64,000 bases of DNA from Flavobacteriales bacterium (GTDB lineage: Bacteria > Bacteroidota > Bacteroidia > Flavobacteriales_D > Cryomorphaceae), in NCBI GenBank assembly GCA_007125175.1, contig SLDS01000096.1, forward strand, positions 1 through 64,000, read 5' to 3'. Below the pieces are notes generated by a model, which did no database searches, was not told the origin of the DNA, and was given only the letters and a program-made list of their open reading frames with translations. Position numbers and translations under genes: made by a program. Positions 1 to 64,000 of the stretch are shown here, piece by piece (position 1 is the first letter of the stretch; each line of letters opens with the position of its first letter).

Positions 1-93
1 CATCTCGACGCCGACAATTTTGAGATCAGGCCCTGAGGGATTGCTTGCCTGCGCAGCTTTTTGTAGCACATTGAATGGTGATCCAGATTGGCC

Positions 94-1884
94 TCAATCT
101 TCTCCTTCCTCGGGCTTGTCATCCCTCTCATTGCCACCACCGGAAGGATCTTTCGCGTCTGGCTTCTTCTCCTTTGGTTTTTTTGCTTCTGAGCTTTTGC
201 TGTTCTTTTCCGACCTTTCATCCTCAAGCCATTTTGAGGCATCAAAAGGGGTGCTCGGTATCCAGTCCACATCGAGATCCCAATTGGAGCGCACATCGAT
301 ATCTTCCGAATAAAATGCCTGCCGCTCCGGTTGCAGCCGCTCTCTGTGGATGCCCGTATCCCACTCACCATTGTCATTTCGGTCATAGATGCCCATGAGC
401 TTGTATTTGCCAGGAGGCAGCTTATTTAGTTTGAAGCGGGTGGATTTCCTGGTGGCGAGGCGGCCCACTTCATTTTCATTCGAGTCGTGAAGGATGGCAA
501 TGAAGTGGCCTTCTTTCACGGGCTTGTCGAGCATAATCTTGATGCGCAAGCTGCCGTAGTATTCATCGGGATGTGAGCCAAATGCATATCCGAGGCTATC
601 GCTGAACTTGCCGTAAATGTCCTTAAAGGCTCCCTCCTCTGCAATGAGCTCATAGCCGGCATCCTTGCGAAAAGGGTAGTGAATGTCCAGCCTTCTCCGC
701 ACATTGCTCAGCTCGTAGCGCACATCGCTTACTTCCACAGAATCTTCGATGAGCTTGATGAGGGTGGTGTCCATGCGCTCCAAGGGGTAGTTGAAGCGAA
801 TGCTTACAGGCTTCTTTGGGTCAATATTGCCCCCAGAGGCACTGGAGGTAATTTTGAGCTTGGGCTTATCGCGAAATTTCGGGTCGGTTTCAAGGTACCA
901 ATCGCTGGTATCGGCCATGCGGTCGCTTTCGCGCAAAATCACTGTGATCTCTTCTATTTCCTCATAGTCTGATAGGTTGAGCCAGTTCTTCAGGGTGTCA
1001 CGGCTGCTGTTGAGGATGCTCACGGCTTCAATCTCTTCTTCAATTTCCGACTCCGGATTGAGAAAGCGTATGCCAACCTCCTCAGCCGGGAGGTTGAAAA
1101 TCACCTCGTAGTATCCGTAATCCTTGCTCACCACATCCTTGATGTATTGCGAAGTGTCCGCTTCTTCAAAGAGAGCAAAGACATGCTCATCCAAGCTGTC
1201 GCGGTAGGTCGAAATGATGAAGTAATCCAAGAAAGCAATGCGCTCCGGGGGGCCATCGTACTTGTAATTGCTGCTGCTTTCCTCCAGCGCGAACAATTTG
1301 AAGGTATCCGGTGGAAGAAAACGGGCATTGAATTCGCCCCGCTCATTGGTGATGGCCAGGTAATCGGGCGGGGTGGTATACGGAAGGCTGTCCTCCCATT
1401 GCCGGTAGAGCATTACCTTCACTTTGGGAACAGGCTCATTGCTCAGAGCGTCGAATACCGAGCCGTGGATGCTTAAGGAGTCGATATAGTCGCCGGTGCT
1501 ACAAACGTAGATCAAGGTATCGTTTACATTGCCTTCGGTGAAGTCTTTTATCGCCTCTCCAAAGTTGAATTGATAGGTCGTGCCGGGAAGCATGTCCTCT
1601 TCCCAGGTTACTCTCAAGGTTTTGCCCCGGAGTTGGTACTCGGGCTTTTTCTTGAAAGGAGGAGAAACCAAGAGCTGATCCTTAAAGTCATCAACCTGAA
1701 TGTATTCATCAAATACGATCTCGAATTCCTTTGCGGAAAATTGGGTGCTCAAGTTTGGAGGCTTGATGGAGACCGGTCGCGGCGGTGTCTCATCCTTATC
1801 ACCCCCTGTAGGTGCTGTTTGCTGGGCACAGGCGTAAAGCAGCAGGGCGAAAACGGCCGTGAAGAGGCGTGATTTTAAGGCCAT
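94..1884 (-). CDS. Lipoprotein with N-terminal bacterial Ig-like (SbsA-type) domain
   Basis: 596-aa ORF; signal peptide with lipobox-like LLLYACAQQ; 'GGDKDETPPRPVSIKPPNLSTQFSAKEFEIVFDEYIQVDDFKDQLLVSPP' resembles the Bacteroidota Ig-like domain family. Confidence 0.75.
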   Translation of the reverse strand: MALKSRLFTAVFALLLYACAQQTAPTGGDKDETPPRPVSIKPPNLSTQFSAKEFEIVFDEYIQVDDFKDQLLVSPPFKKKPEYQLRGKTLRVTWEEDMLPGTTYQFNFGEAIKDFTEGNVNDTLIYVCSTGDYIDSLSIHGSVFDALSNEPVPKVKVMLYRQWEDSLPYTTPPDYLAITNERGEFNARFLPPDTFKLFALEESSSNYKYDGPPERIAFLDYFIISTYRDSLDEHVFALFEEADTSQYIKDVVSKDYGYYEVIFNLPAEEVGIRFLNPESEIEEEIEAVSILNSSRDTLKNWLNLSDYEEIEEITVILRESDRMADTSDWYLETDPKFRDKPKLKITSSASGGNIDPKKPVSIRFNYPLERMDTTLIKLIEDSVEVSDVRYELSNVRRRLDIHYPFRKDAGYELIAEEGAFKDIYGKFSDSLGYAFGSHPDEYYGSLRIKIMLDKPVKEGHFIAILHDSNENEVGRLATRKSTRFKLNKLPPGKYKLMGIYDRNDNGEWDTGIHRERLQPERQAFYSEDIDVRSNWDLDVDWIPSTPFDASKWLEDERSEKNSKSSEAKKPKEKKPDAKDPSGGGNERDDKPEEGED

Positions 1885-2342
1885 AGCATACTGAGTTGGG
1901 TGGCGAGCATCTCAAGGGCGGCTTGGTCACTTTCGTCAAAATCGGCTGGGCGCGTGCTGTCGATGTCCAATACTGCTACGACCTTCCCGCTTTGGCTTTT
2001 GATGGGAACCACAAGCTCCGACATGGATGCGGCATTGCAAGCGATATGTCCCGGAAAAGCGTGTACATCCGGCACCAAAATGCTCTCAGCCCTGGACCAT
2101 GCGCTACCGCAAACCCCTTTGGCGTAAGCTATGCGGGTACAAGCTACCGGCCCCTGAAAAGGCCCGAGTACCAGCTCATCTTCCTTGACCAGATAGAATC
2201 CCACCCAGAAATAACCCGGTAGCTCCTTGAGTACGGCGGCTGTATTGGCAAGGGCGGCGATGGGGTCTCGCTCTCCTTCCAAGAGGCCTTGGATGTAGCG
2301 CAATGTGTTTGCGTAGTCCCGCTTTGATTTCAGCATGGCCAC
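1875..2342 (-). CDS. GAF domain protein, free methionine-(R)-sulfoxide reductase-like
   Basis: 155 aa; 'GYFWVGFYLVKEDELVLGPFQGPVACTRIAYAKGVCGSAW' and conserved Cys pattern typical of fRMsr GAF proteins. Confidence 0.85.
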   Translation of the reverse strand: MAMLKSKRDYANTLRYIQGLLEGERDPIAALANTAAVLKELPGYFWVGFYLVKEDELVLGPFQGPVACTRIAYAKGVCGSAWSRAESILVPDVHAFPGHIACNAASMSELVVPIKSQSGKVVAVLDIDSTRPADFDESDQAALEMLATQLSMLWP

Positions 2343-2356
2343 AAAGATAGGGGCTT

Positions 2357-3064
2357 TCAGGCACTCGCGATACTGGCCATGCTCACCTTGGCGGCACCTC
2401 CGAACAGCACTGCGTGGCCGCAGGCTTCCATGGTACTGCCCGTGGTTATTACATCGTCAATGAGCAAAATGTGTTTTCCACGCATTACAGCAGGCTTTCT
2501 CGCTTCGAAGATCTGCTTTACATTTTCCCAGCGTTCGTAGCGGCCTTTTTTGGTTTGGGTGGGATTGGCAATGACCCGTTCTACCAGGTTTTTACCGACA
2601 GGTATACCAAGTGATACGGACATGCCTTGCGCGATGGAGTCGCATTGATTGTAACCGCGTGAGCGCAGCTTGTTCTTGTGCAGGGGCAGGGGAAGGATGT
2701 AGTCGGGCCCGGTGAATCCCCATTCGCGCAGCTCCCGCCCAAACATGCGCCCCAAGCTCTCTCCGATGCCCTGCTTGCCGTGGTACTTGAGCGCATGGAG
2801 GAGGGTGCGGGTGAGGTTGCCGCGCTCGAAGTGAAGAAATGAAAAGGCCCGCTCCACGGGTATTCGACCCCAAAACTTTTGCTCGATGGGATTGTGGATT
2901 ACACGGTGAAAATGTGTGCGGGGCAAGCTGTAGAAGCATCCCAGGCAGAGCACATCATCCGCGCTGTGAATGGGATAGCCACAGCCTTGGCACACTGTTG
3001 GAAAGATAAGGTGGCTCAGGCTGTAGATCGAAGTAGAATTGTATTTTTGTCCGGTAATACCCAT
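2357..3064 (-). CDS. comF: ComF family phosphoribosyltransferase-like protein
   Basis: N-terminal CxxC pairs (CQGCGYPIHSADDVLCLGC) and PRPP motif 'HILLIDDVITTGSTMEAC'; start taken at internal Met (MGITGQ). Confidence 0.85.
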   Translation of the reverse strand: MGITGQKYNSTSIYSLSHLIFPTVCQGCGYPIHSADDVLCLGCFYSLPRTHFHRVIHNPIEQKFWGRIPVERAFSFLHFERGNLTRTLLHALKYHGKQGIGESLGRMFGRELREWGFTGPDYILPLPLHKNKLRSRGYNQCDSIAQGMSVSLGIPVGKNLVERVIANPTQTKKGRYERWENVKQIFEARKPAVMRGKHILLIDDVITTGSTMEACGHAVLFGGAAKVSMASIASA

Positions 3065-3144
3065 CGGTGCGCAGGCTTTTGGCCTTCGCCAGCAAGGTAC
3101 TAAAATCCCCTTTTTGTTCAAACCCCGCTAAACCTCATTGCAAG

Positions 3145-4044
3145 ATGGATGAACCCAAAAAATCCAATAAGAAAAGCATCGCCATTGTGCTGCTTTCCAT
3201 ACTGGCCCTGGCCTTTGCGGTATTGTATTTTCTCAAGGCCACGGAAGTAGAAGACAAGGAAGAAACCATCTCTACCATTGAGCTGGAAAAGCTGCAGTTG
3301 AAGAGCGACCTCCAGGAAATGCTCATTCAGTACGACACCCTGACTGTTCAAAATTCGCAGCTCAATGCCGAAATGCTGGGGCAGCAGGAGCAGATACGCG
3401 ACATGCTCAAGCAAATTGAGAAACACAAGGATGATGCATGGATCATCCACAAGCTCAAGAAGGAGGCCGCTACCCTTCGGGATATCATGAAGGGATACCT
3501 CGTAACCATTGACTCCCTGAACACGCTTAATATCGACCTGCAGAAGGACAAAGAATTTCTCGTGGAGGAGCTCTCCCAAGCCAAGACAAAGGCACAAGCC
3601 CTGGAAAAGGAAAAAGAGGGCTTGAAAAGCAAGGTGGAAACAGGCTCAGTGCTGCGTACGGATGCCCTGAGCAGCGTGGGTATACGGGTGCGCAATAATG
3701 GCAAGCAGGTAGAAGTGAACAGGGCCAACCGCACCGAGCTGATCCGAACCTGTGCCACCATCGCCGAGAACATCATCGCTGAGCCGGGAAAGAAGAGTGT
3801 TTACTTGCGCATCATTTCACCGGAGGGCATCGTCTTGGATTCCGAGAACGACGACAGCAAGCGATTCGACTTCGAAGGGGTGAGCGGCAAGTACAGCGTG
3901 AAGCGCACCTTCGACTATCAAAACAAAACGGAGGATCTCTGCATCTTTTACACCGCTCAGGACGATTTACCCGGAGGGCGCTATATTGTGGAGATGTACG
4001 AGTCGGGTGTCCTAATCGGCAAAACAGAACTGGATCTCAAATAG
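3145..4044 (+). CDS. Membrane-anchored coiled-coil protein, function unknown
   Basis: Start at MDEPKKSNKK; one TM helix (IAIVLLSILALAFAVLYFL) then long Glu/Lys/Leu coiled coil and a C-terminal globular region. Confidence 0.7.
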   Translation: MDEPKKSNKKSIAIVLLSILALAFAVLYFLKATEVEDKEETISTIELEKLQLKSDLQEMLIQYDTLTVQNSQLNAEMLGQQEQIRDMLKQIEKHKDDAWIIHKLKKEAATLRDIMKGYLVTIDSLNTLNIDLQKDKEFLVEELSQAKTKAQALEKEKEGLKSKVETGSVLRTDALSSVGIRVRNNGKQVEVNRANRTELIRTCATIAENIIAEPGKKSVYLRIISPEGIVLDSENDDSKRFDFEGVSGKYSVKRTFDYQNKTEDLCIFYTAQDDLPGGRYIVEMYESGVLIGKTELDLK

Positions 4045-4118
4045 AGTTTTTCAATCCCGTGAGTGAGGGATGGACAGACACTTTCAGGACTTCTGCAAGC
4101 CTGCCGCTGTGAAATCCA

Positions 4119-7100
4119 TCAGAAGAAAGCGCGCACCTGCACATTGCCGGTGTGCACAGCATCCACATCTTCTGATTTGCGGCCATTGTAGCTCAGATTC
4201 AGCTGCATGTTTTTCCCGAGCTGCCGCTGTATCCCTGCTCCCCAGGTGAAGTTGGAGCCGTTTTGGAGCCCGTCCAGCATCTCGTAGGCGAGGCTGTTAT
4301 TGCTCACACCGCTGTAATCGATTGCGATGAAGTTGAAATGTGCGAAGAGCGAGCCCGACTCGATCTTATTGGCGCGCAGATCCAGCCCAAGGTCATAGAG
4401 CGTGGCTTCTTCTCCGCCCAGGTCTTCCTTGTTGTTCCTTTGGGTGAATTGCCCGATAAAGCTCAGCCTAAAAGTCGTTCCCGGCTGGTAGGTGAAGGTT
4501 TGCTTGACCTGGTAATAGTCGATTTCGAAGGTGCGGCCATCGGCAATTTCGCTGAGGCTGGATCGCTTGCCCACTTCCTGCTCGCTGATCAAGGCGAAGG
4601 CCGGAGTAAAGTTGTAGCGCACACGGCCGATATGCGACTCCTGCTGGCGCTCCTCAAAGCCACTTGTAAAGGGGCTTTTGCCTTTGGTTTGATGGTAGGT
4701 ATAGTCGATACCAAATTTGCTGCTGGTGCGGTTGTAGAAAAGTGTGTGGCGTATGCTCGAGGACTGTGATATGAGGCTGGTGTCGCCGATGTCTTGCTCG
4801 AAAGGATTGAAGCGACTCAGGCCTTCCTCTACTTGTGTGCGCCGCTGTATGCGAAAGGCCGTTTGGCTGCTGAATTTGGCCGCTATACCCCTCCAATCTT
4901 CCTTGCCCATCCATGCCGCCGCCGGGTTGATGTTGAGCGATTGCGAAAATTGATTGCTGTATGCGCGGATGTACTCATTGGTGGGAGTGAACACGCGTAT
5001 ATAGCGCTCTCCATCTTCGGGTCTGGCCAATTCAAATTCATTGAGCTCTTTGATTCCATTGCCATTGTAGTCTATCCAGGTGTAAGGCCCCTGCCCGGTG
5101 GGGTCGAATACGAAGATGAACTCCTGCCGACGCTCCAATCCTGATCCCAATTCGTAATAGGTGCTCGATACAATGCTGTTTTTGGCCAGACGCAGGTTGT
5201 GCTCCATGCGCGAGAGCAGGGTTCTTTCAGGGGCATTGTTGCTCAGCTCATCGTTGATGATATTGAGCACCCGGTTGGATAAACTGGCCTTGAAGGTGTG
5301 GTTGGGATTCTGCACCATACCGAGCTCTACCCCGTAGTGGCTGGCATGGGTGCTCTGCCCGAGGTTGTTGAATTCGGTCGCATAGTCGCTGCGCTCGCGG
5401 TAAAAGACTTTGTAATTGATTTTGGCCGTATCGTGATTGGTGAGGTATACCTGCCAATCGTAAAATTTGTAGGCCATGCTGGATAGGGAATCCTGTGTGT
5501 TGAAGCGCATGTTTTCTTCACGTTCATCTTCGAAGCCGATCCGGGTGAACCACACGTTCTTCTCTACCCTCGAGCGGTGTCTGGTAAAGCTGCTTCGCTC
5601 GATTCCATCACTGCTCAGTCGGCTTCCGCGAAACCAAATATCGAAACCTTCAATATCGGCATCGGCAGCGAGTTCGTGTTTGTGGCCGCTATAGAGGTCA
5701 CCTGCCCGAAAGGTATTGTATGCATAGTTTACATCGAACAGCTCTGCTTTCTTCAAGCCAAACTGGGCATTTCCCACTTGTTGCTGGCTCAGCACCACTT
5801 CTTCACTCAGGTTCCAGTCGCGGTTGAACTCCACAGAGCGGTAAGGCTCTATGGGTTGAAAGTTTTCTCCAATGCTCTCGAGCACTAGTCCAGCCTTGAG
5901 CATCGTAGGCTGGGCTTTTTGGCTTAGGGGCTGCTCATGGCTGAGCCTCGCCAGGAAACCATGGCTCGTATTGTTTTCACTGTCCCTGTCGGAAAAGGTG
6001 TTGAGGTCTTGGTTGGTAAATCCCGCTTCTACTTCGGCAGTAGTGTAGGAACCAATTTTGGCGCTACCCCCTATCATCATCATTTGGTTTTTGCGGGGAG
6101 CGACCAAGCGACGTACTGGAGCAAAATTGCCCTTGCGCCTGGGTTCCGGGCCGCTCAGGTCGGGGGCTACCCACTTGAATACCCGACCGGTGGCATCAAA
6201 TCCCTCTTGCACATAGTCGCCATTGCCCTGGCCTACTTCGCTGAAGTTGACCTGATACAGCTCTGGAGCCGGCCCCGTGGCCCTCACAAATACACTGTCA
6301 AAGCCCAGGCTGTCGGTGAGGGAGTATAGGATCTGATTGTTGTTGAATTCCGCCACACGCTGAAAGCTGGGAGCCACGGCCTGCTGCAGGTTGTCGCCGA
6401 CGGCATCGAGAATAGCCCTGTCCATATCTGTCAGGTCTTGCTGCAGTGGCTGATTCTTGGCGTCCTGTTCTGAGAAGTAGTTCACATAGAAGTGGTACCT
6501 GTCCGATTTTATTCCTGTGGCCGTTTGCATCATGCTCCTCGCATAATTGGCATCGGTGTACTGAAATTCCACCGCTATACGCTTGTCTTTGTTGATGAGC
6601 TGCCTCGCGGTAAAGGTGATCTCAGCGGTGTTGTAATCAATCACATAGTCGTTTTCCTGCCCCCGCTGCATTTCTCTGCCGTCTATGAAAACCCTTTCGG
6701 TTCCGGCCATGATTACGATAAATAGTTCATTCTCATTTCCGCTCAGGCGGTATGGGCCCTGATTGCCTTCCTGCCCATTGATGAGGTTTCGGGCGAATTT
6801 TCCCCGAGAAAGTGCGGCACTGGTCTCTGTGTACACCACGACCGATTCGTCTTTGTTGATGGGCAGTTCTGTGGTGAAACTGGCCCCTTGACCGCGTTTG
6901 TAATAGGTGGTGAAGTATCCATTGGGCTTAGACAGGAAGAAGTCGCCAGCAGTGAGCTTTGATCGCTCGTCATATAGTTGGATGAATACCTGGTCAAATT
7001 CCTGCAATGTTGCCGTATTGCCTTCCGGCTGTATAGGGATATTGTCATCGCTTACCGAGGCCATGATGCCAATTCTGTCGTTGAGCTTTCCGTTGAGCTG

Positions 7101-7670
7101 TAGGCTCATGGTGCTATTAACCGTCAAGTCCTGGGCATTGCCAAAGCCCACGCCCCTCGATATGCTGCCCGTGCGGTTGAGCTGGCTGGAGCCAAAAATG
7201 GATTCCTCTTCTGCTGCCTGAGGGCGAAAGGTGTAAGGCTCATATGTGTACTGCTCTTCGCTCTGAATAAGGTCGGATGAGCGGCGCTGATACACCTTTG
7301 AGAAATCGAAATGGAAAACGCGGTACTCGATTTTGATTGCTTCTTCCGGGTAGCTTGGTTCATGCCAAATGAGATTTGCTTCGGCATAGTCGATGCTGTA
7401 GCTGCTGCTGTCAAGCTCTCCCTGAGGGCTGCTCAGCATCAGGCTGCCCGGTATGAGGCTAAGGGTGTCAATGCGGCTTGTGTCGCTGGTAATGTGGAGG
7501 ATAGTGTCGCGATGGTTGTCCAAATCCTGGCCGTATGCTTGCTGCGCAACGAAGAATATCGGTACGAAGAGAACAAAGACCCGTTGAAATTTCTTTACTG
7601 AGGCAGGTCTTCGGTGCTCAGCATTTACACTACATTTGAGCTTCCGCAAACAAATCACAAAATTTCCCAA
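4119..7670 (-). CDS. Large outer-membrane beta-barrel-like protein, function unknown
   Basis: 1183 aa; signal peptide (VFVLFVPIFFVAQQAYGQ); 'TAGDFFLSKPNGYFTTYYKRGQGASF'; alternating aromatic strands and terminal Phe (VQVRAFF). The N-terminal start is uncertain. Confidence 0.6.
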   Translation of the reverse strand: MGNFVICLRKLKCSVNAEHRRPASVKKFQRVFVLFVPIFFVAQQAYGQDLDNHRDTILHITSDTSRIDTLSLIPGSLMLSSPQGELDSSSYSIDYAEANLIWHEPSYPEEAIKIEYRVFHFDFSKVYQRRSSDLIQSEEQYTYEPYTFRPQAAEEESIFGSSQLNRTGSISRGVGFGNAQDLTVNSTMSLQLNGKLNDRIGIMASVSDDNIPIQPEGNTATLQEFDQVFIQLYDERSKLTAGDFFLSKPNGYFTTYYKRGQGASFTTELPINKDESVVVYTETSAALSRGKFARNLINGQEGNQGPYRLSGNENELFIVIMAGTERVFIDGREMQRGQENDYVIDYNTAEITFTARQLINKDKRIAVEFQYTDANYARSMMQTATGIKSDRYHFYVNYFSEQDAKNQPLQQDLTDMDRAILDAVGDNLQQAVAPSFQRVAEFNNNQILYSLTDSLGFDSVFVRATGPAPELYQVNFSEVGQGNGDYVQEGFDATGRVFKWVAPDLSGPEPRRKGNFAPVRRLVAPRKNQMMMIGGSAKIGSYTTAEVEAGFTNQDLNTFSDRDSENNTSHGFLARLSHEQPLSQKAQPTMLKAGLVLESIGENFQPIEPYRSVEFNRDWNLSEEVVLSQQQVGNAQFGLKKAELFDVNYAYNTFRAGDLYSGHKHELAADADIEGFDIWFRGSRLSSDGIERSSFTRHRSRVEKNVWFTRIGFEDEREENMRFNTQDSLSSMAYKFYDWQVYLTNHDTAKINYKVFYRERSDYATEFNNLGQSTHASHYGVELGMVQNPNHTFKASLSNRVLNIINDELSNNAPERTLLSRMEHNLRLAKNSIVSSTYYELGSGLERRQEFIFVFDPTGQGPYTWIDYNGNGIKELNEFELARPEDGERYIRVFTPTNEYIRAYSNQFSQSLNINPAAAWMGKEDWRGIAAKFSSQTAFRIQRRTQVEEGLSRFNPFEQDIGDTSLISQSSSIRHTLFYNRTSSKFGIDYTYHQTKGKSPFTSGFEERQQESHIGRVRYNFTPAFALISEQEVGKRSSLSEIADGRTFEIDYYQVKQTFTYQPGTTFRLSFIGQFTQRNNKEDLGGEEATLYDLGLDLRANKIESGSLFAHFNFIAIDYSGVSNNSLAYEMLDGLQNGSNFTWGAGIQRQLGKNMQLNLSYNGRKSEDVDAVHTGNVQVRAFF

Positions 7671-7689
7671 TCCACTACCAATACGAAAA

Positions 7690-8460
7690 TTGAGTTTAAA
7701 AATTATATCCTACAACGTGAATGGCATTCGTGCTGCTCAAAAAAAAGGGTTGATCGACTGGCTCGAGGCCGCAAATCCCGACGTCTTTCTCGTACAAGAA
7801 ACCAAAGCGCAACCCGAACAGATCGACACAAAAAGTTTTGAGGCCCTCGGCTATCAAGCCATTGTCCATAGTGCAAAAAAGCCTGGCTACTCGGGGGTTG
7901 CCATTTTTTCCAGAATAAAACCGGATCGTGTGGAGATAGGCTGCGGCATGGAGAAATACGATCATGAGGGCAGGGTATTGCGCGCGGACTTTGGAGAGCT
8001 TACTGTGCTGAGCACTTATTTTCCTTCAGGCAGCAGTAGCGAGGCTCGACAGGAGTTCAAGATGGATTTTCTCTCCGATTTTACCCCCTTTGCCGAAAGG
8101 CTACTCAAAGATAGACGAAAGCTCGTAATTTCTGGAGATTATAACATCTGCCATAAGGAGATAGATATACACAATCCGGTGTCGAACAAGAATAGCAGCG
8201 GATTTTTGCCGGAAGAGCGTGAATGGCTCACTCGTTTTTTGAAAATAGGTTTTGTAGATTCGTTCCGAATTTTTCACCCGGAGCCCGGCAACTATACGTG
8301 GTGGTCGTATAGGGCCAATGCCAGAATGAAAAATTTAGGATGGAGAATCGATTACCATATGGTGTCTGAAAGCCTGAAACCCCAAGTAAAGGACGCCGGT
8401 ATACTCGATGACGTACATCATAGTGACCACTGCCCAATTCTGCTCGAAGTTGATGTTTAA
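7690..8460 (+). CDS. xth: Exodeoxyribonuclease III
   Basis: 'LKIISYNVNGIRAAQKKGLIDWLEAANPDVFLVQETKAQ', 'VISGDYNICH', 'GWRIDYHMVSESL', 'HHSDHCPI'; the likely TTG start is at 7690 (the ORF track extends to 7636). Confidence 0.9.
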   Translation: MSLKIISYNVNGIRAAQKKGLIDWLEAANPDVFLVQETKAQPEQIDTKSFEALGYQAIVHSAKKPGYSGVAIFSRIKPDRVEIGCGMEKYDHEGRVLRADFGELTVLSTYFPSGSSSEARQEFKMDFLSDFTPFAERLLKDRRKLVISGDYNICHKEIDIHNPVSNKNSSGFLPEEREWLTRFLKIGFVDSFRIFHPEPGNYTWWSYRANARMKNLGWRIDYHMVSESLKPQVKDAGILDDVHHSDHCPILLEVDV

Positions 8461-10213
8461 ATCCCCTGTAATCAAGACTATTTTTAGGCCTTTATTGATC
8501 ATTTTATCCATGCTGTTCTTCGTGGCAGCCTGCGAAAATGGCCCTGGTGACCGACGCAAGCATCGCGCGAAGCATGCCAGTTCGGAAAAATATGGCGGCC
8601 TGTTTCGGATGAATCTCACCGATGAAATCCGCAGCATCTTTCCCCACAATCTCGTCGATGCATCTGCCTTTTCATTGATGAATCAGGTGTATGAAGGCTT
8701 GGTAAAGTTCGATCGGGTAAGCAAAGAGGTGCTGCCCTCGCTGGCCGAGAGGTACGAGGTAAGTGCCGATGGCATGGTCTACCGCTTCTACATTCGTGAA
8801 GGGGTATACTTTCATGAAGACCAGATATTTGGCGCTCAAAAAACCCGAGAGATGACCGCTGAGGATGTGGCCTTTTGCTTGCGCAAACTCTGCGAGCCCT
8901 CAGACCACAACCAGCTCTATGCCTTTGTGATAGACGTGATAAAGGGAGCGCGGGATTACTACGAAAAAGGGCCTTACAACACCGCCAATCCCAAAGGTCC
9001 AAAAGGAATCAGGGTAATAGGCGACAATATTCTCGAGCTGGAGCTTGAGTATCCTTCCCCCAACTTTCTCACTGTACTCACACATCCTTGCTGCTGGGTT
9101 TTTCCGAGAGAATTGTACCAATACGGCAAGGAAGTAGACAATTGGTGCATAGGAACCGGGCCCTTTCGCGGGCGGACTATCAAGATGAACGATGTAATCA
9201 TCTTGGAGCGCAATTTCCACTATTGGCGTGAGGACAAGGATGGCAATGCACTGCCTTACCTCGATGCCATACGCTGCAATTTTGTGGCAAATGATCGGCA
9301 GCAGCTCAAGGCATTCTTCAACAACAATCTCGACATCATTTTCAAGGTTCCTTTCGATGATATCGAAAGCGTGGAAGACATGTCCAGGTCTACAGGCTCT
9401 CAGGGCAGTTTTGAACTGCTGAGTAGCCCGGGCCTCAGGGTGGAATACTACGGGTTTCAGCACCGGGGCGAGCCTTATGGCGATCCACTTGTCAGGAAAG
9501 CATTCAACCTGGCCGTAGACCGCGATCGCATCGTGAAGGAAGTACTTAAAGGTTATGCTACTCCGGCACATCATGGATTTGTGCCACCCAGCATGCCGGG
9601 GTATACCGCCGAAAATGTTGAGGGCTTCCGCTACGATGTGAGGGCGGCGAGGGAAGCTCTTGCAGAAGCCGGATATCCCGGAGGGCAGGGTTTTCCGGTA
9701 GTGAGCCTACAGCTCAATGATGGCAATGAAACCGCGCTCAAGGTAGCCGATGTCATTCAGGGGATGCTAGGAGAAAATCTGGGCCTTACTGTAGAACTTT
9801 CGGTACTTTCAAGAGACCGCCACTACGACCGCATTGAGGCAGGCGAAGTGGGCTTCTGGAGGGATGGGTGGATCGCTGACTATCCCGATCCCGAAAACTT
9901 TTTGCGCCTATTCCATGGAAAGCTGGTACCTGATGACAGCGTGAAAGCGAGTTACCTCAACACCGTGCGCTTCAAAGACGATGTCTTTGACGAGTATTTT
10001 GAGAGCGCTATGCGCGAAAACAATCGGGAGCAACGCATGGAGTTGTACGCCAACGCTGATCAACAACTCATTGAGAACGCAGCCGTGGTGCCTTTGTACT
10101 ACGAAGAGTGGATATGGCTGGTGTCCAACAAGGTGAAAAATCTGATGATCGGCGGAATGGGTGAGATCGACCTCTCCCCAGTATACTTCGAGAAGGATAT
10201 CGAGCTCCCTTAA
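8453..10213 (+). CDS. ABC transporter substrate-binding lipoprotein (peptide/oligopeptide-binding, SBP family 5)
   Basis: Start MFKSPVIK overlaps the xth stop; lipobox MLFFVAAC; 'SLMNQVYEGLVKFDRVSKEVLPSLAERYEVSADGMVYRFYIREGVYFHED' is the SBP_bac_5 pattern. Confidence 0.88.
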   Translation: MFKSPVIKTIFRPLLIILSMLFFVAACENGPGDRRKHRAKHASSEKYGGLFRMNLTDEIRSIFPHNLVDASAFSLMNQVYEGLVKFDRVSKEVLPSLAERYEVSADGMVYRFYIREGVYFHEDQIFGAQKTREMTAEDVAFCLRKLCEPSDHNQLYAFVIDVIKGARDYYEKGPYNTANPKGPKGIRVIGDNILELELEYPSPNFLTVLTHPCCWVFPRELYQYGKEVDNWCIGTGPFRGRTIKMNDVIILERNFHYWREDKDGNALPYLDAIRCNFVANDRQQLKAFFNNNLDIIFKVPFDDIESVEDMSRSTGSQGSFELLSSPGLRVEYYGFQHRGEPYGDPLVRKAFNLAVDRDRIVKEVLKGYATPAHHGFVPPSMPGYTAENVEGFRYDVRAAREALAEAGYPGGQGFPVVSLQLNDGNETALKVADVIQGMLGENLGLTVELSVLSRDRHYDRIEAGEVGFWRDGWIADYPDPENFLRLFHGKLVPDDSVKASYLNTVRFKDDVFDEYFESAMRENNREQRMELYANADQQLIENAAVVPLYYEEWIWLVSNKVKNLMIGGMGEIDLSPVYFEKDIELP

Positions 10214-10923
10214 GCCAATGTGCTGATCAGAAACGCTTTGGCAATGGGTAAAAGGGTTTCGTGCTGAGGCAAATCACTTTGAGCCTCCACAGCATAAGCA
10301 TTAGGGGCATGATTTTCAGCTGCCCCACGCATCTTCAAGAGGCTCCATTTTACCGAGCTCAAGTTGCTAAACCTTCCCGCCTCAATTTCTGTGAGATAGG
10401 TGGTGCACACATCCTTGTATGATTCTTGCGAATAGGGTCTCCTCACCAGGCGAAAATGGTAGCTGTATACGCGCACCGATTTGGGCTTGCGAAAGAGCAA
10501 CCATCCGGGCTGATCGGGAGCACCCAGTATACCTACGGGCTCAATGTACACTTCCTCCGATAATTGATCCAGCAATTGTGCGCCATCTCTGTAGAGCATA
10601 TTGAGGCGCTCTTCGGCAAAAGCGATGATCGCGTCGAGCTCAGCCATCACGCCCTGTTCATCGGGAATGGCAGCGCGTATCAGCCGGAGCTTCTTCAAGT
10701 CGATGTCAGAAAGCTCTCTGCGCAAGCCCCCTTCCACCTCCTCCTTGGCGTAGCGATAGGCGATTAGTTGATCAATATGCCGCCTCAAATGCGCCAAATA
10801 TGGCTGAAGTTTGTTTTCAGAAAACTGAGCATCAACTCCTTGAATATACGATAGCAGCTCATAGGTCTTATACTCGTAGTCAAAGAGGGGCTCTACGTAC
10901 CAGGTCTCACTTAAATTTTTCAT
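10210..10923 (-). CDS. Hypothetical protein
   Basis: 237-aa ORF between annotated genes; no recognised motif. Confidence 0.6.
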   Translation of the reverse strand: MKNLSETWYVEPLFDYEYKTYELLSYIQGVDAQFSENKLQPYLAHLRRHIDQLIAYRYAKEEVEGGLRRELSDIDLKKLRLIRAAIPDEQGVMAELDAIIAFAEERLNMLYRDGAQLLDQLSEEVYIEPVGILGAPDQPGWLLFRKPKSVRVYSYHFRLVRRPYSQESYKDVCTTYLTEIEAGRFSNLSSVKWSLLKMRGAAENHAPNAYAVEAQSDLPQHETLLPIAKAFLISTLA

Positions 10924-11027
10924 CTGCTTGTAGACTAGTTCTAACCGTGATGTGCTAATAAAAACGAAAAAAAGCCATCAAAAGGTACCATATTTGTTAC
11001 AATTTTGCCAATCTAAATCCCCGGGAA

Positions 11028-12005
11028 ATGAAAAAGTACGCTTCACTTATTGCTCCCTTCATTCTTTTGATAATGGTCTTTTCATCCTGTGTGCCACAAA
11101 GAAAGCATATGGAAATTGCAAACAAGGAAAAGGAATGCCGCAGCCAGAATGAGAAACTCACCAAGGAAAATGAGCGCCTTGTAACAGAGAATAATGAGGC
11201 CCTATCCAAGGTAGAGGTTGCCGAACGCAAGGTACAGGCGCTTACCTCTGATACTACCGTGCTCGGCACCTCCCTGCGCATTTTGCGAAAGCAATACGAC
11301 AAAATCAATGCCCTGAATGATGAACTCCTCGCGAAAAGCACCAGCCTGCGCGAGGGTACTGAAGCCGATAAGCGGCGACTCATGTCGGATTTGGAAGACC
11401 TTAAAAAGAGCCTTTTGGCCAAGGAAGATGCGCTCGCCCAATTGGAGCGGGCCCTAAATGCCAAGGAATCAGAATTGGAGGACAGAGAGCAGAAGCTGGA
11501 TGAAATGCGATCAATGCTCAGCAAAAAGGATTCGATGATGACTGCCTTGCGAAAGAATGTCTCTGATGCCTTGCTGGGCTTCGAAGGAAAAGGATTGACG
11601 GTGGAGTACAAAAATGGGCGCATCTACGTGAGCATGGAAGCGAAATTGCTTTTTGCTACCGGAAGCGCAGAGGTGGACAAGAAGGGGCGCGAGGTAATCA
11701 TCGACCTGGCCAAGGCCGTTTCCGGAAAGGATGATCTGCAAATTATGGTGGAAGGCCACACCGATACCGATTCCTTCAGCCGAAGCACTTTTCCCCGCAA
11801 CAATTGGGACTTGAGTGTCCTGAGAGCTACTTCTGTGGTGCAGCTCATGCTGGACAATTCGGACCTGGATCCCGTACAAGTTACAGCAGCGGGGCGCGGC
11901 GAGTTCCTTCCCGTAGACCCCGATCAGAAAGCCAAAAACCGCAGGATTGAGGTCATCCTCACGCCCAATCTCGACGAGGTACTTGGTATTGTAGGAGGCG
12001 ATTGA
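11028..12005 (+). CDS. OmpA family lipoprotein with central coiled coil
   Basis: Lipobox 'VFSSCVPQ'; C-terminal OmpA domain 'LLFATGSAEVDKKG...IMVEGHTDTD...NNWDLSVLRATSVVQLM...GRGEFLPVDPDQKAKNRRIEVIL'. Confidence 0.9.
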   Translation: MKKYASLIAPFILLIMVFSSCVPQRKHMEIANKEKECRSQNEKLTKENERLVTENNEALSKVEVAERKVQALTSDTTVLGTSLRILRKQYDKINALNDELLAKSTSLREGTEADKRRLMSDLEDLKKSLLAKEDALAQLERALNAKESELEDREQKLDEMRSMLSKKDSMMTALRKNVSDALLGFEGKGLTVEYKNGRIYVSMEAKLLFATGSAEVDKKGREVIIDLAKAVSGKDDLQIMVEGHTDTDSFSRSTFPRNNWDLSVLRATSVVQLMLDNSDLDPVQVTAAGRGEFLPVDPDQKAKNRRIEVILTPNLDEVLGIVGGD

Positions 12006-12030
12006 TTTCGCTTTCGCAAGAGTGGTTTCC

Positions 12031-13386
12031 TCAGCCAAACATGGCCGCAAGCAGATCCCGCACACGGCTCACCCGCAGCACTTCGAGGCCTGCTGGAGCC
12101 TCTGGCAGGGTGGGGCTGTGACTGGAGATAAACAAGCGTGTGAATCCCAGTTTGGCAGCTTCGGACAGCCTCTGCTCTGTGCGCATCACGGGACGAATTT
12201 CACCCGACAGGCCCACCTCTCCGGCAAAGCAGGTATTGGCGCTGAGGCTTAAATCCTCACTGGATGAGAGCACCGATGCCACCACCGCCAAATCTATGGA
12301 AGGATCCTTCACGCTCAGCCCGCCCGCTAAGTTTATAAACACATCTTTGCTGGCAAGCTTAAAGCCGCAACGCTTCTCAAGCACCGCCAGTAGCATGTGC
12401 AATCGCCTTACATCATAACCCGTGCTGCTACGCTGTGGAGTGCCGTATACAGCGCTGCTCACCAAGGCTTGTACCTCGATGATCAAGGGGCGTATCCCTT
12501 CTACGATGGCGGCCGCAGCGGTGCCGCTGAGCGATTCATTGCGCAGCCCCAATAAGAGGCTGGAAGGATTGGCTACGGGTTTCAGGCCGCTGCCTTCCAT
12601 GTGGTAAATGCCCAGTTCGAAGGTGGATCCAAATCGGTTCTTTGTGCAGCGCAGCAGGCGGAACTGATGCTGCTGATCACCTTCAAAGATTGCTACAGTA
12701 TCTACCATGTGCTCCAACACCTTGGGCCCGGCAATGGCTCCCTCCTTGGTGATGTGGCCAATGAGAAATACAGGGATACCGCTCTCCTTGGCAAATCGCA
12801 TGAGCAGCGCTGCGCTGTCGCGAATTTGGCTTACCGTGCCGGGGGCCGAATCGATCCATGAGGCTTGCAGGGTTTGCACCGAATCGATGACCACAAAAGC
12901 TGGTTTCATCTCCTTGGCTGCTGCGAGGATGGCTTCTGGATCGCTTTGACCGAAGAGATAGCAATTTTCACCGGACGCTCCCAAGCGCCTTGCGCGATCG
13001 GCGATTTGACTTTCGCTTTCTTCTCCGCTTACGTAGAGCACCTTGCCGACATTAGCATCCAAAGCCACCTGCAGCATCAGCGTTGACTTACCGATGCCGG
13101 GCTCTCCACCTATGAGCACCAATGAACCCGGCACGAGGCCGCCGCCCAGCACACGGTTCAACTCCGCATCGGGCAACTGTAGTCGGCTTTCTTCCCCTTG
13201 CTTTACTTCCTTGATTGGCATTGGCTTGTGGCCACGAGCGGAGACTGCCGCAGGTGCTGATCCCTTCTTCTGCACCTTTTCCTCCACGAAGCTATTCCAC
13301 GAGCCACATGAGGGGCATTTGCCCAGCCATTTGGCAGACTCATAGCCGCATTCTGCACAAAAGAATACTGATTTAGCCTTAGCCAT
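12031..13386 (-). CDS. radA: DNA repair protein RadA
   Basis: N-terminal zinc finger CAECGYESAKWLGKCPSCGSWN; Walker A GGEPGIGKST; KNRFGS motif; C-terminal Lon-like domain. Confidence 0.97.
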   Translation of the reverse strand: MAKAKSVFFCAECGYESAKWLGKCPSCGSWNSFVEEKVQKKGSAPAAVSARGHKPMPIKEVKQGEESRLQLPDAELNRVLGGGLVPGSLVLIGGEPGIGKSTLMLQVALDANVGKVLYVSGEESESQIADRARRLGASGENCYLFGQSDPEAILAAAKEMKPAFVVIDSVQTLQASWIDSAPGTVSQIRDSAALLMRFAKESGIPVFLIGHITKEGAIAGPKVLEHMVDTVAIFEGDQQHQFRLLRCTKNRFGSTFELGIYHMEGSGLKPVANPSSLLLGLRNESLSGTAAAAIVEGIRPLIIEVQALVSSAVYGTPQRSSTGYDVRRLHMLLAVLEKRCGFKLASKDVFINLAGGLSVKDPSIDLAVVASVLSSSEDLSLSANTCFAGEVGLSGEIRPVMRTEQRLSEAAKLGFTRLFISSHSPTLPEAPAGLEVLRVSRVRDLLAAMFG

Positions 13387-13903
13387 TCCTGCTCTTCTCG
13401 ATGATTGCCGTGCTTGAGTAGCCTTCGACCAGGGCTATGCTTACCGTGCGTTTGCCCCTTTGGCGCTGCAGGTCAGAGCCCACGAGATAATCTTTGGCAG
13501 AAGGGTCTCTTTGTTCGGGATCGTAGTCGCCACCTTTGGCCAATACATCGGGCTCCAGCTCGCGGATAAGCTCCAAAGGGGTGTGCGCATCAAATATGAT
13601 GACGGCATCCACCACTTGCATAAAGGCCATGAGCAGCGCACGATCATCCTCAGCATTGATAGGGCGATTGGAACCCTTCCCCAGACTTTTTACAGAGCTG
13701 TCGCTATTGATGCCGACGATGAGCCTTGATCCGTGAGATGCGGCCTCGGCCAGGAGCTGCGCATGGCCCCGGTGTAGGATGTCGTATACCCCGTTGGTAA
13801 ATACGATCGTGTGGCCCTGTAGCCGCCATACTGCACAGCTGCGCTTGAGCTGCTCGAGGCTCTGGATTTTTTGCTTTATCGACTCAAGTCTTGACTCTTG
13901 CAT
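13379..13903 (-). CDS. rfaE2: D-glycero-beta-D-manno-heptose 1-phosphate adenylyltransferase (stand-alone)
   Basis: 'VFTNGVYDILHRGHAQLLAEAASHGSRLIVGINSDSSVK' nucleotidyltransferase signature and 'VLAKGGDYDPE'. Confidence 0.9.
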   Translation of the reverse strand: MQESRLESIKQKIQSLEQLKRSCAVWRLQGHTIVFTNGVYDILHRGHAQLLAEAASHGSRLIVGINSDSSVKSLGKGSNRPINAEDDRALLMAFMQVVDAVIIFDAHTPLELIRELEPDVLAKGGDYDPEQRDPSAKDYLVGSDLQRQRGKRTVSIALVEGYSSTAIIEKSRNG

Positions 13904-14951
13904 TGCTGGAACGGTTTACGATGGGAATGAGCAGCATACTGAGGCCTCCAAAAATGACGATCATCGATGTTTGGGAGAACCAAATGATCCAACCGAGTGC
14001 GAATCCGGTTTCACCGGCGATGCCATAGAGCATCAGGGCCTGCATGATGCCCACTGGAAAGGCGCCTATGCCACCCGGAATGATGATAATCGCCAGGCTC
14101 CCCACAACAAAAGAAGCCGATACGGCATCGGGGCCTAGATGCCCGGTTTCGGGAATGGCGAAGAAGCAGACCCAAAACATGGCGATGTAACAGGCCCATA
14201 TGGCTAGAGTAGCAATCAGATAGGAGACCCGCCGCTTCATTTTGAAAATGCTGCGCAAACCTTCCAGGATGCCCTCCTTAAGCTCCCATGCTTTGTGAAC
14301 CACCGGAATGTGCTTGAAGCGATCGAGTGCTTTTATGGCCAGGGTGCCGACCAGCACAGCCACTATCAGCATAGTCCAGAGAATAAAGGAGCTGGCCCTT
14401 CCGGAAATGGAGCTCAGCAATTGATCCGCCACAGGCTGCAAAACACTGTATTGCAGAACCAGGGTGAGCAAACTGATCAATAAGAGCAGCACGAAATCCA
14501 GTGCCCGCTCAGAGAGGATGGAGCCAAAACTTTTGTCGAAAGGCACCCCTTCGTACTTGGTGATGGCAGCTGCGCGGCTCGCTTCACCTACACGGGGTAA
14601 AACCAGATTGACGATGTACCCGATCATCACGGCAAGGAAACCATTGAAATTGCTGATCTGACGCCCCATTGCTTCCAATTGAAAATTCCAACGATAGGCC
14701 CGGATGTAATGACTCAGCAAGCCTATGAGGAAGGATAATCCCACGAACCAGTAATTGGCCTTTCGCAGGGCTGTGAACAGGGTATTCCGCTGATCTTGAT
14801 CCAGCTGGGCGTAGATGTGCACTACCAGATAAATCCCTACACCTATCGGGATCAAAATTTTGAGTAGAGAACCAAGCGTTTTGTTCACAATGGAGAGATT
14901 GCAGAGTGTAAAGGTAAGGATTGATTCACGGCGGCAGCTCGCATTGGCCAA
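13884..14951 (-). CDS. Flippase-like domain protein (lysylphosphatidylglycerol synthase TM / YbhN family)
   Basis: Multi-TM protein; 'LSHYIRAYRWNFQLEAMG', 'MIGYIVNLVLPRVGEASRAAAITKYEGVPFDKSFGSILSERALDF' diagnostic. Confidence 0.9.
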   Translation of the reverse strand: MANASCRRESILTFTLCNLSIVNKTLGSLLKILIPIGVGIYLVVHIYAQLDQDQRNTLFTALRKANYWFVGLSFLIGLLSHYIRAYRWNFQLEAMGRQISNFNGFLAVMIGYIVNLVLPRVGEASRAAAITKYEGVPFDKSFGSILSERALDFVLLLLISLLTLVLQYSVLQPVADQLLSSISGRASSFILWTMLIVAVLVGTLAIKALDRFKHIPVVHKAWELKEGILEGLRSIFKMKRRVSYLIATLAIWACYIAMFWVCFFAIPETGHLGPDAVSASFVVGSLAIIIIPGGIGAFPVGIMQALMLYGIAGETGFALGWIIWFSQTSMIVIFGGLSMLLIPIVNRSSNARVKT

Positions 14952-14952
14952 A

Positions 14953-15804
14953 TTAGCAGAGGCGCATGTTGTCGATCAGGCGTATGCCTCCTACTCTTGC
15001 CGCAACGAGGGCCACGACCTCATCCTTTTGTGCTTCTGCGGAATGCTCCATCGGGCGGAGGCTTTTAGCGTCCAGCACCTCGAAGTATTCGAGGTCGAGC
15101 CCATTGCATCCCTGCAGCAGTTTGCGTCCTAGGGCCGCGAGCCCTTTGCGCTCCCCCTTGCTGTAAGCGGCTTTCACCTCGCGGAGTGTGGCGCTTATGT
15201 GAAGGGCAGTAGTCCTGTCTTGCTCTCGGAGCAATTGATTTCGAGAGCTCATTGCGAGGCCGTCAGGGTCTCTTACAGTTTCGCATCCCACAATGTCTAT
15301 CCCCATGTTGAGCTCAGCTGCCATGGCCCTGATTACCAAATACTGCTGGTAATCCTTGAGCCCGAAGTAAGCCCTGTCCGGAGCGATCAATTCAAAAAAG
15401 CGCCTCACTACTGCCACCACACCCGAAAAGTGGCCCGGGCGGTGTTTGCCTTCAAGACCTTGAGCTACTTCATAATGCACCTCAGTGCTTGCGGTATTGC
15501 CCTTTGGGTAGATGGTGCTGTACTCTGGCAGAAACACAGCCGTGCAGGAGGCTTGTGCCAGGGTATGGATATCCGATCCTTCCTGACGCGGATAGCATTC
15601 AAAGTCTTTAGGGTCATTGAATTGGGCGGGGTTCACGTAAATGGAGGCAATGCAGGCGTCATTTTCTTGTAAGGCGCGCTGTACCAGGCTTACATGCCCT
15701 TGATGCAGGGCTCCCATGGTTGGCACGAAGCCCAAAGTAGCCTGTCGAGAGCGGAGGTCGTCGAGAAAGCCCTGAAGTTCTTCTTGTGATTTAATCAGCT
15801 GCAT
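14953..15804 (-). CDS. panC: Pantoate--beta-alanine ligase
   Basis: 'GFVPTMGALHQGHVSLVQRAL', 'SIYVNPAQFN', 'RPGHFSGVVAVVRRFFELIAPDRAYFGLKDYQQ', 'RDPDGLAMSSRNQLL'. Confidence 0.96.
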   Translation of the reverse strand: MQLIKSQEELQGFLDDLRSRQATLGFVPTMGALHQGHVSLVQRALQENDACIASIYVNPAQFNDPKDFECYPRQEGSDIHTLAQASCTAVFLPEYSTIYPKGNTASTEVHYEVAQGLEGKHRPGHFSGVVAVVRRFFELIAPDRAYFGLKDYQQYLVIRAMAAELNMGIDIVGCETVRDPDGLAMSSRNQLLREQDRTTALHISATLREVKAAYSKGERKGLAALGRKLLQGCNGLDLEYFEVLDAKSLRPMEHSAEAQKDEVVALVAARVGGIRLIDNMRLC

Positions 15805-15873
15805 GGCAGATTGTTGCACGCAAGTTTGGCAGTGCCAAAGCATAGGGAAAAGCGGCCAAAGCTAAGTGATTAT

Positions 15874-15905
15874 GTTGAGAATACCGGAGTTTTTTCGTAA
15901 TTTTG
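15874..15905 (+). promoter_or_regulatory. Putative Bacteroidota-type promoter for the glgA-like gene
   Basis: gttg (15874-15877), 20-nt spacer, taattttg (15898-15905) matching TTG / TAnnTTTG; 28 bp before the ATG at 15934. Confidence 0.5.
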
Positions 15906-15933
15906 TATCTCCAAATATTATTTCCACCAATTT

Positions 15934-16761
15934 ATGAAGAAGATGAGAGTTTTGTATGTGTCGCAGGAAATTACCCCTTTTCTGCCTAAGAATGCGTTGT
16001 CTGAGGTGTCGAGGAATTTGCCGCAAGGCATCCACGAAAAGGGTAGGGAGATTAGAGTATTCATGCCCAAGTACGGAACCATCAATGAGCGCCGCCATCA
16101 GCTACACGAGGTGATTAGGCTTTCCGGCATGAACTTGGTCGTGGATGATACAGATCATCCGCTAATCATAAAGGTCGCTTCCATTCCCACTGCGCGCATG
16201 CAAGTATACTTCATTGACAATGAAGATTACTTTCAAAGAAAGGCAGTGCTGAAGGATAAGAGCGGCAAATACTTTGCCGACAATGATGAGAGAGCCATAT
16301 TTTTCTGCCGAGGCGTACTCGAGACTGTTCGTAAGTTGGGTTGGGCTCCGGATGTGATTCACTGCCACGGCTGGTTCACTTCCTTATTGCCGCTCTACGT
16401 TAAGAAACTCTACAATGACGACCCACATTTTGAGAATTCCAAAGTGGTATTCTCCGCTTATCAAAGCGAATTCAATGGCAGCCTGAACGAAAAACTTGCC
16501 GACAAACTCGCTTTCGACGGCTTCAGCCGGGATGATATGAGTGAAGCAAGCAGCCCGAGTTTGGAGAGTTTGCACCGACTTGCTTTCCGCTACAGCGACG
16601 GTATCGTTGAGGGTAGCCCTGAGCTTGACCCTAAAGTGGCACAGGCCATCAGCGATTCAGGTAAAAGCGTTCTCGAATACTGCGAGCCGGCCTCATGCGT
16701 TAAGGCCTACAGTGACTTCTATGACGAAATACTTCAAGACAGCTCTGTGCTGGTTGATTGA
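15934..16761 (+). CDS. Glycogen/starch synthase-like protein (GT5 N-terminal catalytic domain only)
   Basis: 'MRVLYVSQEITPFLPKNALSEVSRNLPQGIHEKGREIRVFMPKYG' and 'PDVIHCHGWFTSLLPLYVK'; 275 aa, so no room for a C-terminal GT-B domain. Confidence 0.85.
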   Translation: MKKMRVLYVSQEITPFLPKNALSEVSRNLPQGIHEKGREIRVFMPKYGTINERRHQLHEVIRLSGMNLVVDDTDHPLIIKVASIPTARMQVYFIDNEDYFQRKAVLKDKSGKYFADNDERAIFFCRGVLETVRKLGWAPDVIHCHGWFTSLLPLYVKKLYNDDPHFENSKVVFSAYQSEFNGSLNEKLADKLAFDGFSRDDMSEASSPSLESLHRLAFRYSDGIVEGSPELDPKVAQAISDSGKSVLEYCEPASCVKAYSDFYDEILQDSSVLVD

Positions 16762-16807
16762 TTCACTGAGAATCACATCTTCAATTTTCTTTTGGAAGCG
16801 ATCCGCC

Positions 16808-18178
16808 ATGCGGGTCGCTATCCTTTTTTGTGCAGGAGCCCTGGCAACACTTTCCTGCACTCGGCCCGAAGAAGAGCTGGGTGTCGGATTGCAAGATGAA
16901 GACAACCTTTTGTCAGTGCTTGGTGTCGACACTTTCACGCTCAGGGCCTGGACACTCCCCGAAGAACGTCTGCGCTCTGACAACTTCAACCCCGGATTGG
17001 TGGGGGCTTATGTCGACCCGATTTTTGGGTTTCTTAAAGCTGAGCATGTTACAGAGCTTAGGCTATCTACAAGCAATCCCGTCTTTGCTGCTCCCGGCAG
17101 CAGCCGGCAGGATCTTGTGGTGGATTCCCTGGTGCTCCACCTGAGCTACATTACCAATTTGACGACAGGAGGCAATACGGCGGTGTATGGCAATAAAGGT
17201 CCGCAGTTTTTTAGGGTGTATGAGGTCACCGACAGCCTTTCGATCGATTCCAGCTACTTCCACACGCGCCCCGTGTCATTTATCGACGAGGATTTGGTGC
17301 TGCCCGGGCGCAATCTGGTGCGGCCCGTCACGGACGATACGACCTTCATCGGAGGAGCCCTTGCACTGCCCGAGTTGCGGCTTCCGCTAAGGACGGAGAT
17401 TGCTGAGCGCATCCTTGACTTTAACGACAGTCAAGGGCTTACTATAGCCCAGTTCATTTCACTGGTCAAGGGATTGTACATCACAGTTGACGAAACCCAG
17501 TTCAACCCGTTCACCACAGGCATAGTGTATTTCGACACCCATACCCAGCTGAGCAGGATGAGCATGTACTACCGCAATACGGCGCTCAATGATACAGCAC
17601 GCTATGACTTCCTCATTCGGAACAATTCCGGGAAGTACGCCCGCTTTCAGCATGTCAGGGATCAGGCCCATCCTACCCTGGTGGATCAGATAGTCAATGA
17701 CAATCCTGCTAGCGGTGCTCAGGATCTTTATGTACAAGCCGGCGCAGGCACCAAGTTGCGCATTGACCTGCCTCATATCGAGACGCTGCGGGGCTTGCAG
17801 GGTGAAGCTATCAGCCAGGCGGTACTCACTTTGCCGGTAAGGCAAAAGAGTGTGGGGGTTTTCAATCCGCCACAGCGGCTCTTTATCTTTGCCCTTGATG
17901 ATGAGGGTAATGCCTTCTTAATAGACGATCAATTGGATGCGGGATCAGGAGCCTTCGTAGGAGGTGCTTACGACCCGCAAAAGGGACACTACCAATTCAC
18001 CATCTCTCGGTACTTGCAGCAGGTAATCAATGGCACACGTCCATTCAATGGCCTGGAGATCGTATCGGAGCGGGCGGCCTTTTCGGCAAATAGGGCGGTG
18101 CTCAACGGGCCGGAATACCCCGACCCTGTAGCCACCGAGAAAAACATGAAATTGCAGATTATTTTCACCAAGTATTAA
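16808..18178 (+). CDS. DUF4270 family lipoprotein
   Basis: Start MRVAILFCAGALATLSCTRPEEELGVGLQ; conserved position between glgA-like and glmS. Confidence 0.8.
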   Translation: MRVAILFCAGALATLSCTRPEEELGVGLQDEDNLLSVLGVDTFTLRAWTLPEERLRSDNFNPGLVGAYVDPIFGFLKAEHVTELRLSTSNPVFAAPGSSRQDLVVDSLVLHLSYITNLTTGGNTAVYGNKGPQFFRVYEVTDSLSIDSSYFHTRPVSFIDEDLVLPGRNLVRPVTDDTTFIGGALALPELRLPLRTEIAERILDFNDSQGLTIAQFISLVKGLYITVDETQFNPFTTGIVYFDTHTQLSRMSMYYRNTALNDTARYDFLIRNNSGKYARFQHVRDQAHPTLVDQIVNDNPASGAQDLYVQAGAGTKLRIDLPHIETLRGLQGEAISQAVLTLPVRQKSVGVFNPPQRLFIFALDDEGNAFLIDDQLDAGSGAFVGGAYDPQKGHYQFTISRYLQQVINGTRPFNGLEIVSERAAFSANRAVLNGPEYPDPVATEKNMKLQIIFTKY

Positions 18179-18183
18179 AGTGT

Positions 18184-20034
18184 ATGTGTGGAATCGTAGG
18201 GTATATCGGCACAAGGCAAGCTTATCCCATTTTGATAAATGGCTTGAGACGTCTGGAATATCGAGGTTATGACAGCGCCGGAGTGGCTACCCTGCACGAG
18301 GGCGAGCTGCAGGCTTTCAAGTGTAAAGGCAAGGTTTCGAATTTGGAAAGCCTCATCAGCGAGCAGGGAGGCATCAAAGGGCAGGTCGGCATCGGTCATA
18401 CGCGCTGGGCCACACATGGGCCTCCCAATGATGTGAATGCCCACCCGCATGGCAGTGAGGATAATGGACTTGTGATGATCCACAATGGAATCATCGAAAA
18501 CTATCTCCCGCTCAGGGAGGAGCTCACCGCCCGAGGACATCAATTCAAGAGCGATACCGATACCGAGGTTTTGATCCACCTCATAGATGATATACGCAAG
18601 AATGCCGATGTGAGCATCTTTGAGGCTGTACGGATCGCACTCGGAGAGGTCGTTGGAGCCTACGCCATCGTGGTGATGGATGTAAATACGCCCCATCAGC
18701 TCATTGCTGCAAAAAAGGGGAGCCCGCTAGTGGTCGGTATTGGAGATCAGCACAGGGAGTATTTTATTGCCTCTGATGCCACACCAATTGTGGAGCACAC
18801 CAAGGATGTGGTGTATCTGGAAGACGAAGAGATTGCCATCATAGATGTGGTGGAAGGCTTTAAGCTAAAGAATATCAAGAATCAGGAGAAGACGCCATAC
18901 GTGCAGGCCCTGGAGTTGAAATTGGAGGCTTTAGAGAAAAGTGGGTATGAGCACTTCATGCTCAAAGAGATCTATGAGCAGCCGCGCTCCATCCGCGATA
19001 GCATGCGCGGCCGCTTGCGCGCCGATATTGGCAAGGTGGAGTTGGGGGGCATCCGCGATTACATCCAAAAATTTGTGCACGCCAAGCGTATTATCATCCT
19101 CGGCTGCGGTACGAGTTGGCATGCCGGTCTGGTGGGAGAATACCTCTTTGAAGACCTGGCCCGCGTACCTGTTGAGGTAGAATATGCCTCAGAGTTTAGG
19201 TACCGGAATCCTGTGATCTACGAAGACGATGTAGTCATAGCCATTTCCCAATCGGGCGAAACAGCCGATACACTTGCAGCCATTGAGCTGGCCAAGTCAA
19301 AGGGAGCCACGATTATCGGAATTTGCAATGTGATCGGCTCATCCATACCCCGCGCCACCCACGCTGGCTCCTATACCCATGCCGGCCCTGAGATCGGTGT
19401 GGCCTCTACAAAGGCTTTTACGGCCCAAGTTACTGTGCTTACCCTCATGGCCCTCCATGTGGCGCACGAGAAGGGCTCTATCACAAGCAGCCGTTACCAC
19501 CGCTTGCTTATCGAGCTGGATTCCATTCCCGAAAAGGTGGAAAAATTGCTCAATCGCAATGGTGAGATCAAGGAAATTGCCAAGGTGTACAAAGATGCGC
19601 CCAATGCCCTGTATTTGGGCAGAGGCTACAATTTTCCTGTAGCTTTAGAGGGTGCACTCAAGCTGAAAGAAATCTCTTACATCCACGCCGAGGGTTATCC
19701 TGCAGCCGAAATGAAGCATGGCCCTATCGCTCTTATCGATGAGGAAATGCCTGTGTTTTTCATCGCTCCAAAGGGAGGGGCTTACGAAAAAATTGTGAGC
19801 AATATCCAAGAGGTGAAGGCAAGGAAAGGCAAGATCATTGCACTGATTACCGAAGGTGAGCAGCAGGTGGGCGGCATGGCCGATCACAGCATACAAATTC
19901 CCGATACGGATGAGTGCCTCTTGCCCTTAATTACCGTTGTGCCTTTGCAGCTGCTGAGTTATCACATAGCGGTGATGCGCGGCTGCAATGTGGATCAACC
20001 ACGCAATCTGGCCAAGTCGGTTACGGTAGAGTAG
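18184..20034 (+). CDS. glmS: Glutamine--fructose-6-phosphate aminotransferase (isomerizing)
   Basis: N-terminal MCGIVGYIGTRQAYPILINGLRRLEYRGYDSAGVA; SIS domains; C-terminal 'QPRNLAKSVTVE'. Confidence 0.98.
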   Translation: MCGIVGYIGTRQAYPILINGLRRLEYRGYDSAGVATLHEGELQAFKCKGKVSNLESLISEQGGIKGQVGIGHTRWATHGPPNDVNAHPHGSEDNGLVMIHNGIIENYLPLREELTARGHQFKSDTDTEVLIHLIDDIRKNADVSIFEAVRIALGEVVGAYAIVVMDVNTPHQLIAAKKGSPLVVGIGDQHREYFIASDATPIVEHTKDVVYLEDEEIAIIDVVEGFKLKNIKNQEKTPYVQALELKLEALEKSGYEHFMLKEIYEQPRSIRDSMRGRLRADIGKVELGGIRDYIQKFVHAKRIIILGCGTSWHAGLVGEYLFEDLARVPVEVEYASEFRYRNPVIYEDDVVIAISQSGETADTLAAIELAKSKGATIIGICNVIGSSIPRATHAGSYTHAGPEIGVASTKAFTAQVTVLTLMALHVAHEKGSITSSRYHRLLIELDSIPEKVEKLLNRNGEIKEIAKVYKDAPNALYLGRGYNFPVALEGALKLKEISYIHAEGYPAAEMKHGPIALIDEEMPVFFIAPKGGAYEKIVSNIQEVKARKGKIIALITEGEQQVGGMADHSIQIPDTDECLLPLITVVPLQLLSYHIAVMRGCNVDQPRNLAKSVTVE

Positions 20035-20242
20035 GGCTCTGAAAAGCGATGAGAACATAGATTCTACACCTTGGAACACCTGTATTTAATTGTTTGAGAG
20101 GGTCATGTGCCGCGCAGCAAAAAATTGTGCTTTGTATATCTCTCTTCGCAATCACGGACTGCAACTGTCAGAGCTTGGGAGAGATACATTTTTTACGACT
20201 CGCATCTTTCGCTCATCTCAATTTTTTGGGCAGGCCCCAAAG

Positions 20243-20274
20243 AAAAAGCCCGTGGCTTTAATTGCACGGGCTTT
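20243..20274 (-). terminator. Rho-independent terminator-like hairpin downstream of cysN
   Basis: 10-bp stem aaagcccgtg/cacgggcttt; on the minus strand followed by a T-rich run (tttttcttt). Confidence 0.65.
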
Positions 20275-20368
20275 CAGAGATTTTCGGCAAGACGACAGCG
20301 AAGGATATCTCCTTACCTTTTTTGCGGCAGCCTGAATCCAGCTGCAATTGGGTGCGATTTTCAGGCCA

Positions 20369-21646
20369 TTAGATAATCATGCCTGCACCGACCGTCCTGT
20401 TGGTCGCCTCGTCGATCAAAATGACGCTTCCGGTGATCCGGTTGCGCGAGTAGCGATCGAAGAAAAGCGGGGTTGTCGTACGTACGGCAACCCTGGCGAT
20501 GTCATTCATCTGGATGTTTTTATCGTCCTCCAGACGGTGTAGGGTGTTGATGTCTACCTTGTAGCGAATGTCTTTTACGATGCATCGGGCATCCTTGCTG
20601 GTGTGCTTGATGGCGTATTTGCCATTTGGCCGTAAGGGCGATTCTCCCATCCAGCACAGCATCATCTCGATGTCCTGGCTTATTTCGGGCTGGTTGTTGG
20701 TTCGCACAATCATATCACCCCGACTCAGATCGTAGTCTTCCTCAAGGCATATGGTGACACTCATGGGCGCAAAGGCTTCGTCGAGTTCACCGTTGAAGGT
20801 GTTGATGGATGCGATTTTCGTGGTGAATCCTGTGGGAAGGAGGGTTACTTCATCTCCTTTCTTGAAGACTCCACCGGCGATGCGTCCGGCATAACCACGG
20901 AAATCGTGAAACTCATTGGTCTGAGGACGCACCACGTACTGCACCGGAAAACGGCAGTCCACGTGATTGTGGTCTCCGGAGATATGGATGTTTTCCAGGG
21001 TGTACATTAAGGTGCTTCCCTGATACCAATCCATTTTAGTGGATTTATTCACCACATTGTCACCCTTGAGGGCACTGATGGGTATGAAGCGGATGTCATT
21101 CACCTCGAGCTTGGAGCAAAAAGCTTCTAGCTCTTCGCGAATCTCTTCGAAGCGCTCTTCGCTGTAATCAACGAGATCCATCTTATTGATGCAAAACACG
21201 ATGTGCGGTATCTTGAGCAATGAGGCAATGAAGGAGTGCCTGCAAGTCTGCTCAACCAAACCATGCCGCGCATCCACCAGAATGATGGCCAAATTGGCCG
21301 TGGAGGCTCCGGTAACCATGTTGCGCGTGTACTGGATGTGACCTGGCGTATCGGCAATGATGAACTTCCGCTTCGGGGTCGCAAAGTAGCGATAGGCCAC
21401 GTCGATGGTAATGCCCTGCTCGCGCTCAGCTCTGAGGCCATCGGTGAGAAGGGCCAGGTTTACTTCTTCTTCGCCGCCAATCCTGGCACTGGCTTTCTCA
21501 ATAGCTTCCATTTGATCCTGGAAGATGCTCTTGCTATCGTAGAGCATGCGCCCTATAAGGGTTGATTTTCCATCATCTACGCTGCCTGCTGTTGTGAAGC
21601 GAAGCAGATCCATATCCATGTAGTTGTGTGCTCTGGGGGGGCTCAT
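20369..21646 (-). CDS. cysN: Sulfate adenylyltransferase subunit 1 (GTPase)
   Basis: 'TAGSVDDGKSTLIGRMLYDSK', 'ADTPGHIQYTRNMVTGAS', 'NKMDLVDYS'; adjacent to cysD. Confidence 0.95.
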   Translation of the reverse strand: MSPPRAHNYMDMDLLRFTTAGSVDDGKSTLIGRMLYDSKSIFQDQMEAIEKASARIGGEEEVNLALLTDGLRAEREQGITIDVAYRYFATPKRKFIIADTPGHIQYTRNMVTGASTANLAIILVDARHGLVEQTCRHSFIASLLKIPHIVFCINKMDLVDYSEERFEEIREELEAFCSKLEVNDIRFIPISALKGDNVVNKSTKMDWYQGSTLMYTLENIHISGDHNHVDCRFPVQYVVRPQTNEFHDFRGYAGRIAGGVFKKGDEVTLLPTGFTTKIASINTFNGELDEAFAPMSVTICLEEDYDLSRGDMIVRTNNQPEISQDIEMMLCWMGESPLRPNGKYAIKHTSKDARCIVKDIRYKVDINTLHRLEDDKNIQMNDIARVAVRTTTPLFFDRYSRNRITGSVILIDEATNRTVGAGMII

Positions 21647-21680
21647 ATTTTCTGGGGCTTGAATTCTTTAATGTGTTTCT

Positions 21681-22586
21681 TTAGAAATAACCTTGCTTCT
21701 TGCGGTCTTCCATAGCGGCTTCACTTCTCTTGTCGTCAGAGCGTGCTCCTCTTTCTGTAACCCGGGAAGCGGATACCTCTTCGATGATTTTTTCGAGGGT
21801 ATCGGCATTGGACAGCACGGCGCCGGTGCAGGTCATGTCACCAATGGTGCGAAAGCGCACTACTTGTTCTTCGACGATTTCGTTATCGCGGCGCTGTATA
21901 TAGTCGCATTCCGCGAGCAGGCTGCCGTCACGCTCAAATACCTTGCGGGTATGGCTGAAGTAGATTGAGGGAATTTCGATTTTCTCGTGGAGTATGTACT
22001 GCCAGATGTCCATCTCAGTCCAGTTGGATATGGGAAACACGCGGAAGTGCTCGCCCATCAGCTTTCGGCCATTGAAGATGTTCCAAAGCTCGGGACGCTG
22101 ATTTTTTGGATCCCATTGGCCAAATTCATCACGATGGGAGAAGAAGCGTTCCTTGGCACGGGCCTTTTCTTCATCGCGCCTTCCACCGCCCATAGCGGCA
22201 TCGAACTTTCCCTGTTCGAGAGATTCGAGCAAGGTGGCTGTCTGCAGGGCATTGCGGCTGGCATTGTAGCCTTTTTCCTCTACCACCAAGCCTTTGTCGA
22301 TGGAGTCTTGCACGGAGCCGACGATAAGTTGGACCCCGGTTTCGGCCACCAGCTTGTCTCGAAATTCGATCGTTTCAGGAAAGTTGTGGCCCGTATCTAC
22401 GTGCAACAGTGGAAAGGGCACCTTGGCAGGCCAAAAGGCCTTGCGCGCCAAGTGAAACATTACGATTGAGTCTTTTCCTCCCGAGAAGAGCATCACGGGA
22501 TTCTCGAATTGTGAAGCCACTTCGCGCAATACGAAGATCGATTCAGATTCGAGTTCTTTCAAGTGCGTTAAGCTGTATGATTGCAT
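21681..22586 (-). CDS. cysD: Sulfate adenylyltransferase subunit 2
   Basis: 'VMLFSGGKDSIVMFHLARKAFWPAKVPFPLLHVDTGHNFPE' PP-loop; C-terminal 'MEDRKKQGYF'. Confidence 0.97.
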   Translation of the reverse strand: MQSYSLTHLKELESESIFVLREVASQFENPVMLFSGGKDSIVMFHLARKAFWPAKVPFPLLHVDTGHNFPETIEFRDKLVAETGVQLIVGSVQDSIDKGLVVEEKGYNASRNALQTATLLESLEQGKFDAAMGGGRRDEEKARAKERFFSHRDEFGQWDPKNQRPELWNIFNGRKLMGEHFRVFPISNWTEMDIWQYILHEKIEIPSIYFSHTRKVFERDGSLLAECDYIQRRDNEIVEEQVVRFRTIGDMTCTGAVLSNADTLEKIIEEVSASRVTERGARSDDKRSEAAMEDRKKQGYF

Positions 22587-23194
22587 TAGCTTATCTTGAT
22601 TTTTGGGATGATGTATTCCAGCAATTCCTTCGCGGACTGCTGTGGACTTTTGTTGGCTGTTTTCAGCTGCACATGAGGCGCTTCTGGAGCCTCAAAGGGG
22701 GCGTCTATACCGGTGAAATCTTTGATTTCTCCTCTGCGTGCTTTTTTGTATAAACCCTTCACGTCGCGCTTTTCGCAAATTTCCAGAGGGGTATCCACAA
22801 AGACCTCTACGAAGCGATCATCACCTACGATCTCACGAGCCATTTGGCGTATAGCGAGGGTGGGGCTTACAAAGCAATTGATGGTGATGATGCCGCAATG
22901 ATTGAAGAGCTTGTTCACCTCGGCAATCCGACGGATGTTTTCCCTCCTGTCTGCATCGCTAAAGCTCAGATTATTGTTGAGGCCATGGCGCACATTGTCG
23001 CCATCGAGCAATTGGGTGAGGAATCCTTTTGCGTGAAGCTCGCGCTCCAGCACCTTGGCAATAGTGGTCTTGCCCGAGCCTGAGAGCCCGGTCATCCATA
23101 TGCACTGCGCTCTTTGCTTAAGGAGCTCCTCCTTATCGCTCTGCTGGAGGATTTCGTCGTATATGGTGAAGATGTTGTTCGCTTCTTCCTTCAT
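22586..23194 (-). CDS. cysC: Adenylylsulfate kinase
   Basis: '[58 protein letters not shown]'. Confidence 0.96.
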
Positions 23195-23320
23195 AAGGGG
23201 AGGGAATGTCGGCAAAAGTAACAATACTTGGTCGGATGGATGTATCCGCTTGCATATTACTGAGCCAGCTTATAAATAGTTTCACCTTTTCATAAGCAAT
23301 TGGTAAAGTAGCTTCTTTTT

Positions 23321-24043
23321 TCAACGCAAGTGCTTCCAGTATACCGAGCGGAAGGCATTGACCAAGGCATACATGCCATGCGATCCGCGCACCTGCCTGG
23401 ATTCCTTCCAATCGGAAGGAAATTCGTAGCCCCATTGCTGCATGTATGGAGCGAAGACACGCACAGCCCTTTGCCGGGCTTCAGGGCTGGCATAGTACTC
23501 ACTAAAGTGCTTTTTCTTGAGGCCGGTTTTGTTGAACTGTGGCAATTCTCTTACCGGCTCTATGCCAATCTTTTCCAGCACCCGACCAAAGTCTTCGCTG
23601 AGCTGCTCAAAGCGCATGAGATAATCGAGCTTGTCATGGCTCAGTATGCTCCAGGCGCTGTAGGGGAGCTTGTAATACTTTAGGAAGAACTGCTCAAAGC
23701 TCGCATCGTTTTGTACGATGAACCGATGGCGGGCGGCCTCATAACCCGGACTGATAAATTTGCGAAAGCGGCCGTGCTTCACCTTCTTGTTCTCGTAGTT
23801 TTCGTGGTCAGACTTGTACTTGAAATACTTGCTCACCACCACATCCATCGGATTCCGAATGGTCGAAAAGGAAAAATATTTCTTTTGCTCAGCACTGGCT
23901 TGTTTCAGAAATTCATGGTACTGTGCGTGTTTGAATAGAATTCTTTTGCCATCGTAGTGCTCCATGAGCTCTCTGGCTACTGCCGAGCATCCCGTTTGAG
24001 GAAACTCAATGAAAACATACCGATGGGTGTCGCTGATGATCAT
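23321..24043 (-). CDS. Sulfotransferase family protein (Sulfotransfer_2-like)
   Basis: 5'-phosphosulfate-loop-like 'YVFIEFPQTGCSAVARELM' and 3'-phosphate motif-like 'YFSFSTIRNPMDVVVSKYFKY'. Confidence 0.75.
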   Translation of the reverse strand: MIISDTHRYVFIEFPQTGCSAVARELMEHYDGKRILFKHAQYHEFLKQASAEQKKYFSFSTIRNPMDVVVSKYFKYKSDHENYENKKVKHGRFRKFISPGYEAARHRFIVQNDASFEQFFLKYYKLPYSAWSILSHDKLDYLMRFEQLSEDFGRVLEKIGIEPVRELPQFNKTGLKKKHFSEYYASPEARQRAVRVFAPYMQQWGYEFPSDWKESRQVRGSHGMYALVNAFRSVYWKHLR

Positions 24044-24310
24044 ATCCGAGTGTTGAAGCGATTAAGCCTGCTGTGCAGAAAAAGAATTTGGGCTACTGAA
24101 CTCCAAGTCAATGAATGGAAGCCGGGGCCCGACGCGAAAAGGCAACTTTTCTGCTTGCGGTAAATTTACAAGCCTCTACCAAATTATTGCTTTCGGGGTT
24201 GCAATTATTCTCAGGAAAGTTTTTCCTTAGCTGCGATTTGCGGAAGCGCCAATGGCTTAAAATGGCTGCATGAGACTGGTGATTGCGGATATTTGCTCAG
24301 ACTATAAGGC

Positions 24311-25684
24311 TTGAAAAAGAAGGTAAAAAGGCTGAAGAGCGTTCTGCTCAAGGGCGATTTTGGAGAGGTGTTCAAAGGGGGTAGTATCGCCTTTGTGTAC
24401 AGGGTGTGCTCGATGGGCCTGAGCTATGGCATTCTCTTCTTTATTTCGAAAAAGCTTGGTGAAGAGGGTGTTGGCATCTACAATCTTTGTCTCGCCATCT
24501 TGGGCATCCTGATCATGTTTGGCTGCTTGGGATTCAATACTTCACTGGTGCGCTTCGTTTCGCAATACCGTTCCAAGAATTGGAATTACAGCATTGTGAG
24601 CTTGTATCGCAGCACCGCCTTGCGCACCGGTACGCTCTCCATTGTTCTCGGCCTCATCGGTTTCTTTACCGCCGAGTGGGCGGCAGTGGAGCAATATGAA
24701 TCCGAAGACTTGATCATACCCTTTCAGATGGTGGCCATCATGCTGCCCTTCGGTGTGTTTGCGATGATGAATGTGGAATTCATACGGGGCTTGAAGAAGG
24801 TGCACATCAGCGAGTTTTTCAGAAATCTCGAGCTGCATTTGCTCACGGTTATTGGATTGATCATCGGCGTGTATTTCGGTCTGAGCTATTGGACTCCGGT
24901 GTTGTACTATGGCATTGGCACTGTGATCGCTGCGGTGGCTACAGGAGCCTTTGTTCTGCACTTCTTCAGTCAGCGGCGCTCTGAGGGCCTGTTGAAGCCT
25001 ATAGCCGATGAACCAAAATTTGAATTTCGCAGTCACTTCCTGGTGTCGATCCCAATGATCCTCACTTCTTTCATTCAGTTTTTGAACGGAAAGATCGACA
25101 CCTTGATGCTCGGCCTCTACACCGACAATGCAATGCTGGGCATTTTTACCATGGCCCTGAAGCTTTCCATCATCACCAATTTTGTAATCAGCTCGCTCAA
25201 TACCATTGCGAGCCCGAAAATTTCTGAGCTTTTTTGGAGCAAGAAAATGAATGAGCTCAACAAGGTGGTGCAGTCTTCGGCCCAGCTGATTTTCCTTTTT
25301 GCCCTTCCGGTAACCGCTGTTTTGCTCATATTCCCGAAGCAAATACTCGGGATCGTAGGTGAGCAATACCATGTTGGCACCCGAACCCTCCAGATATTTG
25401 CCATCACCCAAATGCTCAATTCCGTTTCTGGAATGGTGGCCATATTCTTGAATATGACCGGAAATCAGGTCTTTTTCACCCGACTCGTTGTCATCGCTAC
25501 AAGCATCAACATCGTGCTCAACCTGCTGCTCATTCCGCGCTACGGTATGGAAGGGGCGGCCATAGCAACGCTTATCAGTTCTGCCTTTTGGAATATCATT
25601 GGTGCGCGCTACATCTACAAGAAGTTTGGCATCCGCACTTACCTACACCCGAAGAGCCTCATCCGCGCCATCCGGCAATCATAG
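24311..25684 (+). CDS. Oligosaccharide flippase (Wzx / polysaccharide biosynthesis family)
   Basis: 457 aa, about 12-14 TM helices; 'GGSIAFVYRVCSMGLSYGILFFISKKLGEEGVGIYNL' and 'LLLIPRYGMEGAAIATLISSAFWN'; no upstream Met in the track, start approximate. Confidence 0.88.
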   Translation: MKKKVKRLKSVLLKGDFGEVFKGGSIAFVYRVCSMGLSYGILFFISKKLGEEGVGIYNLCLAILGILIMFGCLGFNTSLVRFVSQYRSKNWNYSIVSLYRSTALRTGTLSIVLGLIGFFTAEWAAVEQYESEDLIIPFQMVAIMLPFGVFAMMNVEFIRGLKKVHISEFFRNLELHLLTVIGLIIGVYFGLSYWTPVLYYGIGTVIAAVATGAFVLHFFSQRRSEGLLKPIADEPKFEFRSHFLVSIPMILTSFIQFLNGKIDTLMLGLYTDNAMLGIFTMALKLSIITNFVISSLNTIASPKISELFWSKKMNELNKVVQSSAQLIFLFALPVTAVLLIFPKQILGIVGEQYHVGTRTLQIFAITQMLNSVSGMVAIFLNMTGNQVFFTRLVVIATSINIVLNLLLIPRYGMEGAAIATLISSAFWNIIGARYIYKKFGIRTYLHPKSLIRAIRQS

Positions 25685-25696
25685 TGTGGGAGGGCC

Positions 25697-26602
25697 CTAT
25701 TTCCAGGCCTGGATTTCTCGACCCAAGAGTTTCTCGAGGGCCTGAATATCATCTCGGTAATAGAGATCGAGCTTTGCCTTTTGCTCTGCGCTTAAGCTTT
25801 GCCCTTTCTTTAAGTTGCGCGACTTGGCCCCTTTGCGGATTCGCTCCCGTTTTTCTTTGCTGTAAAGCGCTCTGAAGAAGGGGCGCAGGCTTTTCTTTAC
25901 AAGGTTCTCCTGAGTGATCAGCTTTTGCAAAAGCGGGTAGCGCGGCTTGCCCGAAGGATTGAATTGTTTGGAAGTTTTCAGGTCGAGAAAGCTATCCACC
26001 CCGATGTATTCGAAGAGTTCCTGCATGGCTTGCAGAGGCTGCTCTTTGAACTCTTCGTATATCATCACCTTCACATTCGAAAAGGCTTTCATATATGCCT
26101 CCACTTGACTTGCATAGAGGCCAAGTGCCCTGTGCTGCCACATGAAGTCCCAGCCTTCGCGGCGGCGCTCTTCTTCCAGCTCCAGGGCTTCCTCAAAGCT
26201 GCCCCGCTCATGTAAGTCTTTCACAAAGTGCATGTAGGATGAAAAGCAGCGCTCGCTGGGATGGCGTAGGATGACAATGATTTTCACATCTTCGCCCAGT
26301 GTTTCTCGGATTTTGGGAATGCTCTCTTCATGGTGGTAGAGGTAGCCCGTGCCAATTTCGCCGAGCACCTTGCCTTCTATGCCACGATATAGAGCGTCAT
26401 AGCTATCCCGGTCGAGAATCAGGTTTTCCTTAGAGCGCTGGGCAGGATAAGCCAGGTGATTGTTCGCATACATATCCCTCAAGAAGTAGAAAGTCTCCTT
26501 CATGGGGATGGCTATCTGGGGATGCTGCCGCAGATAGTGGTAAATAGAGGTCGTGCCGGCCTTTGCGGTTCCTACAAACAGAAAACTGGGTGCTTGAGGC
26601 AT
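25697..26602 (-). CDS. Sulfotransferase domain-containing protein
   Basis: 5'-PSB 'FLFVGTAKAGTTSIYHYLRQHPQIAIPMKETFYF' and 3'-PB 'VKIIVILRHPSERCFSSYMHFV'. Confidence 0.9.
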   Translation of the reverse strand: MPQAPSFLFVGTAKAGTTSIYHYLRQHPQIAIPMKETFYFLRDMYANNHLAYPAQRSKENLILDRDSYDALYRGIEGKVLGEIGTGYLYHHEESIPKIRETLGEDVKIIVILRHPSERCFSSYMHFVKDLHERGSFEEALELEEERRREGWDFMWQHRALGLYASQVEAYMKAFSNVKVMIYEEFKEQPLQAMQELFEYIGVDSFLDLKTSKQFNPSGKPRYPLLQKLITQENLVKKSLRPFFRALYSKEKRERIRKGAKSRNLKKGQSLSAEQKAKLDLYYRDDIQALEKLLGREIQAWK

Positions 26603-26609
26603 GGGGAGT

Positions 26610-27545
26610 TCACTTGGCCACCCAATGGCTCAAATCACGGTCGATGAGCCGGCTGAGCTTTTGGATGTCTTCGAGATAATACTGTTGCAAGGCGGCTTTT
26701 GTTTCGGGCTTCATGCTCTTCTTTTCGAGAAATCGCGCCATGACCTTGTCGCGTTTTTGCAGCAGATCATGTTTGAGGTTTTCCGGAAAGAGGTTCACAG
26801 CGGCCTTAAGCAAGCGGTTCTTGCGCAGTTGGTCTACAACAAACCGGTTTTTGGGTACCCCCGAAGGGTTGGCCTTCTTGGGGCGCTCCACTTCTATGGG
26901 AGCAATGCCCACAAAGCGAAAGAGGCGGTGTAGCAAGTCCTCATGATTCTTGAGCTCCTCCATAAAGCAAATCTCCACATGGTCAAAGTGCTTCAAGTAA
27001 GCTTCCACCTGTGCATGGTACTCCCCAAAGCCGAGATAATCGAAGCCCCAGCGAGCCTTACTGCGCTCAGCCATGCACTCGGGCTCGATGGCCTGCTCGA
27101 AGCTCAGATTCTCAAACCCATTCCTGATCAGGTAGTTGTAATGTGACCAGGCCCGAGCTACAGGGTTCCGCAGCATGATGATGATTTTCACCTCCCGAAG
27201 GCGATCGCCATAGTAGTGCTTCATCTGCTCGATCACCCTATCGTGCTGGTATAGATATGCCGTGGTGCCGTCAAAGCAGACTTGCTCGTCTTGAGCAGAC
27301 TCATAGAGCTGCAGGTACTCGTCTTCCTTGTACACTGCTTGCTCGCGCAATCCCGCATCGAGATGGGCTTCGGGCGGCTTCTGCCCGAAACAGAAAAACA
27401 TGGGCTCCTTTTTGGAATGCGGAAAAAAAACGTCCGGATGCAAAAGAAGCATCTGGTAGAGAGAGGTTGTTCCGCTTTTGGCAGCCCCAACAATGTGTAC
27501 ATCGGGCAGGCGCCGCCCCTGGTATGTGAAATGCTTTGCTTTCAA
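26610..27545 (-). CDS. Sulfotransferase domain-containing protein
   Basis: 5'-PSB 'VHIVGAAKSGTTSLYQMLLLHPDVFFPHSKKEPMFF' and 3'-PB 'VKIIIMLRNPVARAWSHYNYLI'. Confidence 0.9.
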   Translation of the reverse strand: MKAKHFTYQGRRLPDVHIVGAAKSGTTSLYQMLLLHPDVFFPHSKKEPMFFCFGQKPPEAHLDAGLREQAVYKEDEYLQLYESAQDEQVCFDGTTAYLYQHDRVIEQMKHYYGDRLREVKIIIMLRNPVARAWSHYNYLIRNGFENLSFEQAIEPECMAERSKARWGFDYLGFGEYHAQVEAYLKHFDHVEICFMEELKNHEDLLHRLFRFVGIAPIEVERPKKANPSGVPKNRFVVDQLRKNRLLKAAVNLFPENLKHDLLQKRDKVMARFLEKKSMKPETKAALQQYYLEDIQKLSRLIDRDLSHWVAK

Positions 27546-27652
27546 GGCTTCATTGTACGAGTGGCAAAAGTAGAAATTACCGCCATCACTCCACCATTCA
27601 CCATGGCGGCATCTTAGAGGTAACCTATCGCGATTTTTTGCGTTAGAGTTTC

Positions 27653-27718
27653 AAAGCCTTTTTCATAAGCATTTAGTATCTTAGCTCTCTTTTTTAGAGC
27701 TGGCTTATGAAGGCCTTT
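27653..27718 (+). repeat. Nested imperfect inverted repeats upstream of the wzy-like gene
   Basis: ttcataagc (27662-27670) / gcttatgaa (27703-27711) with a partial outer extension (aaagcc / ggccttt); inner agctct (27683-27688) / agagct (27696-27701). Confidence 0.6.
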
Positions 27719-27725
27719 TCTCCGC

Positions 27726-29048
27726 ATGCGCACACTGAGTCCACCCCTTAAGTCTTCTGCTGCCGATCACTTCATCAACAAGGGAACGCTGATCAGCATT
27801 TTCCTTTTTTTCAACTTGATGATATCGTATCGGGTGCTGCTCATCAGCCCGATTCCAGAGGTAGAGATGATCGCTGAACTCATTTATGAGTTCGTGCTCA
27901 TTTTCTATGTCATTTACAGGGTCATATCGCGCATCATCAGCCGAAATAGTCGGGTAAACCCCATAGAAATCTACTTGGGGATTTTGTTTTTACTCCCCTT
28001 GCAAGCCGCCTTCGCAGCCTGGAATGAGTTTGGGCAGCCCATCATCTACGGCATTGGTACTTACAGAGATTGGTACTTACTCTACTCGGCCTTGGTGGTC
28101 TATAACATGATTCGGTCGGGTATGGTGAGCCTCGAGTTGGTCGAACGCATGTTTCTGCTCACGGCATGGGTGAGCATTAGTATTTTCTATTTTATGTCCC
28201 TCTTCACCAATCCGGCCAATCACACCGAGGGGTCGCTTGCGGGGCGCAATACAGCCAAGGGAGGCGATGCCTACTACCGATTCAATATGACCTTCGTCTT
28301 CTTCGGAAGCATCTACTACTTTGTGAAGGCATTCTACAAGAATAAGGTGATCTATATCGCCTATGGCCTGCTCTTTCTCATTTATGTGGTCTTTTTCCGT
28401 TTCGATCGCACCTCTATTGCTGTACTTATAGGCGCGATTGCGGCTTTTTACATCACGGCCATTACCCCGCGTAGGCAGCTTACATGGCTTTTCTTTTCCA
28501 TAGCCCCGATCATTACAGTCATCCTGGTGGTATCCATTACGGCCCCGGAGATTTTCACGAGATATTATCTCATGTTTGCCGATGCATTTGCCACCCTCTT
28601 TGGTTCTTATACACCCAAGCAGGAGGAGTCTGTTCGCGTTGATGAGGTCAGGATTGCTTTTGAAGGTATCCGAAAGCACCCCATCATCGGCAATGGAAAG
28701 GTGAGCGGTAAGTGGGTAGAGGGAGGATACAATTATTTCCTCGGCTTCTTCTACGTGTCGGATGTGGGCATCTTTGGGCAGGTATATCTCTACGGCTTCC
28801 TGGGGGCCTTCATACTTTACTATCAGTTTGTGCTGCTTTACTACTACGCTTTTAAGATCAAGCACATCAAGAGAAACACCTTTCTCGTTACACTGAAGTT
28901 TTTCGCCTTGGCCCTGGCCCTGGATTCCATCACGCAAGGCTACTTGACCAATTATGCAGCCCAGTCCATCATGGCCATGGTCTTGGTCTATGCATTCTAT
29001 GAGCGCGATCGTGTAATCAATGCTAAGATCAAAGCCGGGGAAATGTGA
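27726..29048 (+). CDS. O-antigen polymerase-like (Wzy-type) integral membrane protein
   Basis: 440 aa, about 10-12 TM helices; large extracytoplasmic loop with 'VRIAFEGIRKHPIIGNGKVSGKW' typical of Wzy/ligase-type proteins; located in a polysaccharide cluster. Confidence 0.75.
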   Translation: MRTLSPPLKSSAADHFINKGTLISIFLFFNLMISYRVLLISPIPEVEMIAELIYEFVLIFYVIYRVISRIISRNSRVNPIEIYLGILFLLPLQAAFAAWNEFGQPIIYGIGTYRDWYLLYSALVVYNMIRSGMVSLELVERMFLLTAWVSISIFYFMSLFTNPANHTEGSLAGRNTAKGGDAYYRFNMTFVFFGSIYYFVKAFYKNKVIYIAYGLLFLIYVVFFRFDRTSIAVLIGAIAAFYITAITPRRQLTWLFFSIAPIITVILVVSITAPEIFTRYYLMFADAFATLFGSYTPKQEESVRVDEVRIAFEGIRKHPIIGNGKVSGKWVEGGYNYFLGFFYVSDVGIFGQVYLYGFLGAFILYYQFVLLYYYAFKIKHIKRNTFLVTLKFFALALALDSITQGYLTNYAAQSIMAMVLVYAFYERDRVINAKIKAGEM

Positions 29049-29094
29049 ATCCCGGCCGTCAGAAGCCCAATGCTGCATTCAAGAAAGTCTCTAC

Positions 29095-30081
29095 ATGAGT
29101 GAAAACGACCGAAAGAAGGCCCCCAATTTTTTTGTAATTGGCGTGGTAAAAGGAGGAACCACCTCCTTGTATCACTATTTGGAGCAACATCCAGACATCT
29201 ATCTGCCACCCATTAAGGAGACCAACCATTTTGCGGCAGCCGATATTGATCATGCCCATTTTCTTCCCACCTATGCCAGGGATGTTGATATCGATCTCGA
29301 TGCCTACATCCGTTCTGGCATGAAGAGGCAAGTGCACATCGCCCACGTAGATGATCCTGCGCATTACGCAGCCTTGTTCACCAGGGTGAAGGGAGAGAAA
29401 GCAGTGGGCGAGATCAGCAATTCATACATGATCTGCCCATCTGCGGCCGGAGCCATCCACGCCTATGCCCCCGATGCCAAGATCATCGTGGTGCTGCGCA
29501 ATCCGGTGAGGAGGGCGTGGTCCCAATATCTCATGAACCTTCGTGAGGCCAAAAGCGATGACATCGCCTTCAAGGATGAACTGCTTCGGGATCACCATGC
29601 AGAGAGAAAAGGCTGGGGAGTGAATCACCAATACCTTCAGCTGGGCTGCTATGCCGATCAGCTCAAGGCCTACATCGATCTTTTCGGCAAGCAGAATGTA
29701 CTCCCGATATTTTTTGAGCCCTACCGCTCCGACCCGCAAAAGGTGATGCGGGAGATCTGTACATTTCTCGGAGTAGACTCTGATTTTGCCTTCGACTTTT
29801 CGGTCGAGAGCAATAAGGCCAGCATGCCCCGCAATAAGACTCTGAACAAGCTCCTGGTATCGAGTGGCCTGCTAAACGGGGTGAAAAACCTGACGCCCAA
29901 GCCCATTCGAAAGCATTTTGCCAAAGTGCTTTACAGCGAAAATAAGATTCCCAAGCTCAGCGCAGCCGATAGAGAATGGTTGCAAGAGTGGTACCGAGCC
30001 GAGGTGAAGAAATTGGCTGATCTGCTCGGCGACGAGGTTTACACCCATTGGCCCGAATTTAAAACGACTATCCCCGCATGA
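29095..30081 (+). CDS. Sulfotransferase domain-containing protein
   Basis: 'NFFVIGVVKGGTTSLYHYLEQHPDIYLPPIKETNHFA' and 'AKIIVVLRNPVRRAWSQYLMNLREA'; start MSENDRKK. Confidence 0.9.
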   Translation: MSENDRKKAPNFFVIGVVKGGTTSLYHYLEQHPDIYLPPIKETNHFAAADIDHAHFLPTYARDVDIDLDAYIRSGMKRQVHIAHVDDPAHYAALFTRVKGEKAVGEISNSYMICPSAAGAIHAYAPDAKIIVVLRNPVRRAWSQYLMNLREAKSDDIAFKDELLRDHHAERKGWGVNHQYLQLGCYADQLKAYIDLFGKQNVLPIFFEPYRSDPQKVMREICTFLGVDSDFAFDFSVESNKASMPRNKTLNKLLVSSGLLNGVKNLTPKPIRKHFAKVLYSENKIPKLSAADREWLQEWYRAEVKKLADLLGDEVYTHWPEFKTTIPA

Positions 30082-31121
30082 AAGCTTCAGAAACCAAAGC
30101 GGACTGGCCGACCTTTTTCATCGTTGGAAATTCCCGGAGCGGCACCACCATGATGATGCGCATCGCAAACAACCACAGCGAGGTGCATTCGATCAATGAG
30201 CCACATTTTTTCGAGAAGCTCTGGTCGCCCGATGATGGCGAGAAGAGCATTTCCCGAAAGGAAGCTTTCCAGCTCTATGCCAAGCTATTCACGGGGCAAA
30301 GGGCGGGATTTTTCGAGCCTGTTGAGAAGCACGTAGAGAGCTACAGATCCGAGACCGAGAGCATACTCGGCAGCTATGATCAGCCCCTCTCAAGACTAGG
30401 CGTTTACAGGCACTTCATTCATTATGAAGCCCGGAAGAATGGCAAGAGCATCCCCTGCGAGAAAACACCGCAAAACGTTTTTTACATCAGTGAGATTCTT
30501 GAGCATTTTCCCAATGCGCGTATCATCAATATGGTGCGTGATCCGAGAGGGGTAATGCTTTCGCAAAAAAGGAAGTGGAAGCGCAAGTTTCTCGGCGCAG
30601 ATTTCATCACAAGACGCGAGATGTGGAGACTCCGCATCAATTATCACCCCATCACCATCAGCAAATTGTGGAATGCCGCCATAGGTGCTGTGCAAGCTTT
30701 TGAAGGTGAGGCAAGATTGATGAATGTGCGCTTTGAAGATTTGCTGGCTGAGCCGGAGGAAACAGTCAAGGCAATTTGCAATTTTCTGGGCATTGCTTAT
30801 GAAGCAGAGATGCTTCTCGTGCCACATGCGGGCTCCTCCAGTGAGGCCGACCGAAAGGACAGCCTCGGGATCAAGAAAACAAGGGCGAAGGGCTGGCTTG
30901 ACAAAGGTCTTAGCCACACGGAAATAGGAATTTGTCAGCGCACATGCAAGAAGTACATGGACCAGTACGGTTATGAGGCAATCGATGTTAAGAGCCGGGT
31001 CTTGGCGAATGCATGGCATCACTTGAATTTTCCATTCAAGATAGCCTTGGCGCTGATTGTAAATGTAAAACGCATGCGCAGCATTGGAGACACCCTCAAG
31101 AGGCGTCTCAGCCCGAAGTAA
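30078..31121 (+). CDS. Sulfotransferase family protein (distinct subgroup)
   Basis: 'TFFIVGNSRSGTTMMMRIANNHSEVHSINEPHFFEKL' and 'ARIINMVRDPRGVMLSQKRKWKRKF'; overlaps the preceding stop. Confidence 0.85.
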   Translation: MKASETKADWPTFFIVGNSRSGTTMMMRIANNHSEVHSINEPHFFEKLWSPDDGEKSISRKEAFQLYAKLFTGQRAGFFEPVEKHVESYRSETESILGSYDQPLSRLGVYRHFIHYEARKNGKSIPCEKTPQNVFYISEILEHFPNARIINMVRDPRGVMLSQKRKWKRKFLGADFITRREMWRLRINYHPITISKLWNAAIGAVQAFEGEARLMNVRFEDLLAEPEETVKAICNFLGIAYEAEMLLVPHAGSSSEADRKDSLGIKKTRAKGWLDKGLSHTEIGICQRTCKKYMDQYGYEAIDVKSRVLANAWHHLNFPFKIALALIVNVKRMRSIGDTLKRRLSPK

Positions 31122-31134
31122 AAAAGCAAAAGAG

Positions 31135-31923
31135 ATGCAAAGGCGAGTACATTTGTTCGAATTTGATTTTCAATCGGCACCCTCAGTGCGCGAAGTCGCG
31201 GAGGATGTGATAAGTCGGGAGGCTCCGGAAGAGGGCAGAATACCCCTGATGGTGACCCCAAATGTGGATCAGGTGGTAAAGCTCAATCGGGCCGAAAACA
31301 AGGCCTTGAAAAAACGCCTGCTCAAGGCCCAGTGGATACTACCCGATGGGCAGCCCATAGTGGCCATGAGCAAGATCAAATTTGGCCGGAATGGCCTGGA
31401 AACCCGCCTTACCGGTAGCGACTTTTTCCCGGTAATCTGGGAGCTGCTCAAGCAAAGACCGGAAGTACCCGTCCTCTTTGTCTTGCCCAATGAAGAGCTC
31501 GGTGAGCGCTTCACTGCAGAGCGGCCAAATACAGCATATTATGCACCACCTTTCTTCGACCTCAAGGATGAGGAGGCCTTTGTCGAAGTGATGGATCAGG
31601 TGAAAGCAGCTCAGGAGGAGCTGGGTGCGGCCTATGTATTCATCGGTTTGGGGATGCCCAAGCAAGAGCACATTGCAATCGCTCTCTTCGATTATCTGAG
31701 CAGTCTTTCGCAGCCCCTGCCCAAGACATTTCTTCTGGGAGCTTCTTTTGAGTTTTACTGGGGAGTGAAGAAGCGGGCACCCAAGATCTACCAAAAGCTG
31801 GGTATCGAATTTGTGCACCGCATCATCACAGAGCCCCGGCGTATGGCCAAGCGTTATCTAGTAGATGATTTGGCAATCATTCCTATCGGTTTCAGAGAGC
31901 TCTTCAAGAAAGCGCAATCCTGA
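31135..31923 (+). CDS. WecB/TagA/CpsF family glycosyltransferase
   Basis: 'VTPNVDQVVKLNRAENKALKKRLLKAQWILPDGQPIVAMSKIKF...RLTGSDFFPVIWELL' and 'AAYVFIGLGMPKQEHIA'. Confidence 0.9.
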   Translation: MQRRVHLFEFDFQSAPSVREVAEDVISREAPEEGRIPLMVTPNVDQVVKLNRAENKALKKRLLKAQWILPDGQPIVAMSKIKFGRNGLETRLTGSDFFPVIWELLKQRPEVPVLFVLPNEELGERFTAERPNTAYYAPPFFDLKDEEAFVEVMDQVKAAQEELGAAYVFIGLGMPKQEHIAIALFDYLSSLSQPLPKTFLLGASFEFYWGVKKRAPKIYQKLGIEFVHRIITEPRRMAKRYLVDDLAIIPIGFRELFKKAQS

Positions 31924-31995
31924 GGCCTGCTGTGGTCTCCATTTTTGCGGAAGCACAAGCTGTGTAGCCTTATCGGCAAAAATGTGAAGTAAAAT

Positions 31996-33192
31996 TCAGT
32001 GCTTCGAGGTGCTCAGCCCTTCCAGCAAGCTATCATGCTCGGCGAGCAATGCCTTCCAGGTGTATCGGCGTACGAGTCGGCGAGAGGCAGCTTGCATTTC
32101 CTCCCATAGCTTTGGCTCCTCAAGCAGACGCGAAATATGCTCCGCTTGCTCTTCCGGGTCGAGGCTGGAGAAGAGATGCTCTCCCGAGGCTACCTCCAAT
32201 CCTTCTGTACCTATGGGGGTGGTCACCACGGGTATGCCGCGGTACATGGCATGGAGCAGCTTCACTTTGATACCGCTACCGAAGCGCAAGGGAATCACAA
32301 AAACGCGGGCCTTGCGGTGATAGGGTTCAAGATCTTTTACGAAGCCCTTGAGCATGATACGGGAGTCTTCATCCGCTACTTTTTGCAGGCGGGGATCGGG
32401 ATTCTTTCCAAGTATGTAGAAGCGGATATTCGATTGCTTTTCGAGCAAACGTGGCCACACTTCATCGAAAAACCAGAGCAAACCATCTACATTGGCTTCC
32501 CAGGTAAGGGTGCCAACAAATAGGAGGCTTTTCTCCGTTTCATCAAAGCGTATGGAGGCCAAATCCAGCATTTCGTCTTCGCCGAGGTGGTAAGTGAGCT
32601 GGCATTTTTGCCGGTCTACTCCCACCTTGACCAGCTCTTCGATGTCATTGGGCGCTGCGAGCACTGCATCCGCCTTATCGGCGTAGATCCGCTCAGCCCG
32701 CGCTATGCGCTTCGCCTCGAGCGTGAGCGCCAGTTTTTTGAATGGGGAATTCTCAATTTCACCAAGGCGCTTCCACATCACATACTCGGCATTGTGCTCG
32801 TGAAGCACCACCTTGGCCTTACTCCTCTCGGGGATGTATTGACCCATCTCGTAGTGATCTACGAAAATGATGTCCGAATCTGAAGCCCATTGTTTTACCC
32901 GATCTGCAATCTCTGGTGAGGCATTTCGGTACACATTCAGGGATGGGGCGCTGATGTAGCTCTTCAGCAGGTTGAGTGCGCTGCGCTCCCGGCCTAGTGG
33001 GTGGCCAAAGACCTCCACGCCTTTCACTTTTCGACGGAAGGCTTCGAGGTTTTGAGCATCTTCATTTTTGAGCCCACATACGATGCGCAGCTCATATTTT
33101 TGCGCCCAATGCTCCACCAACCTCCACGATTTGATAACGCCACCGCTTACGGGTGGATAGGGAAGCTGGGTGGTGAGGAAGAGTATCTTCAT
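31996..33192 (-). CDS. Glycosyltransferase (GT4-like)
   Basis: Start MKILFLTTQLPYPPVSGGVIKSW; 'LLFVGTLTWEANVDGLLWFFDEVWP' and 'VFVIPLRFGSGIKVKLLHAMYRGIPVVTTPIGTEGL'. Confidence 0.9.
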   Translation of the reverse strand: MKILFLTTQLPYPPVSGGVIKSWRLVEHWAQKYELRIVCGLKNEDAQNLEAFRRKVKGVEVFGHPLGRERSALNLLKSYISAPSLNVYRNASPEIADRVKQWASDSDIIFVDHYEMGQYIPERSKAKVVLHEHNAEYVMWKRLGEIENSPFKKLALTLEAKRIARAERIYADKADAVLAAPNDIEELVKVGVDRQKCQLTYHLGEDEMLDLASIRFDETEKSLLFVGTLTWEANVDGLLWFFDEVWPRLLEKQSNIRFYILGKNPDPRLQKVADEDSRIMLKGFVKDLEPYHRKARVFVIPLRFGSGIKVKLLHAMYRGIPVVTTPIGTEGLEVASGEHLFSSLDPEEQAEHISRLLEEPKLWEEMQAASRRLVRRYTWKALLAEHDSLLEGLSTSKH

Positions 33193-33196
33193 CGTA

Positions 33197-35599
33197 CTAG
33201 ATTCGGAGGAAGACCCTGCGAATGCGGCCAAATATTCCGAGCGGCTTGTTGTTTTCGTAATTGTTACGCTTTTCGAAAATATTGATACTCACCTCCGAAT
33301 CGAAGGTATCGGTCAGCACCAAGAAGGGATCCTGAAGCACCCCTTCGAGGATGTGGTCTTGAACATCTCCGAGGGTTTTGATCTTGATGGTCTTTCTGCG
33401 CAGCATCACGATGCTCGCATCGGAGGAGTTGAGCAGATGCAAGACTGTACTCTGATTCATGTAGGGCGAGGTGTCCAGGATTACCCGGTCATAGCGCTGG
33501 CACAGCTCTTTCAATAGGTCGCTAAGTCGCGCCATCTCTTTGTCGTTGATTTGCTTTTGTTCCCCGCAGTCGGCTACATCGAGATTTTCTATGCCACTCG
33601 GGATTAAGGCCTCGTCAAGGCTTATATCACCTTTCAGAACATGGATGAGATTTTCGCTCTGTCCAAGTTTGAATGCCCTCTTGGCTTTTGGGTTTTTCAA
33701 ATTGGCATCCACAAGAATGGTTTTGTAACCCGCCATGGCCAGGCGTACTGCAAACATTTGCGAGAAAAAGCTTTTGCCATTTCGGGGCTGCGGAGAACCT
33801 ACTCCTATAAGCTTGGCATCGGGGTTCTTTTGCGACAGGGCATAGTGGATGCTGTACAGCCTTTGAGCCAGAGTGGAATCCGGATAGTCTTGCAGATCAA
33901 ATGGATTGCTGATATTGGTATGGTACACCTCTCCAAGCACCGGATTGGTGGGAATGTGACGGCGCACATCTTCCGCACTGTCGAGCGTGGAGTTGAAGAT
34001 CCACCTCCACATGATATAGGCGAAGGCAAACATAAACCCGAAAATAATCGCGGCAATAATAGTAATTGGGAAATTTGGCAGGGTTGGATCTGTAGATGTG
34101 AGGTGCGGGGGATCAATGATCTGAAAATCGGGGGCAGTAGAAACCAGGGTAATTTCGGCATCGGCTTTCTTTTCCATAAGGCTCAGGTATAGCCTCTCGT
34201 TTACACGGAAAAAGCGTTCCATCTCCATGAGCTCGCGCTGAGCTTTTGGCAGCTCGGAAGCTTCTTGCCGCATGGTGTTGAGCCGCTCATTGATGTTGTT
34301 GATCATCACGTCGTTGCTTTGTTTGAGCCCCGTCACTGAGCGAAGTATGGTACTGCGATTCGTATTTATTTGAGATTGCAGCTGGCGGTATACAGGGTTG
34401 TTTTCAGCCCCCATATCCTTGATAGAATTCATCTCTTGCTGCATGCGCACAAGCTCTTCTGTAAGCCGTATAATCAACTGATCTTTGACTCCAAAGGCTT
34501 GAGGAGAAATCAAAGATTCGTAATCGGAACTCTCCTTCAAAAAAGTCTCCAGATAATTGTAATATTTTTCCTTCACCAAGAAGTTGACTTTGTCATTTTC
34601 CATCTGCACCATTTGCTCCAGAAGCAATGTACCTTCCCGGTTGAGGCTGGTTATTGACTTGTCGGTTTTATATCGCTCGATTTCTGTTCCGCTAGTCGTC
34701 AGTTTTTCCTCGGTGTCGGCGATTTCTTGTTCCAGAAATTCGATGGCGAGCCTCAGGGTATGGGTTTTGCTCTCCATGTGGTCACTGATGAACAATCGAC
34801 CTATGGACTCTAGCAGGGCAAGCTGCTTGGATGGGGCAGCTCCTGCCAGGCTTACGCCAAATACCGTAGACTCAAGTTCTTCGGGCTCAATATCCAGATT
34901 GGTCATCAAATCAAGGGTAACGGCTTCAGTGTCCTTGATTACGAATCCGTAAGACTCGCCTAAGATTTCGCTATTAGCCTCACCACCAGAATAAAGTGTT
35001 TCCTCAACGGGCAGCACACGAAAGCGCGTTTTATCGAATTCTATCCACTCACCGAAAGAGAAAGTGCCCTCAAGCTCAAACTCTTGCTTGTTCACGGCAT
35101 ACTTGCCTTCCACTTCGAGGTGAAATTGCCTAAGGTCATCAAACTCGACTTTGAACATGGCACCATAAGGAGTTTCATGATTTACGAAACTCATGTAAGT
35201 GGAGTCAAGCTCCACCCGTATGGGTGAGGAATTGTAAATTTCAGTGTTGAATAAACCTCTTCGGTAATAGGATACTGATCCAATCTCTTCTACAGCTCTT
35301 CTTATGAGTGGATAGCTGCGCAAACGCACCTTATTGTTGTTGTAGAAGTAGTCTTCGGTCTTGATGAAGCCGGAGCTCATGGATACCACCGAGGCCGGGT
35401 CATTGCCACCTCGGGGCTTATCAATAAGTATACTCGTTTTGGCGGTATACCTCGGGGGGAAGGTAAGTTGGAATACCATACCCAGAAATAGCCATCCGCC
35501 CAGGCAAATGAGCAGAACCGGCCAGCCTCGCTTAAAGCGATTCAGTATGCCGCGGAAGTCGATTTCTTCTCGCCTCAGTACATCTTTCTCGTTAATCAT
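33197..35599 (-). CDS. Polysaccharide co-polymerase / BY-kinase-like protein (Wzc/GumC family)
   Basis: 800 aa; two TM segments flanking a coiled-coil periplasmic domain; C-terminal ATPase with 'GVGSPQPRNGKSFFSQMFA', 'ILVDANLKNPK', 'VILDTSPYM'. Confidence 0.88.
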   Translation of the reverse strand: MINEKDVLRREEIDFRGILNRFKRGWPVLLICLGGWLFLGMVFQLTFPPRYTAKTSILIDKPRGGNDPASVVSMSSGFIKTEDYFYNNNKVRLRSYPLIRRAVEEIGSVSYYRRGLFNTEIYNSSPIRVELDSTYMSFVNHETPYGAMFKVEFDDLRQFHLEVEGKYAVNKQEFELEGTFSFGEWIEFDKTRFRVLPVEETLYSGGEANSEILGESYGFVIKDTEAVTLDLMTNLDIEPEELESTVFGVSLAGAAPSKQLALLESIGRLFISDHMESKTHTLRLAIEFLEQEIADTEEKLTTSGTEIERYKTDKSITSLNREGTLLLEQMVQMENDKVNFLVKEKYYNYLETFLKESSDYESLISPQAFGVKDQLIIRLTEELVRMQQEMNSIKDMGAENNPVYRQLQSQINTNRSTILRSVTGLKQSNDVMINNINERLNTMRQEASELPKAQRELMEMERFFRVNERLYLSLMEKKADAEITLVSTAPDFQIIDPPHLTSTDPTLPNFPITIIAAIIFGFMFAFAYIMWRWIFNSTLDSAEDVRRHIPTNPVLGEVYHTNISNPFDLQDYPDSTLAQRLYSIHYALSQKNPDAKLIGVGSPQPRNGKSFFSQMFAVRLAMAGYKTILVDANLKNPKAKRAFKLGQSENLIHVLKGDISLDEALIPSGIENLDVADCGEQKQINDKEMARLSDLLKELCQRYDRVILDTSPYMNQSTVLHLLNSSDASIVMLRRKTIKIKTLGDVQDHILEGVLQDPFLVLTDTFDSEVSINIFEKRNNYENNKPLGIFGRIRRVFLRI

Positions 35600-35600
35600 G

Positions 35601-36386
35601 TCAGCGGATTAGGAGGTAAACAGTGATAGCCGATAGGACCACAGCGATTCCATTGTAGACATTCTGGATGTCGCGTGTGGCAAACTTCTTGCGCTTCTGC
35701 GGCCTAACGAGCAACACATCGTTGGGCTCCAGGAAGAAGGCGGGATTGCTCAACAAGTTTTGATCTGTGAGATCCACGTGATAGAGGTGGTTCACCCCAT
35801 CGCGGTTGCGGATTACTTTCACCTCTTCCCTACTGGCAAAGTCGGTGGCGTCATTGGCCAGACCCATTGCCTCAAAGATGTTGAGCTTGTGGTTGTATAC
35901 AGGATAGCGCCCCGGAGTATTCACCTCTCCAAGCACGGTTACAAAGAAGTTGAGCAGGAAGACCTTGATCGCTGGATTAGGGAACACCTTTGACGCGGCT
36001 ACATCAATTATTTGCTGCGCTTCAAAGATGGTCTTACCCACCACATTGACCTTGCCTATGGTGGGCAGAGTTATGTCGCCGTTCCTATCAACCGTAAAAC
36101 CGGCGAGCACCGGCAAAACTTGGACGATACGCGTATCGTTCATGTAGTTTTCGTCAAGCCTACCCAGCGATTGAGAGAGCTGGGGGTGGTCAGATTTTAC
36201 ATAGAGGATATCGCCGAGCTCGATGCGGTAATCGTGCTGGTGAGCTGCAAAAATGGTGTCAGCCAAGTAATCGTGAGGCCTTTTTTGACTGTAGTCCTGA
36301 ACATAAACGATGCGTTTATTGGAAATGCACGATGCCATAAATGCACCGAAAGCCACAAACAGGACGAGACGAACTATTTTTTTCAT
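35601..36386 (-). CDS. Polysaccharide biosynthesis/export lipoprotein (Wza-like)
   Basis: Lipobox FGAFMASC; 'YRIELGDILYVK...FTVDRNGDITLPTIGKVNVVGKTIFEAQQII' and SLBB-like 'FVTVLGEVNTPGRYPVYNHKLNIFEAMGLA'. Confidence 0.93.
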   Translation of the reverse strand: MKKIVRLVLFVAFGAFMASCISNKRIVYVQDYSQKRPHDYLADTIFAAHQHDYRIELGDILYVKSDHPQLSQSLGRLDENYMNDTRIVQVLPVLAGFTVDRNGDITLPTIGKVNVVGKTIFEAQQIIDVAASKVFPNPAIKVFLLNFFVTVLGEVNTPGRYPVYNHKLNIFEAMGLANDATDFASREEVKVIRNRDGVNHLYHVDLTDQNLLSNPAFFLEPNDVLLVRPQKRKKFATRDIQNVYNGIAVVLSAITVYLLIR

Positions 36387-36723
36387 TCAAAGGGGAGTTG
36401 AATCACAACTATTACGCGAAAGTAGTAAAATTCAATTCAGAGCACTTCTTTCATTGCGCGTTTTCACTTATTCGTAATCGTGTGAATAAAGTTGCATTGT
36501 ATCTTCAATTGGTGCCACATTTTTGCTTGTTTCTAGGCACGACAACCTTTTGTGCAATATCAACGGCTTGGATTGGATAATGATTCGTGCTTTGTTTTGC
36601 CCTGATCCTCGCGCGCGGCATCTCAATTCATAACGTATATGCAGGCTAAATGATATGCAGATTTGATATTCCGAACTTGTATTTTTCTATAGCTTTGCCG
36701 CAAAGGGCTAATAAACGAAAAGT

Positions 36724-37530
36724 ATGAAGGAAAAGGACACGCAGGCCTTGCTGGAAATCGCTATACAAGGAGCGGTATTGGGAGGCTTGGAAATTCTCGA
36801 TGTGTACGAGTCTGATTTTGCGGTGGAAACCAAAGAGGATAAATCGCCCCTTACCCTCGCAGATCGCCGGGCACACGAAAAGATTGTTGAAGTGCTGAGG
36901 CAAACGGAAATTCCCGTGCTGAGTGAGGAGGGCAAATCCATTGAGCACTCAGTTCGCAGTAAATGGGGGCGTTTTTGGATGGTTGACCCCCTTGATGGCA
37001 CCAAGGAATTTGTGAAGCGAAACGGTGAGTTCACGGTTAATATTGCCCTGATAGATAATGGTGTGCCAATAGCCGGAGTAATTTACGTGCCGGTAAAAGC
37101 TGATCTGTATTTTGGGTGGCTCGGTGGAGCTTCCTACAAGCTGGGAGGGTTTACTCAGAATGAATCAGCCGATCTGAAAGCCCTATGTGAGGCTGGTGTG
37201 AAATTGCCTCTTGAGGCCAATGGCCGCCCCTTCACCGCAGTGGGCAGCCGCTCACATATGTCGCCTGAGACCGAGCAGTTTTTCAAAGAGCTCAAGCAGG
37301 AGCATGGTGAAATCGAAGTGGTTTCTATGGGCAGTTCCCTTAAAATATGCCTCGTAGCCGAGGGCAAGGCCGATGTATACCCGCGTTTTGCGCCTACGAT
37401 GGAGTGGGACACAGCCGCCGGACATGCCATTGCTTTGGGGGCGGGCAAGGAAGTCATCGATCACAGCACAGGGCAGCCCATGCGCTACAATAAGGAAAAC
37501 CTGCTCAACAACTGGTTTATCGTTCGCTGA
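36724..37530 (+). CDS. cysQ: 3'(2'),5'-bisphosphate nucleotidase
   Basis: Inositol-monophosphatase-fold motifs 'WMVDPLDGTKEFVKRNGEFTVNIALI' and 'PTMEWDTAAGHAI'. Confidence 0.93.
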   Translation: MKEKDTQALLEIAIQGAVLGGLEILDVYESDFAVETKEDKSPLTLADRRAHEKIVEVLRQTEIPVLSEEGKSIEHSVRSKWGRFWMVDPLDGTKEFVKRNGEFTVNIALIDNGVPIAGVIYVPVKADLYFGWLGGASYKLGGFTQNESADLKALCEAGVKLPLEANGRPFTAVGSRSHMSPETEQFFKELKQEHGEIEVVSMGSSLKICLVAEGKADVYPRFAPTMEWDTAAGHAIALGAGKEVIDHSTGQPMRYNKENLLNNWFIVR

Positions 37531-37546
37531 AAGAGCGCGGACTGAA

Positions 37547-39292
37547 TTACTCCAAAAGGAACTTAAGTGATCGCTGCCCATCGGAGCTGAGGATCAACAG
37601 GCGCATTTTTGGGAGGATTTCCGGAAGCTGAATTATGGCTTCTCCCGCAGCATTCGTGATGCCGCTGGCCCTATGGTACACGCGTCCCATGTGGTCAGTC
37701 ACCTGTATGTGCACCAGGCTTGAAGGGCGGTCATAGATGCGCACTTCACGATAGCCATTGCGCACATGAAGGCGCATATCGCGGAAATACCGGCCATCTA
37801 CCAGTGACGTGATCAGTGTAGTATCTGCTTCCAAGTCACAATAATTCTCCAAATCGCAAGGCAGTGTGGGCAAGCAGCTCGCCGGAGCAAAAACTTCCGG
37901 CAAGAATTGCACGATGGCGTTGGCTGGTGGGCTTTCGCAGTCGCAAATATCGAGGTAAGCGTAATCATCACCTATCTGGCAGCATTGCGCAGAATAGTTG
38001 AGGTCATCGTAGTGAAAGACAAAGTTTTTCGAGTCTTCGTGATTGCTCGTTTCTCCCTGCATCACGCGAACGAAAAAGTCTGTAGTTTGCTCATCGATCA
38101 GCTCCTTTGAGCAAACATTGGATTCGTGTCCCCCTCCACAAAAGGAGTTCAACTCGTAGTACATTTCCTTCTCCTCCATCACCTTGGTAATGCGATAGGC
38201 TCCAAAGGCTGTGATGCTGGAGTCCGTGTCCCCATTTGGCCACATAATGAGCGGATTGCAAATGGCATTGGGCCCTTCGATGTCTCTCACATCGTAAGGG
38301 GTGAGCGCATCGCAGGTGTTGTGTATAAAGCAGAGGGGGATGCTTCGCGACTCTTCGGCCGAGAAAAGAACATCAAGGTCGGTGCCGGCAGCTGCGCGGC
38401 AAAGGGCGCCTTTGATGCGCTCCACCGGAAAGGAATGGCCCAAGCTCAGAAAGTTGCCTACATCGTCGAGCAGGCCATTGCCGGAAACGTTGGCTGTGCC
38501 TCCCGGCCCGGTCATCACAAAGGGTTCTGAATCCAGCAAATAATCGGGAAAATCATCCTGCATGAGCCGTGACAGCAAGTGAAAGCTTGTAGAGCCTCCA
38601 TAACTGTGTCCTGTCATGAAGAGATTTTGAGAGTCGACCCTGCTCACACGAAATACGTCAGCAAGCTCCAAAAAATTAGGTCCTGCCAAAGGGCCGAATT
38701 CCTCTACCAATTGCTCATTGCTCATAGCCAAGCTCAAGTCAAACGCGCGCGTAAAAAAACGCACGGCAGCCCTCACATCCTGAACGCTTTGGTATATGGA
38801 GGCCTCTAGGGTGTAGCACCAATTGAAGCCGAAGCGGTTGGATCTGTAGGTGGGTACCAAGACTGTGAATCCGCGGCTTGCCCAAAACATGGCATTGTTT
38901 ACCGCAGTATTCTTATTTCCCGGCCCCGCATGGAGCAGCACCATCAGCGGGAAGCGTTCTATACTGTCGCCATTGAATTCAAATCGCAGCGAATCATTCG
39001 GATAATACAAATCCATAAGCCGCTCCACTTGAATGAGGTTGCCATTGTTGTTGAGCACGGTGGTATCAGATGCATAGCGCATGGTTCTCACCTTGATCTC
39101 CTCGCTGCTCAGCAACTCGTCCTTAAAGCAGATGAATTCTCCGAGCGATTCCCCGGCATAGTTCTTTTTCTCGATAAGCTCTCCGGCAAAAGGATAGTCT
39201 TGTGAAAAAGCAGCCGGGGATGCGAGCAATAAAAAAAGCCCCATAAGGCAGGCAGCATTGAGGAGCAGGTGAGCCCTACAAAAGAGACGCAT
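37547..39292 (-). CDS. Secreted alpha/beta hydrolase-like protein, possible type IX secretion-type C-terminal domain
   Basis: Signal peptide (MRLFCRAHLLLNAACLMGLFLLLASPAAFSQ); 'MVLLHAGPGNKNTAVNNAMFWASRGFTVLVPTYR' and nucleophile elbow 'MTGHSYGGST'; C-terminal beta-rich tail ending 'MRLLILSSDGQRSLKFLLE'. Confidence 0.7.
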   Translation of the reverse strand: MRLFCRAHLLLNAACLMGLFLLLASPAAFSQDYPFAGELIEKKNYAGESLGEFICFKDELLSSEEIKVRTMRYASDTTVLNNNGNLIQVERLMDLYYPNDSLRFEFNGDSIERFPLMVLLHAGPGNKNTAVNNAMFWASRGFTVLVPTYRSNRFGFNWCYTLEASIYQSVQDVRAAVRFFTRAFDLSLAMSNEQLVEEFGPLAGPNFLELADVFRVSRVDSQNLFMTGHSYGGSTSFHLLSRLMQDDFPDYLLDSEPFVMTGPGGTANVSGNGLLDDVGNFLSLGHSFPVERIKGALCRAAAGTDLDVLFSAEESRSIPLCFIHNTCDALTPYDVRDIEGPNAICNPLIMWPNGDTDSSITAFGAYRITKVMEEKEMYYELNSFCGGGHESNVCSKELIDEQTTDFFVRVMQGETSNHEDSKNFVFHYDDLNYSAQCCQIGDDYAYLDICDCESPPANAIVQFLPEVFAPASCLPTLPCDLENYCDLEADTTLITSLVDGRYFRDMRLHVRNGYREVRIYDRPSSLVHIQVTDHMGRVYHRASGITNAAGEAIIQLPEILPKMRLLILSSDGQRSLKFLLE

Positions 39293-39439
39293 AAACCAGG
39301 TATTTATCAGACTATCAAAATTACACCAAAGCACATTCACTTGCAAACACATTTTCGGGTTGAGAAAAAAGGAGGAAGCACAAAGTTTGGTGAACTGAAA
39401 ATAGACCTGTTTGATGGCATGCCTTGTCGGATGGATTGA

Positions 39440-41086
39440 TCAGCGCAATCGCGCTTGTCGCTCTGAGTCAAGTGCGCCGCTTTGGATGGTTTGTACAGCT
39501 ATCTGCAGCACATTATCATCGTCCTTCATCACCGCATAGAAGCCGTCATTTCCCCAAATATTTCGTGCGATGTAGGCCTTGAGGCGGGTCTTGATCACGG
39601 TTGCCGAAGTGTGAATGCCACGTGTATCGGGCTCCACGCCACGCTGCCGGGCGTATTCGATGAGATGGTCATAGAGCTCCTGCTCCACACTGAATTCAGA
39701 TGCAAAGCGATCGAAGCTGCCATAAGCCCCGAGCTCTTCGCGGTGCTGGTCGGCATAATCGAAGCCGAATTGATTGATCACACCTTTGTAGCTCAGTATG
39801 CTCAGGTACTCAGAAGCACCCACGGTATCAAGACCTACAAACACATCCGGGGTGATACCTCCACCGCCGTACACGGTTCTTCCTCCCGGGGTTTGGTATT
39901 TCAGGGAATCGGGAAATTGTATGCTATCGGCATATTGCAATTCTCCTGAGTGATAGCGATACTCGGTATCACCCTCGTAATCGATGTCATTTCCGTAAGG
40001 GCGCTGTATACTCCTGCCTGTAGGGGTGTAATATCTTGCCACCGTAAGCCTCAGTGCCGAATTGTCGCGGAGGTTGAGGTGCTCTTGCACAAGCCCCTTG
40101 CCAAAGCTGCGCCTGCCGATGATGATGCCTCTGTCATTGTCCTGCACAGCACCGGCAAAAATTTCTGAAGCGGAAGCTGAGCCCTGATTGATCAAGACCA
40201 CCAATGGAAGTTCTGCATAACGCCCTTTCTTTTGAGCGTGGTAGGAGCGCCTTGGACTCGATTTGCCCTCAGTGTATACAATGAGCTGTCCTTTTTGCAA
40301 AAATTCTTCAGAAATCTTTACAGCAGCGTCGAGGTAGCCACCACCATTGCCGCGCAGATCGATGATGAGTTGCTCCATTCCCGCCTCATCCAGGCTGGCT
40401 AGCTTGTCCACGAATTCCTCGTAAGTGGTACGTGCAAAACGACTTATTTTCACAAATCCCGTTTTTTCATCCAGCATTTGGCCGGTAGCCACACTGTTGA
40501 TCGGTATGGTGCCACGTGTGATGTCATACTCTTTTTCTTCGGCCCTGCGCTTCACGAGCACTTTCACCTGTGTATTTCCGGGCCCCTTGAGGCGCTTAAT
40601 TACATCCTCATTGCCTATGCCTACGCCAGCTATGTTTTCGCCGTCTACGGCAATTATCTTGTCACCGGCCTGTATGCCAAGCGATTCACTGGGGCCACCC
40701 TCTATGGCCGCCACCACACGCACAGTATCATCCTGAATCAAAAATTCGACCCCGATACCTTCAAAGTTTCCCTCCAGGGGCTCCGTGTAGCTGGCCAATT
40801 CCTCGGCGCTGATGTAGTAGGAGTGGGGGTCGAGATCTTCCAATATCGATGCTATGGCTTTGTCAATCAGAGCCTGCTTGGTTACCGAGTCTACATATTG
40901 GTTCTCGATGTAGTGGATGATCTGTACAATTTTATCGGCATTGGAGTTGCCCCTTCTGGGAATGATGGTAGAGTCTCCACTGCGTTCGCTAAAAAAGCTG
41001 CCAATAAAAATTCCCGTCACCAACATGGCGGCCATGAAGATGGGGTAGTAGATGTACAGCTTGCTGCTTTTTGAATGCTCACTCAT
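39440..41086 (-). CDS. ctpA: S41 family C-terminal processing peptidase
   Basis: PDZ region 'IEGGPSESLGIQAGDKIIAVDGENIAG'; catalytic 'VVLINQGSASASEIFAGAVQDNDRGIIIGRRSFGKGLVQ'. Confidence 0.95.
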   Translation of the reverse strand: MSEHSKSSKLYIYYPIFMAAMLVTGIFIGSFFSERSGDSTIIPRRGNSNADKIVQIIHYIENQYVDSVTKQALIDKAIASILEDLDPHSYYISAEELASYTEPLEGNFEGIGVEFLIQDDTVRVVAAIEGGPSESLGIQAGDKIIAVDGENIAGVGIGNEDVIKRLKGPGNTQVKVLVKRRAEEKEYDITRGTIPINSVATGQMLDEKTGFVKISRFARTTYEEFVDKLASLDEAGMEQLIIDLRGNGGGYLDAAVKISEEFLQKGQLIVYTEGKSSPRRSYHAQKKGRYAELPLVVLINQGSASASEIFAGAVQDNDRGIIIGRRSFGKGLVQEHLNLRDNSALRLTVARYYTPTGRSIQRPYGNDIDYEGDTEYRYHSGELQYADSIQFPDSLKYQTPGGRTVYGGGGITPDVFVGLDTVGASEYLSILSYKGVINQFGFDYADQHREELGAYGSFDRFASEFSVEQELYDHLIEYARQRGVEPDTRGIHTSATVIKTRLKAYIARNIWGNDGFYAVMKDDDNVLQIAVQTIQSGALDSERQARLR

Positions 41087-41543
41087 TGTTGTCCTCCAGT
41101 GAAAGGTGCACAAGCTCCACGCCGGCGCTCTTCAATAATTCAATTCCCGCTTGATCCTTGTACCTTTCGGCAAATACCACGCGCTTGATGCCCACCTGCA
41201 AGATCATCTTGCTGCAATCCTTACAGGGTGAAAGCGTAAGGTATAACGTTGCATCCTTGGCATTGTTGGTGCTTCGGGCCACTTTGGAGATGGCATTGGC
41301 CTCTGCATGCAATACATACCACAGGGTCAAGCCATCAGCGCCTTCGCAGTCATTGTCGAATCCTGAGGGGGTTCCATTGTATCCGTCCGAAATAATCATG
41401 CCGTTTTTCACAATGATGGCACCAACCTTCTTTCGATTGCAGTGAGATAGGTAACTCCACTCCCTCGCCATGCGCAGGTAGGCCCTGTCATAGCGGCGTT
41501 GCTTTTTTTCATCGGCGTATGTCAATGTTCCTTCGGCGATCAT
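41079..41543 (-). CDS. Deoxycytidylate deaminase family protein
   Basis: Zinc-deaminase motifs 'HAEANAISK' and 'SPCKDCSKMILQ'. Confidence 0.92.
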   Translation of the reverse strand: MIAEGTLTYADEKKQRRYDRAYLRMAREWSYLSHCNRKKVGAIIVKNGMIISDGYNGTPSGFDNDCEGADGLTLWYVLHAEANAISKVARSTNNAKDATLYLTLSPCKDCSKMILQVGIKRVVFAERYKDQAGIELLKSAGVELVHLSLEDNNE

Positions 41544-41712
41544 TTTTCAAGGCTTGTAAAGGTACGACGAATGGGCTTTAAATGCATCCCGCCAGGGACG
41601 TTAAATCTGGTGAAAGGGCTGCTCGGCATCCCGCAAGTGCATCATGGTACTCCTCCTTAGACCTTCTGGAAAGATTTGACCCTTTGCCCAATGCGGGGCT
41701 GCATCTACACAA

Positions 41713-41745
41713 TAGAAAAAGGCTCCACATCAGGGAGCCCTTCAA
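41713..41745 (-). terminator. Rho-independent terminator-like hairpin downstream of tRNA-Leu
   Basis: Inverted repeat ggctcc...ggagcc; on the minus strand followed by ttttt. Confidence 0.65.
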
Positions 41746-41751
41746 AATATG

Positions 41752-41835
41752 TACCCGGGGTGGGAATCGAACCCACACTCCGTTGCCAGAACTGGATTTT
41801 GAATCCAGCGCGTCTACCAATTCCGCCACCCGGGC
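41752..41835 (-). tRNA. tRNA-Leu (anticodon CAA)
   Basis: Reverse complement GCCCGGGTGGCGGAATTGGTAGACGCG-CTGGA-TTCAAAA-TCCAG-...-GGTTCGATTCC-...-CCCGGGTA; acceptor, anticodon and T arms fold; 84 nt with a long variable region. Confidence 0.95.
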
Positions 41836-41974
41836 TACAGGGGCGCAAAAGTAGCGAAAGCCAGCGAAATGGGCAATAGCTGATTCTGCAATTTTGGGCA
41901 GCTTGAGGAATGTATGGCTCATCCGCATTTCTTTGCGACGCAATATACGGGGCATCATTGCAGCGGATTGAATC

Positions 41975-43024
41975 TTATTCGTTTTGATCCGAGTTGGAAT
42001 CCTCCATTACAAATCGGGCCCCTTCGATCACAGCACCCACCTCCCGGATGAACTCCCTTTTCGGGAAATTGGGGGCAAACACAAAGCCCGATATGCTGAC
42101 CACATAGTTGCCATCTGGCGAAGTCGTGGTCAGACAGGTGAAGGGGCCGCCCATAAAGTAGTTTTCCACCCTCCACAATCCGGTGGTGCGCATGGCATAG
42201 CTACCATTGAAATTCAGACTGTTCGAATAGGGAGGGAAGCGATACTCTGTGGTCATGTAGGTTCCCGGATCGGGACCGGGCACATGGAGCTTCAGGACGG
42301 AATCACGTGCTGCGAGCAATTCTTCCTCACTGAGGCTTTCAGCGCCGCGATAGGGATAGCGGAAGATGAAGAAGCCCTGGGTAATCTCGTGTGGGGTATT
42401 GCCTTTGTACTTGGTGCGCTCGCGCTTGATCCATATGAAGTTGTTTTTCTCTTTGGCAATTTCAGTATCGGTGGGGATACGCATCTCGATGCCAAATTTT
42501 TCGCGAATGAGCTGGCTGATTTCCGGGTTGTTCAGCTTTTCATAGCGTTTTTGGAGGCGCTCAATTTCAGTGCGGTCAATGAGGCTGCACACGCGCTCAA
42601 AGTCTCTTGAAATGAATTCGATGAGTTCGCCTTCACTGCGGGCCCTTGCCCGGATTACGAGCTGATGCGAAGCCCATTTGTCCTTGATCACTTTCACACC
42701 TGCATCTTCTTCATCCAGACTTTCGTCGATCTCTAGCTCCACAATATTGCGGTGCTGCTTGAGGAGATTGCTCATTTGATCCAGTCGGAAACGAAGCAGT
42801 GAAAAGCGAGGCTCCGCTTGGGGCAAAAGGGGCACGAAGGCTTCGAGCACGCCGCGAAGGCTGTCGCCCACAGGCCCGTGCCACAATTCATCGCCCATCA
42901 CCAGCATGATCTCACCCGACTTACCGGAATGTCTGGGCAGGCGTCGGCTTTGCTCTTCATCACAAGATGTGAGGAAGAATAGGGCAAGAATGCCCGCTAT
43001 GACCGCAGCCTGCACGTATCTCAT
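41975..43024 (-). CDS. DUF4837 family lipoprotein
   Basis: Lipobox 'FFLTSCDEEQ'; 'GEIMLVMGDELWHGPVGDSLRGVL' pattern of DUF4837. Confidence 0.8.
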   Translation of the reverse strand: MRYVQAAVIAGILALFFLTSCDEEQSRRLPRHSGKSGEIMLVMGDELWHGPVGDSLRGVLEAFVPLLPQAEPRFSLLRFRLDQMSNLLKQHRNIVELEIDESLDEEDAGVKVIKDKWASHQLVIRARARSEGELIEFISRDFERVCSLIDRTEIERLQKRYEKLNNPEISQLIREKFGIEMRIPTDTEIAKEKNNFIWIKRERTKYKGNTPHEITQGFFIFRYPYRGAESLSEEELLAARDSVLKLHVPGPDPGTYMTTEYRFPPYSNSLNFNGSYAMRTTGLWRVENYFMGGPFTCLTTTSPDGNYVVSISGFVFAPNFPKREFIREVGAVIEGARFVMEDSNSDQNE

Positions 43025-44613
43025 GAAGCTGGGGGTATGGTGAGCTTTTGTCCGGGCTTGAGCGATTTGCTCGACACGCCACTGTTGGCTTTGATGATGT
43101 CATTGGCGCTGATACCGGGATATTTTTTTGCAATATCCCAAAGCGTATCGCCGCGTTGTACTATGTGGTAGTTGCTTTGTACGGAAGGCTTCGCTTGTTC
43201 ATTTTTTGCGGAAGCCTGAGAAGCAGCACTCTTCTCATCTTCGGCAGGCGCCTTGGTTGTGGGTGTAGCAGCACCGCTTCCTTTTTGAACCTCAGCAGTG
43301 CTGTTGGTATTTTGAGTCGTGCTGGCGGCCCGCTTCACGGTTTTGTGTATGGCGAGGCGCTGTCCGGGGTAGATATTATTGCCTCGGATATTGTTCCACT
43401 CCCTGAGCTGCGATAGGCCTACACCATGCCTCTGAGCGATGAGACCCAGTACTTCGCCCCTGCGCACGATGTGCGTTTCCACGATGTCTTCGTAAATGAA
43501 CCCATTGATGGGCTGCGGGCCGAGATCGGGGAGCTTGTAAAGGCTGTCAGCGTACTGCACAAAGGTGCCGATGGCATCGATGGGCATGTAGACGGGAATG
43601 CACTGATCGTTGTTTGGAACAAAGTTGCGCTTGAGGGATGGGTTGAGGATCTCAAGAGCACTGATTTCCGTGCCGGTGATATGCGAGATCTGGTTGAAGG
43701 TAGTTTCCCTGCATATGTGCACTGTATCGATCTCTGAAAAGAGATAGCTCGGCATGGAGGGGTAGATGTTGTGGTCGGCGGCGTGGTTCATCACGTAATT
43801 CACAGCGATGAAGGCGGGCACATAGCCACGGGTTTCTCTGGGCAGGAAAGGCCGTATGGACCAGTAGTCGCGTTTACCTCCTGAGCGGCGGATGGCTTTA
43901 TTCACATTTCCAGGGCCGGCATTGTAGGCTGCCAATACCAGGTTCCAATCATTGTACATGCCGTGCAAAAAGAGCATGTACCGACAGGCGGCAATGGTGC
44001 TTTTGATAGGGTCGCGGCGCTCGTCGATGTAGGTGTCTACTTGCAAGCCATACATCTTGCCGGTATTGTACATAAACTGCCATAGCCCGGTAGCACCCAC
44101 CCGGGAGCGGGCAATGGGGTTGAGTGCCGACTCTACCACTGCCAAGTGTTTCAGCTCGAGTGGCATGTCAAATTGATCCAACTTCTCTTCAAAAAGTGGA
44201 TAATACAGGGCAGCCATACCCAGCACGCGCGAGGTGACTTCCCGGCGCTGTATGGCGTAGAGGTTGATAAAAGCTTGTACGTAACGGTTGTAGCGAAGAT
44301 CAAAGGGGCTCAGATCGTTGAGCCGGGCCAGCTTGGCAGCGATCTCATCATCGCTCAAAACCGGGATGCTATCCCATGCATAGTCGTAGACATTGAGGCA
44401 CACGCTATCAGCGGTGAAGGCCTGCCAAAGCATGCGTTCTTCCAGCCACATGGCATCGAGCTGGGCAAGGATGGGGTCATCGGGAAATATAGCAGGGCTT
44501 TGCGGCTCTGGCGTGGCTTGTTGAAGGCTGTCTGCTGCTTCGTTTTGCGAAAGCAAAGGGCTGCTGAGCAATAAGGCACAGGCGAGGCCTGAAAGGATTT
44601 TGGTGATTCGCAT
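43021..44613 (-). CDS. mltD: Membrane-bound lytic murein transglycosylase D-like protein with LysM repeats
   Basis: SLT domain 'ALNPIARSRVGATGLWQFMYNTGKMYGLQVDTYIDERRDP'; two C-terminal LysM motifs, e.g. 'YHIVQRGDTLWDIAKKYPGISANDI'. Confidence 0.92.
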   Translation of the reverse strand: MRITKILSGLACALLLSSPLLSQNEAADSLQQATPEPQSPAIFPDDPILAQLDAMWLEERMLWQAFTADSVCLNVYDYAWDSIPVLSDDEIAAKLARLNDLSPFDLRYNRYVQAFINLYAIQRREVTSRVLGMAALYYPLFEEKLDQFDMPLELKHLAVVESALNPIARSRVGATGLWQFMYNTGKMYGLQVDTYIDERRDPIKSTIAACRYMLFLHGMYNDWNLVLAAYNAGPGNVNKAIRRSGGKRDYWSIRPFLPRETRGYVPAFIAVNYVMNHAADHNIYPSMPSYLFSEIDTVHICRETTFNQISHITGTEISALEILNPSLKRNFVPNNDQCIPVYMPIDAIGTFVQYADSLYKLPDLGPQPINGFIYEDIVETHIVRRGEVLGLIAQRHGVGLSQLREWNNIRGNNIYPGQRLAIHKTVKRAASTTQNTNSTAEVQKGSGAATPTTKAPAEDEKSAASQASAKNEQAKPSVQSNYHIVQRGDTLWDIAKKYPGISANDIIKANSGVSSKSLKPGQKLTIPPAS

Positions 44614-44709
44614 GGCTTGAATTAAGGGGCTTGCTAAGCTCTACGCAAATTTCGCAAATAGGTTTTGCAATTTAAGACCCATTTGCTGATTATTCACACG
44701 GGCCTGTGT

Positions 44710-46158
44710 TTATGCTTCTTTAGTCTTAAACGAGCGGGCCTCCATTAAGTTGTGAGCGAAGTCCAGAAGTTGCTTTTCAGCAAATGCCGGAGCCATAAAC
44801 TGAGCGCCAAAAGGGAGGCCATTTTGCGAATGCACGAAAAGAGGGAGCGAGATGGCCGGTATACCGGCCAGGTTGGCGTGCACCGTGAAGATGTCTTCCA
44901 AATACATCTGTATGGGATCGTCCATTTTTTTGCCACGCTCAAAGGCCGAGCCCGGGGTAGTGGGAGAGAGCAATAGGTCGCATTGGCTGAGGAGAGCATC
45001 GGTTTTTTCCTTGAGTATTCGGCGCACTTTTTGTCCTTTGGCATAGTAGGCGTCGTAGTAGCCCGAGCTCAATACAAAAGTGCCCAGCATGATGCGGCGT
45101 TTCACCTCAGGCCCGAAACCCTCCGAGCGGCTCTTGGTGTAGGTGCTTTCCACGCCCGAGGCATCCTTGCTGCGGTAGCCGTAATGTATGCCGTCGTAGC
45201 GCGCAAGATTGCTCGAGGCCTCTGCTGTAGTGAGCACATAATAGGCCGGCACAAGGTATTTGAGTTCTTCAAGGTGCACTTCCACCACTTCGTGGCCCAT
45301 GGCTTCAAGTTCTTCAATGAGCCCGCGATGTCGATCAACAACCTCACTGTCTACCGCTTTATTGCTGAGGCATTCCGCGATATATCCCACGCGCAGCTTC
45401 TTTGGCGTCTCGCCCTTAGCGCTGTAGCTATCAATGGCTTTTCGGCTGCTTGTGGCATCCATTGGGTCATGACCGCCCATGATCTCCAGCAGCAGGCTGG
45501 CATCTTCTGTGCTGTGGGTGATCGGGCCAATCTGATCGAAAGAGGAGGCAAAGGCGATGAGCCCATGTCGGCTCACCCTGCCATAGCTTGGCTTGAGGCC
45601 TACAACCCCGCAAAAGGATGCGGGCTGCCGGATGGATCCGCCGGTGTCGCTGCCCAGAGAGGCCAGGCAGCATTGGGCGGCTACGCTGGCTGCACTGCCA
45701 CCCGAGGAGCCTCCGGGCACACGCATCGGCCCATGTGGGTTGCCCACAGGGCCGTGAGCTGAATTTTCATTGGAGCCACCCATGGCAAATTCGTCGCAAT
45801 TCACCCGGCCAATCACGATGGCATCTTCATCCAGGATACGCTGCAGAGCGGTGGCGGTGTAGAGCGATTCAAAACCCTCAAGCATTTTTGAGGCAGCACC
45901 GAGTTTGTGACCCGCATGGCAAATATTGTCCTTTACAGAAATGACCATCCCCGCCAGCCTTCCGGCTGTGCCTTGTGCATACTTGTCCTGAATTTCGCGG
46001 GCGCGATCCAGAGCCTCTTGCTCATACACTTCGAGAAAGATGTTGAGATCCTTGCACTGCTGGATGTTTTGCAGATAGTGCTTAAGGAGATCTTCCAGCA
46101 CCAGGGAGCCATCCTTCAAGTCGGCTCTCACCTCACTTAAGCGGGTGTAGGCCTTCAC
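44710..46158 (-). CDS. gatA: Asp-tRNA(Asn)/Glu-tRNA(Gln) amidotransferase subunit A
   Basis: Amidase signature 'VPGGSSGGSAASVAAQCCLASLGSDTGGSIRQPASFCGVVGLKPSYGRVSRHGLIAFASSFDQIGP'. Confidence 0.97.
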   Translation of the reverse strand: MKAYTRLSEVRADLKDGSLVLEDLLKHYLQNIQQCKDLNIFLEVYEQEALDRAREIQDKYAQGTAGRLAGMVISVKDNICHAGHKLGAASKMLEGFESLYTATALQRILDEDAIVIGRVNCDEFAMGGSNENSAHGPVGNPHGPMRVPGGSSGGSAASVAAQCCLASLGSDTGGSIRQPASFCGVVGLKPSYGRVSRHGLIAFASSFDQIGPITHSTEDASLLLEIMGGHDPMDATSSRKAIDSYSAKGETPKKLRVGYIAECLSNKAVDSEVVDRHRGLIEELEAMGHEVVEVHLEELKYLVPAYYVLTTAEASSNLARYDGIHYGYRSKDASGVESTYTKSRSEGFGPEVKRRIMLGTFVLSSGYYDAYYAKGQKVRRILKEKTDALLSQCDLLLSPTTPGSAFERGKKMDDPIQMYLEDIFTVHANLAGIPAISLPLFVHSQNGLPFGAQFMAPAFAEKQLLDFAHNLMEARSFKTKEA

Positions 46159-46361
46159 TACTTTTCTTTGTCGGGGGAGTTCTTAGATCCTTCTTCCACA
46201 TTGGCATCCTCCTTGCTGGCATCCTTGAATTCCTTCATACCCCGGCCGAGTCCGCGCATGAGCTCGGGAATTTTTTTGCCTCCAAAAAGCAGGAGAACCA
46301 CTACGATGATCAGGGCGATTTGCCAGGGCCCCATGGCCCCCAATAACTGAATGCTCAGCAT
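46158..46361 (-). CDS. tatA: Twin-arginine translocase TatA/TatE subunit
   Basis: '[38 protein letters not shown]'. Confidence 0.95.
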
Positions 46362-46406
46362 GAATCAATTTTTTACAAAAGTACGAAAATAAGCCGAAGG
46401 CCTTTG

Positions 46407-47657
46407 CTATTGTCGAAATATCCAGCCTGCGGGATCTACCTTCACGGGACCCCCCTCGCTCACCTTCCATATTTCGAGATGCGCTTCTGTCTTGCCGCTT
46501 CCTTCGTCAGTGAGTACGGTGCCCAGCACCTGCTTCAAGCTCACTTTGTCGCCTTTCTTGACGCGCACCTCCTTCAGGTTGGTGTATACGCTGCGATAGC
46601 CACCATGGTTCAGAATCACATTGGCGCCCGCGCCCGGGATGTTGAACACCCCCGACACGGTGCCCTCAAAAATGGCCCTGACCTCGGCATTTTGATTGGT
46701 GGCGATATCTATGCCGTTGTTGGGAACGGTAATGCCCGCCAGCACCGGATGCGGATTGTTTCCAAAACGGGCTGTGATTACTCCCCGCTCTACAGGCCAT
46801 GGGAGCTTGCCTTTATTGCTTTCGAAGCTCGCAGATAGGGCGGCGGCTTCGGGGGTGAGTGAGAATACACCGGCATTGTCCTTCTTTGATGCCCGAATTT
46901 CAGCTTCGATGATGCGTTGTATCTCCTTGTTTATTTTTTCGCGTTTACGCTCCTGCTCTTTGAGTTTTTTGAGCAATTGTCTCTCTTCTTGTTCCAGAGA
47001 GCTTACCGCCTTGCGCTGCCTGCCCTGATCACTGGAGAGCGCGCGCTTCTCTTGTTCTTCTTTTTGCAGCAAGGCATCTTTTTCATTGATGATTTTGAGT
47101 AGCTCTAGGTTGAGTTTGTTGAGGTATTCCTGACGCTCTTGTATCTCCACTGCCTGTTTTTGTCGATATTGGGCTATTTGACGCAAGTGCCTGAGGCGCT
47201 GACTCGCCTGCTGAAAATCGCTGGAGGCGAATATGTACATCATTTTATCCTCCGGCCTATGGCTCCTTTGGGCAAAACGGATGAGCTGGGAGTATTCTTC
47301 CTTCATGGCATCGAGCTGCCGCTCGAGTTCTGCTATCTCGGTTTTGTTGCCTTTGATTCGATCGTTGTAGAGTGCAATCTCCTTGCGCAGCCCTGCGATA
47401 AGGTCTTCGCGCAGACGAATTTTGCGGTTGATCAGGCTGAGCTCTCCTTCCAGCTTGCTTTTGCTGGCCTGCTTTTCCTTGAGCAGGGAGGTGGTGATTT
47501 CAATCTCCTTGCTGATGCGGTTGCGCTCAGCCTGTAGCTCCTCCTTGCTTTGGGCCTGCACCAATGCGCATGCCAAGAATAGCAAGGCCACGAGCAGGGC
47601 CCTAGCGTATGGCTTCGTAGCGTTCCGGAATTCTGAAAGGATAGCTTTGCGATTCAT
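46407..47657 (-). CDS. EnvC-like murein hydrolase activator / M23 peptidase-domain protein
   Basis: Long coiled coil followed by LytM/M23 region 'GITVPNNGIDIATNQNAEVRAIFEGTVSGVFNIPGAGANVILNHGGYRSVYTNL'. Confidence 0.9.
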   Translation of the reverse strand: MNRKAILSEFRNATKPYARALLVALLFLACALVQAQSKEELQAERNRISKEIEITTSLLKEKQASKSKLEGELSLINRKIRLREDLIAGLRKEIALYNDRIKGNKTEIAELERQLDAMKEEYSQLIRFAQRSHRPEDKMMYIFASSDFQQASQRLRHLRQIAQYRQKQAVEIQERQEYLNKLNLELLKIINEKDALLQKEEQEKRALSSDQGRQRKAVSSLEQEERQLLKKLKEQERKREKINKEIQRIIEAEIRASKKDNAGVFSLTPEAAALSASFESNKGKLPWPVERGVITARFGNNPHPVLAGITVPNNGIDIATNQNAEVRAIFEGTVSGVFNIPGAGANVILNHGGYRSVYTNLKEVRVKKGDKVSLKQVLGTVLTDEGSGKTEAHLEIWKVSEGGPVKVDPAGWIFRQ

Positions 47658-48510
47658 TGATTCGAATGCGAGAGTAGCTGAGTTCAAAGGTAGCGCTTTG
47701 TTCGGGCGAAGCAATCTCTATGGAAATGTTCATCGGAAAAGACTGCCCCTCCACATCCTCAAAGTTGCTGTAGCGAACCATGAGGCTGCGCTTGTAGAGG
47801 ATGTCGTCGATCGCCACAGCTTCTACTTTGAAGGTCTTCGGGTGTATGAAATAGGTCTTGAGAATCAGGTCTTCCTCATCGTATTTTTCAATGGCTTTTT
47901 CGTATTTCCTCTCCTTGACCACTCCCAGATAGGGAATGCCCTGAATACTTTCACCGCGCTCCACCGATTTGCGCACCTTGCGCTTGGTTTTGGCTTTGAG
48001 CACATATTGCAAATCATCTACGCCGGATACGTACTTCTCCTCAGGGTCGATTTGGATGGGGTTGCCAATGAGCAAATTTTGCACCAGGTCAAACTCGGTG
48101 TAGTGATTGAACAGGGCATCGAGCAGATCAAAAGGCCCGAGGTAGTATTGGTTTTTGATCTTGTCGATAAATTTGAGTGAATCCTGGCTCACCAGTACGC
48201 GTGCTGCTTCTATACCCAAGGCCGGGGTGATGCTCATCCAGATCAGGCTATCGGCACCCATGCGCAGATTGGCCCTGAAGGAGCCACTTTGCTTGGAGGT
48301 GTTGGCACTGATGCTGAGCTTGCCATTGAGGGTCGCAAAGTCGAATGTGCTGGCTTGCACGAGCTCCAGCAGTGCATTGTCGCCAAGGGGAACCAAAGGG
48401 CTTTTTTCGAGCACCCGCTTCGTTTTGCAGGACTCGAGCATCAAGAGCAAGAGGACAAGGCTCAGTGCCTGGAGCCAAAAAGCAGACTTATTGGCCAATG
48501 GATTCGTCAT
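47602..48510 (-). CDS. DUF4292 family lipoprotein
   Basis: Lipobox LLMLESC; 'FATLNGKLSISANTSKQSGSFRANLRMGADSLIWMSITPALGIEAARVLVSQDSLKFID'. Confidence 0.85.
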   Translation of the reverse strand: MTNPLANKSAFWLQALSLVLLLLMLESCKTKRVLEKSPLVPLGDNALLELVQASTFDFATLNGKLSISANTSKQSGSFRANLRMGADSLIWMSITPALGIEAARVLVSQDSLKFIDKIKNQYYLGPFDLLDALFNHYTEFDLVQNLLIGNPIQIDPEEKYVSGVDDLQYVLKAKTKRKVRKSVERGESIQGIPYLGVVKERKYEKAIEKYDEEDLILKTYFIHPKTFKVEAVAIDDILYKRSLMVRYSNFEDVEGQSFPMNISIEIASPEQSATFELSYSRIRINESQSYPFRIPERYEAIR

Positions 48511-50266
48511 GGATTTTTTCGAGAAGGGCTTCCTCATCACCGCCGGCATCGATGGCTTGTTGCCAGGCTCTCACCGCATCGGGGTGCTGACCGAGTGCAT
48601 GCAGCACATCGCCGTAGTGTTCGAGAACGGTGGGGTCTTGATCTCCGCCGTTCTTCAGTGCTTCTTCGAGCCAAAAGCGGGCGTTGCGGTAGTTGCCTCG
48701 CTTGTACAGCACCCAGGCATAGGTGTCCTGAAATGAAGCCTCGTTGGGAGCGAGGTCATTGGCCTTCTTGGCCATTTTCTCTGCTTTTTCTAGATTCTTG
48801 GAGCGCAGGGAGAGATAATAGGCGTAATTGTTGAGCACAAGAGGGTTGGAGGGGTCGATCTCCAAGGCATTCTCATAGGCAGCATCCGATTCTTCGTGCC
48901 GGTCGGCTTCGTGGTAGGCATCGCCCAGTGAAGCGTAAAACTGACCCGCGAGGGCATCATTGTCCACTACCAGCCCAAGACCAGCTTCCAGGGCTTCTAT
49001 GGCCTCATCGAGATTTCCTTTTTGCATATGGGCCACTCCATTGAACAAATAAAAAATGGCCTGCACCGGAAAGTATTCTGTGGCCTGCTCGCTTTCGCTG
49101 AGCATGGCGTCGAAATCATTGAGCTGCGAATCGAGGGTGAGTATCTGCTGCCAGATGGGAGGTCTGTTCGGATCCAGATTGATGGCTTCGCGGAACTTTT
49201 CCCGCGATTTTTCCAATTCATTGAGATTGTAGTAGATGTCTCCCTGAATGGCATAGCTCTTGGCTTCCTCAGGATGGGCTTTTTCTAGGGCATTGCCCAG
49301 GCTGATGATGAAATCGCGTCGATTCTTTAGTGTCTTTACGTTCAGGTAATTCAGGAGAATGTTGACCTTCACATCCACATTGAGCTCCTTGCTCTCAAAG
49401 GCTTGCTTGAGGTAGTCATCTGCCTTATCGCGATTGCCCTTGTCGCGGTGTATTTCGTAGAGGGCGAGCAGCACCAAGCCATTTCCGGGATTTTCGCGGT
49501 GCATGAGTTCGTAGAGCTCGAGGGCTTCCTCGTCTTTACCCATCTGCTGGTATATTTCAGCCTTCATGCCGTAGTACCTCACTTCGCTCGGGTCGGCATC
49601 GATCAGTGCTTCGACCTCCTTCAGTGCGCGCTTGAAGTCTTTTTGCTCCAGGTATATGAGCTGCTTTTGCATGGACAGCTCCTCGTTGGGGCCAAGGCGG
49701 TCTTCAATGTCTTCAAATATCTCCAACGCTTCTTTGTACTTGCCGCTTGCGCTCAAAAGATTGGCCAAATTGAAGTAGTTTTCCAGCTCTTCGGGTCGCT
49801 GGCGGGTGATCTCCCGGTAGAGTTCGACGCTTTCTTCCAGCTTCCCAACCTCGGCATAGAGCTGCGCCAGAAAATGGGCGTACCACACATTGTCGAGATC
49901 ACTGGCCCGGGCAATTTCTGTGCGCTTGATGGCTTCTTCAAAGTCGCCTTGTTCGGCTGAGAGCTTTGCCAGTTCAAAATGTGTCGCTCCGCTGCCGGGA
50001 TCGATATCGAGTGCTTTTACAAAAAGTTTGCGGGCCTCACTGTAATCGCCGAGAATTTTGGCCTTATTGCCGTCAAGGAAAAGCCGCGCAAACTGCATGC
50101 GCTCCTTTTCATTGAGTTCCTTGCGCGGGGCACTTTGCTTGGCTGATCCATCGCTCAGCAAGGCGCATGAGGGCAATAGCAGGCACAGCAGGGGTGTCAC
50201 TAGCAGAAAGCTGCGACAACGCTGCATCATTTTGGCTGCGGAAATGCTCTGGATCTTTAGCTTCAT
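48488..50266 (-). CDS. Tetratricopeptide repeat lipoprotein
   Basis: 592 aa; lipobox LLLPSC; multiple TPR units such as 'ARKLFVKALDIDPGSGATHFELAKLSAEQGDFEEAIKR'. Confidence 0.93.
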   Translation of the reverse strand: MKLKIQSISAAKMMQRCRSFLLVTPLLCLLLPSCALLSDGSAKQSAPRKELNEKERMQFARLFLDGNKAKILGDYSEARKLFVKALDIDPGSGATHFELAKLSAEQGDFEEAIKRTEIARASDLDNVWYAHFLAQLYAEVGKLEESVELYREITRQRPEELENYFNLANLLSASGKYKEALEIFEDIEDRLGPNEELSMQKQLIYLEQKDFKRALKEVEALIDADPSEVRYYGMKAEIYQQMGKDEEALELYELMHRENPGNGLVLLALYEIHRDKGNRDKADDYLKQAFESKELNVDVKVNILLNYLNVKTLKNRRDFIISLGNALEKAHPEEAKSYAIQGDIYYNLNELEKSREKFREAINLDPNRPPIWQQILTLDSQLNDFDAMLSESEQATEYFPVQAIFYLFNGVAHMQKGNLDEAIEALEAGLGLVVDNDALAGQFYASLGDAYHEADRHEESDAAYENALEIDPSNPLVLNNYAYYLSLRSKNLEKAEKMAKKANDLAPNEASFQDTYAWVLYKRGNYRNARFWLEEALKNGGDQDPTVLEHYGDVLHALGQHPDAVRAWQQAIDAGGDEEALLEKIHDESIGQ

Positions 50267-51264
50267 TCTACGGTGTTGAAGTCACCAACACTCAAACGCA
50301 TGGGTGCTTTGGCTATTTTGCTTGAGCTGCCAATCATACTCTTTTCGAGAAATGCGCCCGATAGCGTGGTGCCATCCTGCACCAGACTTTCTCTCATGCG
50401 CACGTCCTGCAGCACACAATTTGTGCCAAGCGATACATGCGGTCCTATTACCGAGTGCTCAATGCGCGTGCCCGCTCCGATGTAGCAAGGCTCGATCACG
50501 AGGCTATTGCTCACTTGGGCGCTGGGATCAATGTGGGACTGAGGGTGCTTGAGCTCCAGCACCCGCGAATTGGTCTCAATGGTGACGGCTGCATTGCCGC
50601 AGTCCATCCATTCTGCCACCTCGCCCGGCACCAGTCTGCTGCCACTTTCTGTGAGTCTTTTCAGGGCATCGGGCAGCTGGTATTCTCCTCCTTTGGTGAT
50701 CTTGTTGTCCAGCAGGTAGGCAATTTCATCTCTCAGCGCTTCTCCCTTGCGGAAGTAGTAAATACCAATCATGGCCAGATCGCTTACAAAGTGGCTGGGT
50801 TTTTCTACAAAATCGCTAATGGCACCGCTTTCGTCCAATTGAACCACCCCAAAGGCCGATGGATTTTCTATCTGCTTGACCCAAAGGACGCCATCGGCAG
50901 TGTTGTCAAGTTTGAAATTGGCGCGAAACAGGGTGTCGGCGAAGGCCACAATTACCTTGCCCTCCAGGGCCTCTTTGGCGCAGTATACGGCGTGGGCCGT
51001 GCCCAGGGCTTCGTCCTGATAGGCTATTTGGCCCGTGGCTCCCAGGGCTTCGGCTACGGCGATGAGGTGTTGCTCTACCTTTTTGCCAAAGCGGCCTGTA
51101 ACGAATACCACCTTGTCCAGCGGTTCTTCTATCAGCCCGGCAATGTCTTCGACCAAATGCTGTACGATGGGCTTGCCCGCAAGCGGCACCAGTGGCTTGG
51201 GTACGGTGAGTGTATGAGGCCTCAGCCTCTTGCCCATGCCCGCCATGGGTATGATGATGTTCAT
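50263..51264 (-). CDS. Sugar-phosphate nucleotidyltransferase
   Basis: 'MNIIIPMAGMGKRLRPHTLTVPKPLVPLAGKPIVQHLVEDI' and left-handed beta-helix-like C-terminus. Confidence 0.92.
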   Translation of the reverse strand: MNIIIPMAGMGKRLRPHTLTVPKPLVPLAGKPIVQHLVEDIAGLIEEPLDKVVFVTGRFGKKVEQHLIAVAEALGATGQIAYQDEALGTAHAVYCAKEALEGKVIVAFADTLFRANFKLDNTADGVLWVKQIENPSAFGVVQLDESGAISDFVEKPSHFVSDLAMIGIYYFRKGEALRDEIAYLLDNKITKGGEYQLPDALKRLTESGSRLVPGEVAEWMDCGNAAVTIETNSRVLELKHPQSHIDPSAQVSNSLVIEPCYIGAGTRIEHSVIGPHVSLGTNCVLQDVRMRESLVQDGTTLSGAFLEKSMIGSSSKIAKAPMRLSVGDFNTVE

Positions 51265-51740
51265 GCTTTATCGGTCTTTATTCCAGTACTACCGAAACCA
51301 CCTTGCCCTCTGTGGGTATCATCGAGCGACTCAACCACGCGAAAATGCACCTGCCCATACCTGGCAATGACCATTTGAGCGATCCGATCACCGTCGCTTA
51401 CCGTAGCTTCAGAAGTCGACAAATTTATCAATAATACCTTGATTTCGCCCCGGTAATCGGCATCGATGGTGCCGGGAGCATTCAGCACCGTGAGGCCTTG
51501 CTTGAAGGCCAGGCCGCTTCGGGGGCGAATTTGACCCTCATAACCCTGAGGTATGGCCATGTATAGGCCTGTGGGGATGAGCTTGCGCTCCATGCTCTTC
51601 AAAGTCACGGTATTTCCCTCGCCCAAATTGGCGTGAAGATCCATGCCTGCACTGCCGGCTGTGGCGTAGTGGGGCAGGGGGTGTTTGGTCTGTTTTACAA
51701 GGCCTACTTCGATGTCTTGATTGATGTGTTCTGAGCTCAT
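51261..51740 (-). CDS. dut: dUTP diphosphatase
   Basis: 'ATAGSAGMDLHANL', 'RSGLAFKQGLTVLNAPGTIDADYRGEIKVLLINL', 'DRIAQMVIARY'; C-terminal GQGGFGSTG. Confidence 0.97.
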   Translation of the reverse strand: MSSEHINQDIEVGLVKQTKHPLPHYATAGSAGMDLHANLGEGNTVTLKSMERKLIPTGLYMAIPQGYEGQIRPRSGLAFKQGLTVLNAPGTIDADYRGEIKVLLINLSTSEATVSDGDRIAQMVIARYGQVHFRVVESLDDTHRGQGGFGSTGIKTDKA

Positions 51741-51742
51741 AA

Positions 51743-53224
51743 TCAGCTGCTGGGTTTAATTTTCTTCGATTCGCGAAGCATTACAATGGACACATAGCTC
51801 ACCACGACCACCGCGCCGCTGGCATAGTGAAAGGGCTCCGGCAAGCTGAGGAAGTAATGCAGGCCGTATAGTGCAGCGGCGAGGCCCACGTAGAGGCTTA
51901 TTTCCCTTAAGGGGTACGAAATAGGGTGGTGCTTTTGGCCCAGATAGTAGGAGAGGAGCATCATGGAGGCATAGGCCAGCAGGGTAGCCCAAGCCGAGCC
52001 CACGTAGCTGTACAGGGGTATGAGCCATACATTGAGCCCTATCGTGAGCGCAGCACCTACGATGGCGATCAGGGCACCGTATATGGTTTTATCATTGAGC
52101 TTGTACCAAAAGGACAGGTTGAATACCACCCCAAAGCAGAAATAGGCAAGAAGCAAAATGGGAACCACCGAGGCCCCTTCGCGCATGGCCTCGCCCACCA
52201 GCAGCATGGCGATGTCCAGAAAGCAGAGCAGGGCCAGCATAAGGAGGGAAGCGGCGATCGAGAAATATTTCATCACGGAAGCCTGGGTCTTAGCGCTTTC
52301 ATCCGACTTGAGGGAAAAAACATATGGCTCGGCTGCAAAGCGATAGGCTTGAATGCCAATGGTGAGCAGCATGGCCACCTTGTAGCAGGCTCCAAAAATT
52401 CCGAGCTCCGCTCGGGCTTCCTCTTCCGCCAGGGGCGAAAGCTGCACGAAATATGCCCGGCTGAATATTTCGTTGATGATACCGGCAAGACTCAGCAAGA
52501 GCAATGGCCAGGCGTAAGCGTACAAGCGGGCAGCCAGCTTGCGGTGAAAGCCAAAGAAGATTTCCTTCATCCAGGGAGTGAGCAAGGCAAACTTGAAGCC
52601 ACTGCTGATCAAATTGGCCACAAAGACGTAGCCGATGCCAAATTCACTTCTGTAAAAGCTGCTGATCCAGCCGTGCCCCGGCAGCGATTCGTCCTCGAAA
52701 GCTACTGGGCAATACATGAGGAAAAAGATGTTGAGGGCAATGTACAGGCCAATACTGCCCAAATTGACCATCACAAAGGTGAAAGCCTTATTGAGCAGCC
52801 TGAGCCGCGCAAAGGGCACAGTGCTCAGTACATCCAGACCTACAATGGCGGCAAAGTACACAATGTAGTCCGGGTTTTGGGCGTAGTTGAGGGCCTCGGC
52901 TATGGATTGCACTTGCGTAAAAACAAGCAGCCAAAAGAGCAGCGTACTGCAGAGAATGGAGATAAAGCTGGTGCTGAAAATTTGCTTGCGCTCGGTCTCG
53001 CTTACAGCCGCTCCGCCAAAGCGAAAGAAAGCCGTCTCCATGCCATAGGTGAGCAGCACCAGCAGGAAGGCCACATATGCGTAGAGCTCCGTAATGGCGC
53101 CAAACTCCTGAGTCGAAAATACCCGTGTGTGCAGGGGCACAAGCAGGTAATTGAGCAATCGGCCTACAATGCTGCTTACTCCGTACAGCGCCGTCTGTCC
53201 GGCGAGTTTTCGCAATGCGGCCAT
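51743..53224 (-). CDS. Oligosaccharide flippase / polysaccharide biosynthesis protein
   Basis: 493 aa multi-TM; 'LAGQTALYGVSSIVGRLLNYLLVPLHTRVFSTQEFGAITELYAY'. Confidence 0.9.
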   Translation of the reverse strand: MAALRKLAGQTALYGVSSIVGRLLNYLLVPLHTRVFSTQEFGAITELYAYVAFLLVLLTYGMETAFFRFGGAAVSETERKQIFSTSFISILCSTLLFWLLVFTQVQSIAEALNYAQNPDYIVYFAAIVGLDVLSTVPFARLRLLNKAFTFVMVNLGSIGLYIALNIFFLMYCPVAFEDESLPGHGWISSFYRSEFGIGYVFVANLISSGFKFALLTPWMKEIFFGFHRKLAARLYAYAWPLLLLSLAGIINEIFSRAYFVQLSPLAEEEARAELGIFGACYKVAMLLTIGIQAYRFAAEPYVFSLKSDESAKTQASVMKYFSIAASLLMLALLCFLDIAMLLVGEAMREGASVVPILLLAYFCFGVVFNLSFWYKLNDKTIYGALIAIVGAALTIGLNVWLIPLYSYVGSAWATLLAYASMMLLSYYLGQKHHPISYPLREISLYVGLAAALYGLHYFLSLPEPFHYASGAVVVVSYVSIVMLRESKKIKPSS

Positions 53225-53239
53225 TTTCTTAGGGCGGGA

Positions 53240-54046
53240 TTAGGGCTTTTGGCCAAATTGTGGCTTGCGTTTTTCCAGAAAGGCGGTGGTGCCTTCTTTA
53301 AAATCCGGGGAATCAAAGCAATCTCCAAATGCATCGACCTCGGCTGTATAGCCTCCTTCGAGGGCCGCTTCGGCAGCATTGCAGGCTGCAATGGCAGCGG
53401 CCACAGCAGTGGGCGAATTGCGCGCGATAGCAGCGGCCATTTTCATGCAGGCAGGAATGAGTTCATCGGCGTCGACTACGGCATTCACAAGGCCAGAGTG
53501 AAAAGCTTCCTCTGCGTCGATCTTTTTTGCCGTAAGGATCATCTCCAGAGCCCTGCCACGCCCCACCAGTCGAGGCAAACGCTGTGTGCCACCATATCCG
53601 GGAATCACGCCCAGACCTACTTCGGGAAGGCCCATCACGGCGTGCTTGCTCGCCACCCGCATATGGCAACTCATGGCCAGCTCGAGGCCTCCACCCAGTG
53701 CAAATCCGTTTACTGCCGCGATGACAGGGGTGCCCATCTCGGGAATGAGCGAAAAAAGCTTTTCCTGTCCATCAGCGCTCAATCTCTTGCCCTCTTCTTT
53801 GGAAAAGGAGGCAAATTCGGCTACGTCGGCTCCGGCCACGAAGGCCTTTTCTCCTTCTCCGGTGAGCACAATGGCCCGCACTGCGGCATCTGCTTCGGCG
53901 GCTTTCAAGGCTTCCGACAGTTCCGATATCACCTTTTTGTTGAGGGCGTTGAGCTTTTCAGGGCGGCTTATCACAATGATGCGTGTGCTGTTTTCGTCGC
54001 TGATTTTAAGGGATTCGTATCTTGCCATTGCTGTCCTTTTCGGCAA
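53240..54046 (-). CDS. Enoyl-CoA hydratase/isomerase family protein
   Basis: 'GEGEKAFVAGADVAEFASF', 'PVIAAVNGFALGGGLELAMSCHMRVASKHAVMGLPEVGLGVIPGYGGTQRLPRLVG'. Confidence 0.95.
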   Translation of the reverse strand: MPKRTAMARYESLKISDENSTRIIVISRPEKLNALNKKVISELSEALKAAEADAAVRAIVLTGEGEKAFVAGADVAEFASFSKEEGKRLSADGQEKLFSLIPEMGTPVIAAVNGFALGGGLELAMSCHMRVASKHAVMGLPEVGLGVIPGYGGTQRLPRLVGRGRALEMILTAKKIDAEEAFHSGLVNAVVDADELIPACMKMAAAIARNSPTAVAAAIAACNAAEAALEGGYTAEVDAFGDCFDSPDFKEGTTAFLEKRKPQFGQKP

Positions 54047-54070
54047 ATGTAAGGGTCTCGTCGCAATTTA

Positions 54071-56276
54071 CATGGAATGGGTAGATTTGGGCATGAAGTC
54101 AAGGAGCTCGATCGGAATTTACATCTGTGTTTTCATTGGTTTGGCATTGTGCTCAAACCGCCTGTATGCTCAGCAAAACAGTGAGTTTGGTTGGGCCCTA
54201 AGCCCACACGATACCCTGCGTATCCTGGTCTTTTTTGTCGAAATGGATTACGAGGGCGACCCACTCGACAAAAGACCGGAGGGTACGGAGGCCTGGCCCA
54301 AAGGACAAATACCGGACTATGCCGAAGAGCTCTTTGTTCCTCATGCCACAGGGGATTATCAAGGGCGGATGAGCGACTACTACAGCGATATTTCCCTGGG
54401 CAACCTCACGGTGCTCGGCGATTACTATCCCGAGGTGATTCGCATTCGCTACGATGATGTGAAAACCTCCATCGGGGCAGTGCTCAATCAGATCAGCAAT
54501 CGATTTGAATCCGACAGTAATTTCACTACGGCCTATGGTTTCGGTCATGAGGATTTTGACCTGTGGGAGGGCTCTCCCGGAATCGGGCGGAAAAAGAACC
54601 GCCGAAGCGGAGCCTTTGAGGGGGTGGATCACGTGATGCTCATACTGCGCAATTATCACCGCATACCCGATGACAATGGACAGGCCTCTTCAAGCTCCTC
54701 AATTCGGATAGCGGGTCAAAGGAGCAATACCTACTCCATTTTTGGCGGAGCCCGACGCTTGCCCTTTGGCATCATGAAGCACGAGCTCAATCACCTTTTT
54801 CTGGGGGGTAATAACTTTCACTCAGGGGGTGGAAATAGTGCCAATTTCAACAGTTACCTCAAAAGTGTACAAGGCGGCTGGAGCATGATGGGCGCAGCCA
54901 ATTCCAGCCTGCTCACCTGCGCGGCATGGGATCGCTACCGTATGGGCTGGAAGGCCTTGGGGAGGGAGCACTTGATAGGGGCTCTCAACGCTGAGGGTGT
55001 CGATGTGCCCACCGATTTTGATCCGCTGGTGGATAGCAGTGCAGCCGGAGTGTACATTCTAAGAGATTTTGTGAGGAGCGGAGATGCCATACGAATCAAG
55101 ATGCCGCATATACCCGAAGTGGAGTTCCAGCAGTGGATATGGCTGGAGAATCACACAACAGTTGCAAACAATGGCTCGGAAACAGATCGCTATGCCTATC
55201 ACGAACACTCCTGCACGGCCACGACGCCTCCCGGAGTGTATGTACAGCGGCAGATCGATGCTGAAAGCAAGGAGGGAAGTGACATTTACCGCAGTGTATA
55301 TGCAGATTACCTGCGGCCGGTGCTGGCCAATGGCTGTTTCGACTTCCTGTGGTATGATGAGGTACTCAAGCTGGAAGAGTTTTGCATCAATGGATTCGAC
55401 TACCGCCCATACGAGCTTTTGCCCGAAAGGGAAAACCCGCTCAGCGGCAACCACGAGCAAGAGTTTACCTACCGCGATTGGGATGAGCCTTTTGGGAGGA
55501 TTACAGCCAAGGAGCGCCTCGTGCCTTATACCCGGATACTGGAAGGGGAGGATAATTATGCCCGCTTCAACTTTCTGGGAGGTGCTGACCATGCCTTTCA
55601 AGCTGCCGAAGGTGTATACCTCGGTCTCGGTAGCAACCCGTCCACGGCTTCTACACTCACCATGCTCAACCGGCGTACTCCCTCCAGTCCCGATGAGCGA
55701 AACAACCGAGTGGTGTACCTGAACGGTGTGCGAATTGACTTTTTGGAGAGCCTGCCCGACCACTCTGTGAAGGTGGCGATCCGCTTTGACGATTATCAGG
55801 TGAACGATTGCAGGAGATGGTGTGCGCCCCGTATTGTTCTTAGCGATCACCGCAAGGCGGGGGTCGACCTTGAGGTCAATGCTTCCCTATTGCTCGACAG
55901 GGGAGAAACTCCCCTGCGCTTTGCAGCAGCTGATACCCTCCCGAATGGCAGCTTGAGCTTTTCGGATCCTACAGTTTTCCAGCTTGCTGAAGGGGCCCAC
56001 ATGCAGTTGAACTGCGAGATGGCGCTGCGCGCCGGAAGCCGCATGGAAGTGGATAGCGATGCCCGGCTGAGCATGGGCAGGGGTGCCCGACTTGTACTTC
56101 GCGATTCATCGACGGTGCTGCTGCGTCGCGGAGCTACATTTGATGGCAGAGGCCGAATCCGAATCGCCCAAAATGCCCTCGTAATCGCCGAAGATGAGCA
56201 AAGCTACCGTGCGCTGCGCCGCCGCACTTTCCACAAGCGCAGGGTGAAGTGGATCGACATGGCAGCAAGCGAATAA
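54071..56276 (+). CDS. Secreted zinc metalloprotease-like protein (M6-like), divergent
   Basis: Start at MEWVDLGMKSRSS or the internal Met at 54092; signal peptide; 'IMKHELNHLFLGGNNFHSGGG' (HExxH) and downstream 'GGWSMMGAAN' Met-turn-like. Confidence 0.65.
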
Positions 56277-56292
56277 GCCTGTGCGAGCCGCC

Positions 56293-59200
56293 TTAGCCTT
56301 CCTCGCTGTGGGGCGGAAGCCACACGAAAAAGCTGCTGCCTGACCCGGGAATGCTCTCAAACCATATCTTGCCACGGTTGGTCTCCACGATGCTCTTGCA
56401 CATGGCGAGGCCCAGGCCCATGCCCCTGCTTTTGGTGGTGAAATTGGGCATGAAGATTTTCTCTTTGAGGCCGGGGTCTATGCCTTTTCCATTGTCTCTT
56501 ACGCGAATGAGATAGCCCTCCTCATGGGTGCTAAGCCGGAGATCGATCCGTCCCTTTCTGTCCTCAGGGATTGCTTGTATGGCATTTTTGATGAGGTTAT
56601 TGAGCAAGCGAATCAGCTGTTCTTTGTCGGAGTATACCACGGCCTCTTCGAGCGTGCCTAGATCGAGCTGGATCTTCACATCGTCCATGCTGTCGTAGAG
56701 CGATATACTGTTGCGCAGCAATGCGCATAGGTCTAGTTTCACTGGTTGCGACTGTGGCATTTTGGCAAAGCTGGAAAAACTATTGGCAATATTGCTCAGG
56801 CCGTCGATTTGCTCGATCAGATTGTTGGTGAGCCTCTGCACCTGTTCACTGCTCAGGGTATTGCCCTGCTCGAGTAGCCGCTGCAGGTGCTGTATGTTCA
56901 GCTTCATGGGTGTAAGCGGATTCTTGATCTCATGAGCGACCTGCTTGGCCATTTCTCTCCATGCCGATTCCCGCTCGCTCTGAGCGAGTTTTTCTGCGTG
57001 ATGCTCAAGTTCGGCTACTTTGGCATTGTATTCGGCCACGAGCAGCCCGATTTCGTCCCGCGCCCGGTAGCCTATGATGCGGTTGCTGCGTCCCAGATCG
57101 ATCGCCCCCAGGCTCTGCCGGATGACTGTGAGGGGGCTCGTGATCCACTGCGACACAAACAAACCTACGAGCACTGCAAGAATGAGCAGGAGGATGAATA
57201 CGTTCACGATAGCCTCAAAAAAATCGGCAATCTCTTGATTCAGCTCAGACTGCCGCGCGAAGTAGGGCAGGTTGATGTAGCCGAGCACGATGCCTTCCCT
57301 ATTGTATACCGGCGCATAGGCCGAGGTATACCTCAATCCTCCGATACGCTCTTCGTGCAGGTAGGAGGTGCGCTCCAAATAATCGAGGTTGGCAAAGGCT
57401 GCCGGGCTCATCTGTCGGGAAACCAGTCCTTCATTGAACATGCGCATCTGGCTGCTGGCCAGCAAGCTTCCATCACTTGCGTAAAAATGGATATCGCTGT
57501 AGAAGACGTAAGCCAACTGTGAAAGCATGCGGTTGAGGTATTCGGCCATTTGAAAGTTGAGTCGCTCTTCTTGATCCACTTGCTCCTGAACTTCACGCAG
57601 TATGGATTGCATCTTCTCGCGGATTTGCCGCTCGTTCTTTTCTGTGAAATTCTTTTCGATGTAGAATCGGGTTGCCAGGGCAAAGAGCAACATACTGGCA
57701 ATGCTCAAGAGGATGAGCAGTGCTTGGATTTTTTGGTTGAAGCTGAGTAGAAAGACGCGCTTGCCAGAAATGAGGTGTTTGGCTACCAGGGCCAGAGCCA
57801 GGATGAGCCCAAAGAAGCCGCTGATATAGCTCACCACCGAAAGGCGATCTACCCAAGTGATAAGAGGTGAGGAAACCACCAATATCTGAAAGGGGTTGGG
57901 AGCAGCAACAAGGTGCTTGTAATTGTTTTTGACGATGAAGCCGGGGTACTTTGGCATATTGGCAAAGGGGCCCGCCCGTCGCCGGTACACATACTCACCC
58001 GTACTGCTTCGGAGAGTTCCGTCTACATATTTTGCTACCGAAAAGGATTTGCTTTGGGATGAAGTAGTGGGCCGCATGCCGGCATCCACCAGCAGGGCCG
58101 GAAATCCCACACTTTGCTGCAAGCTTTTGGACGACATGAGAATCACAAAAAAACCATCTGGCTCTGGTGCCAGCTCGTAGTGCAGGGGGAGGATGGCTAT
58201 ATAGCGTGTGAGCTCCCTGCTGGCAGGCATGAAGTAGAGCATGTCTGAGCCGTTCACCTCTTCACCGAATTCTGTGGCCATTTTCAAGAATTCACTCAGA
58301 GCGCGGGGCTTACTGGGACTCAACTTACCCCATGCGCTGCTATCGCCGAGGAAAGGGAAAATCTCCACATCGTAATTGCTCCAATAGCCTGAAAAATAGC
58401 GCTGTATGATGTAGCCCTCGAGTACTTGCCTTGTGTGTAGATCAGACTCCTTGAACACCCTGCGTATATTCGGGTCGCGCGCGAGGCGCTGGCCAACTTC
58501 CGGAAAGAGTAGCTCTGCAATGGGGTCATTGTTCAGAACAAGCTTCTCCACAAGCATTTCTTTTTCCTGCTGGTCGCGTATATCTTTGTACTTTATGAAG
58601 TTGTGGCTGCTCACTGTGGCCAGTAGCAAGCTGATCAGCACAGCATGGCCGAGGCTTAGCTGAACCTTGGGTGCGTAGCAACGCAGGTAGAGCAGGAGAC
58701 CTATCAACACCGATGGCCAAAGGACAAAAATCAAATCCTTGATACCGACGAAATGACTGCAAGCTATGTGCAATATGGAAGCCAGCATGAGCATCAGAAT
58801 CATCCATTGCCTGCGCCCGGCTTTGTAGCGATTGGCATAGATTACCAAGGCATCTGCCAGTAGCAGGAAAGAGAAATACATGGCCCCAGTGCCGAAGAGT
58901 CCTGCAACACTTCTCGGATCAATCTCCGTTAAGACATTGATGTTGAATGGAATTTTGGAGTTGAGCACCAAGCCCTTGAGCATGTAGTTCACAAAGGTGG
59001 CATAGGCAAAGAGAGCTGCCAGCAAGAGCAGCTGCACAATGGTACCGGGTCTGCGAAAGGAGCTATGAGGCAAATAGAGGTAGCGCGCAGCGAGGGCCAA
59101 GCCCAGCAGTATCACGGAATTGATCAGGAAGTCGCTCAGCGAGGCAGACCACTTGCTGCTGGCATAGAGGGTGGGATTAAACCATTCAGAGTCGTGCACA

Positions 59201-60024
59201 TAATATGGCCAGGATGCATTGATCGACCAAAGGCGCAAGGCAATGACCACTGCGACCAGCAAGAAAAGGGAATAATACGACAGGTACCGACTTCCGTAGG
59301 AAGAGAAGAAGAAAGTGAGAGCGAGCAGGCAGAGCAAAGCCCCCAGCACACTCAGGGACACAAAAACCGTGGCGCTGTATTTTACCCTTTGGGTATTTTC
59401 ATCAAAGAAGAGGTAGAAGTACTGGTGGGTAGCTTTGAGCTTCACCGCACCTTTTTCGGGACTTATGCTGATGCCTCTCAGCCCTTCCAGATCGAAATCA
59501 GAGGCAAAAGACGCTTCGAGAAACTCGTTCTGGTAGGGATAGGCATCGCGCAAATGTATCGCAGCTATGTACTCGTCTATTCCATCGGTGAGGTAGAGCA
59601 AGCGAAACCAACCATTCTCAAATTGATGCACCTCACGCCCTTGCCTTGCTGCCCGCAGCACAGAGCCCGGCGATAGCCGCGTTCCTGACCACAGCCTCAA
59701 GCTGTCGTTCTGAAACACGAAGGTGTGTATCCCATGCGTTTCTTCCTGCTTCCGCAAATAAGCGCTTTTTGAGTAGAGCACCCTCCTGCTGTTTTTCTGC
59801 TGCATTTCGACCTGCAGGAAGTGCAAAGACCTTTGCGCACGGCGCGTCTTGTCGTCAAGCACACGCGCAAATTCCTCGGCATTGCTTACGAGCTTGAGAT
59901 CGCCCTTGGCGAGGTCGGCCAGAGGGGCATTGAGTGCGAGAAGCGCAATGCCCGATATCAGCAGGGCCAGAATGCCTTTGAGCGATGGGGTTTTCATTGG
60001 GAGATGCTGCCCAAAGTAACACAA
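56293..60024 (-). CDS. Large membrane sensor histidine kinase (NtrY-like)
   Basis: 1243 aa; many TM helices; HAMP 'QWITSPLTVIRQSLGAIDLGRSNRIIGYRARDEIGLLV'; H-box 'VAHEIKNPLTPMKLNIQHLQ'; N-box 'LNNLIKNAIQAIP'; G-boxes 'VRDNGKGIDPG', 'GMGLGLAMC'. Confidence 0.93.
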   Translation of the reverse strand: MCYFGQHLPMKTPSLKGILALLISGIALLALNAPLADLAKGDLKLVSNAEEFARVLDDKTRRAQRSLHFLQVEMQQKNSRRVLYSKSAYLRKQEETHGIHTFVFQNDSLRLWSGTRLSPGSVLRAARQGREVHQFENGWFRLLYLTDGIDEYIAAIHLRDAYPYQNEFLEASFASDFDLEGLRGISISPEKGAVKLKATHQYFYLFFDENTQRVKYSATVFVSLSVLGALLCLLALTFFFSSYGSRYLSYYSLFLLVAVVIALRLWSINASWPYYVHDSEWFNPTLYASSKWSASLSDFLINSVILLGLALAARYLYLPHSSFRRPGTIVQLLLLAALFAYATFVNYMLKGLVLNSKIPFNINVLTEIDPRSVAGLFGTGAMYFSFLLLADALVIYANRYKAGRRQWMILMLMLASILHIACSHFVGIKDLIFVLWPSVLIGLLLYLRCYAPKVQLSLGHAVLISLLLATVSSHNFIKYKDIRDQQEKEMLVEKLVLNNDPIAELLFPEVGQRLARDPNIRRVFKESDLHTRQVLEGYIIQRYFSGYWSNYDVEIFPFLGDSSAWGKLSPSKPRALSEFLKMATEFGEEVNGSDMLYFMPASRELTRYIAILPLHYELAPEPDGFFVILMSSKSLQQSVGFPALLVDAGMRPTTSSQSKSFSVAKYVDGTLRSSTGEYVYRRRAGPFANMPKYPGFIVKNNYKHLVAAPNPFQILVVSSPLITWVDRLSVVSYISGFFGLILALALVAKHLISGKRVFLLSFNQKIQALLILLSIASMLLFALATRFYIEKNFTEKNERQIREKMQSILREVQEQVDQEERLNFQMAEYLNRMLSQLAYVFYSDIHFYASDGSLLASSQMRMFNEGLVSRQMSPAAFANLDYLERTSYLHEERIGGLRYTSAYAPVYNREGIVLGYINLPYFARQSELNQEIADFFEAIVNVFILLLILAVLVGLFVSQWITSPLTVIRQSLGAIDLGRSNRIIGYRARDEIGLLVAEYNAKVAELEHHAEKLAQSERESAWREMAKQVAHEIKNPLTPMKLNIQHLQRLLEQGNTLSSEQVQRLTNNLIEQIDGLSNIANSFSSFAKMPQSQPVKLDLCALLRNSISLYDSMDDVKIQLDLGTLEEAVVYSDKEQLIRLLNNLIKNAIQAIPEDRKGRIDLRLSTHEEGYLIRVRDNGKGIDPGLKEKIFMPNFTTKSRGMGLGLAMCKSIVETNRGKIWFESIPGSGSSFFVWLPPHSEEG

Positions 60025-60032
60025 ATTGAGCC

Positions 60033-60060
60033 AAAAAAACTCCGCGCAGCGGCGGAGTTA
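60033..60060 (-). terminator. Rho-independent terminator of the atp operon
   Basis: 8-bp stem aactccgc/gcggagtt (60038-60045/60052-60059); on the minus strand followed by a T-run. Confidence 0.8.
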
Positions 60061-60083
60061 AAGGATCATTTTGGCTTCGGACT

Positions 60084-60971
60084 TTAGCCTTTTAGGGCTT
60101 CCGCACCGGATACGATTTCGAGAATCTCGTTGGTGATGGCTGCTTGGCGGGCCTTGTTGTAGGTAAGGCTGAGTTGCTTGGCCAATTCTGTGGCATTGTC
60201 AGTAGCCTGGTGCATGGCCGTCATACGGGCGCCGTGCTCAGCTGCGTGGGAGTCGAGCAGGGCCTTGTAAAACTGGGTGCGAAGGGACTTAGGGATCAAG
60301 GCTTCAACAATCTCTTCCTTGCTGGGCTCAAAAATGTATTCCCTTGCGGCAAAATCGCTGGATGCTCCTTCTGACTTGGGCTTGGGAGGCTCTATAGGCA
60401 AGAAGTTTTCCGTCGTCGTCACTTGCATCGCAGCATTCTTGAAGCTGTTGTATACCAGATAAACCTTATCCAGCTTCTTCTCCACAAACTTGTCCATGAT
60501 GGCATTGGCGATGGTGCTCGCATCGGCAAAATTGAGGTCTTTGAAGATCTCGTAAGGCTCGGTGGGATAACCAGCTCCGGGCAAGTACCCTCCTTTTTTG
60601 TAGAGGTCGTAGGCTTTCTTTCCAATGGCCAAGACCTTCACGCGGGCTCCTTTATGCTCTTCAATCAGCTCGTTCACCCTGCGGTGCACATTGTTGTTGA
60701 AGCCACCACAGAGTCCTCGATTGGAGTTGATGGCCACGATGAGTACGCGTTCTGCCTCACGGCGCTCTCCGAAAGCATTTTCGCTCACATCGAGGGAGGC
60801 ACTCAGGTTGCTCAATATCTCCTGCATCTTCTCGGCATAAGGCCTCATTTGCAGGATGGCCTGCTGGGCCCTGTGCAACTTGGCGGCAGAGACCATTTTC
60901 ATGGCCGAAGTAATCTGCTTGGTAGAGTTTACCGAAGTGATGCGACCACGTATTTCTTTGAGATTTGCCAT
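60084..60971 (-). CDS. atpG: ATP synthase F1 gamma subunit
   Basis: 'MANLKEIRGRITSVNSTKQITSAMKMVSAAKL' and C-terminal 'TYNKARQAAITNEILEIVSGAEAL'. Confidence 0.98.
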   Translation of the reverse strand: MANLKEIRGRITSVNSTKQITSAMKMVSAAKLHRAQQAILQMRPYAEKMQEILSNLSASLDVSENAFGERREAERVLIVAINSNRGLCGGFNNNVHRRVNELIEEHKGARVKVLAIGKKAYDLYKKGGYLPGAGYPTEPYEIFKDLNFADASTIANAIMDKFVEKKLDKVYLVYNSFKNAAMQVTTTENFLPIEPPKPKSEGASSDFAAREYIFEPSKEEIVEALIPKSLRTQFYKALLDSHAAEHGARMTAMHQATDNATELAKQLSLTYNKARQAAITNEILEIVSGAEALKG

Positions 60972-61019
60972 GCCTTGTATGGGTTGCTAGTTGCTCTTAA
61001 AGCAGCCGTATTGCTTTCC

Positions 61020-62594
61020 TTAGTATTTTTCGACGAGTTCAGCGGCCACTTTGCGCAGCGTTTGGGTTACCTCGTCAGTAAGCTTTCCGGCTTTCAGGGT
61101 TTGCAAAACTTCCATGTGCGAGTTTTCCATGTGGTGCAGAAACTCTTCTTCGAATTCTTTCACGCGCTCAACAGGCACTTTGTTGATCAGTGCATTGGTG
61201 CCGAGGTAGATGATAGCAATCTGCTTTTCTACCGGCAAAGGCGAGTTTTCGGCTTGCTTGAGGATTTCCACGTTGCGCTTACCCTTGTTCAGTACAGACA
61301 TGGTAGCAGCGTCGAGATCGGAGCCAAATTTGGAGAAAGCCTCCAGCTCACGGTATTGGGCCTGGTCAATTTTCAACGTACCGGCTATTTTCTTCATCGA
61401 CTTGATTTGCGCCGAGCCACCCACACGCGATACGGATATACCCACGTTGATTGCGGGCCGCACACCCGCCAGAAACAGGTTGGACTCCAGGAAGATCTGG
61501 CCGTCTGTAATGGAAATTACATTGGTGGGGATATAGGCGGATACGTCACCCGATTGGGTCTCAATGATGGGAAGGGCTGTAAGTGAGCCACCACCTTTCA
61601 CCATGCCTTTGAGAGATTCAGGCAGGTCATTCATCTGTGCGGCAATTTCATCGGAGTTGATGATTTTGGCAGCGCGCTCGAGGAGACGTGAGTGGAGGTA
61701 GAATACGTCACCGGGGTAGGCTTCACGTCCGGGAGGCCGGCGGAGCAGGAGTGATACCTCGCGGTAGGCTACAGCCTGCTTTGAGAGGTCGTCGTATATG
61801 ATCAATGCAGGGCGACCGGTATCGCGGAAAAACTCTCCAATAGCAGCTCCTGCAAATGGTGCGAGGTATTGCATTGGAGCAGGGTCTGCAGCATTGGCCG
61901 CCACGATCACAGAGTATGACATGGCGCCGGCATCCTCGAGCTTTTTCACCAGCTGGGCCACTGTGGATCCTTTCTGGCCAATGGCCACGTAGATGCAGAA
62001 TACGGGCTCTCCACGGTCGTAAAACTCCTTCTGATTGATGATGGTGTCAACCGCTACAGCTGATTTACCCGTTTGGCGGTCGCCGATGATGAGCTCGCGC
62101 TGTCCTCTCCCGATGGGAATCATGGCATCCACTGCCTTGATACCTGTCTGGAGGGGCTCATTTACCGGCTGACGGTATATGACACCGGGAGCTTTGCGCT
62201 CGATGGGCATTTCGTAGAGGTCTCCACCAATGGGGCCTTTTCCGTCGATGGGCTCGCCGAGGGTGTTTACAACACGGCCCAGCATGCCTTCACCTACTTT
62301 GATGGAGGAGATGCGGCCGGTGCGCTTCACAGTGTCACCTTCTTTGATCTCTTGGCTGTTTCCCAGCAATACGGCTCCGACATTGTCTTCCTCAAGATTG
62401 AGTACAGTTCCGCGGAGGCCGTTCTCAAACTCGATGAGCTCACCGGCCTGTACGCTTGTGAGACCATAGATGCGGGCAATTCCATCGCCCACTTGCAATA
62501 CTGTTCCTACTTCCTGGAGTTCAGCTTCTGTTTTGTAACCTGCCAGTTGCTCCCGCAAGATTGCCGATACTTCAGCCGGATTGATTTCCGCCAT
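61020..62594 (-). CDS. atpA: ATP synthase F1 alpha subunit
   Basis: '[19 protein letters not shown]' Walker A; '[29 protein letters not shown]'. Confidence 0.99.
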
Positions 62595-62606
62595 GATTAT
62601 TGTTTT

Positions 62607-63164
62607 TTAAAGTTGTGGTACGTATGGGTTGTCGAGGTAGTCTTTTTTCAAATCCGAAATGGCCCGCGCCAAGGTCTTATCATAGAGTTGGTCACCAACA
62701 CGGATGGAAAAGCCTCCTATTACTGATGGTTTTACAATCTCGGTGACCTCTGCTTTGCCATAGCGGTTTTTGATCAAATCGAGAATTTTTTTGCGTTGTG
62801 GCTCATCGAGCTTTAGGGCTGTGGTAATCTCAGCTTTCGATATGCCGCGCAAAGCCCGCAACTGATCCAAAAATGCCTCGGCAATTTGCAGGGTGAGCAC
62901 CTCGCGCTGTTTTGACACGAGCAATTGGAGGAAGCGCAGACTGAGCTTGTCGACCTTTCCTTCGAAGATTTTGCCAAGGATTGCATTCTTCTTTGTAGCC
63001 TTGATCAGTGGGCTGTGCAAGAGGCTTTTCAAATCTTTGCTGGCCTTTCCGAGCTCAAGGATCAATTTCATGTCCGATTCTATCGCGTCGAGCTTCTTCA
63101 GCTCTTCAGCGAGTAGGATGAGCGACTTGGCATACCTCCGCGATGCCTTGGGATCCATCTGCAT
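62607..63164 (-). CDS. atpH: ATP synthase F1 delta subunit
   Basis: 'ASRRYAKSLILLAEE' and C-terminal 'VKPSVIGGFSIRVGDQLYDKTLARAISDLKK'; position in the operon. Confidence 0.96.
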   Translation of the reverse strand: MQMDPKASRRYAKSLILLAEELKKLDAIESDMKLILELGKASKDLKSLLHSPLIKATKKNAILGKIFEGKVDKLSLRFLQLLVSKQREVLTLQIAEAFLDQLRALRGISKAEITTALKLDEPQRKKILDLIKNRYGKAEVTEIVKPSVIGGFSIRVGDQLYDKTLARAISDLKKDYLDNPYVPQL

Positions 63165-63165
63165 C

Positions 63166-63660
63166 TCAGTTCAGTTTGGTAGAAGCTTCTTCCACGTATT
63201 GATCGATCAGCTTTTTTTGCTTATCGGGGTCGTCGAATTCCTTGCGGATCAGCTTTACAGCTATGTCGAGGCTCAGCTGAGCTACTTGGTTTTTAATATC
63301 GGTGAGAGCGGCCATTTTTTCGTTTCGGATAGATTCCTTGGCCGCATCGAGAATGCGTTGATACTCCTCATTGGCTTTGCCTTTGGCCTCTTCAACGATT
63401 CGCTCCTGGGTTTCTTTGGCTTTTTTGAGCATGTTGTCGCGCTCGAGCCGGGCTTGCTTCAGGAGCTCTTCATTGTCGGCTTTGAGGGCAGCCATTTCTT
63501 CCTTGGCTTTTTGGGCCGACTTGAGTGCTGTTTCTATGGAATCTTCACGCTCTTTGATGGCAGTGAGGATCGGCTTCCAGGCAAATTTGCCCAGGATGAA
63601 AACCACTGTCAGAAAAGCAATGGAAGCCCAGATTACTGTTCCAAAATTTACGTCGAGCAT
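63166..63660 (-). CDS. atpF: ATP synthase F0 subunit B
   Basis: N-terminal TM helix followed by a charged amphipathic helix; 'FILGKFAWKPILTAIKEREDSIETAL'. Confidence 0.97.
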   Translation of the reverse strand: MLDVNFGTVIWASIAFLTVVFILGKFAWKPILTAIKEREDSIETALKSAQKAKEEMAALKADNEELLKQARLERDNMLKKAKETQERIVEEAKGKANEEYQRILDAAKESIRNEKMAALTDIKNQVAQLSLDIAVKLIRKEFDDPDKQKKLIDQYVEEASTKLN

Positions 63661-63684
63661 AGCTGTACAATTAAGTGTTCATGG

Positions 63685-63726
63685 ATAAAAGGTGGGCCCT
63701 TGACCAACCGTCAAGGGGCCCATCTT
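63685..63726 (-). promoter_or_regulatory. Strong intergenic stem-loop between atpE and atpF
   Basis: TGGGCCCCTTGAC-loop-GTCAAGGGCCCA (one bulge) in the atpE-atpF gap, followed on the minus strand by a short TTTTAT. Confidence 0.7.
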
Positions 63727-63737
63727 TTTGTTCTTTT

Positions 63738-63992
<255 letters not shown>

Positions 63993-64000
63993 TTATGTGG

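Follow-up and report, generated by a model that had tools for sequence, protein, structure and literature searches.

The 64,000-nucleotide stretch of DNA analysed here (the window: positions 1 to 64,000 of contig SLDS01000096.1, from an uncultured Flavobacteriales bacterium, assembly GCA_007125175.1) carries neighboring sulfotransferase genes among genes for polysaccharide export, and it raises the question of why one locus should hold several such enzymes: are they recent copies of a single gene, or distinct enzymes kept together to sulfate different positions of one product? A first-pass annotation, made from the sequence alone, had described three closely related sulfotransferases resembling the heparan-sulfate-type/NDST fold, derived by local duplication with divergence and suggestive of sulfation at different positions or sugars of the same polymer. 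All three open reading frames (STA, STB and STC) are present where it placed them, and their 5'-PSB, 3'-PB and KET/KEP/KET motifs are confirmed exactly, but three is an undercount, as a fourth sulfotransferase (STD) and a probable fifth (ST5) adjoin them.

Gene content of the locus

The genes of the cluster, with strand and supporting evidence, are:

20369..21646, minus strand: cysN, sulfate adenylyltransferase large subunit (NCBIfam NF003478 and TIGR02034, above cut-off)
21681..22586, minus strand: cysD, sulfate adenylyltransferase small subunit (NCBIfam TIGR02039, above cut-off)
22586..23224, minus strand: cysC, PAPS-forming APS kinase (NCBIfam TIGR00455, above cut-off)
23321..24043, minus strand: ST5, probable fifth sulfotransferase, PF03567-like (31 bits, cut-off 22; orthologs)
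24311..25684, plus strand: wzx-type flippase, Polysacc_synt (PF01943, 94 bits)
25697..26602, minus strand: STA, sulfotransferase, PF13469/PF00685 (profile match, orthologs, AlphaFold2 model, hydropathy)
26610..27545, minus strand: STB, sulfotransferase, PF13469/PF00685, TTG start (profile match, orthologs)
27726..29048, plus strand: wzy-type polymerase, Wzy_C (PF04932, 31.9 bits, cut-off 31.7; synteny)
29095..30081, plus strand: STC, sulfotransferase, PF13469/PF00685 (profile match, orthologs)
30078..31121, plus strand: STD, fourth sulfotransferase, PF13469, 109 bits (profile match, orthologs)
31084..31923, plus strand: wecG, WecG/TagA/CpsF glycosyltransferase (PF03808; TIGR00696 above cut-off)
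31996..33231, minus strand: GT4-type glycosyltransferase (PF13692, 100 bits)
33197..35599, minus strand: wzc-type co-polymerase with tyrosine-kinase-like domain (PF02706, PF13807, PF13614)
35601..36386, minus strand: wza-type outer-membrane export protein (PF02563, SLBB)
36724..37530, plus strand: cysQ, 3'(2'),5'-bisphosphate nucleotidase, removing PAP (TIGR01331, 263.7 bits, cut-off 228.8)

STA, STB, STC and STD exceed the Pfam gathering cut-offs for both PF13469 and PF00685, the PF13469 match of STD being the best of all, and their clustering is beyond chance, with four of the genome's five PF13469 matches inside about 5 kb of 3.35 Mb. Seven bases separate the end of STB from the start of STA, and STC and STD overlap by 4 bases; the open frame of STC reaches back to 29020, and alignment with its orthologs agrees with a start at the ATG at 29095. 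Hydropathy finds no transmembrane segment in any of the sulfotransferases which, being without a membrane segment or signal peptide, are probably cytoplasmic.

This one locus encodes CysDN, CysC, four clear sulfotransferases and one probable, CysQ and the Wzx/Wzy/Wzc/Wza route, and by predicted gene function it forms a complete polysaccharide cluster of the Wzx/Wzy type, equipped to supply PAPS itself (cysD, cysN, cysC) and to dispose (cysQ) of PAP, the inhibitory by-product of sulfotransferases. The wzy assignment combines a match at the cut-off with synteny, its syntenic homologs in other clusters being 33–60% identical. There are two glycosyltransferases and no priming transferase in this copy of the cluster; the genome has three Bac_transf genes at other sites.

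Although cysC is the genome's only APS-kinase match, a strict tie between APS kinase and the cluster was not upheld: in a hand-picked set all 9 cluster-positive genomes have the kinase, and so do 7 of the 15 cluster-negative ones. The sulfite-reductase domain PF01077 was undetected in the host genome and in all 24 genomes tested, cluster-negative relatives included. Its absence fits, weakly, with PAPS made for sulfation, and an argument from it that PAPS serves sulfation solely is weak when all 24 genomes are alike. CysDN may also serve assimilation, because a CysH reductase is encoded in the genome and sulfite reductase is absent from the cluster-negative relatives too.

Motifs, fold and nearest structures

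By family and motifs STA, STB and STC are sulfotransferases, with sulfate transfer from PAPS as their putative reaction. Their 5'-PSB motifs read VGTAKAGTTSIY, VGAAKSGTTSLY and IGVVKGGTTSLY, their 3'-PB motifs LRHPSERCFSSY, LRNPVARAWSHY and LRNPVRRAWSQY, and their KE motifs KET, KEP and KET, respectively; the orthologs of each show little or no variation in the PSB, in the KE motif or at the R-x7-S positions of the 3'-PB, and the PAPS-binding residues are intact. STD also has an intact PSB and R-x7-S, which vary as little among its own orthologs (motifs SRSGTT for the PSB, INEPHFF, CEKTPQ and RDPRGVMLS). The PSB of ST5 is degenerate, with its lysine replaced (PQTGCS), so that its predicted activity is uncertain.

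The nearest solved structure for STA, STB and STC is 3RNL, a sulfotransferase of the bacterium Alicyclobacillus acidocaldarius (E 4e-50, 7e-36 and 2e-49), for which we know of no assigned acceptor; the heparan-sulfate 3-OST/NDST enzymes come next. The AlphaFold2 model of STA (pLDDT 87) gives the same order, with 3RNL as best PDB match (TM-score 0.92 by target length, 28% identical in the Foldseek alignment) and then 3-OST/NDST (6xl8, 1t8t and 1nst, E about 1e-9 to 1e-11), while the STC model, at pLDDT 64, was too poor for structure search. The KE of STA and STB aligns with AEPHFF of 3-OST3, giving the catalytic-position Glu and aromatics of an EPHFF-type motif, and that of STC was placed at the catalytic-position Glu through alignment to 3RNL. 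The 3-OSTs and the NDST sulfotransferase domain have in common with STA, STB and STC the fold, the PSB, this Glu and the 3'-PB, but are only 14–20% identical to them, and at the EKTPSYF motif, whose Lys 3-OST-1 cannot do without, the aligned residue is I in STA, G in STB and I in STC (STD retains EKTP). The structure comparisons support the resemblance to 3-OST/NDST proposed in the first-pass annotation as one of fold; true membership of that group is ruled out by the missing Lys and the low identity.

Relationship and distribution of the sulfotransferase types

Pairwise identity among STA, STB and STC is 34%, 35% and 29%, with Z = 58, 60 and 40 against shuffles, so that their similarity is far above chance, but the earlier description of them as closely related is too strong at this level. 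Orthologs are 51–59% identical for STA (7 genomes), 43–55% for STB (6 genomes), 47–63% for STC (8 genomes), 42–65% for STD (9 genomes) and 71, 65 and 44% for ST5; some genomes also have a distinct type, STB2, a relative of STB at 33–36% identity. In the tree the A and C types form separate clades with full support, and a single clade was rejected when forced on all types (A+B+B2+C; p-AU 7.6e-63), the value for A+B+B2 alone being 0.0056.

Judged from these comparisons, the sulfotransferases are several old, long-diverged lineages, not recent copies of one gene. That they are recent local duplicates, and partly redundant, is very improbable: they do adjoin at 29–35% identity, and STB has its relative STB2 in some genomes, but orthologs across families, at 43–63% for STA to STC, lie well above the neighbors at the locus, and the separate clades and the rejected single clade contradict it. 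Recent tandem duplication is rejected on these grounds, and the proposed local duplication with divergence is not supported. The annotation had named unrelated clades, acquired separately, as what would count against it; STC does belong to a different clade from STA and STB, but separate acquisition finds no such support, the types co-occurring in every genome having them.

Ten further genomes of uncultured Flavobacteriales, representing at least three families, carry the core wzx-STB-STA-wzy-STC-STD-wecG completely or partially, some of the contigs counted being partial. In one copy (L058) the core is collinear on one strand with cysC-cysD-cysN. Across families STA and STB sit between wzx and wzy, and STC and STD between wzy and wecG. 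In 399 Flavobacteriales genomes, strong STA matches (8) coincide with strong STC matches (9), the sole exception being a 5 kb contig that ends within wzy (G013). Every cluster copy on contigs complete enough to judge has STA, STC and STD; STB or STB2 is absent from some genomes (G002 has STB2 only), and some copies lack ST5 while in others it is degenerate. Two independent clusters (L126 and L127) have cysC-cysD-cysN-cysQ-wzx adjoining three sulfotransferases. Within the family the distribution of the cluster is patchy.

A proposed pathway and its relation to known systems

Very probably the locus serves the synthesis and export of a sulfated polysaccharide, extracellular or capsular, whose lipid-linked repeat unit is sulfated at different sugars or positions; gene content and conservation are observed, and from them we infer the chemistry and the position specificity. 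On known enzymology, CysDN would form APS and CysC PAPS, the sulfotransferases, probably in the cytoplasm, would sulfate the repeat unit, CysQ would destroy the PAP, and the sulfated unit would be flipped by Wzx, polymerised by Wzy and exported by Wzc/Wza. Sulfation at several positions, as first suggested, best accounts for the way other cluster copies retain the types as separate neighbors, and the likeliest explanation for the number of enzymes is a fixed division of labor between acceptor positions, each type being an old lineage maintained beside the others. More tentatively, the product may be a conserved Flavobacteriales polymer, similar to glycosaminoglycans, in which the sulfation code is fixed: four to six old sulfotransferases, each dedicated, would set it position by position on the lipid-linked repeat unit, served by their own PAPS supply and PAP disposal; such sulfation before polymerisation would differ from that of animal heparan sulfate, in which finished chains are variably edited.

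An equally tentative alternative keeps the sulfated polymer and lets specificity follow sugar or chain context instead of ring position, some of the enzymes being accessory as in synechan (PMC8205485, PMC13125312); the genomes lacking STB or STB2 and the loss or decay of ST5 favor it, but the retention of STA, STC and STD does not. Bacterial sulfotransferases with other acceptors are known from Nod factor and mycobacterial glycolipids (PMC8205485), and cysC occurs in cluster-negative relatives, yet action on a lipid, secondary metabolite or protein, with the placement in an exopolysaccharide (EPS) locus incidental, is unlikely given the conserved positions between wzx, wzy and wecG and the polysaccharide substrates of the nearest solved eukaryotic relatives.

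Among bacteria, sulfated polysaccharides were described in 2021 as exclusively cyanobacterial (PMC8205485); for mats from Shark Bay, a metagenomic study of sulfated EPS found no sulfotransferase gene in any Bacteroidetes assembly and cast the phylum as degraders (PMC9723792), and the producers and genes of sulfated polymers in granular sludge are still unassigned (PMC10483923). Searches of open-licence papers turned up no description of such a cluster in Bacteroidota. With PAPS supply, several sulfotransferases and export in one compact and conserved unit, the present cluster is a concrete candidate, at the level of genes, for the production of sulfated polymers in a phylum mostly portrayed as degrading them, and a source of putative polysaccharide sulfotransferases for sulfated glycan synthesis.

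The putative sulfated-glycosaminoglycan cluster of Pontiella sulfatireligans (Verrucomicrobiota) likewise concerns a non-cyanobacterial exopolymer and PF13469 sulfotransferases, but its description, in the sections available, gives one sulfotransferase and does not mention a Wzx/Wzy core or PAPS module (PMC7356697). The synechan (xss) cluster of Synechocystis PCC 6803 is, like the present one, a Wzx/Wzy-type EPS cluster with sulfotransferases inside it, and modification of its repeat unit on the cytoplasmic side has been proposed (PMC8205485); loss of XssA abolishes synechan, and loss of XssE substantially changes neither bloom formation nor the amount of EPS (PMC8205485, PMC13125312). It has two sulfotransferases of distinct subfamilies, eight glycosyltransferases and the regulators XssQRS (PMC8205485). 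No regulators of the XssQ/R/S type were noticed among the annotated genes of our cluster. The Flavobacteriales system belongs to a different phylum and has four to six sulfotransferases, with two glycosyltransferases and cysCDN/cysQ at the locus studied here. With wzx, wzy, a co-polymerase and at least one sulfotransferase in one locus, the combination that marks the synechan type, the Flavobacteriales cluster is best read as a new version of the synechan-type system for sulfated EPS, and one that is better equipped.

Gene content of the locus

The three sulfotransferases called by the first-pass annotation (STA, STB and STC) are open reading frames exactly where it had placed them, and all three exceed the gathering cut-offs of PF13469 and PF00685 in profile searches. 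Two further genes, STD and ST5, had been missed.

25697-26602, minus strand: STA, sulfotransferase
26610-27545, minus strand: STB, sulfotransferase
29095-30081, plus strand: STC, sulfotransferase
30078-31121, plus strand: STD, the strongest sulfotransferase match of all, overlapping the end of STC by 4 bases
23321-24043, minus strand: ST5, a probable fifth sulfotransferase, PF03567-like, with the lysine of its PAPS-binding loop (5'-PSB) replaced (PQTGCS)

The window genome is a 3.35 Mb assembly, 95% complete, from an uncultured member of the Flavobacteriales. It has five PF13469 matches, four of them within 5 kb at this locus. Profile searches find cysN, cysD, cysC, wzx, wzy, wecG, GT4, wzc, wza and cysQ (above the TIGR01331 cut-off) flanking the sulfotransferases. 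Genes for activating and transferring sulfate, for clearing PAP, and for flipping, polymerising and exporting the polymer thus sit together in about 17 kb. No priming transferase is found in the window copy of the cluster; a genus-mate, L058 and L060 carry one within theirs, and the window genome has three Bac_transf genes outside the cluster. Away from the main cluster the window also encodes a sugar nucleotidyltransferase (50263-51264) and a second flippase-like protein (51743-53224; PF01943 just under cut-off), and the same genome holds a second wza/wzc/wzx locus with a GT and a sulfotransferase-like protein of sub-threshold PF13469 score, 25 bits (L046, G000:C86:18000-32112).

A CysH reductase is encoded on a different contig (L121:6859-7524), while the NIR_SIR domain (PF01077, sulfite/nitrite reductase) was not found in 24 Flavobacteriales genomes, the window genome and 23 relatives, so CysDN may be shared between sulfation and assimilation.

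Distribution and history of the sulfotransferases

A core of wzx, STB and/or the related type STB2, STA, wzy, STC, STD and wecG recurs in the same genus (G001, G002), the same family (G005, G007), families elsewhere in the order (G011, G013, G023, G029) and two further named assemblies, L058 (UBA6057) and L060 (HKST-UBA117). All are draft assemblies, the named ones metagenome-assembled, and some contigs are fragmentary (G013 ends inside wzy; G023 is split over two contigs, STD not recovered). According to database records, some relatives come from station ALOHA and from sediment; the name of one points to the Caspian Sea. L058 and L060 have the core on one strand in a single order, with cysC-cysD-cysN next in L058, which suggests an ancestral single operon whose STA/STB block has been inverted in the window. 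Among 399 genomes sampled across the order, strong matches to STA (E < 1e-90) occur in 8 and to STC (E < 1e-140) in 9, the same genomes except the truncated G013. Neither is present in three further genera of the window genome's family, which makes the distribution patchy. When 396 genomes from across the phylum were sampled, the window genome alone gave a strong STC match, with one other match at 1e-57.

Relatives carry additional genes absent from the window copy. A lipoprotein-like protein of ~490-520 residues lies between wzy and STC (L037:4013-5566, L058:8438-9925, L060:8465-9931; those of L037 and L058 match no Pfam family). Other relatives have, within the cluster, one or two genes for MBOAT-type acyltransferases together with a partner protein (L053:12859-16715, L041:15325-17764, L040:2904-5371; Pfam confirms one copy), and their presence suggests that the same polymer may be acylated there.

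The three proteins had been read as products of local duplication with divergence. They do share similarity (pairwise identity 34%, 35% and 29%; Z of 58, 60 and 40 against shuffled sequence), but these window neighbours are less alike than orthologs across genomes (STA 51-59%, STB 43-55%, STC 47-63%). In the tree STA (100/99), STC (100/98) and STB2, a fourth type (100/100), form separate clades, and STB one group of weaker support (89/77); STA and STB are placed alongside 3RNL and sulfotransferases from further families of Flavobacteriales, STC elsewhere. With constrained groups chosen after the first tree was seen, a single clade of all four types is rejected (p-AU 7.6e-63), as is one of A, B and B2 (p 0.0056). 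The paralogy is thus older than the families sampled, and local duplication in the window genome does not hold; even so, the types have stayed a single set, whether by descent or by transfer.

Predicted mechanism and acceptors

The 5'-PSB, 3'-PB and KE motifs were quoted exactly by the first-pass annotation, and alignments show them invariant or nearly so among orthologs. Its likeness to heparan-sulfate/NDST enzymes stands for the fold: a good STA model (pLDDT 87) best matches 3RNL among solved structures (E 1.5e-18), then heparan-sulfate 3-OST-3, 3-OST-1 and NDST1, and sequence searches agree. It does not extend to the EKTPSYF motif, whose lysine is replaced in STA, STB and STC (STD retains EKTP). 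The KE motif aligns with the catalytic-position glutamate of 3-OST; with the lysine replaced, A, B and C could act like 3-OST/NDST enzymes without belonging to that subfamily. No sulfotransferase of the cluster has a transmembrane segment, which makes the cytoplasm the most likely site of sulfation, with the lipid-linked repeat as the substrate ahead of flipping by Wzx. That several old types are kept together would argue for distinct acceptor positions.

With its PSB lysine replaced, ST5 may be inactive or bind PAPS by a different mode. Three orthologs have Gln in place of that lysine, and a fourth has Leu (window 23321-24043; L036:6915-7634; L038:17274-17990; L039:234-1010); conservation at 44-71% despite its loss raises the question of an inactive or re-purposed sulfotransferase.

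Analogous clusters and known systems

In another family, L126 (G312) and L127 (G344) each have cysC-cysD-cysN-cysQ adjoining wzx, wzy and three sulfotransferases; L125, L128 and L131 group several sulfotransferases with wzx. These clusters, from other families of the order, differ in gene content from the window core. That genes for making PAPS, for removing PAP and for several sulfotransferases are independently linked to Wzx/Wzy genes there is the strongest support for the predicted function.

In the Shark Bay survey the Bacteroidetes assemblies yielded no sulfotransferase (PMC9723792), and a 2026 transfer study still calls the bacteria able to make sulfated polysaccharides limited (PMC13125312). 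Sulfated GAG-like polymers outside cyanobacteria, their genes unclear, are described from granular sludge (PMC10483923) and from Pontiella (PMC7356697). Among the open-licence papers searched, the nearest described system is synechan, with two sulfotransferases, eight GTs and Wzx/Wzy (PMC8205485).
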